A DNA stretch of 64,000 nucleotides from positions 496,001 through 560,000 of the forward strand of contig JACCLO010000009.1 of assembly GCA_029448655.1 (NCBI GenBank), in the 5' to 3' direction. Positions 1 to 64,000 of this stretch are shown piece after piece. Under the pieces are notes generated by a model. The model did not search any database. It saw nothing but the letters and a program-made list of their open reading frames with translations, and had not been told where the DNA came from. Both the position numbers and the translations under genes were made by a program. Origin of the DNA: Wolfiporia cocos (Eukaryota; Basidiomycota; Agaricomycetes; Polyporales; Phaeolaceae). Position 1 is the first letter of the stretch; every line of letters starts with the position of its first letter.

Positions 1-1012
1 CCAAAGTAATCACACTTCAAGTTCTGCGGTGCCTCCATTTGGTGTCTATTGGGCTGAATTCCAAAGTGGCTCTTAATCTTGATTAGAGTGGTAAACATAA
101 ATTTTAGATGCACAATAATCACTCAAGGCAGCCATTTTGAGCAGTTCAGTAATCAGAGTTTATGATTGTGAGATTGTGAATTAGCCTGAGGCAAACCTCA
201 ATAACAAACCATTCTTAGACAACACTGTATATAACCTAGGATCATGGATATGAAGTGGAACATAATCTTCTACATTTCTTACTTCATCTGACAGCAACAA
301 ATGGAGCCCAGTGCCACAGAAAGCATGGTGATCCCAGCATGGGAGGGACTTCAGTCAATTATCTTAATCTGCCAACTGCCCTTCACTTAAGAAATCGCAG
401 TTGCGAGCTAGGTTTGCACGCAGATTAATCTGCTAGCTGCGGCAGATTAATCTACTGTGACAATAAAATGGTACATTCAGGATTCGAACCAAGGACCTTA
501 GCACAGATCAGAATAAGAGCATCGCAGCATACGTTAGCCAACTGAGCTACAGTGCAACTAGTGTCTGCCCCATTTTAAGCAATATATAGAATATTTTGTA
601 AACTTCATTTTCACAGTTGAACATCTTCTATAACACATACAAATGAATCTGCCTCTAAAGACCTGTGATTCCAGTGTATTCAGCTTTCCCATGGTGAGTT
701 GCTCCAGGTCAAGCATGGTAAATCAAGCTACCACTATCATTGATTTCTTTATGCTTGTTGTAGCAGTTAGTTGCCTTGATGATTTGTGGAAATTGTGTGT
801 AAAACTTGCGTTATATATATTTTGATTGGTCAAGGGTAACTGTTGCCACTATGGCTCAGCTGGCTAATCACACCATACAGTCACCGTACCCTGGAACAGC
901 CAGTCAACCAATGGGTACGATGGGCTTGTACACCGGTAGAGCCGACGTCGGCCGACGAATCCCTCGTTGCCTGCACGTCCAGTCAGCCCACCAGATCCTT
1001 GTAGCTGGAACA

Positions 1013-1233
1013 TGGGGTGGGCCCATGGGGGGCCACGGTGCCCATGTTGCTGCAACCCACGGTCGGCCCACCCAGCAGATGTTCATGTACCTGGAACATG
1101 GGGTGGGCCGACAGGGGGTCACGGTGCCCATGTTTTTGTGAGCCCCAGTCGGCCCACCAGCCAAATTTCCATGTACCTGGATCACTGGGTGGCCGACAGG
1201 GGGTCGTGGTGCCCATGTTTTCGTGAGCCCCAG
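1013..1233 (+). repeat. 86-bp minisatellite, left array (part 1)
   Basis: Units of about 86 bp run from CACTGGGTGGGCCGACAGGG through GCCCATGTT and AGTCGGCCCACC to CATGTACCTGGAA. Each unit contains a partly palindromic GGTGGGCC/GGCCCACC pair. The array is cut by the hAT-like element at 1234 and resumes at 2278. Open frames here in all six phases come from the GC-rich repeat and are not genes. Confidence 0.8.
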
Positions 1234-2277
1234 TAGTGATGTGCAAAGCATAGCTCGGCTCAAAGCCCGGGGCTTGGGCCTGGCTTTGAAGGGCCCGGGC
1301 TCAGCGAAATGTCAAGCCAGGCCCTCCTTGACGGCTCAGGCCGGCTTGGGCCCGGCTCAGGCTCAGGCCAGGGCTTATGGGTAATCAGGTAGGACCTCGG
1401 AATTATTGGCTTGTGCAGTTCAAATGACAGCACAACATATTCAGAATGCTTATATGTCTACTATTTGTTGATAATCTGATCTACAAGTGTTTTCACAGCT
1501 GCTTATGATGTTGACCGAAAATCCAGATCTCAATCACAACCCCGATCACAACAGTAGTCACAATGTTCCACACCGTGTTAGCAGATCACAAGTCATTGTA
1601 ATGGCCATTGAGATCATATAAGGTGAATTGATGCAAAATCTTAAACCATTTTCGCTAATTTTAACAACACCACAGCTGCGTGACACAAACTTGCCTCACG
1701 GCTAGCTTGTAGTCTCATGCTCCAAGACGGCAGGTTATAACGTCGAACTGAGGTGAAACCAGGCCCCAGTCTAGCACACGAAGGTATCAAGTAAGGCCCA
1801 TGAAGGGCAACGTCGAGATTAATCAGTCTGAGGAGTAAGCCTCATACTGGTGTTCGTTATATACATGCCAGCGCAGCAGTCATGTATCTACTAGCCCTAA
1901 AGAACGTGGTACGTGCGCACAGCGCTACAGTAGGGTCATGTGCCCATGGGGCACGTGTATCATAAAGGTCACTGGACCTGTTGGTCACGTGACAGTTCGG
2001 TGCTACAATCTAATCTAAGAGATAGCTGCGTAGGGCGGCTATCCTAGCGCTAGCGTAGCTGTAGGACCTGTAATAACCCAATAATTAACGTCACAGATAT
2101 AAAATCCGTGACACTGCGCACCTAAAGCCACTGGCTCAGGGCTCGGCTACGGCCGGCTCATGATCCAATTCGGGCACTGAGCCATCTTAAGCCGCCCCCC
2201 AGGCTCGGCTCGGCCCGGCTTAAGTCAGCTCGGCCAGGCCCGGCTCACGGCTTTGAGCTGTGCTTTGCACATCACTA
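1234..2277 (+). mobile_element. hAT-like non-autonomous element (TAGTGATGTGCAAAGC family)
   Basis: Terminal inverted repeats start TAGTGATGTGCAAAGC and end GCTTTGCACATCACTA. The 8-bp TSD AGCCCCAG lies at 1226-1233 and 2278-2285. Subterminal regions are dense in GGCTC/GGGCCC words. Removing a nested solo LTR (1681-2113) leaves 606 bp, matching the copies at 14756-15358 (603 bp) and 19115-19709 (595 bp). It codes for nothing recognisable. Confidence 0.9.
1681..2113 (+). mobile_element. Solo LTR (433 bp)
   Basis: It starts TGACACAAAC, ends TCCGTGACA and is flanked by the 5-bp TSD CTGCG (1676-1680 and 2114-2118). The copy at 19115-19709 has the uninterrupted sequence at this position, which confirms the boundaries. 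No internal region or partner LTR is present. Confidence 0.85.
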
Positions 2278-2475
2278 AGCCCCAGTTGGCCCACCAGCCA
2301 AATCTCCATGTACCTGGAACACTGGGTGGGCCGACAGGGGGTCGCGGTGCCCATGTTGCTGTGAGCCCCAGTCGGCCCACCAGCCAGATTTCCATGTACC
2401 TGGAACACTGGGTGGGCTGACAGGGGGTCGCGGTGCCCACGTTGCCGTGAGCCCCAGTCAGCCCACCAACCAAAA
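2278..2475 (+). repeat. 86-bp minisatellite, left array (part 2)
   Basis: The same 86-bp units continue after the nested hAT-like element. The first bases AGCCCCAG are the second copy of that element's TSD. About two and a half units are present before the sequence changes near 2475. Confidence 0.8.
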
Positions 2476-3134
2476 TGCTACATATCTGATGGTAACTTCA
2501 GTGTGTTATGAAGATTAACTGTGACATTACATATTGAATGACACATGGTAAGCATTTGTTTGTATAGCACAGAATAAAATAGAAGCATTCCTAGTCAATA
2601 CCCTCACAGTAAGGGGTCACGAAATAGGCACCCATAGCTCGCGGTAAGCTTGCAGTTAGCTCACAAAAACATCAGTAGCACATGTTAGGGCTTGCAATGG
2701 GCACATGCCACAACCCTTTCCACAAGCATAATTATAAGCCAGTTGTCAATTTGGATTGCCATGTTGTGTATGAGATGCCACAAGCCTCACAACACTTATC
2801 GAAGGCTTAGTGCTAGTTATGGGCCCTTACTGTGACCCTTACCACAAGACATGTACCATCACCATGACCCTTTCCATGACCCTTACCGCGACCCTTACCA
2901 CGACCAATGGGCGCTTATTCGCGACCCTTATCGCGAGCGTAATTGTAAAACAATTGTCCATTTTGATTTCTATGCTATGTACAAGCCACCCTAGGCCTTG
3001 CAATGAGCTATAGATGCTTATTGAAAGCTTGGTGCATTCTATGTGCCCTTTACTGTGACTATGACTGCAAGATATGCATGCTTACCATGATCCTTATTGT
3101 GACCCTTACCACAAGCTATGGGACCGTGACCTCC

Positions 3135-3535
3135 CATTGGCCCACCCCATGTTCCAAGTACATAGAGTTTTGGTTGGTGGGCTGACTGGGGCTCACAGCA
3201 ACATGGGCACCGCGACCCCCTGTCAGCCCACCCAGTGTTCCAGGTACATGGAGATTTAGCTGGTGGGCCGACTGGGGCTCATGGAAACATGGGCACCGCG
3301 ACCTCCTGTCGGCCCACCCAGTGTTCCAGGTACATGGAAATTTGGCTGGTGGGCCGACTGGGGCTCACAAAAACATGGGCACCATGACCCCCTGTCGGCC
3401 CACCCCATGTTCCAGGTATGTAGATTTTTGGTTGGTGGGCCGACTGGGGCTCATGGAAACATGGGCACTGTGACCCCCCATCGGCCCACCCCATGTTCCA
3501 GCTACAAGGATCTGGTGGGCTGACTGGATGTGCAG
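3135..3535 (-). repeat. 86-bp minisatellite, right array (inverted)
   Basis: About four to five units of the same 86-bp repeat, in inverted orientation to the left array, forming the right arm of the palindromic element. Units differ mostly by transitions such as CGGCCCACC against CAGCCCACC. Confidence 0.8.
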
Positions 3536-4089
3536 GCAACAAGGGATTCGTTGGCCGACATCGGCTCTACCGGTGTACAAGCCCATTGTACCCATTGGTT
3601 GACCGGCTGTTCCAGGTACGGTGACTGAATGGGCTCAGCTAATTATGCTGTGATGCTCTTATTCTGATCTGTGCTAAGATCCTTGGTTCGAATCCTGAAT
3701 GTACCATTTTATTGTCACAGTAGATTAATCTGCCACAGCTAGCAGATTAATCTGCGTGCAAACCTAGCTCGCAACTGCCATTTCTTAAGCGAAGGGCAGT
3801 CAGCAGATTAAGATAATTGACTGAAACTCTACAGCATGGGGTTGAGCCCTTGCCATATTGGGAGACTAGAGTATATGAGTGCTGATGCTTGCTATGGTGA
3901 AGCCAGCTATCCATAACTTACTGCAACAACACTATAGCAAAGATGGCAAGAACATAATTGTAATTGATGCTTATCCACCAGTGGCTACACAGAATATGTT
4001 AATGCTATGTGGTTCAAGGTTCAGTCCGGTTCAAACCTGGTTCAGGGGTACCCATGACCCCCCTGAACCAAGAACCGAACCTTGATGTC

Positions 4090-4479
4090 TGACCCAGGAA
4101 TCCTGCCTGAGGTCGGCGTCTCCAACTGAGGGCGTTGAGAGGCTGGTTCACAACTCCAGTCTAGCACGCGTAGTCACACAGCAGAGGTTAAGGAGTTCAA
4201 GAGGGGAACACCCCCATAGTCGAGATTGATAAGTCTGAGGAGAACGCCTCAGACTTGAGAACGTTATATACATGCTGTGCACCGCTACCTAAAGGGTCGC
4301 CCTAAAGTACTGCGCAATGGCCCAAGCGCAGCGCCTAAGCAATCCATGGAACGCTTACATAATACACTGCATACTATTCTACTTGAATACCCGGTGGTAA
4401 CCTAAGCTCCCTATGTTAAATGCAACAGGTCATGTGATCGCTGCGCGCTATACCTCATGTCGCAGAATTAACTGTGACA
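4090..4479 (+). repeat. Left LTR of TRIM-like element
   Basis: 390-bp direct repeat with TG...CA ends, nearly identical to 5082-5471. The junction with the interior follows ACTGTGACA. Confidence 0.9.
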
Positions 4480-5081
4480 TTACCTCCTCTTCATGGTTCA
4501 TCGCCTCGATGAAGGACATTACCTTCTCTAGGTGTAGTCGCCGGTTCGAGCCCTGGTATCCACCTACACGCAGGACTGGTTACCTGGGAGGTGGCGCCTT
4601 GGTCTGTCAGTCGCCGAACGTGCGCCGGTGCCCTATGTAGAGGCCACACCTGGAAGTCGGGTTCGAGGTCGTTAGGTTGAGGATGGTGAAGGTCTTCCGC
4701 TTGAAACGCGCCGCCTTGCCTTGCTCTGTTAGGACCTGCCGCAGTGGGGTTACGCCTAAGCGCTTCACATACCCACCAGGTCGAGAAATGGGGTGTCCGC
4801 CGCCCGGGACGCTGGTACCAAAGGTACGCACCAGTAGTCGTCCTGCTATCTATTGGTTAAGAGGGCGGGCTTGTTGACTTACTTTACTTCGTCGTCGGTC
4901 CTGGCTGAGGTCGCCATGGCAACGCTTATGTGGGGGCAGGCATGAGACTGCCGACCTCCTCTTCAAGGAGGCTGCCCCGCCGCGTCGCCGAACCTAGACG
5001 TGAAAGACCCTTGGCTCCAACGCGCAGCGCACAGGGGGTGCTTCAGCGCAAAGGAGAGAAGGTAGAACAGACTTATCAATA

Positions 5082-5471
5082 TGACCCAGGAATCCTGCCT
5101 GAGGTCGGCGTCTCCAACTGAGGGCGTTGAGAGGCTGGTTCACAACTCCAGTCTAGCACGTGTAGTCACACAGCAGAGGTTAAGGAGTTCAAGAGGGGAA
5201 CACCCCCATAGTCGAGATTGATAAGTCTGAGGAGAACGCCTCAGACTTGAGAACGTTATATACATGCTGTGCACCGCTACCTAAAGGGTCGCCCTAAAGT
5301 ACTGCGCAATGGCCCAAGCGCAGCGCCTAAGCAATCCATGGAACGCTTACATAATACACTGCATACTATTCTACTTGAATACCCGGTGGTAACCTAAGCT
5401 CCCTATGTTAAATGCAACAGGTCATGTGATCGCTGCGCGCTATACCTCATGTCGCAGAATTAACTGTGACA
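5082..5471 (+). repeat. Right LTR of TRIM-like element
   Basis: Direct copy of 4090-4479, preceded by a purine-rich stretch that could act as the polypurine tract and followed by the TSD ATGTC. Confidence 0.9.
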
Positions 5472-5573
5472 ATGTCCTACCCTGAACCGGACCTGGACTG
5501 AACCTGAACCTAGGTTTGGTTCAGGCACTTCAGGTTCTGAACCTTGGTTCTGAACTGAACTTCGGCAACACTA

Positions 5574-8500
5574 TCTGACGAGCATTGAAGACCCCAAAGC
5601 TGTGGTAGCTTATGAAGGCAGAATAACAATAGAAAGTATTGGTCGAATTCGTTATAGACAATGTACAACGCTGTTCATGAGATGAGTGGATTCATTTATA
5701 TGTGCTGCACTCTTGAGCCAGCGTGACTCCACATGGTCTTGTTGGTTCTCAAGGATATGCAATGATTATAGTTATCGTAGCACTGTGTTCAAGTCATCGA
5801 CACCATCTTCGTTGTCAAGCTGTAGATCGGGCGTGGACTTAGTGTAACGAGTTTATTTACCCATGGCTTCGCCATGAATATCAATTGTCACTTAAGTGTG
5901 ATAACTAATAGAATAAGGGAAAAACGCATTGGATGGAGACATTATGAGTCCACCCAACCTCCAGGGTGTGTGATCACCCTGCTGCACCTGCGTCTTCTGT
6001 CCTTTGTCTCTGCCCGCTCAGCCACTTCCAACACCTTGCTGATGCTCGGTGTCATCATCGCTTCACTTGTGGTGCATCATAAACCTCCCAGTTACTCTTG
6101 AATTTTCTAACAGGTATCTACAGTATAGGCCATTTACATTGCAACAGCTACAAAATCCCCATGGCGCAGCACGGAGAGGATGCGCAAAACATGGTCAAAG
6201 GGACTTGAATGCTGCGTGTGCGTTGTAGGCGCCGTCCACGGGAAATGGCATGGGGATGGTGGCACGTGCCCTATGGGACAACAGACAGCACGTGGCACAT
6301 ATGGAAAGGCACATGGCAGTTCCCATGCAATGTCACAGATCTGGGACATTTTCATGTATTTTTACCTATTTCTCCCACATTTCTACGAGCATATTCAAGC
6401 TCGCTGCTCTAAGCGCCCGTAGACACGTACATGCTCACAAACAACACATACATAACACACTCATAATGTACTACACGTAAGCGGCCTGAGGTTTATCACA
6501 AGCCTACGTCTTATATGACTCATATCCTGATACCGGCATATGTCATCATGCTTAACTGGCTTACAAACCTTTGTAGCCACAACATCAACGAGGACCTACC
6601 GGTCCAAAGCATGCTTCTTACTGGTGCAGCCATTACCGGTGCACATGGTCTATTGTAGTTTATGACTTAGCCATAATTCCTGTACGAGCGCACAGACCTG
6701 GTACTTTAGGGCAAGCCATTACCGGCTGCTTTCACTTCATGTATATAAGTAGGAATAGCTCTATGCTATTCTTTAGATTTGTTCTCTTGCATTCACATCT
6801 CTTGAACATCACTCCTGCTTGCGCCTACCAGCCCCTCACCTCACCTCCAAGCCCCTCAAGCTTATTAGTCGAGTAAAGTGAGTCCCACAACCTGGTTTGT
6901 GTCACACAACGGCCGTCCCTTTATTATATGACTAGCTTAATTACCTGTGGCTTCGCCACAATTTTGTATTGTTGTTTATCTCTGCCTGCTCAGCCACTCC
7001 TCCACCTCGCTAATGCTCGGCCTCGTCATCGCTTCGCTTGTAATACCTTTGCAACCGGCACGCACGCCTTGCAGGCACTGGCCATGGGAATGCACGTGGC
7101 AAACATGGCATCCACGCTAGCTGCACGCGAGCGCCTCCAGCGTGAGCTCCCGTTATAAATGCCTGCACTCCTGAGTAATTCTGAGTACACAGGACATCAA
7201 GGTGTGATACCCCGAGTGTGTTTTGACGGGTTTCTGTGAATACACCATGCAATAACCCAGCAATACCCCAGGGAAGCGATATCCTCTCAATACCTCCTCG
7301 GATATTCTTATCTAATGCATCATGTGACCACCATTACCCCTTACGCGACTTGAGACTTGCGCTTGAACGTGGACTTGTCCATTGACATCGAGGACCAACC
7401 TTTATGCAGGCAAGCTTACCGCAGCCACCCTTACCCACCCTGCATATGCATGTTTTCTCAGCTCTGTTATAAGGCTTCACTTACTGACTTTGACACTCAC
7501 CAGTCGGTCGGATGTTCCAGACTCCGCGGTGAGGGTTAAAATTTGCAATATCGTAAGCAGTAATACCTCACAGCAAGGTTATGATACAGAGTAGATGTGC
7601 AATCGAAACGTTGAACTCGTCCTTAGCGGACAGTCATTACGGTGTGCATCTCTCTGTAATACCTCATTTCTGAATACATGTATGCTCCCAGATGGATACT
7701 TGTATTGGTCAGGTCGCTTGCTTTGGTATGTCCTCAATACTGTCTGAGATGCTACATTATACACTAGCTCGATCACCTGCAGAACCTGCACCCGCAACGT
7801 ACGCTGATGTGGTCAACGTACTAGAGGGTTTGACATATGAGCTATCCGTTCCAGGTGCATGCTGTTCCACTTTCTGACCCCAACGTACCTGACTTCCGAT
7901 GCGCGCTTTCATTCACCGGACTGCACTTGCACCGTAGCGACAAGATCGCACCGGTACGCCGCACCCGATGCGTGCACTTCCAATATATTTGTTCACACTC
8001 TTGTAATGGTATGATATTCCGTATATGCACTCTGCGTATCGGCTTACATGCAAAATATCCCAGAGACCACTTGTAGCTGGGTATATGCGCGAATTTATAG
8101 TATGTTCTGTCGTCCTGAGATCATAAGCTGTCATCGCTGACTCTGTGTGTTATGTAATACAGATTGTAGCCTGGATACGTTCACTACTCGCCATGCTGGG
8201 CAATCCTAGTTTGCAGCTTGGCATTGCTCTGGTATGTAATAGTCATTGCAGAGTCGTCATAGCGCTAATTCTACTATGCTCAACAGTCACAAAGCGGATC
8301 CCTGGATGTGACCACAACTGAGATCGCAGAGGTCAATGCTTTAGCATGGCCTCAGTAGTGTATCTATCTCTGCTTGTACTACATATACGTGTTTGCACAA
8401 TATATCTTGGCATTTCTTGAATGTTTGTGACATCCTAAGCGGCGCCCTACCCCAGCGGCGGCGAGCCCAATTCAAGCCAGGAACGGCGCTTATCTGAGAG

Positions 8501-8876
8501 CGCCTAAGGGGTATTGCTGGATTATTGCATGTGTATGTGGACAAATCCGTCGATACCCTGTGCAATACCCAGCGGGGGTATCGACGGTGTTTTGACAGGG
8601 TATTTACGAATAATATCTTGGGATTATTTCTCATTCTCCGTCATATCCGATATGCGGTCCTTGTCTAGACAACCGAGGTACTGACACTGCGCGGTGGGCG
8701 GCCGATGGCTCTGTCACGTGTTCCTATAATAGTTTGACGCCTATCGGCCACGGTCGCGGTGCAGTCACGTATATAGTAAAATAAATGCCTGCACTCCTGA
8801 GTAATTCTGATTAGGTATAATGGATGAGTTGACAATAATTCCTTTTATCTTGGGATTATTTCTCGTTCTCCGTCAT
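5574..8876. other. Gene-free stretch with degraded internal duplications
   Basis: I see no gene with recognisable domains or splice structure. Two diverged copies of a segment containing TGGCTTCGCCA followed by a CTCTGCC(T/C)GCTCAGCCAC block occur at about 5858-6070 and 6930-7045. TGCCTGCACTCCTGAGTAATTC occurs near 7158 and near 8785. A segment reading TTATCTTGGGATTATTTCTC then CATATCC and TATGCGGTCCTTGTCTA occurs at about 8610-8670 and again around the solo LTR (8845-8876 joined to 9870-9897). These look like old repeat remnants. Confidence 0.5.
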
Positions 8877-9869
8877 TGACACACGCAACAAACTAGCACT
8901 CAACCGGGGGAAGGGGGCTCGCTCAAAGGCGCCTTCCTGGTCCCGGGAACACTAGCCGTCAAAGGCCAAGACAAGTCTGAGGTTTACGCTCGAGACTGTC
9001 TGGCATATATACTCCTAATCTATTTGTACATGTTTGTGTACGGCGGCTCAGAGGCCTCTACGTACTGGTATCTAACTGGCTATGAGCTACGGGCCGGTAA
9101 TGGCATCGGAGCGCTGGTATGCGAGGATGTCCATGGCGACGTAGCGTATAAGGGGCGGATCTAATGAGTAGCCAATCTGTCGGGTTCGATCGGTGGTTCT
9201 CGTCGATCGTAGGCGCGCCGGTAATGGCGGGGTTCTAAGTCCGTGATCGGGCGTGGTCTGCCGCGATCGGGGTTGGCCAGTACGGGCCGGGTATAGTGTG
9301 AGTTGATCGAGCGTGATCGGCTGCGATCGGGGTGTAGCGCTCTGTGACTGGTAGGGTTCTCAGTCATGCAGAGCCTTGGGTAATTATCCCTGCCTGTTGT
9401 ACTTGTAGGTCAGGGTGCGTAAGGGGTATAGTATAATGTCTATGCCAGTAATGGCGAGTGTCCGTGCGGTATGGACGCGAGGTGTTAGGTTTACTGTTCT
9501 GGGTCACGTGCGAGTGTAGACCGTGCCCCTAGTCGGCGTATAGCGTAATGTACGGTGACGGTTTAGCCTTTAGTTGTGCTAGGCGTACCGTTGTGCTATC
9601 GTAGCCTGTTGGGCTCTAGGGATCGGCTCGTGACTCCGGGGTTTAGGGACTAGGCAGCGTATGACTCTTGCTGCCGGGACTTGGACTGAGTTTAGGGTTA
9701 GACTGCTGGTGGCCTGCTAGTGCCCGTAGTGGTCTGTATAGCGGAGGGCTCCTACTAGCGTTGCTGTGGGATTCCAGCTGGGCTCGGATAGAGTGCTGTA
9801 GCGTGCGTACGGCGTGAATGGGGTGTCGACCTAGGGTGTTCTACTAGGCTTTGAAATTGGCTTGTGACA
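8877..9869 (+). mobile_element. Solo LTR (993 bp), family TGACACACG...TTGTGACA
   Basis: It starts TGACACACGCAACAAACTAG, ends GGCTTGTGACA and is flanked by the 5-bp TSD GTCAT (8872-8876 and 9870-9874). A close copy lies at 30896-31885 with a different TSD, and a diverged inverted copy at 38770-39792. No internal gag/pol is adjacent, so each is a recombination product that left one LTR. Frames within it, such as 9161-9367, are not genes. Confidence 0.9.
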
Positions 9870-9874
9870 GTCAT

Positions 9875-11299
9875 ATCCGGTATGCGGTCCTTGTCTATGG
9901 TGCGAACTTCGGCGAGCCAATTGGCTCTACCTTGTACACGCAAACCCGCTCATTAAGTAGTCACTGTATGCAACGTTTGCTCTGGTAGAAACGCTCAGAT
10001 TGGCTTTGGCATTGTTTCAGCCACAGAGATTATTATTTTCGTTGAGCGTCACGGCTGCCACGACCCACTTGACAGATGCTCGAGACCCATACCATGCCCG
10101 CGATCACGGATCCAATAGACCTCGCACAAGACATCCGCTCCTTTCGAGATAAAACAGAGAAGATGATTTATTTCTCTATAGCACGGATGTGTATGCCAGC
10201 TGACGGGACAACCACAGGCCCCAAATAGTTATTTCGTCTCAGACCGAGCAGCGGGGCTGCAGTAGCGATCCCAACCCATTACATTGATACTTGTAATGAC
10301 ACCAGGGTGAGGCGCCTGAACTCGATTGATATGCGGAAGACCCGGGCGGCACAGCGCACATATAGAAGCCAAAGATTGGCCACAGACTGTCACAATTTTG
10401 AAGCTTGACCAGTATGAAGTCAGTGCTTGGTGAGGTCAGCTCAGATCTGCAGAATAACAGGCCTCTTGCTGACGGTGATCAGAAGGTGAACGTCTGAGAT
10501 GAAATGTTCTATCAATATGTAATCAAAAGAGCGGAAAATAAGGATGAGGCAATAGCATCATAATCCCACAGGAGCAAATAACTTGGTTACACCCCAGCGC
10601 AAAGTAGACACCCCTTCATAGGTGATTGCACACGATCCGTGTCGTTCTGTACGTGATACGCGTCGGCACGCGACATCCCCACACGGTCGTCGACAATGAA
10701 GAAAGATTAGCACGTCCCGATGACCAGAGACCGGTGTGCATATTCAGGCTAGTGCAGTCGGCGGAAGCGGTCTTATGGGATCCGCATCAACGGGGCGAGG
10801 ATATTACATTTATCGTTGTTGCATCGCCTATAGAGGTATAGGGGTGTAGTGTGCCAGCCTGGACGCCAGACATACGGTTAGGAAAAAGGACTCGTACGTG
10901 ATTCGTATCCGCAGCACGCGTGTGCGGGCTCCCTCCGTCCTGATCACAAGCATGCGGCGGCGCCGTTTCCAGCTCACGGAAGCATATCGGTAGCGAACTG
11001 ATCCATATATTGGCGAATACGGAATAGTGATAGGATGTGCTTTGCTCCAGCGGCTGTGAAGGGCTCTATGGCGCGTTGCTGGAGACGGCAGGATGTAACT
11101 ACGAAAGAAAGGCATGTGAGAGTAGTCGGACAGCTAGCTTCGCATAGGTTTGAAGACATCTTGCGGTGGATACTAGGTGCTGTTCTCAGCTATACACGCG
11201 TTGACTACGACAATCCGGAGGCAGAGATTAGTAGACTTTGATCCGAGCTTACGGTGCGCTAGTCCCAAAGATGCGGCAACGCGGCAACACCTACAAGTC
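9875..11299. other. No recognisable gene
   Basis: Both strands were examined. The only open frames are under about 100 codons and lack domain signatures or conserved counterparts elsewhere in the window. The last bases, TACAAGTC (11292-11299), are the TSD of the next element. Confidence 0.5.
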
Positions 11300-13031
11300 T
11301 AGTGTTGCCGAAGTTCGGTTCAGTTCAGGTTCAGGGGGGTCTGGGGCTGAACCTAGAACTGAACCGACTGCAGGGAGCCTGAACCTGAACCTGAACCTGG
11401 ACTGAACCTGCTGAACTGGTTCAGCAGGTTCGGTTCATGGTTCGAACTAGGTTCGAACCACTAAATGACTTGCTTTTCTAAAATGTAAAAATAATGTTGA
11501 GTCCACTGGAGTAACCAATATGCTGCAAAATAAATGTGCCATAGACATTAGAACCATGTAAGAACACCGAGACGTGACCAAACACGCATCAAAATGACGC
11601 AGAATGCACCATGGAAAGCCAGCTGGTAGGCAGAATGCCCATCCGAGGTGGTTTAGCTACAGCTCGACCGATCGTGATCAACCTCGATCGTGCTCGCACA
11701 GTGAACGTTGAACCTTCGCTGGTTTGCGCACAATCTGAAACGTCGCAAAAGCCCTGCGGACACTCTCTGGCTGCTCATCTAGTCAAAGACAGGTACTATC
11801 CGACATTTCTCTAGGCTCTCTAGCATAGACAGGTCTGTCCCAACCTCGACTGCTTTCCTATAGCTTTTTCCATGTCTTGTCTCTCTAACCTCTGTGCACC
11901 ACCTTAGATCTACGGTCTATCGGTCTCGTAAAATAATTTTCTAGTATTCCAGGACAATCCTCACTGTTTCAGGGTTCGTCTCCGACTTGTCTAGCTTGTA
12001 GGGTGCATACTCAAATTTTAGGGCACTCAAAATGTTGTAAAAAACCTTATAGCTCTCTATGTATTTAGGCGATGTGCAGATACAAGAAAATACATTGATT
12101 ACTGCCAAGACGAAGCTAGACGAAGAGCTGTGCTCGAGGCGTTCGCTCAGGACTTAGGGAATCAGTTACCAATGTTTTGATTTGATTTCTATTATTCCTG
12201 ATCCATTTAACGTGCCGCCGCCGTTTGAATCGCTACAAGCTGCGTGTCTCCTAGGTACATTGCTCGCCATCGACCCCTTAAACACCTCACCTATTGTGGC
12301 ACATCCTGACCTGCCCAGGAAACCCGAGGGAAATATTTTTCTGACAACACCAAACTTCAAGTTCTGCAGTGCCTCTGTTTGGTGTCTATTGGGCTGCTAC
12401 ATTCCAAATTGGCTCTGAGTCTTCTTTACAGTGGTAAAACATAACTTATGATGCACAATAGTCACTCAAGGCAGCAGATTTGAGCAGTTCAGTAATCAGA
12501 ATCCATGAGCAGAATGAGTGTGAATTAGCCTGAGGCAAAGCTAATAACAAACCTTATTAGACAGCTCTGTATATAACCTAGGTTCATGGATCTGAAGTGA
12601 AACATTGTGAACTACATGTTTTACTTCATCTGACAGCAGTGAATGTAGCCCAGTGCCAAAGAAAGCACAGTACTTCCAACATGGGGCTGAGCTCTCACCA
12701 TATTGGGAGACTGGAGTATATCAGTGCTGATGCTTGCCATTGTGAAGCCAGTTATCCATAGCTTACTGCAACAATACTATAACAAAGATGACAAGAATAT
12801 GATTGTAGTTTATACTTATCCACCAACAGTTACCAGGAATATGTTAATGCTAAGTGGTTCAAGGTTCAGTCCGGTTCGAACCTGGTTCAAGGGTACCCAT
12901 GGCCCCCCTGAACCAAGAACCGAACCTTGACATCCTACCCTGAACCGGACCTGGACTGAGCCTGAACCTAGGTTCGGTTCCTGCAGTTCAGGTTCTGAAC
13001 CTCGGTTCTGAACTGAACTTCGGCAACACTA
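11300..13031 (+). mobile_element. hAT-like element (GGTTCA-rich family), complete
   Basis: Termini are TAGTGTTGCCGAAGTTC and GAACTTCGGCAACACTA, with the 8-bp TSD TACAAGTC at 11292-11299 and 13032-13039. Subterminal arms (11320-11460 and 12850-13010) are arrays of GGTTCA/TGAACC words. The 68-codon frame seen in the sister copies recurs here (within 12703-12930). This copy has several hundred bases in the middle (about 11560-12350) that the 961-bp copy at 24139 lacks. No transposase domain was recognised. Confidence 0.9.
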
Positions 13032-13039
13032 TACAAGTC

Positions 13040-13886
13040 TCGAGTGACGGAGAGCGTTCATATACAAGCTGTGTCCGAGATATCACCCAATAGGAGATGT
13101 CAGAAGCAGTCACGAGGGTAGAGGCATCACGGGCGAGGCGGAAAATTAAAGCGAGCGAGAGACGTCTGAGACGTGTCCGTCTCCACACTGGCGAAGCACG
13201 TCAATGATGACATTGCCCTGGCGCATCTGAGCCTGTCTTATGCCTCTGTGGACGATTAGGATGATCACAAGCTGCACCATCCAAGAAGAAAGCTTTAGCG
13301 AAGCGGCACATTCAACGTTTCCATACAGGGTACTCACCCGGAACCCCATCTCACCGGCCTTCCGAACTAGCTGATATTGACATTTGTGAAGCCATCCTAC
13401 CACTAATATACCTCAATTTGATGATATCAGACGACAATACGGCATGTAACGACGTCCATCTGTAAAGAGGAGCTGCAGATACACGAGTGATGGAGAACTC
13501 TGCCGTTCCTCAAACTATATCTGGGTGCGTCAATATATGCAGGTAGCGCTGGCCGAACCGTGTGAAGGAATGTGAGGCGCATGCACTGAATGGACACCAA
13601 GCGGATGGTTGTCCCAAGCAAAAGCACAAAATGAGACAACAAGAGGCGCACTGCAGAACGAGCCATGCGCGGAGCACGAGAAGCTGTCCCGCGGTGACGT
13701 GCGCTATGGCAATCCCATTGCAGCCCCGTGCCGCAAGCGCATCAGCGCATCGCAGACACCGGGAACTGTCGTCTATATGCGAACATCTCACCGTCGCACT
13801 GACGTTCACGTGCGGCGCACCTTGACCACACACCACCACCACCCAGTTAGATGCTCACCAATTCCTACAACCCGTACCTACTATCT
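13040..13886. other. No recognisable gene
   Basis: Several overlapping frames of 66-110 codons lie on both strands with no domain, no splice pattern and no second copy in the window. The final bases ACTATCT are the TSD of the following MITE. Confidence 0.45.
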
Positions 13887-14602
13887 GTAGAGTTTCAGTC
13901 AATTATCTTAATCTGCCAACTGCCCTTCGCTTAAGAAATCGCAGTTGCGAGCTAGGTTTGCACGCAGATTAATCTGCTAACTGCGGCAGATTAATCTACT
14001 GTGACAATAAAATGGCACATCCCAGATTCAAACCAAGGACCTTAGTGCAGATGAGAATAACAGCATTGCAGCATAATTAGCTGACTGAGCCATTGCGGCA
14101 ACAGGTACCATTGGCCAATTAAAATATATATAACGCAAATTTTACACACAATTTTCGCAAATCATCAAGGCAACTAACTGCTCCAACAAGCATACAGAAA
14201 TCAATGATAGTGGTAGCTTGATTTACCATGCTTGACCTGGAGCAACTCACCATGGGAAAGCTGAATACACTGGAATCACAGGTCTTTAGAGGCAGATTCA
14301 TTTGTATTTGTGTTATGGAAGATGTTAAACTGTGAAAATGAAGTTTACAAAATACTCTATATATTGCTTAAAATGGGGGCAACACCAGTTGCACTGTAGC
14401 TCAGTTGGCTAATTATGCTGCGATGCTGTTATTCTCATCTGCACTAAGGTCCTTGGTTCGAATCCGGGATGTGCCATTTTATTGTCACAGTAGATTAATC
14501 TGCCGCAGTTAGCAGATTAATCTGCGTGCAAACCTAGCTCGCAACTGCGATTTCTTAAGTGAAGGGCAGTTGGCAGATTAAGATAATTGACTGAAGTCCC
14601 TC
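13887..14602 (-). mobile_element. MITE copy 2 (716 bp)
   Basis: It starts GTAGAGTTTCAG and ends GAAGTCCCTC, the reverse of copy 1. The 7-bp TSD ACTATCT lies at 13880-13886 and 14603-14609. tRNA-like segments occupy both arms (about 14008-14100 reversed, 14390-14477 forward). It ends 15 bp before the ATG of the proline-rich ORF at 14618, so it replaces that gene's immediate upstream region. Confidence 0.9.
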
Positions 14603-14617
14603 ACTATCTAGCCCACA

Positions 14618-16611
14618 ATGTCCCACACAGTCCCCACCGGTGCCCCCATAGCTTTCGAACTCCTTTTCCAATCAGCCCAAGGCATGTTTCATGCCTACAA
14701 ATCTCAAACCACAGCCAACGCCCTCCCCATGTGGAAGGCACAGGCAAGCCATGTTTAGTGATGTGCAAAGCCCGGCTCAAAGCCGTGAGCTGGGCCTGGC
14801 CGAGCCGACTTAAGCCGGGCCGAGCCGAGCCTTGGGGGCGGCTTACGATGGCTCAGGGCCCGGCTTGGATTGCGAGCTGGCCGTAGCCGAGCCCTGAGCC
14901 GGCGGCTTTAGGCGCGCAACTGTAGCTATGTTGTAGTGAGCGAAAATAGACCCGTCGGTACGAGATTTTGCATAATATTCTCGATAACCATACAATAACT
15001 TGTGGCCGGTGCAGAACTTCGTAACTATTGTAATCGGGGTTGCGATCGGGGTTGTGATCGAGACCTGTATTTTCCATCAGTGTCATGAGCAACTGTACAA
15101 GTACTTGTAGATCAGGACAACAATAGATAGCGGACATATATGCATCCTGAATGCATTGTGCTGCAATTTTGAGCTGTACAAACCAATAACTTTGAGGTCC
15201 TTCCTGATTGCTCATAAGCCCCGGCCTGAGCCTGAGCTGGGCCCGAGCCGGCCTGAGCCGTCAGGGAGGGCCCGGCCTGACATTTTGCTGAGCCCGGGCC
15301 CTTCAAAGCCGGGCCCAAGCCCCGGGCTTTGAGCCGAGCTGGGCTTTGCACATCACTAGCCATGTTATCACCTCCCTTTCTCATGGTGTCAATGCCATAT
15401 CCTCAAACCCTGCTCACCTTCAACTCCTGCTCGGAGACGTATCCCGCCTTCAAGCACAGCTCATCTCTATTTGCCGGGCTCAGCCTCAGGCGACTCCCCT
15501 GCTTTCCCCATTGCAACCCTTGACCCAAATGCACCAACCGCTCCCACACCACACCACGCCACACGTGCCCTTGACCAAACCATACCAACCGCTCACACAC
15601 CCCACCAAGCCACACGTGATCTTCTCACGGCCGCTTTATTCTAGGCCTAAACCACCCGCCACTACGCGCGCCATTCATCCCCTACCGCAGAAACCGACGT
15701 TCATGTCCCCGCCACTCCCACCACCCCCTATCACCACCCCTCACGTCACACCCCCGACAACACCGACCATTGTCCGACCCATCTCACCACCCCCGACTAT
15801 TGTCCCACCTACACCAAACGACGGATCCGACTGGGAAACCTTACTTCCCACTCCCCGCCCATCCACCACCACCCCACCACCCTGGATCAATGTCAATACG
15901 AGCGGGAAACACTCCCCTGCTCCTCCTACTCCCACACCCCCTGTGATCCATGCACCCCAACCCATCACCCCACCACCGCGGCTCCCCGACGGAGTCACCC
16001 AACAAGAGATGGACGACTACCTCGCCCACCAAGCCACATACCCCCCTATGCCTACCCCACCTCCTCGTCAACCCACACCTCCCTCGCCACAATACCAAAA
16101 CCACCTGCCACCATGGGCACAACGTTCACCCGTCTACAATTCACTTCCTCTTGTCTCCCTTACCAACATCGTCGGGAAACTTATCCCTGACCCTACTATC
16201 GATGACGTCGCCGACACCGACCTCTTCGCAACAATCCCATCCACCCCACCCATACTCCCGATACCCACCCTTCCCACTATCGCCACACGACAAGACAAAG
16301 TCGTCACCATCCAATTCAATGGCGTCCCCTGCCGTCTTCAACCCGATGCCCCCATTTACACATCCGCCGAATTACTCCGTGAGTTATGGCAACAACTTAC
16401 TAACGCAAACATCATCCCCTTCGACACCCCACACCCATTCCAACTCTCCCGCTTCCCTTGCTGGATGAATCCCAAACCCAAACACACATCTTCCTTTACG
16501 ATACACATCATTGATGATTCCCAATCCACACACGCTCTAAAACTCTTCTACAACCAACACCTTATTTGGCTATTTTGTAAAAACGTTAAAGTCGTTCTAC
16601 CCGATTTTTAA
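14618..16611 (+). pseudogene. Proline-rich protein, reading frame split by a hAT-like insertion
   Basis: The first 46 codons (14618-14755, starting MSHTVPTGAP) end at the insertion. Skipping the element and one copy of its TSD, the same frame resumes at 15367 (ITSLSHGVNA) and runs to a stop at 16609-16611, giving about 460 residues. The middle (roughly residues 95-270) is extremely Pro/Thr/Ser-rich and probably disordered. The last 60 residues are compact and contain SRFPCWMNPKPKHTSSF and a following hydrophobic strand-like segment. That ending loosely recalls gag-like ORF1 proteins of fungal LINE elements, but no zinc knuckle or reverse transcriptase follows, so function is unassigned. C-rich codon use contrasts with neighbouring DNA. 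The insertion introduces stop codons. Confidence 0.6.
14756..15358 (-). mobile_element. hAT-like non-autonomous element inside an ORF
   Basis: 603 bp, starting TAGTGATGTGCAAAGC and ending GCTTTGCACATCACTA, with the 8-bp TSD GCCATGTT at 14748-14755 and 15359-15366. It is the inverse orientation of the copies at 1234 and 19115, judged from the arm order. It interrupts the proline-rich ORF after codon 46. Confidence 0.92.
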
Positions 16612-16970
16612 CTTCCATGTCTAACCACTTCCACCACGCTCCATCATTCTACACCACGATACTGTCAGCTCTAACTTCTACTACCGCACATCTCACATCA
16701 CTCTTCCACCATACTTTGGCCTTCGGCCCACGCTTATGTTCATGTACGTGACTGCCTGCGTGTAATAAATGTCTCTCTCTCCCCCCCCTGACGTTCACAT
16801 GAGCCGAAGAAGTGTGCGCACGGAATCACGCTGCCTGCTCTCAGAGCACAGCGTGCTACATCTTGACACGGCCAATTGGAGGTTGATTGAACGGGCCAAC
16901 GTTCCACGACCTTGGCACACCGCGAGGCTGCTAAACACTCAAATAATGGGACTGTAGCACGCACTTGTAG

Positions 16971-17678
16971 GAGGGACTTCAGACAATTATCTTAATCTGC
17001 CAACTGCCCTTCGCTTAAGATTGCGGGCTAGGTTTGCACGCAGATTAATCTGCTAACTGCGGCAGATTAATCTACTGTGACAATAAAATGGTACATCCCG
17101 GATTCGAACCAAGGACCTTAGCGCAGATGAGAACAACAGCATCGCAGCATAATTAGCCAACTGAGCTACAGTGCAACTGGTGTTGCCCCCATTTTAAGCA
17201 ATATATAGAGTATTGTGTAAACTTCATTTTCGCAGTTTAACATCTTCCATAACACAAATACAAATGAATCTGCCTCTAAAGACCTGTGATTCCAGTGTAT
17301 TCAGCTTTCCCATGGTGAGTTGCTCCAGGTCAAGCATGGTAAATCAAGCTACCACTATCATTGATTTCTGTATGCTTGTTGGAGCAGTTAGTTGCCTTGA
17401 TGATTTGCGAAAATTGTGTGTAAAATTTGCGCTATATATATTTTAACTGGTCAATGGTACCTGTTGCCGCAATGGCTCAGTCGGCTAATTATGCTGCAAT
17501 GCTGTTATTCTCATCTGCGCTAAGGTCCTTGGTTCGAATCCGGGATGTACCATTTTATTGTCACAGTAGATTAATCTGCCGCAGTTAGCAGATTAATCTG
17601 CGTGCAAACCTAGCTCGCAACTGCGATTTCTTGAGCGAAGGGCAGTTGGCAGATTAAGATAATTGACTGAAACTCTAC
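16971..17678 (+). mobile_element. MITE copy 3 (708 bp)
   Basis: It starts GAGGGACTTCAG, ends GAAACTCTAC and carries the 7-bp TSD CTTGTAG (16964-16970 and 17679-17685). The tRNA-like right arm at about 17465-17553 has CTTGGTTCGAATCCGGG, a recognisable T-arm/B-box. It serves as the empty-site reference for the element nested in copy 1. Confidence 0.9.
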
Positions 17679-17685
17679 CTTGTAG

Positions 17686-19106
17686 CCCTCTACGCTGCCC
17701 CAACCCATTGGTTCCTATCCATATCCGAGATGCTTGCTCATCGATACGACGCAGCGCACATGAGGGGCATGCGCATGCAGGTACAAGCCGACGCAGTTGC
17801 GAGATGGACGACGCAATCGGTTGCGCTTGAAATTCGGAGGGCTTCATGGGCTGGGGGACAGCTGAGTGCTGGATGCTGGTGATGCGGCTGAGAGCACAAA
17901 CCCTAACCCTATTCTGATGGCACATCGATCTCACGCTGCAGGAACTTCGCCATCTGCTCGCTAGAATAATGAATGCAACAGTCGCCCCGCGCGGTCTGTG
18001 TCCGACCATTGACTTGCTCCTTGCATCACCTCCGTGGACATCCGTTTCCAGCTGCAGTCGCTCCATGACTGGCGTTGCTTAGACTCACTAGCGCTCACTT
18101 CCGACCCGGCCTCTCGATGCGGTCCAGTCGGCGTATTCGAATCGCAGCCTGTCTCGCGCTGACCGTACGAGCGTGCTTGTTGGTGTGGGATGCTGCTGCC
18201 TCGCGCTGCTATACATCTAGTGTTTAGACGTAACTGCCACAGCGATCTCGTATGGGACGCGCCTGCTCGCTCCACCATAGCTCAGCGCCGATTATGTAGA
18301 TACGTCACAGCTCCTTCATATGCTCTGTTGTAGCCGCTACCATACATGAAGATATCTCACTGCTACAGTGTCTCTGGGCTGCACCGCCACAGCTGATGGT
18401 GATGCTCACACCACGCCGAGTGTAGGATGCAAAATATCATGACTTCTCGTGACGGTAGGTGACGGAGACCAGATCATGCAGCACCTGCGTACGCATTAAC
18501 TGTTACTAACGCTTACAAATCGGAAGGGAGCATTCAATTACTCGTTCGGCAATAATGTACTGTACATATTGCAATCGACCTCGTTACAATCACACCATCA
18601 CATTGATAGTGTCGAAGTATGCGACGCGAAATTAAGACGTATACATGCCACTCAACAGCTCTAATCATAAGCATAGACTGCGGTCAATGATGATGAGGGG
18701 AGAGTGCTACGTTAAGACTTCAGTCTCCGGAGCGGATACACTCCAGTTTTCCTCATTTCCTCCAGTTCTTATACTAACTCAGCCGGCGTATACTCGACAT
18801 GCCTTCTGCCTGGCTCCTTTTCTTCTCTGCCTCGAATATCCTACATGTGTGGGTATCCTGTATCCATTTTCATGCTGCAGTCGCTCTGCGACTCTCGTCC
18901 AGGCGCTGCTCAAGCGCTCCCTCGATGCAGCTCCCCTCGCCGAGCTTACAATCAGTCATGTGCTAACAGTGCAAGTGCGTGTACTGGCTCTGATTGCTAG
19001 GGCCTCACGACGTCCCGCATCTAGCGGTCAGACGTAAGTGGTTCAACGACCCCATCGGGAACACTTTTGCTTGCTTCAATGTATTTGGAAGCAGATGTCG
19101 GTACGC
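17686..19106. other. Gene-free stretch with low-copy repeats
   Basis: No recognised gene. A block of about 120 bp including CCCGGCCTCTCGATGC near 18100 recurs at about 34010-34090 and, more diverged, near 18860-18945. A second block, about 18515-18705, is a diverged direct duplicate of about 19890-20085. Confidence 0.45.
18515..18705 (+). repeat. Diverged direct repeat, copy 1
   Basis: Shares AATCGGAA, AATGTACTGTACAT and ATAGACTGCGGTC-type words in the same order with 19890-20085, roughly two thirds identical by eye. The two copies flank a younger hAT-like element. Origin unknown. Confidence 0.55.
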
Positions 19107-19114
19107 ATCAGTTA

Positions 19115-19709
19115 TAGTGATGTGCAAAGCACGGCTCGGCTCAAAGCCCGGGGCTTGGGCCCGGCTTTGAAGGGCTCGGGCTCAGCGAAATGTCAAGCCG
19201 GGCCCTCCTTGACGGCTCAGGCCGGCTTGGGCCCGGCTCAGGCTCAGGCCGGGGCTTATGGGTAATCAGGTAGGACCTCGGAATTATTGGCTTGTGCAGT
19301 TCAAATGACAGCACAACATATTCAGAATGCTTATATGTCTACTATTTGTTGATAATCTGATCTACAAGTGTTTTTACAGCTGCTTATGATGTTGACCGAA
19401 AATCCAGATCTCGATCACAACCCCGATCGCAACAGTAGTCACAACGTTCCGCACCGTGTTAGCAGATACAAGTCATTGTAATGGCCATTGAGATCATATA
19501 AGGTGAATTGATGCAAAATCTTAAACCATTTTTGCTAATTTTAACAATACCACAGCTGCGCGCCTAAAGCCGCCGGCTCAGGGCTCGGCTACGGCCGGCT
19601 CACGATCCAAGCCGGGCCCTGAGCCGCCCCCCAGGCTCGGCTCGGCCCGGCTTAAGTCGGCTCGGCCAGGCCCGGCTCACGGCTTTGAGCCGTGCTTTGC
19701 ACATCACTA
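19115..19709 (+). mobile_element. hAT-like non-autonomous element (595 bp)
   Basis: Termini TAGTGATGTGCAAAGC and GCTTTGCACATCACTA, 8-bp TSD ATCAGTTA at 19107-19114 and 19710-19717. Nearly the same sequence as the 1234 copy without its solo LTR, so it is the best empty-site reference for that family. Confidence 0.93.
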
Positions 19710-19889
19710 ATCAGTTATATCATTTGAAGTGTACAATCTTCGTCATGATTCCTTATTACCATTTGCGATGGCAAACAATATTTTTGTGCAGCGCATGTAC
19801 AGCATGTATCCGTGCTGTGATGGGTTACGATACCTACTATCTGCGTGTGAACGAATGACATGCGACTTTGAGGAAACGGAGTTGATGCT

Positions 19890-20085
19890 AATCAATCGGA
19901 AAGGTTCATTCGGTCTCCCGTTCCGCAACGATGTACTGTACATGTTACAGTCGGCCGCCGTACATCCGCATCGTCACGTTAACGTTGATGGAGCAAAAGT
20001 AAGATGCATACGATCCACTCAAACAGCTTTGTTCACAGGCATGGACTGCGGTCGTGACGATGCCAAGCAGAGCACATTACTGTTT
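19890..20085 (+). repeat. Diverged direct repeat, copy 2
   Basis: Counterpart of 18515-18705. A 142-codon frame (19729-20157) covers it, but the first copy does not keep that frame open, so I do not call a gene. The remaining sequence to 20924 shows nothing recognisable. Confidence 0.5.
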
Positions 20086-20924
20086 CATTCCAGCCTGCTG
20101 CACAAGCATCTGCTTGTATATGCAGCGTCAAGCCTCAATGCTTGGAATATCGAATAACTGCTGCTCAAACTCATACGCTGTTCGCCGGGACAACATTAGG
20201 AAGAGTTCGCTAGCATCCATCGATCGGAACACTCGCATACACTTCTGTGATTGAACATAACAATCCAGCTATACTCGCTCGTACTCTTGTGTTTCGGATC
20301 TATGTTACATGGGATGCCAAGCAAGCTGGATTCACGTCGATGACACTCTGTATCAAGCCTGCCAAAGCGGGTGCAGCGTTCATGCCATCATGGTCAATTT
20401 TTGCATTCATGAGCAGTCTGCCTCCACAGTCCCCGCACCGCGTGTCCTTCTTAATGGATGATGTTTCCCGATGTCTGCCTGGTCCAACCATTCCGGTATT
20501 CATAAACAATTTTGTGGTGGGCTGCATGCACTTCAGGCTATTCGTACAATGTACATTGGATATTTATCTACATCTGGTATTGACTTCATGCAAGTGTCAT
20601 CATTGTCCGATCTGACTATATAGTTATAGACAAATATGCCAGAGGGATGCTCTTCCATATCAGTAATACTCCACAACGCATATAGAACTTGAACTATCCA
20701 CGCGCCCTTTGCTTACAGACAGGAACATAAATAGCTAAGGCAAAATGAATATACACAGCAATATACTAACACGGTTGGCAGGATTTGACTTAGCATGTGG
20801 AGAAACACGTCGGCTGCAGATATGTAACAATGGACGCAAAACAACATACATCACCGATCAGGTCTGTAAAGTGGACATCAACAGTAGGTGATCACTTGTG
20901 ACGAGGGTCCAAGAAGGAGACCCT

Positions 20925-21541
20925 TAGTGATGTGCCAGGCCCGGCCCGGCTCAAAAGCCCCGGCTTTGGCCCGGCTTTGGACGGCCTTGGCTTTTCAAAA
21001 CCTCAGGCCGGGCCCCCATTGACGGCCCAGGGCTTGGCCCGGCCCGGCCTGGGGCTTGCCCGGGGCCTGGCACTGTGAGGATGATCATCACTGTAGCCAC
21101 ACAAACTCATAACGTACCTTCTTAAACTATCTTCTGACAAAGCCAAGCTCCAGTATCTTCAATTATAGTGTGAAATCATCATTTTACCGGCACGGTGCTC
21201 TGTGGCGCGCATTCCAAATGGGATCGTATAGGCGCCCAAAAGTGAGCGACAGGCTTAATTCGATCCATGGGACTATCCTCTTGCTTGAATTTAAAAATAT
21301 AGACATACTTCATTGGAATATGGCATACTGCTACTATATATATCCTTATATCATAGTTACTAGACATTTTATCTGTTAGAGCTTTCAGGCCCGGGGCTCA
21401 CGGCTTGGCCCGGCCCGGCTTGAGACACAAGCCGGGCCCTGGGCCGTCTCAAGCCGTGGTGTAGGGCCCGGCCTGGCCCGGCCCAAGTAGGGCTTGGCCC
21501 GGCCCGGCCTATGGCCCAAAGCCGGGCCTGGCACATCACTA
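20925..21541 (+). mobile_element. hAT-like non-autonomous element (TAGTGATGTGCCAGGC subfamily)
   Basis: 617 bp, TAGTGATGTGCCAGGC...GCCTGGCACATCACTA, with the 8-bp TSD GAGACCCT at 20917-20924 and 21542-21549. Subterminal regions are packed with GGCCCGGCC words, while the centre is AT-rich. A sister copy is at 34181-34820. Its first 11 bases are shared with the GCAAAGC family, so the two may use related transposases. Confidence 0.92.
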
Positions 21542-21820
21542 GAGACCCTGTATTCAGCATCATGTGTTCCACGAACACTCGTCAATCAATCACAGTTGCG
21601 CAACAGACTAATGTGACATGCACGTACAGGAAGATTACAACCGGAGGACATTCATTTCTCAGAAGCATAAATTCTATCCCTTTCAGATACGCATGCTGAA
21701 AGCCTGGTGGCGACCCGCTCCCTCTTCTCTCGCATCAGCACGTCCATCTCTGCCTCCGGACCCTCAACGTCAACGCTGCAAGACGTCAATGATAGGTGAG
21801 CACACATACATTGAGCAGAC

Positions 21821-23779
21821 TCACCGAGGTGCAGGGATCCCAGCCAATGCACGCAAAAACTCCAACTGCCTCACAGTTCTCCCCATACAATACTTATCCT
21901 TGCAACTTGCAGCCAACTCCTTCCAGTGACCAAGCATGTCTTCTGTGAATATTCGGGTAGCGATCCGACGATCTGCAAAAATGGCAAATATCTCCAGCAG
22001 GCCCCAGAAACAGTACCAATCCGACTTCTTTGCGATCCTCTCAAGTGCCGATGAGATGACAGCTCCATAATCGTCGTAGATGCGATCAGTGTCGGATTTG
22101 GGGAGATGTGAGGAGAGCTCCAGGATTGATCCACAGATATTCTGCAGTGTCAAGGCATCTGCTTCGACTGTAGGCACACAACCCATCAACCTTTGTACAT
22201 CTAGCCATAGAGACTTTAGTGTAGTGGTCTGAATGAAGTTGAACATACTGACCAATCGTATATACTGTGAACCTGTCACTGTGCCAATACAATGCTCGAG
22301 CCATCCCGGCGCGCACCTTTTTCGAGGTGTCTTTGTCAATGATGGCTTCAATGAGGCGCTGACATATGCCAGGCTGTGTTCCAGGTATGGAGTCCAAGAG
22401 CCCACCCAGATGATCTATGCAAGGATTAATATGTTGCTGAAGCTCCTCATGGACTTCAAATATCGACGTCTTGCGCACATTCTGGCTCGGTGTAGGCTCG
22501 CATTTGAGAAGGAAATCTAGGACAATGTGTCCTAGGGTGATCAGTGATTGTGAATTGTGCTCAGTGCGTCGGAACCATCGATTCCATAAACTCCCATCGG
22601 GTCGATCAGCTCTCTGAGTTAATATGTCATTGAGTATGTGAAAGGTTGCCCCATTGTCATCGTTATCGCTCAAATGAGGACGCACAAATCCTTCAAGGAA
22701 CTCATCATCCATGAGCACCAAATCTGCTTGTACGATGGGAAGAAGCTCCTGCTCCTCTGCAGAGAGCTTATTCTTCTCATATACCTTCCAATCCTTCGGC
22801 CAGCCACTGAGCAGTATTGCAGCTTTGCTCTGGATAGACTTGATCAGTGGCATGACTGCCTGTGTTACTTGCTTGAGCCCCTCCTCAATCCATCTGTGAG
22901 CTGAAGAGTCAAGGTTTTTGAGTGTATTGTTTCTCGGTATCAGTCTCCAAGCGGAACTCCAGAGAACACCAAGCAGGTGGCTGGCCTGCATAGTCCACAG
23001 TGCCTGGGGTGACTTGTATGGGCATCTGCACCAAATGGAGGGAGCAATGGTGGTCAAAAACAGGGTCGTCCAGAGTACTGCAGCTTGAGCTGTTATGATG
23101 CCTGCAATAATCGAATTCAAGCTGTGCAACAGTATGACAAGTCCAGCAAGGAAGAGGACCACTGAGATCTGGAGGAGCACTGGCAGCAGGTCTAGCAGTC
23201 CTGTGACATGCCAATCCAGATATCCCTTGCGTCGGACATACCAGATGCGCACGCTCATGAGTGGTTCTACACCGACAGGCTCATCGCCGTGGTGATTGAG
23301 CCACTGTCGGATCGCTATTCCGACAGATGCCGACATTAGGCTGAACACAAGGGCAGCGAACCACAAGGCATTCACCACAACAGTTAAGGACGAGGGATGT
23401 CCGACCGATGCGGATGCAGGCGTATCTGAAAATAAGGGCTGTGTAGCGTTCATGTGCTCAGCACCTAGTGTGGAGCTGGCTATCTGTGCCAATATTTGAC
23501 GCAATATGAGTGTCGACTCGTTGGGTGTCTCGGGTTTCAGATCTTGGTAAGAGTCGATGATGAATGCCACGAGTACTGATGAGAATAGGGCAGCCTTCAT
23601 CACATATGTCAAAGGAATCCCATGGTTGTAGCAAGAAGACGAACGAAAACGAGCATGTTGTCGATCTCATCTTTGCGCCTGTCTACGGTCTTCCGCTCGT
23701 ATTCCCACACCTGGGTTCCGGACTTGGTCTGAGCGCGTGCTGTCCCCTTGCTTCCCTCAGAGCCGATATTTCTGTCCAT
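21821..23779 (-). CDS. DUF6535 family membrane protein
   Basis: The start at 23777-23779 (MDRNIGSEG) is the first ATG after an in-frame stop. Exon 1 (23779-23645) ends KDEIDNMLVF. A 50-bp GT-AG intron (23644-23595) is followed by AALFSSVLVAFIIDSYQDL, the characteristic DUF6535 junction. Exon 2 encodes four hydrophobic segments, including VVVNALWFAALVFSLMSAS, LLQISVVLFLAGLVILLHSL and ITAQAAVLWTTLFLTTIAP. A long soluble C-terminal region follows. Coding runs in one frame to about 22270, then continues one frame over as far as the stop at 21821-21823 (ending LAGIPAPR), so there is either an unrecognised intron or a 1-base frameshift. DUF6535 proteins are abundant in Agaricomycetes and their function is unknown. 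Confidence 0.8.
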
Positions 23780-24138
23780 ATCCTGTCACAGATCCCGCTT
23801 GATTCTGGACATTGACCATCGGATGATTGTCTGTGCAAGCGTACCTGAGCAGTATAGTCGTTCGCATATATGGGAGGATTGTTTAGCTCTGGTCTCTACA
23901 CATTCTTACTCAGGACATCATGTTGCCAAGAAAGAGGCTGGATATATACCACTCGATCTGCTCTTGATATTGTACATGGGAAGCAATTCCCCTGATAGTC
24001 CTGAGCTAATGGTGGGTCAGATCGGCACAATGCAAGTGCGTCGGAGCTGTACTGACTCGGTACGTGGCCTGTTACTAACCCATCTGCTGCTGTCTGCCGC
24101 GTTAGGATTCCCAGTTCAGTATCCTGATATTCAGTGAC

Positions 24139-25099
24139 TAGTGTTGCCGAAGTTCAGTTCAGAACCAAGGTTCAGAACCTGAACCACCTGAACCGAACCT
24201 AGGTTCAGGTTCAGTCCAGGTCCGGTTCAGGGTAGGACATCAAGGTTCGGTTCTTGGTTCAGGGGGGTCATGGGTACCCTTGAACCAGGTTCGAACCGGA
24301 CTGAACCTTGAACCACATAGCATTAACATATTCTGTGTAGCCACTGGTGGATAAGCATCAATTACAATTATGTTCTTGCCATCTTTGCTATAGTGTTGTT
24401 GCAGTAAGTTATGGATAGCTGGCTTCACCATAGCAAGCATCAGCACTCATATACTCTAGTCTCCCAATATGGCAAGGGCTCAACCCCATGCTGGGATCAC
24501 CATGCTTTCTGTGGCACTGGGCTGCATTTGTTGCTGTCAGATGAAGTAAGAAACGTAGAAGATTATGTTCCACTTCATATCCATGATCCTAGGTTATATA
24601 CAGTGTTGTCTAAGAATGGTTTGTTATTGAGGTTTGCCTCAGGCTAATGAACAATCATAAACTCTGATTACTGAACTGCTCAAAATGGCTGCCTTGAGTG
24701 ATTATTGTGCATCTAAAATTTATGTTTACCACTCTAATCAAGATTAAGAGCCACTTTGGAATTCAGCCCAATAGACACCAAATGAAGGCACTGCAGAACT
24801 TGAAGTGTGATTACTTTAGTGGGTTCAATAGTGCCGGGAATGAGGTAGGCAATTGAGGGCAATTGGTATACATAGAAAGGTGCATGAAGTTGGTGTCTAA
24901 ATTATTATTTTTACACTCTATAGAAGCAAGTAACTTAGCGGTTCGAACCTAGTTCGAACCATGAACCGAACCTGATGAACCAGTTCACCAGGTTCAGTCC
25001 AGGTTCAGGTTCAGGATCAGGCTCCCTGCAGTCGGTTCGGTTCTGGGTTCAGCCCTAGACCCCCCTGAACCTGAACCGAACTGAACTTCGGCAACACTA
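24139..25099 (-). mobile_element. hAT-like element (GGTTCA-rich family), complete, reverse orientation
   Basis: 961 bp, TAGTGTTGCCGAAGTTC...GAACTTCGGCAACACTA, TSD TCAGTGAC at 24131-24138 and 25100-25107. It runs opposite to the copies at 1 and 11300. It lacks the MITE and TRIM insertions of the 1-5573 copy and confirms their boundaries. Subterminal arrays of GGTTCA/TGAACC are prominent at both ends. Confidence 0.92.
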
Positions 25100-25283
25100 T
25101 CAGTGACGCAGCCAATCATACTCATTGATTAGCAAGAGGTAAGGCAGCACATTTTTAGCTCTGCTCACCCGCTCTATGATCATGGTCTGTTAGTGGGTGT
25201 AGTGAGAGGCATGGATGAGAGAGAGGAGAGTAGTACAAGGAGGCCGTCGCTGTATATCATGATCATCAAAGCATGGAAGCCGC

Positions 25284-25967
25284 TAAGGCTCCAACCATAT
25301 AATATACATGTACAGGAAATCAGTAAATATATAGTATATAGTATATACATGGTATATACATGGTATATACATGGTTTACATGGTTTTCAGATGGTAGATT
25401 TTTCAGACATCTTGACATAGCCATTGCCTTGCCCATATGGCTGTGGAGATTGTCTCCTCCTTCAACAACATGCCATAGGTATCAGCACTTGGCTGATGCA
25501 AGGAAAAAATTGGTGTTCAGTATTCAACAGCCACACTAGTAGCTGGAATGGCTTAGGAATTGTGCACAATGTGTGAGATGATGGGAAACTTTTACGCATG
25601 AGTTTAATGCATGATGCAATCACTATGTGGGATAATATATAGCATAAACATAAATCTGGTCTTACCTTCCGCCAAATGAGAGGGTAAGCAGAGTGTGTGA
25701 ATTACGACTTAACATTTGTGCAGTGGCTACCAGATTGTCCAAATCTCATATTGCCACTGCACCATACAATCTGTAAGACACATAACTAGCTCAAGTACAT
25801 ATTCAAAACAACAATTTGAGGGTCTAATATGAATGCATTCACAACAACCATATACCATATAATATACCATGTATATACCATGTACTCAGCCACGTGTAAA
25901 TACATGTATATAGTATATATAAAAAACCATGTATACATGGTATATACATTATATGGTTGGAGCCTTA
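25284..25967 (+). mobile_element. 684-bp AT-rich TIR element, copy 1
   Basis: TIR TAAGGCTCCAACCATATAAT with adjacent runs of TATATACATGG. Closely matches 27028-27711 along its length. Non-coding. Confidence 0.85.
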
Positions 25968-27027
25968 CTTGGTCCTAGGCTTGGTCTTTCCTTAAGGAGA
26001 CCTCAGCGTGGTGGTTGCGGCCAAAAATGAGATGCGCAAGGAAACAGGGCACGCACGACGATGATCAATTCCGTGCATGTGCCGATGACTCTATCCGGAC
26101 ACTCCTTTTTCACTCCAGCCACAATCCATTTGTGGTAACGCTTTTACTTGATCTGGCAATATCACTACGTCATTCTTGATCAGTGGCTGTTTAGGTTCTT
26201 TCTGTCACCTCTTGGAAGCTCGATCCTTGTCTCTCACGTAGAGTAAAAGTTGACAGCTAATTTCTGCTGCAACAGTAATTGACCTGACTTCGTCAGGTAC
26301 CGTCAGATATTGCGACATGATGAACGTTGGCCTGTTGATCTCACGGGATCGTGTTCTGCTTCTGCAGAGCGGAATGACCTGGACCTTCAGTGAGCGAGCT
26401 CGCATCGTCAATCGCGCACAGAAATGTAGACGATGTAACTGAGTTTGTTATTGCTCAGCGCCCAGTGGCGGTAGTATGATGCTGATACTTCCATCTTACA
26501 CCTATGCCCTCCAGCTTCATCAGGCCTCAGGACGGTGAGACAGATGACCGCTTGAGCCCCTGATAAATGCATGTTATCGACCATAATAGTCGTACTGAAC
26601 ATCGTGGGCTTAAGTAATGCTCCGAAGCTTTCTCATTCGCCCCATAAAGGGACCCAAGAACGCGGCACAGCCCCTCTAACCTGATAGAAGCAATCTCTGT
26701 GGTCATTGCCACTGGACAACCGACAGACGATGATTGCACCACCAATGACCGTGCGACTCCCAGGCTACATGTGGCCTTAATTGATGTGACATCAGCAAAA
26801 CCAGAAGGATGGGCTTCGGTTTCTATCAAGGCGCTTCTATCAAGGCGCTTGCCGGTTACCCTGTGTCGCAGGAATTGGAACTGTCAGTTCTTGCGCACGT
26901 ACTGCGGCGGATCGTATATAAAGTCAACATCCGCCAGGGTCGCCTCGGGCCCCCCCGCATAGTCGGGGTAACGAGATCTTCGCATCTCAGACCACTGCGA
27001 TCTTGCACATCGAGAAGGACTAGTAGC

Positions 27028-27711
27028 TAAGGCTCCAACCATATAATATACATGTACAGGAAATCAGTAAATATATGGTATATGGTATATACATGGTATA
27101 TACATGGTATATACATGGTATACATGGTTTTCAGATGGTAGATTTTTCAGACATCTTGACATAGCCATTGCCTTGCCCATATGGCTATGGAGATTGTCTC
27201 CTCCTTCAACAACATGCCACATGTATCAGCACTTGGCTGATGCAAGTCAGAAATTGGTGTTAACAGCCCCACTAGTAGCTGGAATGGCTTAGGAATTGTG
27301 CACAATGTGTGAGATGATGGGAAACTTTTACACATGAGTCAAATGCATGATGCAATCACTATGTGGGATTATATACACCATAAATATAAATCTGATTTCA
27401 CCTTCTGCCAAATGAGAGGGTAAGCAGAGTGTGTGAATTACAACTTAACATCCTTGCATTTGCGCAATGGCCAGCAGATTGTCCAAATCTCATATTGCCA
27501 CTGCACCATACAATCTGTAAGACACATAACTAGCTCAAGTACATATTCAAAACAACAATTTGAGGGTCTAATATGGATGCATTCACAACAACCATATACT
27601 ATATAATATACCATGTATATACCATGTACTCGGCCATGTGTAAATACATGTATATAGTATATATATAAAACCATGTATACATGGTATATACATTATATGG
27701 TTGGAGCCTTA
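27028..27711 (+). mobile_element. 684-bp AT-rich TIR element, copy 2
   Basis: Same length and orientation as copy 1, with scattered single-base differences and small compensating indels. The left flank is ACTAGTAGC and the right flank is GAAGCCGC. Confidence 0.85.
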
Positions 27712-27719
27712 GAAGCCGC

Positions 27720-30682
27720 ATAGGCGCATAGCCCCGGCCATGTCTGTCCCCACATACAGGAGTTCAGCGTGCCTCATCCTAGCAGTCTCAGAACAAACAC
27801 ACTTCCGATGACGTGAACGCCCAGGAATACAGGTCTGGAGCCTCGTAGAATGCTTACGGCTGTCTCAACCAGCTCGATGATCACTAACCCCAGCAGTGAG
27901 CGCCACAGGCGGCGCCTGAACCAGTCAACACGCTGGATGGCCAACATTTACGTATGCAATCATGGCAACAAAGCTATGCAGCTCCAGGGAACTAAAGGCA
28001 GTGTGGCGTTCAGAGCCTTAGATAGCTCGCGCTCAGCGCTTGTGCTCTCGCGATAGCTCCTGGTACCGACATCCTCAGGATTGCGGTCGTTGACATGGAG
28101 AGGTCACCGCATTTACACTCAAGGGGAGCAATGCGGGCGCAGATTAACTCTCACAGGCAGAGTGGAGACGACTTGTGCGCGTACTCGGTCAACGTAGCAT
28201 AGGAGATCTCTTTGCCATATGCATCGTGCTTAGTGAGATCGACCGAGGCCAGCAAGATGACAATATGCACGGAATGAGTGGAAGGGAAATAGAAAGGAAT
28301 GTATGCAGCACAACAGGACCGAAATCTCACCGGGGACAAGGAGTCCCTTGTTGAGCGGTTGCACATGGTCCGTGTTCTTCTCTGCATGATACGACATCGC
28401 CGCACTTGACTGATGATCATGGACCCTTACTCACGTTCAGTCAAGTCCGATCGGCGATAGCGATGACAGACGAGACTGTTGCACTTAACCTTTACCAGTG
28501 CGCACATAACAGCTCGCTACGCTAGGGGGCATACAGAATTGAAACAGACACACACACAGAACAGATGGACCGAACGCCGAGTCCACAAAGGTCTGCAAGA
28601 ATTAATCAGCATTTTCCGACAGGCACGTATACCGGACCCGACAGCGAGAGCACAAGAGAAGTCACGTAAAGCGAAGCGCCAAACTCCGAAAACCACGAGA
28701 GACGGCAGGCGGGGCCGGTGTCAACGGCGAGCCAAAACCACACACACACATATGGACACAACGACAAGAGGCGGTACGTGATCCCCGGTGACAAGGTGAG
28801 TAGGTGGGGACGATGGATGGTGATGCACCACCTTGCCAGCTACGTAGCAACCCCTGCTGAGTTCGTGCACGACGCGCACTGCGACCCATGCGGATGCCGC
28901 CTGCCATCGATCAGCGACGCAAGCCGCAGAGAGCTTGAGACACCGTTGAGGATGTGTCAGCACGAACGCAGATCGATGCTAGGTACTGCCCGTGTTGATA
29001 TGGATGAACATCATTTATTGAGGTACCCATGGATTACGCCATGTATGAGAGGACAACGACACCACACCAGAGGACATGCTGATCAGACGTTGCTTGGGGC
29101 AGCTAGACTAGGTGGACGGCTGTCAGTCTGCGGTCCTTGTAAACGTTATGTCTGCAAGCTTGATGAAGCCGATGATGACGGATGCTATTCTCTTCGCGTC
29201 ACCGTCTGCGAGAGTAGCATTTCCGAGATACCTCAACGCGTACAGAGCTGGGCCCGTCCCATGCCGTGACGCCTGCCGCATACCAAGACGTCTCTGGGAC
29301 GAAGGCAATGGCGCCAAGCTACGGACTCCATCAACCAGTCTGGTCCATTCTCCACATTCAAACGTGAGATATTCTTCTGTCCCCGGCTCGCTGCTCTTCG
29401 TGATAGCTGATCGACACTCGTGAGGCAATCCGAGCGCAGTTCGAGGCAGAATCCGTGCTAACGACGCTAAATCGCGAGTGAGCATGGAGTGGCGACCCTC
29501 CGTGATAGAACGACCTGGATGCCTAAGCCGCTTGGAGGAGGAAGACTGGCTGGCAAAGTCTATCCAGGGGTGTTGATGTATGCGGGAAGCGGGCGAGGCG
29601 CTTGAGCGAGCTGAGGCGAATGAGGCGTGCACTGGGTCACATCGACAAGTAGTGGGGTAATGCAAGCCATACATGCAAGGCCAGAGCGTGCAATCTCCAG
29701 CAGGCAGCTGAGCTGAGTGCGAGCGAAGTACGGGAGTTATTACCAGGCGGTACGTGTGACGACTCCAATGCACGTTCAGTCCCAATGAGCGCCGCGAGAG
29801 GTGCAGACAACGGAGGCCGTCCTCTAGTATTGCACCTGGCGTGGAGGAATCATATCGGAGATGAACCGATGGGTACGTAGAGGGACACTGCATGTCTTCC
29901 AGTCCTATCGCGTCACAAAACATGGCCGCTTGAGCCGGATTGCTGACCCGTCGCACCGACGGCAGGCTCGCTGCATCGTGGCGCCCCCTTTGTGCCTTAG
30001 ACGACGGTACATAGATGGGATACCTCAATCAACCTAGTTATCCCATTGCAATCCGTACTTGAGAGTTTGTATGTTTTGTCTGCACACCTCGCCCAATGGG
30101 AAAACAACAGCGACGGGGACCCTGTGTCAGGCTGACCGCACAGTCACCTACGAGAGTAAGGCCTAGGACACATTGATCCATTGTCGCAAGCGTGCAGGCA
30201 TACAGAGAACATCATAAGGTAGAATGAGGTCAGCAATCTACCTGTGCATGAAAACTGAGCAGGACACAAGTGCATACGAGTGCGATTAATATCCGTCGCA
30301 TGCCAGGGTCGTTATCTTGTGGGAGTGTTGTCCATCTGTGTCCTGGCAGCACAGGCCGTCGCAACCGCACGATATGGTTGGGATAGCTCGCGAGCGTACA
30401 TACGTGTACATAGGATCGGGACTGCTGCGCTGAGAAGGAACACCTAGGTCGTGCGGGAGCGAGAAAAAACCCACATCCATTCACAGGATGGCGTAGACAT
30501 GCAGGATGTGACCGTCAGAGCAATCCATGTGTGTCGTTGCTGGTGAAACGTGCGTGGGTGTGTCATGGCCACTGTGTCAGACAGTCAACGCACAGCGAAG
30601 CGTGGACGTCGCAAATTGGAGCTCGCTGAGGCACCGCGCACAAAACGCTGATGGCGTCAGTCGATCGATCATGCGCCAGTCA
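27720..30682. other. No recognisable gene over about 3 kb
   Basis: Frames of 183 codons (28718-29269 +) and 301 codons (29123-30028 -) overlap each other on opposite strands and carry no domain, splice signal or duplicate I can recognise. I see no element termini with TSDs here. It may be unique host DNA or an old remnant. Confidence 0.4.
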
Positions 30683-30895
30683 CCTGTCGCTAGTGCTGCC
30701 GGAAGGTAAGGTAAAGGTCACCTCGAGGTGATGGCAACGTCACCTCGGTTTACCTCGAGATAGATCAAGGTCACCTCGAGGTACCTCGAGGTGATCGTGC
30801 AAATTCGGCTAGTTTACCTAATACAGTAAGCTCGAGCGCTTGATGTGAGTGGTCGTTCGGCTTTGCGAAGCTATGGGGTTGTGTTCATGGAATTT

Positions 30896-31885
30896 TGACA
30901 CACGCAACAAACTAGCACTCAACTGGGGGAAGGGGGCTCGCTCAAAGGCACCTTCCTGGTCCCAGGAACACTAGCCGTCAAAGGCCAAGACAAGTCTGAG
31001 GTTTACGCTCAAGACTGTCTGGCATATATACTCCTAATCTATTTGTACATGTTTGTGTACGGCGGCTCAGAGGCCTCTACGTACTGGTATCTAACTGGCT
31101 ATGAGCTACGGGCCGGTAATGGCATCGGAGCGCTGGTATGCGAGGATGTCCATGGCGACGTAGCGTATAAGGGGCGGATCTAAGGAGTAGCCAATCTGTC
31201 GGGTTTGATCGGTGATTCTCGTCGATCGTAGGTGCGCCGGTAATGTCGGGGTTCTAAGTCCGTGATCGGGCGTGGTCTGCCATGATCGGGGGCGGGCCAG
31301 TACGGGCCGGGTATATCGTAGGTTGATCGAGCGTGATCTGCTGCGATCGGGGTGTAGCGCTCTGTGACTGGTAGGGTTCTCAGTCGTGCAGAGCCTTGGG
31401 TAATTATCCCTGCCTGTTGTACTTGCAGGTTAGGGTGCGTAAGGGGTATAGTATAATGTCTATGCCAGTAATGGCGAGTGTCCGTGCGTTGGAGACGCGA
31501 GGCGTTAGGTTTAGTGTACTGGGTCACGTGTGAGTGTAGACCGTGCCCCTAGTCGGCGTATAGCGTAGTGTGCGGTGGTTTAGCCTGATCTGTACAAGGC
31601 ATGCCATCGTGCTATCGTAGCCTGTTAGACTCTAGGGGTTGGCTCGTGACTCCGTGGTTTAGGAACTAGGCAGCGTATGGTTCTTGCTGCCGGGACTTGG
31701 ACTGAGTTTAGGGTTAGACTGCTGGTGGCCTGCTAGTGCCCGTAGTGTCCTATGTAGCGGAGGGCTTCTACTAGCGTTGCCGTAGGATTCCAGCTGGGCT
31801 CGGATAGAGTGCTGTAGCGTGCATATGGCGTGAATGGGGTGTCAACCTAGGATGTTCTACTAGGCTTTGAAATTGGCTTGTGACA
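30896..31885 (+). mobile_element. Solo LTR (990 bp), same family as 8877-9869
   Basis: TGACACACGCAACAAACTAG...GGCTTGTGACA with the 5-bp TSD AATTT at 30891-30895 and 31886-31890. Very similar to 8877-9869, differing by scattered substitutions and small indels. Confidence 0.92.
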
Positions 31886-32742
31886 AATTTGAGTCAAACG
31901 CATTCGTAGTTAATAGACTTATACAGTGTCTGCGAAGTCTAGGGGCTCATCTAGTGTATCCACCTCGATAGTTAGCACATCATCACGCAGCCAGTTATCA
32001 GTGAAGAAGAGTCGGTCAGCACAGCTTTGAGTGAGATTATTGACAGCTGCCGTAGTATCAGCCAAGATTAGAGCTGAAACGTTGACCCCCCATACGAGGT
32101 TGCAGTCACAGGTGCATGTTCTGTGACAGATGGTGGATGGTAATGGATATATTGCAGCTCTGCAGGAACGAGGAATGGAGAGGGCCAATGCAAAAGCACG
32201 ACGTACAGTGTTCTAGTAGTCCTTGGCACAAACTCATCCTTTGTCCTCATTTCTAAACCTATGGCCTTCATGTTGTACATACATCATATATGAACATTAT
32301 ATATGATAAAATTCTTGAGCATGTAGGATCCCTCCAGCGTGAATGGCTGCAATAAACCTGCCAATTTAGCTGCGTCTGACCCGGTTTCAAGTTGTGTGGC
32401 CATGATCCCACGTAAATTAGGCCATTTAAAATTATAGAAAGACTTGCCAGTGCTCACGCATATGAAATACATTGGGTATTTGTTCTCTATACTGTTGCTG
32501 AATATGGGATGTGTACCATGGATTCGAAAGTCGCAGAAGCGTGACATATTGCCGCGGGCGCGTCCGCGCGATCGCAACGGAATCGCCCGTTACGTGACAC
32601 AAATAGTGCGTTGGGAGATATGTTCGGTAGATACCTCATTATCAGCAACACAGTAGCTAGGGTCGATTGAAATGTGAATATACGAGCCATACTCACGAGA
32701 GACGAGTCTCGTCAAGAGCATGAATGGCTGACTGTGTGGCTC

Positions 32743-33428
32743 GTAGAGTTTCAGTCAATTATCTTAATCTGCCAACTGCCCTTCGCTTAAGAAATCGCAG
32801 TTGCGAGCTAGGTTTGCACGCAGATTAATCTGCTAGCTGCGGCAGATTAATCTACTGTGACAATAAAATGGTACATCCCGGATTCGAACCAAGGACCTTA
32901 GCGCAGATGAGAATAATAGCATCGCAGCGTAATTACCCAACTGAGCCATATTGGCAACAGTTCCCATTGACCAATTATAACGCAAATTTTACACACAATT
33001 TTCGCAAATCATCAAGGCAACTAACTGCTCCAACAAGCATACAGAAATCAATGATAGTGGTAGCTTGATTTACCATGCTTGACCTGGAGCAACTCACCAT
33101 GGGAAAGCTGAATACACTGGAATCACAGGTCTTTAGAGGCAGATTCATTTGTATTTGTGTTATGGAAGATGTTAAATTGCGAAAATGAAGTTTACAAAAT
33201 ACTCAATATATTGCTTAAAATGGGGCGGATACTAGTTGCACTGTAGCTCAGTTGGCTAATGTATGCTGCGATGCTCTTATTCTCATCTGCGCTAAGGTCC
33301 TTGGTTCGACCCCGGGATGTACCATTTTATTCTCACAGTAGATTAATCTGCGTGCAAACCTAGCTCGCAACTGCGATTTCTTAAGCGAAGGGCAGTTGGC
33401 AGATTAAGATAATTGACTGAAGTCCCTC
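32743..33428 (-). mobile_element. MITE copy 5 (686 bp)
   Basis: GTAGAGTTTCAG...GAAGTCCCTC with the 7-bp TSD GTGGCTC at 32736-32742 and 33429-33435. Same orientation as copy 2. tRNA-like segments occur in both arms. A short piece of the right arm (the inner hairpin AGATTAATCTGCC copy) is missing compared with other copies. Confidence 0.9.
33236..33323 (+). other. tRNA-like segment within MITE arm
   Basis: GTAGCTCAGTTGGCTAA matches the D-arm/A-box and CTTGGTTCGACCCCGGG matches the T-arm/B-box of a tRNA, in the right order and spacing, followed by ATGTACCA. The acceptor ends do not pair well and no clean anticodon stem forms, so this is a tRNA-derived sequence, not a functional tRNA gene. The same segment occurs reversed in the left arm and in both arms of the other MITE copies. 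Confidence 0.65.
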
Positions 33429-34180
33429 GTGGCTCATCTGGCTCATTGTGACGTAGTGATCATTGGACTGTCACGGATTGTCACGCTGTGCCAAGACAGC
33501 ACAAATGCACGCTCTGGTCAAGTATCTTAAATCTATACCACTTCCCCTCGTTCAGTCTCCTTCATATCTCGTGTGTGTATTCCACTGAATGTAAACGAAA
33601 CGTCTATGCACTGTAGACTGCAATATGCTCAGATCTGCACTCACAAGTAGTCAATCTCAAACTGCTGTGCCAAGGTACACTGTATATACCATAACCGGAA
33701 GAAGGTACCTCGAGGTACCTCGAGGTCAAATCGGCATTTCGGCGGTTTACCTTGAGGTACCTTCAGGTAAAGCGGCACCTCGGCATGTTACCTTTGGTTA
33801 CCTCGAGGTAAGAGGTACCTTGCCTTTGCGGCAGCACTACCTGTCGCATCTCCGTGCACTGGTGAGCTTTTGTGACCACTTGCAACTATATCCAATTTGT
33901 TCGCCAGTGGCGGCTGTCAATCGAGGAATAACAACTGCTCCTTCCGCATCTGACTGTTGTCGTCTTGCTTCTTGTCTCACTTCATATGTATCCATTTCCG
34001 GCTGCAGTGACAGTTGCTCTGTGACTCTGGCACTGCTCACTTCTGACCCGGCCTCTCGATGCAGTCCACAGCGAATTTGCAGCCTGACACAAGCAACGAC
34101 CTCAAACAAGAGCCTGGGCAATAGTACTTGTTGGAGCATGGATTTGCCATGGGCGAGCTTGCATGTGTCTGGACATCACA

Positions 34181-34820
34181 TAGTGATGTGCCAGGCCCGG
34201 CCCAGCTCAAAAGTCCCGGCTTTGGCCCGGCTTTGGACGGCCTTGGCTTTTCAAAACCTCAGGCCGGGCCCCCATTGACGGCCCATGGCTTGGCCCGGCC
34301 CAGCCTGGGGCTTGCCTGGGGCCTGGCACTGTGAGGATGATCATTACTGTAGCCACACAAACTCATAACGTACCTTCTCCAACTATGTTCTGACAAAGCC
34401 AAGCTCCAGTATCTTCAATAATTAGTGGAGTATAGTGTGAAATCATCATTTCACTGGCACAGTGCTCTGTGGCAAGCCTTCCAAATGGGGCATCATATAG
34501 GCGCCCAAAAGTGAGCGACAGGCTTCAGCACCAAGAATTCAATCCATGGGACTATCCTTTTGCTTGAATTTAAAAATATAGACATACATTATTGGAATAT
34601 GGCATACTGCTACTCTATATATCCTTATATCATAGTTACTAGACATTTTATCTGTTAGAGCTTTCAGGCCCGGGGCTCACGGCTTGGCCCGGCCCGGCTT
34701 GAGACACAAGCCAGGCCCTGGGCCGTCTCAAGCCGTGGTGTAGGGCCCGGCCTGGCCCGGCTCAAGTAGGGCTTGGCCCGGCCCGGCCTATGGCCCAAAG
34801 CCGGGCCTGGCACATCACTA
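34181..34820 (+). mobile_element. hAT-like non-autonomous element (TAGTGATGTGCCAGGC subfamily), copy 2
   Basis: 640 bp, TAGTGATGTGCCAGGC...GCCTGGCACATCACTA, 8-bp TSD ACATCACA at 34173-34180 and 34821-34828. Sister of 20925-21541, with GGCCCGGC-rich ends and an AT-rich centre. It contains a few tens of extra bases in the middle. Confidence 0.92.
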
Positions 34821-35259
34821 ACATCACATGTGCATGTCAGGAGTTGGGTATGGTGGGGCCAGAAATGGTATGATGCCGAATCAGTATTTAGTAATTTTTG
34901 TATGGTACCTTGTGCATTTGCCTCCCTGCCCCAAGGATGAGACAAACCACTCTCGAAAAACTGTTGTTTTCTCATGTTGCTCATTTCTTCGTTCACTCTC
35001 TTTCATGTGATTCTGACACTTGCTTCAACAGTACTCGCTCAAAGGCATATTGCTAGCAGAGTTGTTCAAGGTGTAAAGACCAAGATGAGTATGGGGTGCT
35101 ACCCAGGCTCCTAAAACCAGCCATTGCTACAGTGTTCTTGCTCCAATAGTCATAGTCGCACTAAACGGTCATTATGTATAGTCACGTGAAAAATTACCAT
35201 ATTGGTCAGGAGTAAGGGGAGGAGAACACTCTAGGACGGCTGGCCAAACTGGCTATCTG

Positions 35260-35422
35260 AGATCCCCGAGCGCTGGTTGACGTGTGCTAAGTGGGCACTC
35301 TCGAACAATGCTTTTGGCACATTGACAGCTTGCGATCGGCGTAACCCCACTGCGGGTGCATGCCAGTTGAGCAGCGGACACGCATACTGGTGCTCACAGC
35401 ACGCAGCGTGCATGCGCTCTTT
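35260..35422 (+). repeat. Left inverted repeat of the helicase/DUF6589 unit
   Basis: Aligns without gaps with the reverse complement of 50772-50933, with 14 differences, all transitions. It ends about 20 bp before the helicase ATG. This copy keeps more CpG dinucleotides than its partner. Confidence 0.85.
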
Positions 35423-37647
35423 TTCTCGGCCATTCGTAAATATGCCTTCAGCTGCTGCTTCTCATGCCTCTGCATCACTGCACAATTGGTCTTTTCAGAA
35501 GATCAGAGCCCTTGTAATATCGAAATTCAACAAGTGTCCTTGTTTATTCCAGATGAAAGCAGTGTTAGCACTTTACATACGCAAAAACAATGTTGTTGCC
35601 GTCGCAGCCACCAGTTCTGGCAAGACACTTTCATTTTGGATTCCTCTTTTGATGGCTCTGGAGGATGGACAAGACAAGCTTATTATAATTGTTACTCCAC
35701 TGAATCTGTTAGGGAAGCAAAATGTCAATCTATTGTTGAAAGTGAATATAGGTGGAGTTGCTGTTGATTGCAAGAGTACTACTACCAAGACATTCGAGGT
35801 TAATTCCAATCCAGCTATTCTTTAGTCTTAGAACTCACAGTTTGTCACAGGACATCAAGATGGGAAAGCACCATGTCATTGTCATAAGCCCCGAAATTCT
35901 CATGCAAGACGGTGGTCCATGCGAGAAGCTATGGAAGAGTCCGGAGTTTGTACTCAGGCTTCTCTACATTGTTTTTGATGAAGGGCACTGTGTCCGGGAA
36001 TGGAACAGCTTCAGGGAGCAGTACAAGCACGTTGGCAGCCTCCAGTATCTGATCCCTGAAACGGTCCCATTCTACGTCACATCTGCTACACTCCCCTCCC
36101 CACTCTTACTAGACGTCAGTGAGATCTTGCATCTCCGACCGGGACGCACCGAACACATTCTTCGATCAAACGATCGACCCTCAGTTGCACTTGCTGTGCG
36201 CAAAATGCAGTTTGCGGCATCATCCTTCAACGATATCAATTTCCTCATCCCTGATGGGTTTCAAGATGGTGATCTCCCGCCACCACACTTCCTAGCATTC
36301 TTTGATAGTGTCAACGATGCGCAAAATGCTACGAAGCATCTCCGAAACAGGTTACCGAACCATCTACGACACAAGATCAAATATTTCCACTCTCATATGA
36401 CGGCAGAATATCGCAGCGATGAGTATGAAGCACTCAGCAGTGGAGAAACATATGGGTTATGTGTAACCGATGCATTTGGAATGGTAGGTCTCAACTCTTT
36501 CCTATTGATTGATATGCTAATGAGCACAATACAGGGCCTGGACGTGGCCGGCATTCAACTTGTCATCCAATGGAAAGCACCTACTAGTATGAATGCACTG
36601 CGGCAACGCTTCGGACGAGCTGCAAGAGGAGCAGGAGAATACGCATTTGCGATATTGGTTGCAGAGAGGGACCACTTCGACGAGGAGGCTCTAAACCGAG
36701 AGCTCGTCAAAGCAAAGCGACGAGACAGGGCTAAAAAGCGAAAGCAGAACCATCCGGGGAGTAAACTATCGATAAAGCGGAGCCGTACTAGTATGGGTAC
36801 TCAGCTATCTGAAACCCAGCCTCCTGCTCGCTTCAATGGACCCGATGCCAGCGATATTGATTCCAGCGGTGACGATCAGCCATTCGTCTCCTCAGCACCT
36901 ACCATCACAGATATAGCCCCTATCGTTACTCAGACAGACAGTGCCAATGCAATATCCTCCAGCACAGAGGCTGAACATGCAGAGCAGATTGATCTTGAGG
37001 AGGAACGTCGCAAGCTCTATGATCAACGTGATAAGGATATCACATCTCAGAGCAATAGGTCCCGGCACACACAGCAGAAACAGGATCGTTCCCTGCAGCC
37101 AGCCGCACTAGATTTCATCAATGCTGAGAGGCGAGGTTTCAAATGCCGGCGCAAGCCAATCACTCTAGCGTACTCAAACGATAAACGCGGTGCGCTCTCC
37201 TTGATTGTCTCTGGCGCCTGTGGCTGATCATTCTCACGATCAACTTGCAACTTGCAGACTTCGATCATATAGCCTGTGATGCGGACTCTCCTCAGGGTTG
37301 CTTCCGCTGCTCACCTAAACCTATGAGCATTTGCTGTGATCTCTGTCATCCAGAGGCATTTGGTCATCTCTCTGTCACCAATCTGAAGGTGGCAAGACCT
37401 ATGAAAAAGTCGAATATCAAGCCATTGAGGCAAGTCCTCAGGATCGGAATTTCCGGGATGTGCTCCTCAGGTGGCGTGATGACACTGTCCTGGCCAAATT
37501 TGGCCAGGCAGTATTTAATAATTTCGGCGGAAAGCTCATCTTACCAGGGCCGATTCATGATCGCATCGTTGCATGTGTGCGCAGCGGCAACGTGACAAAT
37601 GTCGAGCAATTCAAGTGGGAGATTCAGTGGAGGAGTGACTGGACTGA

Positions 37648-38363
37648 GAGGGACTTCAGTCAATTATCTTAATCTGCCAACTGCCCTTCGCTTAAGAAAT
37701 CGCAGTTGCGAGCTAGGTTTGCACGCAGATTAATCTGCTAACTGCGGCAGATTAATCTACTGTGACAATAAAATGGTACATCCCGGATTCGAACCAAGGA
37801 CCTTAGCGCAGATGAGAATAACACCATCGCAGCGTAATTAGTCAACTGAGCCATTGCGGCAACAGGTACCTGTGACCAATTAAAATATATATAACGCAAA
37901 TTTTACACACAATTTTCGCAAATCATCAAGGCAACTAACTGCTCCAACAAGCATACAGAAATCAATGATAGTGGTAGCTTGATTTGCCATGCTTGACCTG
38001 GGGCAACTCACCATGGGAAAGCTGAATACACTGGAATCACAGGTCTTTAGAGGCAGATTCATTTGTATTTGTGTTATGGAAGATGTTAAACTGCGAAAAT
38101 GAAGTTTACAAAATACTCTATATATTGCTTAAAATGGGGGCAAGACCAGTTGCACTGTAGCTCAGTTGGCTAATTATGCTGCGATGCTGTTATTCTCATC
38201 TGCACTAAGGTCCTTGGTTCGAATCCGGACTGTGCCATTTTATTGTCACAGTAGATTAATCTGCCGCAGTTAGCAGATTAATCTGCGTGCAAACCTAGCT
38301 CGCAACTGCGATTTCTTAAGCGAAGGGCAGTTGGCAGATTAAGATAATTGACTGAAACTCTAC
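37648..38363 (+). mobile_element. MITE copy 4, inside the helicase exon, with inverted core
   Basis: GAGGGACTTCAG...GAAACTCTAC, 716 bp, 7-bp TSD GGACTGA at 37641-37647 and 38364-38370. Removing it with one TSD joins the helicase frame as WRSDWTE-QYAPAIIE. Unlike copies 1, 2, 3 and 5, its interior runs backwards relative to the distinguishable outer ends (GAGGGAC end and GTAGAG end), so the core between the arms has been flipped. Confidence 0.9.
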
Positions 38364-38769
38364 GGACTGAGCAGTATGCCCCTGCCATCATCGAGCTTGC
38401 ACTTGCAAGTGGTGCTTTGATATCCAGTGAGGATATTATGCTGCAGGCAATCCCACTCACTGCACAAGCAAGCAACGTACCCACTTATTCCAATGCCGAA
38501 AAAGGTAATGTAGGGCGCAAGCGCAAGCTACCTACATGTGGTAGATGCTCACAGGTTGGTCATACAAGTATGTGTGATTATGATGTTATTGTATCCGTCT
38601 CTGATGATTAATACAGGTCGTAACAGGCATTGCCCTGCACTGTTAGAACCTCTTCCCAATCAGGATGAGAATACTCTCCCAGCTGCCATGTCTGAAGGTC
38701 AATCTGAGCACAGTATGGATGTCAAGTTTGTACCAGATAATACAGGTATAGTTATCCTAACTCTGCAAC

Positions 38770-39792
38770 TGTCACACGCCAATTTCAAGCTTCTAGGCAC
38801 AGTACCTTTTCTGATCATCAAGAGCACCCCCGAGGCTGGAGACCCAATGCCTCAGCTAGATCCATGCCCTATGCACGAACCACTACGGGCACTAGCTAAC
38901 AGCATCACCAGCCCTGCCTAAGAACCCTAGTCCCAGACCACATGTCCAGTCCAACATAAAGCCAATAGCAGTCACGTGACCTCGACCAACCACGATGAGC
39001 CCAGACCATACCTCATCAGGTCACGACCACCCAAGACTCACGGCTAGGACCATGTCCACCCAACCAACCGAACCCAATGCCTCCCATCTCCACGGACTAC
39101 AGCCATTACTGGCTACACGGTCATTACCGACCAAGGACTCACACCATTACTGGCACGGACTATGTACTATATGGACAAAGGCCCACGGAAGGCCTTAAAC
39201 TCCAGCCGCCCTAGTCTACGAGGAACACTGACCTTGGGGCAGCACCTGTATGACTGAGAACCCTAGCAGTCACAGGACTCTACGTACCGATCGCAGCCGA
39301 TCATGCTCGATCACCCTATGTCACGCACGGCCCGTACTGGCCAGTCCACGCTCGGCAGACGTCATCCTTCAGTACCAGCACGTGGGAACCTGGGCCGCCA
39401 CGTACCTTCCCCTCAGTACCAGTCCTTAGGAACCTGGACAGCAGACACATAGAACCCTGCCATTACCGGCGAACCCTCGATTGACGAGAACCACAGATTG
39501 GGCCTGACCTGCTACGTTGCCATAGACATCCAGTGCTCCCCTAGCCGTACCAGCGCTCATGCTACGATGCCCTTACTGGCCACCATGTAGCATGTAGATT
39601 ATCTCAGCGCCGATGCCCTATGGGCCACGCACCATAACATGTACAAATAGTGTAGGACTATATAAATGCCAGACAGTCTTGAGCGAACCTCAGACTTGTC
39701 TTGGCCTTTTCAGCCTGAGATGCCCGGACCAGGAAGGCGCTTTCATGCGATCCCCCTTCCCCCGGTGTGTGTCTTAGGTTGTACTTGTGTCA
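38770..39792 (-). mobile_element. Solo LTR (1023 bp), diverged member of the TGACACA family
   Basis: On the minus strand it starts TGACACAAGTACAACCTAAG and ends GCCAATTTC-like...GTGACA on the plus side (TGTCACACGCCAATTTC at 38770). Flanks are GCAAC (38765-38769) and ACAAC (39793-39797), a TSD with one G/A transition. It shares the GGGGGAAGGGGG, CGCCTTCCTGGTCC and GGCCAAGACAAGTCTGAGG blocks with 8877-9869 and 30896-31885. It appears to lie within the last intron of the helicase gene. Confidence 0.8.
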
Positions 39793-40269
39793 ACAACATA
39801 GCTATATGTCTGATTTGTAGAATATCCGGCACCATTGTAGAATAGATTCCATGATTGTGTTAGTATTTATGATTGACATACTAGACTTCGAGATCTCCAT
39901 TTTCAGCATCAATTTCTTCACCTATACCAAAATCTTCATTCTCTTCTGGCTCAGATGCAATGTTATCCATTGACATTAGCTTCACTAAGCTATTCTTCTC
40001 ATGGTCAGCTATTGTATATGCTGTTTTTCGGCCCTGTATTTGTGTATGAAGCCTGATCTTTTGCATGAATAAACCAAGTCGCTTGAATGTCTGTTTCAAT
40101 TTTGGTGGTGAATGCTTGAAGGTGCAATGATCTAATGCAAACATTTCTTCAAGTGTCATGCACATGTTCTTGAATACTCCAATCAAGACCGACTCTTTGA
40201 GTATGTGGGCCTTTGTTTGGTTTGAGAATTTCCCCCCATAGATTCTCTGGATTATCTTGATTCAGCTAG

Positions 40270-40811
40270 TGTTACGATCTTACCAGGTACACTCGAATAT
40301 CCCGTTTGACGCGTCACTGTGTATGAGGACTTAGCGTTCAACCATTGTACCCAGCGCTCTATTTCTAGGGGCCTCCGCTCAACCGTAGGTCCTGTTTCAT
40401 GTATAACAACCCTATGCCCATTCTCCATGTTTGCATCACGTCCTAGCTGATGTTCTGTGTCTAACCACAGTAGTTCTTAGTTTCATCCCTTGTTGCGCTC
40501 AACTGCAACACTTCTCCTTTATTACTTATATCGTTAGCCCAACGGACTTAATAGTAGCAGTACCAAGGACACTATGACCCCGATTAACAGACCGCAGTAG
40601 ATAACCTGATGTAAATACCGGTCGAGTTCCTCAGCTCGACCTTGTTGAATTACAAGGATCTTATACTCGTTCTCAAAGGCTTAAGCAATTAAGCCTGCAG
40701 CTTGTATATCGACACTCTGACTCTAAGGAGTCCGACGAGTAGTGCGCTACTCGACACGCTGAGTAACTCGACTTAGTTATTTTGCGCTGAACGGATATTC
40801 GATCCATAACA
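40270..40811 (+). repeat. 5' LTR of element A
   Basis: 542 bp. Contains AGCTCGACCTT at 40633-40643, the exact complement of the PBS at 40813-40823. Ends CCATAACA. Confidence 0.95.
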
Positions 40812-40812
40812 G

Positions 40813-40823
40813 AAGGTCGAGCT
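40813..40823 (+). other. Putative self-priming primer binding site, element A
   Basis: AAGGTCGAGCT, one base after the 5' LTR, is the exact reverse complement of AGCTCGACCTT inside the LTR (40633-40643). It does not resemble the TGG-starting site used for most tRNA primers. Tf1-like elements prime reverse transcription from the folded 5' end of their own mRNA; the same is inferred here. Confidence 0.6.
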
Positions 40824-40855
40824 CTAACAAAGCTCACTCACCAAAGTGCAAGCCT

Positions 40856-42529
40856 ATGCAACGATTCGACCCAGATCTACTGACCAGGTTAATCGAATTA
40901 CTCCCCGAAGCATACCGACGAATCTCCTATGAAGAGAAATACGAGTGGAGAGATCCCCTAGCAGGATTCTTCATGAAAGGAGGATACCTCACTATCCCGT
41001 CCTTAGACAGGCTTTTGCCAACTCGGGTACAGGTTCCCCCGTCCTCAAACGATCCTTGGAATCAGACGCGTGCCGCATTCGAGCGGTTCAGAACGGTCGC
41101 TGATATTATGACACCGACGCTTACCATCCACCGAGCTGATGGACAACAACAGGGAGAACAAACGATGAACACCCCCTCCACCGGAGGAACCATGGGTGTG
41201 GCAGGTACAGCCATGGGCGGCAGTACTATTCCAGGAAGCGGAAGCGCAAGCCAGGGCACAGGGGGAATGGCCCCTAACCCTCCGCCGGCTAATAATCCGC
41301 TCCCTAGCCATCCTGTTGGAGCAAACCCCTCTGGAACAGGAACGACTGGAGGAGGAGGATTTCCTGGAGGAGGAGGTCCCCCAGGTGGCACAGGGGGCGG
41401 AGGTCCCCTGGGCGGCGGCGGCAATCCAGCAGGCGGTGCAGGAGGCAATCCAGCAGGACCGCCAGGAGGAGGAGGCCCACCAGGAGGAGGAGGCCCACCA
41501 GGAGGAGGAGGCCCACCAGGAGGAGGAGCCCCACTAGGATGGGGTGCCCAGGCCCCTCAACCAGCCAGAGGAAATCGTATAAAGCTCACCACCCCCGAAC
41601 CATTCAAAGGGGAACGAAAGAAACTACAAAGCTTCAAGAACGACTGCAACACCTGGTTCACCATGTTCACAGCAGACTATCAGTCCGATGACCAGAAGAT
41701 CCTCTTTATCATGTCGTACATCAAGGGAAGCGACCGGGTGAACCAGTGGAAGGAAAACTACTATGCCAAATACACCGACCCGATCACCAGGGCATTCGTA
41801 CTACCCCTGCTGGCCCAGCTCAGTGCCGAATTCGATGCAGCCTTCGAACCGATCGAAGAGAAACAAAAAACCAATGACGATCTCTTCGATCTTAAACAAG
41901 ATAAGAAAAGCATCGACGATTTCAATATCGAATTCGACAACCTCGTAGGAAAGACAGGGTTGGACCGCGTACACTGTGACCCTCTCTTCGTCACAGTGTA
42001 CAAGAGAGCCATCCGACCAGCACTCGTAACCCACATCATAAATATCGTTCCCCCTGTCGTCACTCTTACCGAATGGATGAAACAAGTGTCCATAAATGAA
42101 AACAATTATAACACCTTTATCAAGGGGTGAGGAAACGATAAGAAGAAGTCGCAGTGGTGTACCAAAGCCCCGAGTCCCTCGGCCACGGCAGCCCCGACTA
42201 AAGACCCAAACGCAATGGATATCGATCGAATGTCCACAGAAGAGCGTCACAGGCTCCAGACCGAAGGACGCTGCTTCAACTGCAAGGAGAAGGGCCACCT
42301 CTCCAGCAACTGCCCCAAACAAAAGAAGAAGCCCACTTCCAAAGGAAAGGCCCGGAAAGCCGAGGAAGACACCCCCACAGCTCATACCGAAGAAGCTGAA
42401 GAAGACACAGATGATGGTGAAAGCAACGGAGCAACTGCCATAGAAGAAGCGGTCAACACGATCAGGGTTCTAAAGGTTGAGAATCCCTCATTCCTCGCCC
42501 AGATTCTCGACGAGCAGGATTTCGAGTAG
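40856..42529 (+). pseudogene. Gag polyprotein of element A (one in-frame TGA)
   Basis: ATG at 40856 (MQRFDPDLLTRLIELLPEAY). The N-terminal region is followed by a long Gly/Pro-rich stretch (roughly residues 110-240), then the capsid-like core (FKGERKKLQSFKNDCNTWF) and, after an in-frame TGA at 42128-42130, one CCHC knuckle (CFNCKEKGHLSSNC). It stops at 42527-42529 after DEQDFE. The TGA follows FIKG and fits a CGA to TGA change. Gag forms the particle and binds the element RNA. Confidence 0.85.
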
Positions 42530-45500
42530 GGAGGAAGCACACGGTCTTACCTTCCGAAAACGCAGCCCATGTAATTACATCGTATGAACGCGACAGATCG
42601 CTATTCATCCCTATAACCCTGGAGCTGCAAAAACCCGTGACAGTAAATGCCCTCATCGACTCGGGAGCCATGTCCTCCCTCATCCACCCGGAACTCGTCA
42701 TTCGACACAGAATCCTGACTTGACCGATCAAAAACCCCATCACCATTCGCAATGTTGATGGAACCATCAATAAAGATGGACAGATAGATCGGGAAGTAAT
42801 CCTCTCTATCCGATACGGAGGAAAGAAACATAAGATCCACTTCCTCGTCGGAAATATCGGAAAGGAAGACATGATCCTCGGATATAATTGGCTAAAGAAG
42901 GAAGGACCCAAAATCGACTGGATCAGGGGAAAGGTCGATGTCACTCCTAACAAAACCCCAGAAAAAACCCGAAGCGCAGACGTCACTATTCGCCTCGATA
43001 CGGTCGAAATGACCGTAACGCCCGAAGGGAAACTGCCAACCCGTGGAACCGATGGAGCCATCGGTTACGATCTCTATGCCTCCAGACCAGAAGAGATAGC
43101 CCCCAGGGGATGGAAGGCAATCCCCACCGGAGTCCATATGAAAATCCCGAAGGGATCCTATGGAAGGATCGCCTCACGATCGGGCCTCACCCTCAGGCAT
43201 GGCCTGACAGTAGGAAGAGGTGTCATCGACCCCGACTACAGAGGAGAGGTCCAAGTCATACTATTCAATCAATCGACAACCGCTCACCGCATCATTCCCG
43301 GAATGAGGGTTGCGCAGATTATATTCGAGCAAGCCATAACCCCTGATATAATCCAGGTCAAAGGGCTCGACGAGACTGAATGAGGAGAGAAGGGTTTCGG
43401 CTCCACCGATAAAGAAGAAATACCAAAGGATCCTGACCCTGGCACAAAAGACCCCTCGAAGGAACTACCTGCTGAAGAAGAAGACCAACTCCTACGAAGG
43501 TTTATCAAAATGGAAAGGAAGCTGACTGCCCCGCGAACCGAGACTAAACACAGATTCAGAAAGAGGATCGCACGACTCTCCTGCATTCGAAAGGCCATGA
43601 CCAAATCTCAAGAGTTTGTGGGAACAACAGGAAAAAGCGCTGACGAAACAATCCTCCCTGAACACCTGAAAGACTTTGCGAAAGTTTTCAGTAAATCGGC
43701 AGCCACCTCCTTCCCACCGTCGAGACCCTGGGATCATGCCATCGAACTGAAACCCGATTTCGTACCCCGAGACTGCAAGGTCTACGCTCTGTCCCCCAGG
43801 GAACAGAAAGCCATGGACGAATTCCTAGAAGAAAACCTCACAAAAGGTTTCATCTGACCCTCGAAGTCTCCGATGGCCTCCCCCGCTTTCTTCGTCCCTA
43901 AAAGGGATGGAGGCCTAAGGCCTTGCCAAGACTACAGATATCTAAATGAAGGAACGATTAAGAATGCATATCCCCTACCCCTAATATCCGAACTCATCAA
44001 GAAGCTAAAAGGGGCGAGGATTTTCACCAAAATGGACCTGCGAGCAGGATATAACAATGTGCGAATCAAAGAAGGCGACCAATGGAAGGGCGCATTCAAG
44101 ACGAATGCCGGTCTCTACGAGCCCACAGTAATGTTCTTCGGGATGTGCAACTCGCCCGCTACGTTTCAGTCCATGATGAACGAAATCCTCAAGGAAGAAA
44201 TAGCAGAAGGATGGGTAGTGGTATACATGGACGACATCCTCATCTTCTCCCCAGACCAAAACACACACCAAGAACGAGAACGGCGAATTCTGCGAAAACT
44301 TGCCGACAACAAGTTGTTTATGAAACCAGAAAAATGCGCTTTTGGAGTTAACAAGGTAGAATTTCTAGGATTAGTGATCAGCCCAGGGCATGTCCAGATG
44401 GACCCGGCCAAACTCCAAGGAATTCGGAAGTGGCCCACCCCACGAAACGTCAAAGGGGTCCGCTCCTTCCTGGGCTTCGCAAACTTCTACCGAAAATTCA
44501 TCGATCATTACTCCGCACATGCCCGACCACTCATCGACCTCACAAAAACCGCAACAGGGAGCGGCTTCAAATGGACTGATCGAGAAGAGAAGGCCTTCGA
44601 ATTCCTGAAACAACAATTCGTAAAAGCTCCGGCCCTGTTGCTCCCCGACAAAATGAAACCGTTCATCCTCGAGACAGACGCATCTCAATACGCCCTTGGT
44701 GCAGTGCTCAAACAAAAGGACGATGAAGGGAACGAACGGCCAGTAGGCTATCTCTCCCAATCCCTCACTGCAGCTGAACGAAACTATGAAATCTACGATC
44801 GAGAGCTTCTCGGAATAGTCCGTTCCCTCGAAGAATGGCGCCACCTTCTAGAAGGGGCACCACACCAGATTCTGATCAGAAGCGATCACCAGAACCTTAC
44901 CTATTGGCGAAGCACCCAGAGATTGAATCAGAGACAAGCAAGATGGCACCTCTTGCTGTCCCAGTTCGACATCCGATTACAACACATACCCGGAAAGAAA
45001 TTGATAATGACAGACACCCTCTCACATCTCCTTAACTAAGACAGCTCAGAACACGACAATGAAGATCTCCTCATGTTGCCCGACGAACTGTTTGTCCACA
45101 CCATCGAGATACCGATCATCGATTGGATCAAGATCGCGAAGCCCTTCAACCCGATCGCGGAACAGGCTCTCCGCGCCCTCAGAACAGGAGAGGCTGCCCC
45201 TTCGAGAACAACAATGGAAGACTGGCAGTACAGCGAAGGAATCCTCTTGTACAGGGGACGAATGTACGTTCCCAAGGACCCTACCTTGAGAAGGGACGTG
45301 GTCTCTACATATCACGATCCAATCGCGGCAGGCCACCCCAGAATCTGGGGGACGACACTGAAAGTGCAGGAACACTTCTGGTGGCCTGACCTCCGAAAAA
45401 CGGTGGCAGAATATGTCAAAGGATGCACCGTATGTCAGCAAATGAAACCCGACAGAAACCTGACGAAGTCGCCACTACAACCGATCCCGACAAAAAAGGA

Positions 45501-47208
45501 TGCCCTCCCCTTTTCGCAATGCTCAGTTGACTTCATCACGGACCTTCCCCCGGTAGGGAAGTATGACTCAATTATGGTCATTGCTGATCATGGGTTATCT
45601 AAGGCGATATCATTAACCCCATACAGCAAGACCATCACCAGCGAAGGGGCGGCTGACATATTTCATCGGCAAATCTATTCGAAGTACGGACTCCCCCGAA
45701 AGATCATATCCGACCGAGGACCGCAATTTGCGTCCAAGCTCTTCCAAGGACTCTGTAAAGTCCTTGGAATCGAGTCCGCCCTCAGCACGGCCTACCACCC
45801 ACAGACAGACGGACAGACAGAAAGGATGAACCAACAAGTCGAAGTCTACCTGCACATATACTGTATGAACGATCCAAGACTTTGGGCAACGCGGTTGGCA
45901 GATGTAGAATTCGCTCACAACACATGAAGAACTGAGGGGCGGCCTGCCCCTACAGAAGTAATCATGGGGTATATCCTGAGAGGATTACCAGATGAAGTCA
46001 AAACCACCCAGGTACCGGCAGCAGCTGACCGATTAAAAGCCGCACGAGAAGCAAGGGAAAAGGCAATTGCCGCTCATGAACTAATGCAGAAGCGGATGGC
46101 AGGAAGGACCCTACGAGACCTCCCTAAGTTCAACAAAGGGGATAAGGTCTGGCTCGATGCCAAGAACCTCCACCTCCCATACGAATCTCGGAAGCTTGCC
46201 CCCAAAAGAGAGGGACCATTCACTATCTCCGAAAAGCTTGGGAATGTCACCTATCAGCTAGCCCTACCGCCCCAATGGAAGGTACACCCGGTCTTCCATG
46301 TGGCCCTAATGAAGCCATTCAATGAGACTGGGGTGCACGGACCCAATCATATGAAGCCGCCCCCGGAATTAGTCGACGGGGAAGCAGAGTATGAAGTCGA
46401 AGCCATCCTGAACCAACGACAATACCGAGGGAAGAAGCAATACCTCGTCCACTGGAAAGGCTACCCATCGGCGGAAGACTCATGGGAAGGCGAAGCCAGC
46501 TTAAAGAATTCCCCGGACGTCCTCAGGGAGTTTAAAAGCAAGAGGACGAAGACCAAGGTCCGGCAGGTCGAAGAAATAGCATGTCGACGCCACTCCCTAC
46601 AACTACGCCGTCTGAGCGACCTACCGCCCCGACGATGCGGCGATCCCTCGCAGTCCGCATGGGGTACCAGACAGGCAGGTGTTACGGCTGCTCGGAGGAT
46701 GCCCACGTCCGCATCAGACATGCGCTCACCTGGCACAGGTCCGACATCCCCCCCGGAGGGCAGGCGACCCCCTGGACCGATCGATTTGAACTCGTACAGG
46801 AACTCACCGACATATTCGACCAATACCAGGACGTCACAGAGAGAATCGTCCAACTCGAGCGCACAACCCTCCTTCAGCAACAGAGGCTTGGGCGGTGCAT
46901 CGGTCAGTGGATCGACCACCTCAGGGCGTCGACACCATCGCGAATCCGGCGAGCGTTCGCAGAGGTCGAAGCGGGCCCGCCCCGCTTACCACGAACGCGA
47001 AGCCCTGTCCCAGCCATGCCCCCCTGGTTACTCGACGACGGCGAGCTGGATCGAATCGCAGAACCATTCTATTTTATGGAATACAGTCATGTGGTACCTC
47101 GCGACGCTGCCGTACCGACCACCCCCGCAGGACCTCGACCTCGAGAATCAGTGCGCTCTCCTCCGCATCCACGAAACGATGAACGACGCCCAGTTCGAGA
47201 GGGGTTGA
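42530..47208 (+). pseudogene. Pol polyprotein of element A: PR, dUTPase, RT, RNase H, IN, chromodomain
   Basis: One frame, -1 relative to gag, from the gag stop to 47208 with stops at 42721 (TGA), 43381 (TGA), 43855 (TGA), 45037 (TAA) and 45925 (TGA). Comparison with element B shows CGA at 43381 and an Arg codon region at 45925. Motifs: protease [11 protein letters not shown]; dUTPase GYDLYA, RSGLTLRHGL, GVIDPDYRGEV and [19 protein letters not shown]; RNase [14 protein letters not shown]; integrase zinc finger CTVCQQMK and core D...SDRGPQFA...E; chromodomain EYEVEAIL...YLVHWKGYPSAEDSWE. The last part (from about 46570) overlaps the third ORF in another frame. The catalytic set is intact apart from the stops. 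Confidence 0.9.
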
Positions 47209-47660
47209 GCCATGGTAGGGCTCCCCCCTCGCCGACCTCTGCAGCTGCTAGCGACAGAGTTAGTAACTGATCTCCATCAGTTGAGATCATTACCCGGGAG
47301 GAGTGGGAGCGAGGGAGGGACGGATGGGACGAATCCCTTTACCAGCTGCCTACCTGGCTCAGACAGCGTCTTTGGGCCCACCACCACCACCAGCGGTACG
47401 AGTCAGGAGAGTATCTTCACACCGTCCCCTCAGCTCGCTCACCACCTCGACCATCTGCCGAAGAGCCCTGTTGTCGATGCGGTAGCCCCTGGCATTGGGT
47501 CCTCGACTGTCCTGACTACAGATGCCCTACCTGCAGAGTCACACAGCCAGGACATCGTGTCGGCAAGTGTGCCCTCTATCAGGTATGGATCCCCCCTCCG
47601 ACGCCTCCGCTCCCCGATACAGATGCGGGATACAACGACCCCTACCCAGAGGCCCTCTGA
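46581..47660 (+). pseudogene. Third ORF of element A with paired zinc knuckles, overlapping the pol tail
   Basis: ATG at 46581 (MSTPLPTTTP), in a different frame from pol. It encodes a helical, probably coiled-coil segment (DRFELVQELTDIFDQYQ), then EPFYFMEYSHVV, then after an in-frame TGA (47268-47270) IITREEWERG, LPTWLRQRLW and two adjacent knuckles: CCRCGSPWHWVLDC and CPTCRVTQPGHRVGKC. It stops at 47658-47660 after YPEAL. Element C has the same order and motifs in its third ORF although the elements are clearly diverged, so this frame is under constraint. It resembles a second Gag-like RNA-binding protein. Function unknown. Confidence 0.7.
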
Positions 47661-47716
47661 GTGGCCGTGAAGCTTGGATTTCATCGAGGGTGATGAAGGC
47701 TTGAGGGGGGGGGTGA

Positions 47717-48259
47717 TGTTACAATCTTACCAGGTACACTCGAATATTCCGTTTGACGCATCACTGTGTATAAGGACTTAGCGTTCAACCATTGTACCCA
47801 GCGCTCTATTTCTAGGGGGCCTCCGCTCAACCGTAGGTCCTGTTTCATGTATAACAACCCTATGCCCATTCTCCATGTTTGCATCACGTCCTAGCTGATG
47901 TTCTGTGTCTAACCACAGTAGTTCTTAGTTTCATCCCTTGTTGCGCTCAACTGCAACACTTCTCCTTTATTACTTATATCGTTAGCCCAACGGACTTAAT
48001 AGTAGCAGTACCAAGGACACTATGACCCCGATTAACAGACCGCAGTAGATAACCTGATGTAAATACCGGTCGAGTTCCTCAGCTCGACCTTGTTGAATTA
48101 CAAGGATCTTATACTCGTTCTCAAAGGCTTAAGCAATTAAGCCTGCAGCTTGTATATCGACACTCTGACTCTAAGGAGTCCGACGAGTAGTGCGCTACTC
48201 GACACGCTGAGTAACTCGACTTAGTTATTTTGCGTTGAACGGATATTCGATCCGTAACA
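47717..48259 (+). repeat. 3' LTR of element A
   Basis: 543 bp, preceded by the purine run GAGGGGGGGGGTGA-like tract at 47703-47716 and ending CCGTAACA. Confidence 0.95.
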
Positions 48260-50771
48260 GCTAGATCTCATTTTTAAGAGTGAACTCCATCTACCTTGAT
48301 GTATAAGTTGTTGTGCTCAACCAACCAATCAATGGCACAGAAGTGGTTCTTTTGGCCTGTTGGATTACATAAAATATTCATCCTGATAGCCTGACTAAAG
48401 CCACTGAATGTTGGACATTTTTAAGATAGTTATACTCTACCTACCGGAGTCCCACTAGATACATAACATGCAAGTCATTCGAGAATCGTAGCATTTGTGA
48501 TGCATACTTATGTTTGCCACATCCTTTGAAAATGAATATCCATGGCATCAAGCAATCCTCCACATGGCCAATATCTCCAGCATTCATTGCATAGGATATT
48601 TCCTCATAGAGTAGAAAGTGCCGTTCATGGAGAAGGGAATTTTCTAGCTGTTCATCACGGAAATCAGATGGCTGACAGCGCATTAACCCAAACTGATGAT
48701 CAGCAACATATGTGGATGTCAATGTCTTTGAAAGTAAAACTATATCTTCCCATGTAGGCTCAGATTTTGCCCAAGATTCAAGACTGTCAAATTGGCTGCT
48801 CCTCTTGCTGATTTCTTCCTGCCAGCAATCTAACCGAGACACAATGCCAACATGCTGTATTATTTCATGCATTCTTCGAAAGCCTGGTTTGCTAGCAATT
48901 TTTCCTGTCTCCTTGGGCCTGATCTCTGCCACAAGCTTCATAAGGCTTGTATCATCAATATGGGCTTGTTTTGGATGAATTGTGATTTTCCATATTGCAT
49001 CTGCACATGCCATTTTGAGATGAAAGAGACCAGGGACAAAAATGACATGTTGCATCCTATGCCATGGTGTCTTCTCCTCTCCTCATGAGTACTGTAAGCT
49101 CTGTACATGTTCATTTGTAGATAGATCACCATGGACAATTGTTACATGATTACCAATTGGCTTGCAACCAGGCTGATCACTGGGATCCCCAATTCCACTT
49201 TGGGCAAAGAGATTTGTGAGTGCCTCTGCATTTCCCATAATTGTAGAATCCATTGCTTGAGCAGGAACTTGCTGTGATTTTACAAGGGGGATTGGATCAA
49301 CAAGCTCAGGCTCACCAATCTGCCTGATAAATTGTCTGAAGTAATCTGGACCATGGTGTATGAGATCCTGAAGAAAAATCCATGCATTGAACTGCTGTCG
49401 ATGATTCATGCCTGAAGCATCAATTGGATCGGGATGTAGAGCTAGAAGTTTTGTCCAGTCTACCCCATAGTCTGCTTGCCTAAAGTTGGCAGGATTATTC
49501 TTGGAACTCTTCCACAATTATTCTGAGCATTGAAGATCTTTCAATGCCACATTGTGTTCAAGACATATAAGTGTGCCTGATGTGAGATAAAGAAGGGCAT
49601 CCTGTAGCTTCTCAACAGTTGGAACAAGATGCTTCAGTTCAACATCAAAATTGTCATATGCATATGCAGCCAGAAGTGTGCATCCTAATTTCTGTATTTC
49701 TACTGTGGCCTCCTTGGATAAGCTGGATATTGCATCATCAATTGTAGATCATGATATTGATATCCAGAGGTGGGACAGCAACTCAACTACTACTTTGGGC
49801 ACACCACAAGAATTTAAGAATACACCGACAATGCTTTGTAAAACATTACATCGCTGATGAGTGCTCTGCATCATCACACTGATGCATAAAATCTTTTTCT
49901 ATATGATTCAGCATTTCAAAAATCTAATAGCATGCTCACCATGTTAAGTATTCCTGCTTGTCATTCAGCTTCTGCAAAGACATCATTCTCCATATCCATG
50001 TCATCAGCATCCTCGGGCAGGGTAGGATTATCAATTTCATGCCAATATTTGTCTTCACTATCATTTTCCACAGCTATGTCATCTATATCTGATTTCTGCA
50101 GCTGTATATCGGCATCTCTCCTATCTAGATCCATTTCAACATAATCTTGATTATACTCGGGTCTTTGCCTATCTGTACGTGCACGTTTTCTCTCCCAGTT
50201 TTTTGCAAGCTTCCTTGTATGTGCACACTTCCACCGGCATGCTAAAGAGCAGTTGGCATCGAGTACTGCACCGATTAGATCCCATAGGCATGGTGCAAGT
50301 GTGGACATGTATTCTGCGAGTTTTTTGAGGTCAAAATGCTCCACCTGCTGTTGCATAGCATGCCTAGCATTGAAATCCATATCTTTGAATCCTGTAAGCT
50401 TGACTACCTCCTCCATGTATATCTGCTTGACCATGCCGAAAGCCCATTCTTTGGTCTGTTCTCCTGCTGCAGAGCTCACGGCCAAGCAATCTAGAATACC
50501 TGTAATGTTCACAGCTATGTCTGCAACCTCAACTTGGTGAGTATATTCCGGTTTCTGTAAGAGGAACTCCAAAAATGCAGATATAGATTTGTTCGTTTCA
50601 TGGAATACCTGAAGGATATGAAGAAATTGCTCGGGGGGTAAAGCCATGGTGAACTGAAAAGCAGTGGGCCTGAGACTTGCACATATATCATCTGCACCTC
50701 ATGGCAAGCACATTGCATCTGTATTACTGAAGTACATGGAAACTAAACTACTCTGTTTACTTGTATGCATG

Positions 50772-50933
50772 AAGAGTGTGTGCATGCTGTGTGCTGTGAG
50801 TGCCAGTATGCGTGTCCGCTGCTCAACTGGCATGCACCTGCAGTGGGGTTACACTGATCACAAGCTGTCAATGTGCCAAAAGCATTGTTCGAGAATGCCC
50901 ACTTAGCACATGTCGACCAGCGCTCGGGGATCT
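50772..50933 (-). repeat. Right inverted repeat of the helicase/DUF6589 unit
   Basis: Partner of 35260-35422. It lies about 125 bp upstream of the DUF6589 start codon. At most sites where the left copy has CpG this one has TpG or CpA. The LTR of Ty3 element B begins 2 bp beyond it. Confidence 0.85.
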
Positions 50934-50935
50934 TG

Positions 50936-51644
50936 TGTTACGGTTATTTTGATTTTTCGAATATCGACAGAACTCACCACCGGGCGAATACGATACAGGG
51001 ACTTGTTGCACAACCAACTCCCCTGGCTACTCGTGACTTTACTGGGCGCATCCCCAGTTGTACTAGTCTGTAGGGCGCGTTTCATCTTTAGCAGATCCAA
51101 CTCTGCCACCGTTTCATGTTCATCATTTACTAGCTGATAGATGGCGTTCAACCGCCATCATTCCTATCTATCGTCTCGGATATATCACTACATACTTATC
51201 AAATGTCTGGTACTATAACGTAGATAGTATCGGTGACATCTGGGACAAACTTGACCCCTAAAACCTAACGTAGTATATAAACTCATGTACTTACTGTCGA
51301 GGCTCTTTAGCTCGACCTTGTTGTACAAACAAGAAGTCTTATACTCATTCTCAAACGTAGGAAACTACGCTCAGTATTTTTCGCTCGAGCAAATCGAACG
51401 ACTAAGTCCTCGAAGTGCACACTGACTTCTCGGACTTAGGCGAGTCTTATATTATATTCGACTCGCACCTGAACAGATTATATCCTCTAACGCGTATTGG
51501 ATATTAACCGATCTCCTAAGGACTTCACTTAGGACTTGAAGGCATCTAACGAGTATTTGCCTTGCATACGGCGACGTGCCTACGTGCAGAAGAACGATCT
51601 ATATTCGCGTCCCGAATATACGAACGGGTATTCGACCCGTAACA
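50936..51644 (+). repeat. 5' LTR of element B
   Basis: 709 bp, TGTTACGG...CCCGTAACA, same length as the LTR of element C at 57666-58374. Only the ends and a few core words resemble the LTRs of element A. Confidence 0.93.
51274..51319 (+). promoter_or_regulatory. Putative LTR promoter and transcript start, element B
   Basis: TATATAA at 51274-51280 lies 35 bp before AGCTCGACCTT (51309-51319). If the transcript begins there, its first 11 bases would pair with the PBS at 51646-51656. Start position inferred, not shown. Confidence 0.45.
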
Positions 51645-51645
51645 G

Positions 51646-51656
51646 AAGGTCGAGCT
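51646..51656 (+). other. Putative self-priming primer binding site, element B
   Basis: AAGGTCGAGCT, one base after the LTR, is the exact complement of 51309-51319. Sequence beyond the 11 bases differs from element A, so the pairing block itself is what is kept. Confidence 0.6.
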
Positions 51657-51690
51657 TATCACACCCTCACCTACCACGGTGTAAGGGCAC

Positions 51691-53539
51691 ATGATATTTG
51701 GACCAGAATTCCCAGCACGACTGATTGAACTCTTGCCCGAGGACATTCAGGGAGTCTACAGACTCAACCGATACGAGTGGACTGACACCATTGGAGCCTT
51801 CCGTAACCGCGGAGGAATTGTTGTCATTCCAAGAGAAGATAGGGCATCGAAGTGGGTACAAGTATACCCCTCCGCAGGAACGACCGCTTGGGAAATAACG
51901 CGTAAAGCGTTCGAACGATTCGGAGAAATCCCTCCGATGTCAACCGCGACGTTGACCGAAAACGAAACCGAAACCATCAACAGAACCTCCGATGCCGATG
52001 GAAATACGAATCAGCCTTCGGGCACCACAGGAATGGCAGGAATTGAGCGCATCGGAAATGATGGGAGAAATCCTGGAAACCTTACAGGAACAGATAACAG
52101 CCAGACCAGAGGACAGGACCCTCCAGGATTTATATCTGCTTTTGCGCAGGGTGGGATTGGGTCTATGGCTGGAGGAACAGACCTCTTTGGAACCCCCCCC
52201 ACAGAACGCACCCGGAATGGGTAGCGGAGGAGATCCGTCTTGGATTAGCCCAAGCGGAGGAATGGGAACGACAAACCCAGGAACGTGGCCTTCAGGCCTA
52301 TTTGGACGAACCTCCGCAGGTACAAGCAGAGGAGGACTGGGAGGAAACTTCGGACTCGGAGGAGGGAATGCCCCCCCTCCTGGAGGACTCGGAGGAGGAG
52401 CCCCCGCGAACCCCGGAGGAGGAACCCCTGGAGGAAACTCAGGGAACCCCGGAGGAAACCCAGGAAACCCGGGTGGAGGATACCCGGGAGGAGGAGGACC
52501 CCCAGGAAGGCCTCCACCACCGAATGCACCGCAGCCTCAACCTCCGGCGCCGAACCCGTACTACCGACCCCCGATGATAAAGATCAATTCCCCCGACGTA
52601 TTCGATGGGGAACGATCCGACATGCAGAACTTCATAAACCAATGCAATTCCTGGTTTACGATGTACGAAACGTCGTTCCAGAATGACGTTCAGAGAGTGA
52701 TCTTTATCCTCTCTTACATTTCGAACAAGGGGAAAACGGGCCAATGGAAACAGAACTATCACCGGGTCTATACGAACCCCCTGACGAAACGATTCTTCCC
52801 GCCTAGTCTCGCACAATTTGATGCAGACTTTCAGAAGGCCTTCGGAGCCATCGAAGAGGTACAGAAGGCGCAGAAGAAAATCCTGGAAGTAGCCCAGGAC
52901 CGAAAAGACATCGATGATTACATCACCGAATTTAACAACTTAGCCGGAAAGGCTCAGTACGACCGATACAGCGCGGATGGAAACGCGCTGCTCATAACCC
53001 TATTCGAGAAAGGGTTACCGGAGCACACGACCCGATACATCATCGGTGTTCGACCGCTACCAGCGACCATTGACGAGTGGCAGTCTGCCGCCTCGTACTA
53101 CGAAAACACGTATAAAATATTCTTGAAACGCGATAAACCGTTTGTCAAGAAAAAGGCTTGGCAAGCCTCGAACCAGAACAACGGACGCACTAGTGCTCCA
53201 CAGACGACCGCACCGAAAGATCCGAATGCGATGGATGTAGATCGAATGACCACCCAGGAAAGGGACGATCACATCAAGAAGGGCAAGTGTTTCACCTGCC
53301 ATCAGCCAGGGCATATGTCGCGAGACTGCCCAAAGAAACCAAGGAAGCCAGCCCGCCCTAGGCGGACTACACGAAAGACCGAAGAAGAAGAAGCCGAGCA
53401 AGAAGCTCGCATCGAAGAAGTCTCTGAGGAAGAGACTGAATACATCACCGCGAACAGAGCGGTCACAGCGATTAGGGCCCTGAAAGCCAAGAACCCCGAG
53501 CTCCTAGCACGGCTCGTAGAAGAACAGGATTTTGCCTAG
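51691..53539 (+). pseudogene. Gag polyprotein of element B (frameshift at a C8 run)
   Basis: ATG at 51691 (MIFGPEFPARLIELLPED), homologous to element A gag. The first frame ends at 52224. The homologous protein continues one frame over from the run of eight C at 52193-52200 (PPQNAPGMGSGG). The rest has a Gly/Pro/Asn-rich repeat region, the capsid-like core (FDGERSDMQNFINQCNSWF) and one CCHC knuckle (CFTCHQPGHMSRDC), and stops at 53537-53539 after EEQDFA. A single-base slip in the homopolymer, biological or from sequencing, is the simplest explanation. Confidence 0.85.
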
Positions 53540-56500
53540 GAGGGAAGCCCACGGTCTTACCCTCCGAGAAAGCAGCACATGTAATTACCTCGTTTGAGAA
53601 GAATCGATCCCTCTTCATCCCGGTAATCATGACGCTGGCAAAACCCGTGAAGTGCAATGCACTAATTGACTCAGGAGCAATGTCGAACCTGATCCACAGC
53701 AGAGTGGTAGAAAAATACAAGGTGCCCACGCAACCCTTGAAAAACCCGATTATCGTCAAAAACGTCGACAGAACAGAAAACAAAGATGGGCGAATAGATC
53801 GAGAAGCCACCATACTCCTACGATATCCGAAGACCCAGAAAACGCGAAAAGTCCGATTCCTGGTAGGATCAATCGGCACGGAAAATATGATCCTAGGGTA
53901 TGGATGGCTGAAAGACGAAAACCCCACAATCGACTGGAAAGACCAGACGGTTGATGTACGATCAGCACTAGGGGCAGAAGAAAGAAAACAGGAAACCACG
54001 ATCCGTATGGATACGGTGGAAATGGTAGTTTCCCCAGAAGGAAAAATTCCAACAAGGGGAACCCAAGAAGCTGCGGGATACGACCTTTACGCCGCAGAAG
54101 AAGCTGAAATCCCAGCAGGGGGATGGAAACTTATCCCCACAGGGGTAAAAATGAAGATCCCAAAAGGATCGTATGGGAGATTGGCCGGACGATCAGGCAA
54201 CACCCTCAGACACGGATTGGTAGTGCAAGCCGGAGTCATAGACTCAGACTACCGAGGAGACGTTGGAGCCATCGTCTTCAACTACTCAGACAAAGCACAT
54301 AGAATTATCCCGGGCATGCGAATAGCCCAGATAATATTCGAACGACACCTCACCCCCGACATTGTAGAGGTCAAAGACCTAGATGAAACAGAACGAGGGG
54401 AGAAAGGGTTTGGATCCACAGACCAACCAGAAGAAACAAATCGACGATTATACACTCCCGAAGAATACGAAGCAATCCGACGCTTCGCGAAAGAAGGCCC
54501 CAAGATCATAGGGAAGAAAGAGGAGACGCAAAGGAAGTTCCGAACAAAGATACAGATCATTAATGCTGTCCGGAAAGCATTGACGAAATCCCAAGAATTC
54601 GCACAGAAAACCCCCGAACCAGAAAAGACGATCGAGGAGATGGTCCCAAAACACCTATTAGACTTCGCCAAGGCGTTCAGTAAGGAATCCGCGGCGGCAT
54701 TTCCCCCGTCAAGACCATGGGACCACGCGATTGAATTAAAACCAGACTTTGTGCCAAAAGACTGCAAGGTCTATGCGCTGTCGCCAAAAGAACAACAGGC
54801 ACTGGACGAATTCCTGAAAGAAAATCTGGCTAAGGGATTCATAGTTCCTTCGAAATCCCCAATGGCGTCCCCTTTCTTTTTCGTCCCAAAGAAAGACAAC
54901 GGCCTCCGGCCATGTCAAGATTATCGATACCTGAACGAAGGGACAATAAAGAACGTTTATCCCCTGCCACTCATCTCAGAGCTCCTAGAGAAATTGAAAG
55001 GAGCAAGGATCTTTACGAAGATGGATCTCAGGGCGGGATACAACAACGTTCGAATCAAGGAAGGAGACCAATGGAAGGCGGCTTTCAAAACAAACCGAGG
55101 GTTATACGAGCCCACAGTTATGTTTTTCGGATTATGCAACGCACCGGGAACCTTCCAGGCAATGATGAATGAAATTCTGAAAGAAGAAATTCTCGAAGGA
55201 TGGGTGCTTGTCTACATGGACGACATCCTCATTTTCTCGGAGGATGAGAAAGTGCACAAGGAACGAGAACGACGAATTCTCCAAAGACTGGTGGATAATC
55301 ACCTCTTTGTGAAACCTGAAAAATGCGCCTTCGGCGTCGACAGAGTCGAGTTCCTAGGGCTGGTCATCACCCCAGGAAACATTCAGATGGACCCAGCGAA
55401 ACTCAACGGAATTAAGGAATGGCCGACTCCTCGGAATCTCAAGGAAGTCAGATCCTTCCTAGGATTTGCGAACTTCTATCGAAAATTCATCGACCACTAC
55501 TCAACGCACGCCCGACCCCTAGTAGACCTCACGAAAACGGTCACAGGGACGGGGTTCCAGTGGACGAATAAGGAACAAAGAGCGTTCGACTTCATGAAGC
55601 AAGCCTTCACGACGGCGCCCGCACTAGGGACGCTAGATAAGGAAAAACCATTTATCCTCGAAACAGACGCATCTCAGTTCGCCACAGGAGCAGTGCTGAA
55701 ACAGACAGATGAAACGGGGCGCGAACGGCCGGTGGGATATCTCTCACAATCCCTGACACCAACAGAACGGAACTACGAAATCTACGATCGCGAACTACTT
55801 GGAATAGTCCGAGCACTAGAAGAATGGCGGCACCTGTTAGAAGGAGCACCACATCGGATCTTGATCCGAAGTGATCACCAGAACCTGACGTACTGGAGAA
55901 GCCCACAGCGCCTAAATCGGCGATAAGCGAGATGGCATCTGTTCCTCTCGCAATTCGACTTGAAGTTACAACACGTCCCCGGAAGAAAACTGGTCATGGC
56001 GGACACACTTTCTAGGTTGTATCACCTTGACGAAAGTGACGAAGACAACGAGGGAATAACCATGATCCCAGACGAGCTCGTAGTCCATGCAATCCAGATC
56101 CCGATCATTGATCAAATCAAAAGCGCCAACGATCGAGATGAATCTGCGGAACAGGCGATCCGCGCCCTAGAAGGAGCAGGCGAATTCCCCGTGAGAACCG
56201 CCGCAGATGATTGGCAGCAAACGGATGGAATATTGCTCTACAAGGGCAGGATGTACGTGCCAAAGGACGAGGCTCTCCGACGGGACGTCATCTCAAAATA
56301 CCACGACTCAATCCCGGCCAGACACCCTGGGATCTGGGGGACAACGGTACAGGTCACAACCCACTTTTGGTGGCCTGACATGAGAACAATGATAGCGGAA
56401 TATGTCTGGGGCTGTGCAATCTGTCAACAGATGAAACCGGATCGAAATCCGATCAAACCCCCACTACAACCGATACCGACGCGGGAGGACGCCCTCCCCT

Positions 56501-57665
56501 TCTCACAATGCTCGGTCGATTTTGTCACCGACCTGCCAAGAGTGGGAAAATATGACTCGATGATGGTGATCGTCGACCATGGCCTATCCAAGGCGATCTC
56601 TCTCACCCCATGCGACAAAACGATCACTAGCGAAGGGGCGGCAGAGATATTCCACCAAAAGATCTACTCTCTATATGGCATTCCCCGAAAAATCATATCA
56701 GACAGAGGACCACAGTTCGCATCGAAGCTTTTCAAGGAATTATGCAAACTGCAGGGGACAGAATCAGCGATGAGCATGGCATACCACCCCCAGACAGACG
56801 GACAGACAGAAAGGATGAACCAACAGATCGAAGTATACCTTCGCATCTATTGCATGAATGACCCTTTTCAATGGGTGCAAAGACTACCTGACGTCGAATT
56901 TGCGCACAACACCAGACGAACTGAAAATCGACCTGCGCCACTTGAAATAATCCTGGGATACACCCCGAGAGGATTCCCAGACTATGACAGAGTAGGGAAC
57001 GTCCCAGCAGCAGTCGACAGGATCAAGAAAATCAAAGAGGCGCGAAAAATGGCATTCATCGCGCATGAATTAGCCCAGAAAAGAATGGCAGGGCGATTCC
57101 TTAGGGAACTGCCAAGGCTTGAGAAAGGGGACAAGGTTTGGCTCGACGCCAAGAACCTGACGATTCCCTATGAATCGAACAAACTAGCACCAAAAAGGGA
57201 AGGACCCTTCACCATCACAGAAAAGATGGGAACCACGACATACCGGTTGCAGTTACCGGCGAACTGGAAAATTCATCTGGTGTTCCACGCTGCCTTACTA
57301 AAGCCATTCAAAGAAACAAGGGTGCACGGACCCAATTATCTACGACCGCCACCTGATATCATCAAGGGACAGGAGGAATACGAAGTCGAAGCAATCCTGG
57401 CTGACAGATGGCGAGGAAAGAAGCATCAATACTTCGTCAAGTGGAAAGGCTATGCCACGGCCGACAACTCATGGGAAGACGAGGCAAATTTGGAGCATTC
57501 CAAAGAGCTGATAAAAAGCTACCACCGAACGCGAGTCAGAACAACCCCAACACTTGAAAGCCGAACAGTGATAGTATGTCGACGACTTGCCACCAGCTCC
57601 CTCGCCGCGCTTTGCCCCCTCACAGCGATGCGGGTCATAGAGAAGGATGACCGAGAGGTACGCCG
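53540..57665 (+). pseudogene. Pol polyprotein of element B: PR, dUTPase, RT, RNase H, IN, chromodomain; one stop, 3' end cut
   Basis: The frame is -1 to gag; the first Met is at 53629 but translation probably enters by frameshifting. Motifs: protease [12 protein letters not shown]; all five dUTPase motifs ([44 protein letters not shown]); [12 protein letters not shown]; RNase [14 protein letters not shown]; integrase CAICQQMK and SDRGPQFASKLF; chromodomain EYEVEAIL...YFVKWKGYATADNSWE. A TAA at 55924-55926 replaces the CAA (Gln) seen in element C. Element C cuts the frame just after REVRR; codons read beyond 57665 come from the inverted LTR. The third ORF begins at 57576 (MSTTCHQL) and has a TGA where C has CGA. 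Confidence 0.9.
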
Positions 57666-58374
57666 TGTTACGGGTCGAATACCCGTTCGTATATTCGAGT
57701 CGCGAATATAGATCGTTCTTCTGCACGTAGGCTTGTTGCCGTATGCAAGGCAAATACTCGTTAGATGCCTTCAAGTCCTAGGTGAAGTTCCTAGGAGATC
57801 GTGTAATATCCAATACGTGTTAGAGGATATAATCTGTTCAGGTGCGAGTCGAAATAGAATATAAGACTCGCCTAAGTCCGAGAAGTCAGTGTGCACTTCG
57901 AGGACTTAGTCGTTCAGTTGCTCGAGCGAGAAATACTGAGTGTAGTTTCCTACGTTTGAGAACGAGTATAAGACTTCTTGTTTGTACAACAAGGTCGAGC
58001 TGAAGAGCCTCGACAGTAGGTACATTAGTTTATATACTACGTTGGGTTTCAGGGGTCAAGTCCGTCCCAGATGCCACCGATACTATCTACGCTATGGTAC
58101 CAAACGTTTGATAAGTATGGAGTGATATATCTGAGACGATGGATAGGAATGATGGCGGTTGAACGCCATCTGTCAGCTAATAAACGATGAACATGAAACG
58201 GTGGCAGGGTTGGATCTGCCGAAGGTGAAACGCGCCCTATAGACTAGTACAACTGGGGATACGCCCAGTAGAGTCACGAGTAGCCAGGGGAGTTGGTTGC
58301 ACAACAAGTCCCTGTATCGTATTTGCCCAGTGGTGAGTTCTGTCGATATTGGAAAAATCAAAATAACCGTAACA
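57666..58374 (-). repeat. 3' LTR of element C
   Basis: 709 bp, reverse complement of the LTR type at 50936-51644. Differences seen are mostly transitions, with at least one transversion. Carries AGCTCGACCTT on the minus strand at 57991-58001, like A and B. Confidence 0.93.
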
Positions 58375-58385
58375 TCAGCTCCTCC

Positions 58386-61300
58386 CTAAGCATTCGTCGG
58401 CCTCGACGAATTTTCCAAGTTCCCCTCTTCAGAGTGCCTCGGCGTCCTGCTCGTTGTAGATGTCGCCGTTCCCGCTGAGGGACGGGGTCGTAGGAGTTCG
58501 CCATACGAAGTGTTGGCGGCATTCATTCTGTCGATGACCTGGTTGATTGAGCCCACAAGCTCTGCAAATATAGTCGGGGCAGTCGAGGATCCAGTGGCTA
58601 GCGGATCCGCACTGCCGACAGGGTTGTTCAGGCGAGGGCCTCGCTGGTACCCGTAGGGAAGGGATATCTCTGAGATATTCGTTGTGTCGATACCTCCAGT
58701 GGTGAGCGGCGCGGTGAAGGTTCCGTTGCGCCCATGTGGGTAAGGAGGCGGTGTCTCGTTCGTGCTCCCTCGCACCTCGCTCAAACTCCTCGCGGGTAAT
58801 GCTCTGCACCGATGGAGATCGTCGAATAAGCGGTGTGCTATTCGCTCTTCGCTGTCATTCTGGGGTAGCCCTAGGGCTCGTCGGGCGTGCAGGTGGTTCA
58901 CGTCTCCCGTTGCCTCCCATACCAGGAATACGTGGCGTCGGGTCTCTAACTCCTGTTCGGCGGGCCCTCTGAGTCTCGGTAGGCAGTGGAAATAATACTC
59001 TATCGCCCTCCATAAAATCAAACGGCCTTGCAACTCGGCGTCGTTCGTCGGTGGTGAAAAAGCGGGCGGGTCGTGGTACGTATTCGGGTCGGTTGGGAGT
59101 AGCGTGCTCGCGATCCTCGAAGTCGTTGAGCGCGTGTTGTAGTCGGGCCGTCGTGGTGGCGGCCAGTCGGTCGATAAGTCTGTTGGTGAGTAACTCGAGT
59201 CCCTCTCTCTGCGCTCTGATCTGCCCCTCCATTCGGACGAGGTCCTCGGTGATATTCTGGTACGAGCTGTAGACGTGGGTGAGATCCTGCGCGATGTCGA
59301 AGAGGGCCGTCCAGCCATCGGCTCGGCCAGCAAAAGGTCCCTCGGCCCTGTACCAGAGCAGGGCATGTCTGATCTGTAGGTGTTGGGGGGAGTGCCTCCT
59401 CTGCGGCGTACCTCTCGGTCGTCCCTCTCTGTGGCCCGCATCGCTGTGAGGGGTCGGAGCGCGGCGAGGGAGTTGGTGGCGAGTCGTCGACATACTATTA
59501 CTGTTCGGTTTTCGAGTGTTGGGGCTGTCCTGACTCTCGTCCTGTGGTAGTCTTTTATCAGCTCCTTGGAATGCTCCAAGTTCGCCTCGTCTTCCCATGA
59601 GTTGTCGGCCGTGGCATAGCCCTTCCACTTGACGAAGTATTGGTGCTTCTTTCTTTGCCATCTGTCAGCCAAGATGGCTTCGACTTCGTATTCTTCTTGT
59701 CCTTTGATGATATCAGGTGGCGGCCGTAGGTAATTGGGTCCGTGTACCCTTGTTTCGTTGAATGGTTTTAGTAAGGCAGCGTGGAAGACCGGATGAATTT
59801 TCCAATTCGCCGGTAACTGCAGCCGGTATGTCGTGGGTCCCATCTTTTCTGTGATGGTGAAGGGTCCTTCTCTTTTTGGTGCCAGTTTGTTCGATTCATA
59901 GGGGATCGTTAGGTTCTTGGCGTCGAGCCAGACTTTATCCCCTTTCTCAAGCTTCGGCAGTTCTCTGAGGAACCGCCCTGCCATTCTTTTCTGGGCTAAT
60001 TCATGTGCGATGAATGCCATTTTTCGCGCCTCTTTGATCTTCTTGATCCTGTCGACAGCTGCCGGGACGTTCCCTACTCTGTCATAGTCTGGGAATCCTC
60101 TTGGGACGTATCCCAAGATTATTTCAAGTGTCGCTGGTCGGTTTTCGGTCCGTCTGGTGTTGTGCGCAAATTCGACGTCAGGCAGTCGTTGCACCCACTG
60201 AAAAGGGTCGTTCATGCAATAGATGCGAAGGTATACTTCGATCTGTTGATTCATTCTTTCTGTCTGTCCGTCGGTCTGTGGATGGTATGCCGTGCTCATC
60301 GCTGATTCCGTTCCCTGCAGCTTGCATAATTCCTTGAAGAGCTTTGATGCAAACTGTGGTCCTCTGTCTGAAATGATCTTTCGGGGGATGCCATATAGCG
60401 AGTAGATTTTCCGGTGAAATATCTCTGCCGCCCCTTCGCTAGTGATCGTTTTGTCGCATGGGGTGAGAGAGATGGCCTTGGATAGGCCATGGTCGACAAT
60501 CACCATCATGAAATCATACTTTCCGACTCTTGGCAGGTCGGTGACAAAATCGACCGAGCACTGTGAGAATGGGAGGGCGTCTTCCCGTGTTGGTATTGGT
60601 TGCAAAGGGGGTTTTAGCGGATTCCTATCAGGTTTCATCTGTTGACAGATTGCACAGCCCCGGACGTATTCCGCTATCATTGTTCCCATGTCAGGCCACC
60701 AAAAGTGGGTCTTAACCTGTACTGTTGTACCCCAGATCCCAGGGTGTCCGGCTGGGATCGTGTCGTGGTATTTTGCGATGACGTCTCGTCGAAGGCCCTC
60801 ATCCCTTGGCACGTACATCCTGCCCCTGTAGAGCAATATTCCATCCGTTTGTTGCCATTCATCTGCGGTGGTTCTTGCGGGGAATTCGCCTGTGCCCCCT
60901 AGAGCGCGGATCGCCTGTTCCGCAGATTCATCTCGATCATTGGCGTTCTTGATTCGATCAATGATCGGGATCTGGATTGCGTGGACGACGAGTTCATCGG
61001 GGATCATGGTGATTCCCTCGTTGTCTTCATTGCTTTCGTCTAGGTGATACAACCTGGACAGTGTGTCGGCCATGACTAGTTTCCTTCCGGGGACGTGTTG
61101 TAACTTTAGGTCGAATTGCGAGAGGAATAGATGCCATCTCGCTTGTCGCCGATTTAGGCGCTGTGCGCTTCTCCAGTACGTCAGGTTCTGGTGATCACTT
61201 CGGATCAAGATCCGATGCGGTGCTCCTTCTAACAGGTGCCGCCATTCTTCTAAGGCTCGGACTATTCCGAGTAGTTCGCGATCGTAGATTTCATAGTTCC

Positions 61301-63440
61301 GTTCTGTAGATGTCAGGGACTGTGAGAGATATCCCACTGGTCGTTCGCGCCCTGTTTCATCTATCTGTTTCAGCACTGCTCCTGTGGCGAACTGAGATGC
61401 GTCTGTTTCGAGGATGAATGGTTTCTCCTTGTCTGGCGTTCCTAGTGCGGGTGCCGTCGTGAATGCTTTCTTCATAAATTCAAATGCTTTCTGTTCTTTC
61501 TCTGTCCATTGGAACCCTGTCCCCGTGACCGTTTTTGTGAGGTCTACCAGGGGTCGGGCATGCGTAGAGTAGTGATCGATAAATTTCCGATAGAAGTTTG
61601 CGAATCCTAAGAAGGATCTGACTTCTTTGAGATTTTGAGGAGTCGGCCACTCCTTAATCCCATTGAGTTTCGCTGGGTCCATCTGGATGTTTCCTGGGGT
61701 GATGACTAGTCCCAGAAATTCGACTCTGTCGACACCGAAGGCGCATTTTTCAGGTTTTACAAAGAGATGGTTATCCACCAATCTCTGAAGGATCCGCCAC
61801 TCTCGTTCCTTGTGTGTTTTCTCGTCTTCCGAGAAAATGAGGATGTCGTCCATATAAACGAGTACCCATCCTTCGAGGATTTCTTCTTTCAGGATTTCGT
61901 TCATCATTGCCTGAAAGGTCCCAGGTGCATTGCACAATCCGAAAAACATAACCGTGGGCTCGTACAACCCTCGGTTTGTTTTGAAGGTCGCTTTCCATTC
62001 GTCTCCCTTCTTGATCCGCACGTTGTTGTATCCTGCTCTAAGGTCCATTTTTGTGAAGATCTTTGCTCCTTTTAGCTTTTCCAGGAGCTCTGAGATTAGT
62101 GGCAAGGGATAGACGTTCTTTATCGTCCCTTCGTTCAGATATCGATAATCTTGACAGGGTCGTAGGCCGCTGTCCTTCTTTGGGACGAAAAAGAATGGTG
62201 ACGCCATCGGGGATTTTGAAGGGACTATGAATCCCTTGGCCAAGTTTTCCTTTAAGAATTCGTCCAGCGCCTGCTGCTCTTTAGGTGAGAGTGCATAGAC
62301 TTTGCAGTCTTTCGGCACGAAATCGGGTTTTAATTCGATCGCATGGTCCCATGGTCTCGACGGGGGGAACGCTGCTGCGGACTCCTTGCTGAACACCTTG
62401 GCGAAATCCAGTAGGTGTTTCGGGACCATCTCCTCAATTGTTCGTTCTGGTTCGGGGGTCTTCTGCGCGAATTCCTGAGATTTCGTCAACGCTTTCCTGA
62501 CAGCGTTGATGATTTGTATCTTTGTTCGGAACTTCTTTCGCGTCTCTCCTTTCTTTCCTATGATCCTAGGGTTATCTTTCGCAAAGCGTCGGATCGCCTC
62601 GTACTCTTCGGGAGTATAGAGCCGCTGTGCTGTTTCTTCTGGCTGGTCCGTGGATCCGAACCCTTTCTCCCCTCGTTCTGTTTCATCTAGATCTTCGACC
62701 TCTAAGATGTCGGGGGTGAGGTGTCGTTTGAAAATTATCTGGGCTATTCGCATGCCCGGGATAATTCTATGCGCCTTGTCTGAGTAGTTGAAGACGATGG
62801 CTCCGACGTCTCCTCGGTAGTCCGAATCTATGATTCCGGCTTGTACTACCAATCCGTGTCTGAGGGTGTTGCCTGATCGTCCGGCCAGCCTTCCATACGA
62901 TCCCTTCGGGATCTTCATTTTTACTCCAGTGGAGACGAGTTTCCATCCTCCGGCGGGAATCTCGGTTTCTTCTGCGGCGTAAAGATCATACCCCGCAGCT
63001 TCTTGGGTCCCCCTTGTTGGAATTTTTCCTTCTGGGGCAACTACCATCTCCACCGTATCCATTCGGATCGTGGCTTCCTGTTTTTTTTCTTCTGCCCCTA
63101 GTATTGATCGTACATCGACTGTTTGGTCCTTCCAGTCGATTGTGGGGTTTTCGTCTTTTAGCCATCCATACCCTAGAATCATATTTTCTGTTCCGATCGA
63201 TCCTACCAGGAATCGGACTTTTCGCGTTTTCTGGGTCTTCGGGTATCGTAGTAGTATGGTGGCTTCTCGGTCTATTCGCCCATCTTTGTTTTCTGTCCCG
63301 TCAACATTTTTGACGATGATCGGGTTCTTCAAGGGTTGCGTGGGCACCTTGTATTTTTCTACCACCCTGCTGTGGATCAGGTTCGACATTGCTCCTGAGT
63401 CGATTAGTGCATTGCACTTCACGGGTTTTGCCAGCGTCAT
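58386..63440 (-). CDS. Pol polyprotein of element C: PR, dUTPase, RT, RNase H, IN, chromodomain, extended tail
   Basis: 1684 codons from the first Met; entry is probably by -1 shift from gag, so the true start lies upstream. Residues: protease DSGA 14-17; dUTPase about 133-265 with motifs [35 protein letters not shown] and [11 protein letters not shown] with YMDD at 529-532; RNase H ETDAS near 678; integrase zinc finger H892...C929-C932 and catalytic D964, D1025, E1061; chromodomain about 1248-1300. The 380-residue tail is Ser/Thr/Pro/Arg-rich and overlaps the third ORF from residue 1316. Its segment ILWRAIEYYFHCLP matches ILWNTVMWYLATLP in the pol frame of element A, so the tail may itself be coding. 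No internal stop, hence potentially functional. Confidence 0.93.
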   Translation of the reverse strand: MTLAKPVKCNALIDSGAMSNLIHSRVVEKYKVPTQPLKNPIIVKNVDGTENKDGRIDREATILLRYPKTQKTRKVRFLVGSIGTENMILGYGWLKDENPTIDWKDQTVDVRSILGAEEKKQEATIRMDTVEMVVAPEGKIPTRGTQEAAGYDLYAAEETEIPAGGWKLVSTGVKMKIPKGSYGRLAGRSGNTLRHGLVVQAGIIDSDYRGDVGAIVFNYSDKAHRIIPGMRIAQIIFKRHLTPDILEVEDLDETERGEKGFGSTDQPEETAQRLYTPEEYEAIRRFAKDNPRIIGKKGETRKKFRTKIQIINAVRKALTKSQEFAQKTPEPERTIEEMVPKHLLDFAKVFSKESAAAFPPSRPWDHAIELKPDFVPKDCKVYALSPKEQQALDEFLKENLAKGFIVPSKSPMASPFFFVPKKDSGLRPCQDYRYLNEGTIKNVYPLPLISELLEKLKGAKIFTKMDLRAGYNNVRIKKGDEWKATFKTNRGLYEPTVMFFGLCNAPGTFQAMMNEILKEEILEGWVLVYMDDILIFSEDEKTHKEREWRILQRLVDNHLFVKPEKCAFGVDRVEFLGLVITPGNIQMDPAKLNGIKEWPTPQNLKEVRSFLGFANFYRKFIDHYSTHARPLVDLTKTVTGTGFQWTEKEQKAFEFMKKAFTTAPALGTPDKEKPFILETDASQFATGAVLKQIDETGRERPVGYLSQSLTSTERNYEIYDRELLGIVRALEEWRHLLEGAPHRILIRSDHQNLTYWRSAQRLNRRQARWHLFLSQFDLKLQHVPGRKLVMADTLSRLYHLDESNEDNEGITMIPDELVVHAIQIPIIDRIKNANDRDESAEQAIRALGGTGEFPARTTADEWQQTDGILLYRGRMYVPRDEGLRRDVIAKYHDTIPAGHPGIWGTTVQVKTHFWWPDMGTMIAEYVRGCAICQQMKPDRNPLKPPLQPIPTREDALPFSQCSVDFVTDLPRVGKYDFMMVIVDHGLSKAISLTPCDKTITSEGAAEIFHRKIYSLYGIPRKIISDRGPQFASKLFKELCKLQGTESAMSTAYHPQTDGQTERMNQQIEVYLRIYCMNDPFQWVQRLPDVEFAHNTRRTENRPATLEIILGYVPRGFPDYDRVGNVPAAVDRIKKIKEARKMAFIAHELAQKRMAGRFLRELPKLEKGDKVWLDAKNLTIPYESNKLAPKREGPFTITEKMGPTTYRLQLPANWKIHPVFHAALLKPFNETRVHGPNYLRPPPDIIKGQEEYEVEAILADRWQRKKHQYFVKWKGYATADNSWEDEANLEHSKELIKDYHRTRVRTAPTLENRTVIVCRRLATNSLAALRPLTAMRATERDDREVRRRGGTPPNTYRSDMPCSGTGPRDLLLAEPMAGRPSSTSRRISPTSTARTRISPRTSSEWRGRSERRERDSSYSPTDLSTDWPPPRRPDYNTRSTTSRIASTLLPTDPNTYHDPPAFSPPTNDAELQGRLILWRAIEYYFHCLPRLRGPAEQELETRRHVFLVWEATGDVNHLHARRALGLPQNDSEERIAHRLFDDLHRCRALPARSLSEVRGSTNETPPPYPHGRNGTFTAPLTTGGIDTTNISEISLPYGYQRGPRLNNPVGSADPLATGSSTAPTIFAELVGSINQVIDRMNAANTSYGELLRPRPSAGTATSTTSRTPRHSEEGNLENSSRPTNA
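58429..59493 (-). CDS. Third ORF of element C with paired zinc knuckles, overlapping the pol tail
   Basis: ATG at 59493 (MSTTRHQLPRR), out of frame with pol. Helical segment WTALFDIAQDLTHVYSSYQN, then RPFDFMEGDRVLFPLP, an in-frame TGA at 58855-58857, then ITREEFERGA, LPTWAQRNLHRAAHH and the knuckles CRQCGSASHWILDC and CRACGLNQPGHRQNEC. Stops at 58429-58431 after DAEAL. The same order, including the C-terminal EAL, occurs in element A. The TGA could be a CpG mutation (CGA) or a programmed readthrough; the stops in A and C are at nearby but different codons, which favours mutation. Probably an RNA- or DNA-binding accessory protein, by inference. Confidence 0.65.
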
Positions 63441-63529
63441 GATTACCGGGATGAAGAGGGATCGATTCTTCTCGAACGAGGTAATTACATGCGCTGCTTT
63501 CTCGGAGGGTAAGACCGTGGGCTTCCCTC

Positions 63530-64000
63530 CTAGGCAAAATCCTGTTCTTCTACGAGCCGTGCTAGGAGCTCGGGGTTCTTGGCTTTCAGAGTCCTAATGG
63601 CTGTGACCGCTCTGTTAGCGGTGATGTATTCAGTCTCTTCCTCAGAGACTTCTTCGATGCGAGCTTCTTGCTCGGCTTCTTCTTCTTCGGTTTTTCGAGT
63701 AGTCCGCCTAGGGCGGGCTGGCTTCCTTGGCCTCTTTGGGCAGTCTCGCGACATATGCCCTGGCTGATGACAGGTGAAACATTTTCCCTTCTTGATGTGA
63801 TCGTCCCTTTCCTGGGTGGTCATTCGATCTACATCCATCGCATTCGGATCTTTCGGTGCGGGTGCCTGTGGAGCACTAGTGCGTCCGTTATGCTGGTTCG
63901 AGGCTTGCCACGCCTTTTTCTTGACAAACGGTTTATCCCGTTTCAAGAATATCTTGTACGTATTTTCATAGTACGAGGCAGCGGACTGCCATTCATCAAT
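63530..64000 (-). CDS. Gag polyprotein of element C, C-terminal part
   Basis: The open frame enters from the window edge (IDEWQSAASYYENTY), contains the CCHC knuckle CFTCHQPGHMSRDC and an acidic tail (EEEEAEQEARIEEVSEEE), and stops at 63530-63532 after EEQDFA. It is almost identical to element B's gag. Pol follows in the -1 frame, as in A and B. The N-terminal part lies outside the window. Confidence 0.92.
   Translation of the reverse strand: MDEWQSAASYYENTYKIFLKRDKPFVKKKAWQASNQHNGRTSAPQAPAPKDPNAMDVDRMTTQERDDHIKKGKCFTCHQPGHMSRDCPKRPRKPARPRRTTRKTEEEEAEQEARIEEVSEEETEYITANRAVTAIRTLKAKNPELLARLVEEQDFA

What the first reader, a model, noticed from the sequence alone, without database searches (positions are those of the whole stretch)
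35260..50933. Two-gene unit: RecQ-like helicase and DUF6589 protein, convergent between 162-bp inverted repeats
Seen directly: ungapped inverted repeats, each followed within about 20-125 bp by the start codon of an inward-facing gene, and the two genes end 40 bp apart. Netting out three younger insertions gives a compact unit of about 5.9 kb. A helicase and a protein of unknown function as sole passengers between terminal repeats looks like a DNA transposon whose machinery is DUF6589 plus helicase. I do not know of a description of such an element, but I cannot search the literature.
Basis: partly seen in the sequence, partly recalled or inferred. Interest (0 to 1): 0.88.

Follow-up and report, generated by a model that had tools for sequence, protein, structure and literature searches.

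The report
Fungal transposon with helicase and transposase
This is a decayed copy of a fungal cut-and-paste DNA transposon that carries its own transposase and DNA helicase, very probably of the already described AcademH type; the one useful novelty is evidence that the protein family called DUF6589, listed as of unknown function, is its transposase.

Summary
The unit is larger than stated. The terminal inverted repeat is 318 bp, starting CAGGCTCCTAAAACCA at 35104. Its right copy is split by a second Gypsy retrotransposon at 50936, so the true right end is at window-scale 68036, outside the window. The ends carry a 9-bp target-site duplication (8/9 match); joined flanks match uninterrupted copies of the host repeat elsewhere.

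In this genome 6 of 8 helicase loci have a convergent DUF6589 gene within 30 kb. A second family has perfect 9-bp duplications at 9 of 12 fetched short copies. In seven other named fungi the two proteins come from contigs of identical length. A confident model of a full-length DUF6589 relative has a Hermes-like transposase fold; the window copy keeps the putative D, D, E motifs but has an in-frame stop.

AcademH (Kojima 2020; not held, known through citing papers) combines a helicase with 9-10 bp duplications, so this looks like a new family of a known kind. DUF6589 could not be compared with a reference Academ transposase. No held paper mentions DUF6589, so naming it as the transposase may be new.

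The parts
35095..35103 (.). Left 9-bp target-site duplication, GGTGCTACC (right copy GGTGCTATC at C76:564037-564045, outside the window)
   Evidence: joined flanks continuous with empty paralogous sites
35104..35421 (+). Left terminal inverted repeat, 318 bp, terminus 5'-CAGGCTCCTAAAACCA; the finding's arm 35260-35421 is its inner half
35442..38769 (+). RecQ-like helicase gene (DEAD and Helicase_C domains, cysteine cluster, C-terminal zinc knuckle), likely intron at about 35799-35850; contains insertion 1 and probably resumes after insertion 2 to end at about 39845
   Evidence: relatives; RecQ assignment of a relative. Introns, knuckle and gene end judged by eye
37648..38364 (.). Younger insertion 1: palindromic repeat, a like copy in the window at 32742-33428; boundaries approximate
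38770..39793 (.). Younger insertion 2: about 1.02-kb repeat, 40 further matches of about 0.75-1.1 kb in the genome (84-89%)
39881..40261 (-). C-terminal part of the DUF6589 transposase gene
   Evidence: weak Pfam match E 0.086 (below cut-off); similar to P0003/P0010 by eye
40270..48259 (+). Younger insertion 3: Gypsy LTR retrotransposon with a dUTPase, LTRs of about 543 bp (98.7% alike), target duplication GCTAG; by eye it sits in an intron of the transposase gene
48271..50647 (-). DUF6589 transposase gene, main part; putative catalytic YDN, GDL and EHN motifs; in-frame stop at about 49083-49085; introns inferred; the N-terminal frame 49961-50647 has no DUF6589 match of its own
50772..50933 (-). 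Inner half of the right terminal inverted repeat (91% to left); outer half resumes after the second Gypsy at C76:563884-564036 (window-scale 67884-68036, outside the window)
50936..64000 (+). Younger insertion 4: second Gypsy LTR retrotransposon splitting the right terminal repeat; runs to window-scale 67877, target duplication TCTTG; its length suggests further nested sequence (not examined)

Best explanation
A degraded autonomous DNA transposon, very probably of the AcademH lineage. DUF6589 is the DDE transposase: it recognises the long terminal inverted repeats, cuts at the CAGG...CCTG ends and joins them to target DNA with a 9-bp stagger, which repair turns into 9-bp duplications. The RecQ-like helicase is an accessory enzyme of the element, most likely unwinding ends or strand-transfer intermediates, or helping repair at donor or target. 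The element spans 35104 to window-scale 68036, about 6.25 kb net of four later insertions, and is probably dead: an in-frame stop in DUF6589, one Gypsy in the transposase gene and one in the right repeat, and repeats in the helicase gene. Shown here: boundaries, repeats, duplications, empty sites, gene linkage, predicted fold. Inferred: catalysis, the helicase's role, and membership of the Academ superfamily.
Confidence: 0.88

Rival explanations
1. It is a DUF6589 transposon of a separate superfamily that merely resembles AcademH in duplication length and in carrying a helicase.
For: DUF6589 is not linked to Academ in any held paper (0 papers hold the term), and I had no Academ sequence to compare.
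Against: Helicase-carrying elements with 9-10 bp duplications are what AcademH denotes, and fungal Academs are reported to carry DEAD/RecQ domains.
Confidence: 0.1
2. It is a KolobokH element (DDE transposase plus RecQ helicase, reported only from fungi).
For: KolobokH also encodes a RecQ helicase and has been found only in fungi (PMC9587614 passages).
Against: Kolobok makes TTAA duplications (recalled, no call). Here they are 9 bp of varied sequence. [quoted passage not shown] here the genes are convergent.
Confidence: 0.01
3. The helicase and DUF6589 are host genes or passengers between copies of an unrelated short repeat.
For: Short copies with the same ends and no room for the genes exist (C4; second family).
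Against: Pairing recurs with different terminal repeats in one genome and on same-length contigs in other species; an internally deleted copy keeps both gene starts; DUF6589 has a transposase-like fold.
Confidence: 0.01

Closest known systems
AcademH (Academ superfamily, Kojima 2020, Mobile DNA 11:15; paper not held, known through citing papers)
   Same: Transposase plus helicase in a DNA transposon, 9-bp target duplications, DEAD/RecQ domain type, Basidiomycota among the hosts
   Different: No difference shown; the identity of DUF6589 with the Academ transposase was not tested directly
KolobokH
   Same: Fungal DNA transposon with a RecQ helicase
   Different: [quoted passage not shown] here 9-bp duplications and convergent genes
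hAT (Hermes)
   Same: Predicted fold of the transposase: RNase H-like core with an all-helical insertion before the last acidic residue; best structural match
   Different: hAT usually makes 8-bp (also 5, 6 or 7) duplications (PMC12730594 passages); no hAT Pfam domain was hit; no helicase partner known to me (recalled)
Mutator/MULE
   Same: Long terminal inverted repeats and about 9-bp duplications (recalled)
   Different: No MULE domain hit in the transposase; helicase partner
KDZ/Zisupton
   Same: DDE transposons common in basidiomycetes (recalled)
   Different: Zisupton makes 8-bp duplications (PMC12730594 passages); no KDZ domain hit in four full-length DUF6589 proteins

Membership tests
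AcademH | 9 or 10 bp target-site duplications | tested here: met
   this family 4 of 7 copies in register with 8-9 of 9 matching; second family 9 of 12 fetched copies 9/9. Criterion from PMC10045372
AcademH | Encodes a helicase (superfamily II, DEAD/RecQ type) | tested here: met
   DEAD and Helicase_C in the window gene; a relative matches recQ_fam (below that model's curated cut-off) and WRN/RecQ structures
AcademH | DDE-type transposase in the same element | tested here: met
   linkage; fold; motifs by eye. Predicted fold only; no biochemistry
AcademH | Transposase belongs to the Academ superfamily by sequence | not testable with these tools
   I knew of no Academ reference protein or profile in the libraries; the AcademH paper is not held
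KolobokH | TTAA target duplications | tested here: not met
   duplications are 9 bp of varied sequence; the TTAA criterion is recalled
Mutator/MULE | MULE transposase domain | tested here: not met
   Pfam scans of the window pieces and of 4 full-length relatives found DUF6589 and otherwise only weak rows below cut-off, none MULE
KDZ/Zisupton | 8-bp duplications | tested here: not met
   9 bp here; criterion from PMC12730594
hAT | hAT-type transposase by sequence | tested here: not met
   no hAT Pfam domain; only the fold is similar

The most novel reading that the evidence does not exclude
DUF6589 transposases with their convergent RecQ helicase form a distinct, widespread basidiomycete lineage of helicase-assisted DDE transposons, separate from the published Academ superfamily, and this gives Pfam DUF6589 its first function.
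Probability: 0.1. Interest if true: 0.55.

Novelty: new member of a known kind. Interest (0 to 1): 0.32.

Why it matters
It gives a likely function to a Pfam family of unknown function that has many relatives in mushroom-forming fungi: DUF6589 would be the transposase of helicase-carrying transposons. Fungal genes now listed as hypothetical proteins or DNA 3'-5' helicases (names) could then be re-annotated as mobile-element genes. It also supplies clean termini, target duplications and a pair of enzymes for testing why a cut-and-paste transposon would need a RecQ-type helicase.

Tried and rejected
Rejected: KolobokH, Mutator, KDZ and hAT membership (see Membership tests). Cargo: the 21-29 kb spacing of the gene pair at C7, C34a, C56 and C12 first suggested cargo genes; at C34a the space holds two Gypsy elements and at C7 a gene with KDZ-associated cysteine clusters, so I read it as nested insertions; the interiors at C56 and C12 were not seen. 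A 711-bp inverted repeat around the compact C34b pair begins like the Gypsy LTRs and was not taken as its terminal repeat; no terminal repeat was found there, nor at C56 and C12 with 3-kb pieces. At C7 only a 58-bp inner match was found. The C56 locus is nearly identical to C34a over the stretches compared (99.5-99.9%), so it is not independent. The second helicase query (N-terminal piece) gave 10 places: the window, the deleted C12 copy, three already among the 8 loci, and 5 further weak ones (E 7e-6 to 5e-4) that I left out of the 8; none of the 5 lies within 100 kb of a DUF6589 locus. A sequence search of solved structures with the DUF6589 profile found nothing credible (one row, E 0.11). 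ARAGORN found no tRNA in the window.

Full report
What is there. The inverted repeat reported at 35260-35421 and 50772-50933 is real (162 bp, 148 identical), with a helicase gene facing in from the left (Pfam DEAD and Helicase_C) and a DUF6589 gene facing in from the right (PF20231, E 9.4e-53 and 4.8e-14 for two pieces; the N-terminal frame has no DUF6589 match and the C-terminal piece only a weak one, E 0.086). Three later insertions lie inside: a palindromic repeat, a roughly 1.02-kb repeat with 40 further matches of about 0.75-1.1 kb (a lower bound) and a Gypsy element with LTRs 98.7% alike and a 5-bp duplication GCTAG.

True boundaries. Searching the window's own genome (64.4 Mb, 76 contigs; the window is C76:496001-560000) with 35200-35460 gave 17 matches, several beginning at the query's outer edge and so running further out than the finding's arm. 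Alignment of copies puts the terminus at 35104, CAGGCTCCTAAAACCA, with a matching right terminus at C76:564036, window-scale 68036. The right repeat is interrupted by a second Gypsy element from 50936 to window-scale 67877, flanked by TCTTG. The terminal repeat is thus 318 bp on the left.

Target-site duplication. Flanks (printed, compared by eye) read GGTGCTACC and GGTGCTATC at the window copy (8 of 9), GGGAAACCT/GGGAAACCC (8 of 9), GGATTGTAT twice (9 of 9) and CCATTGTCT/CTATTGTCT (8 of 9). A fifth copy (C4) shows GATAAACGC but with 6 extra bases on the left, and two copies (C12, C67) could not be tested: 4 of 7 in register. The window copy's joined flanks gave 40 matches, two of them its own flanks and many partial; the 3 that were fetched align across the junction at 87-88% without the insert.

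Gene linkage. A protein search with the helicase found 8 loci in the genome, and PF20231 gave 25 matches that I grouped into 13 loci. Six of 8 helicase loci have a DUF6589 locus within 30 kb, all six convergent; random placement of 8 and 13 points, counting pairs within 40 kb, gave at most 3 of 8 in 20,000 trials (clustering of transposons is not modelled). Two of the six (C34a, C56) are nearly identical where compared, so five are independent. Two helicase loci and 7 DUF6589 loci are unpaired, and 5 further weak DEAD-only places from the N-terminal query were not counted and are unpaired. An internally deleted copy (C12:4581305-4582050) keeps the starts of both genes between remnants of the repeats; its outer ends were not found.

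Second family. The C34a pair sits between repeats ending TAGTCTYGATCAGACG, whose sharp outer edge recurs in many copies (40 of 192 candidates scored). Of 12 short copies fetched, 9 have perfect 9-bp duplications, one (L050) fails in strict register (1 of 9), and in two I did not find both termini. The C34a element itself shows 7 of 9 (GTGTTGCTG/GTATTGCCG, read by eye).

Other species. Among 120 listed DUF6589 proteins (196 passed, 120 shown) and 94 helicase relatives, 9 contig lengths are shared: Obba rivulosa twice, Earliella, Gelatoporia, Pholiota conissans, Hymenopellis, Leucocoprinus (gene numbers NP233_g11097 and g11098), Sparassis latifolia, and one unnamed metagenome contig. Among contigs over 10 kb it is 8 of 36 DUF6589 contigs. 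Controls in the same call: 0 shared between the 94 proteins of the other DUF6589 search and the helicases, and one shared short length (2,642) between the two DUF6589 searches. That 0 is also a result against a universal pairing at this sensitivity: the helicases found by this query do not share contigs with that DUF6589 subfamily. Contig identity is inferred from length plus species name; the four contigs over 100 kb (0.16-1.49 Mb) say little about closeness, the five of 5-51 kb say more.

Comparison with what is known. PMC10045372 (passages) states that AcademH makes 9 or 10 bp duplications, AcademX 3 or 4, and ties the difference to helicase versus nuclease. PMC10799480 (passages) reports AcademH as low-copy elements in Basidiomycota, Ascomycota and Mucoromycota. 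PMC6416283 (passages) says most fungal Academ copies (1,568 of 1,938) hold recognisable domains, for example DEAD helicase and recQ_fam. PMC8290104 (passages) noticed putative non-autonomous Academ insertions in Marasmius oreades. The original AcademH paper was not held; I know its title and reference from these papers and its content otherwise only from memory. Each AcademH feature that I could test is met; the transposase's own membership was not testable. KolobokH (PMC9587614 passages) fails on the duplication (TTAA recalled).

Mechanism. Most likely cut-and-paste by a DDE transposase with a 9-bp stagger. The helicase probably assists strand opening or repair; nothing here shows its role. 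The window copy is probably a dead relic, older than four other insertions.

Scores. The element is a new family of a known kind. The link from DUF6589 to a transposase fold and to AcademH may be unpublished: 0 of the held papers contain the word DUF6589, though most subscription papers, and the AcademH paper itself, are missing from that library.

Noticed in passing
window 42724-43383; also L034 and L035: Gypsy elements of this genome carry a dUTPase domain, between gag and the reverse transcriptase or at the end of an ORF after the chromodomain; dUTPase occurs in a paper on fungal Tcn1-like chromoviruses (PMC2864245, search listing only), so probably known.
   Followed up: partly
window 32742-33428 and 37648-38364: Two palindromic repeats of about 0.7 kb, alike, with a GGTTCGANNCC-like box reminiscent of a tRNA-derived short element (motif recalled); ARAGORN calls no tRNA.
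   Followed up: partly
window 38770-39793: A roughly 1.02-kb repeat with 40 further matches of about 0.75-1.1 kb at 84-89% identity; class not determined.
   Followed up: no
G000 C34:197213-198888 and 222595-224095 against C56:254501-256182 and 224000-225500: Nearly identical (99.5-99.9%) stretches of a DUF6589/helicase locus on two contigs, breaking off about 124 bp beyond one terminal repeat: recent duplication or assembly haplotypes.
   Followed up: partly
G000 C4:2545157-2545611 and C67:1775608: Two copies share six extra bases (CATGGC) outside the usual CAGG terminus, perhaps a variant terminus of a subfamily.
   Followed up: no
window 34181-34820: A repeat of about 640 bp just outside the left end, found at 91-93% also inside two other copies of the family (L018, L022) and at window 20925-21541.
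   Followed up: no
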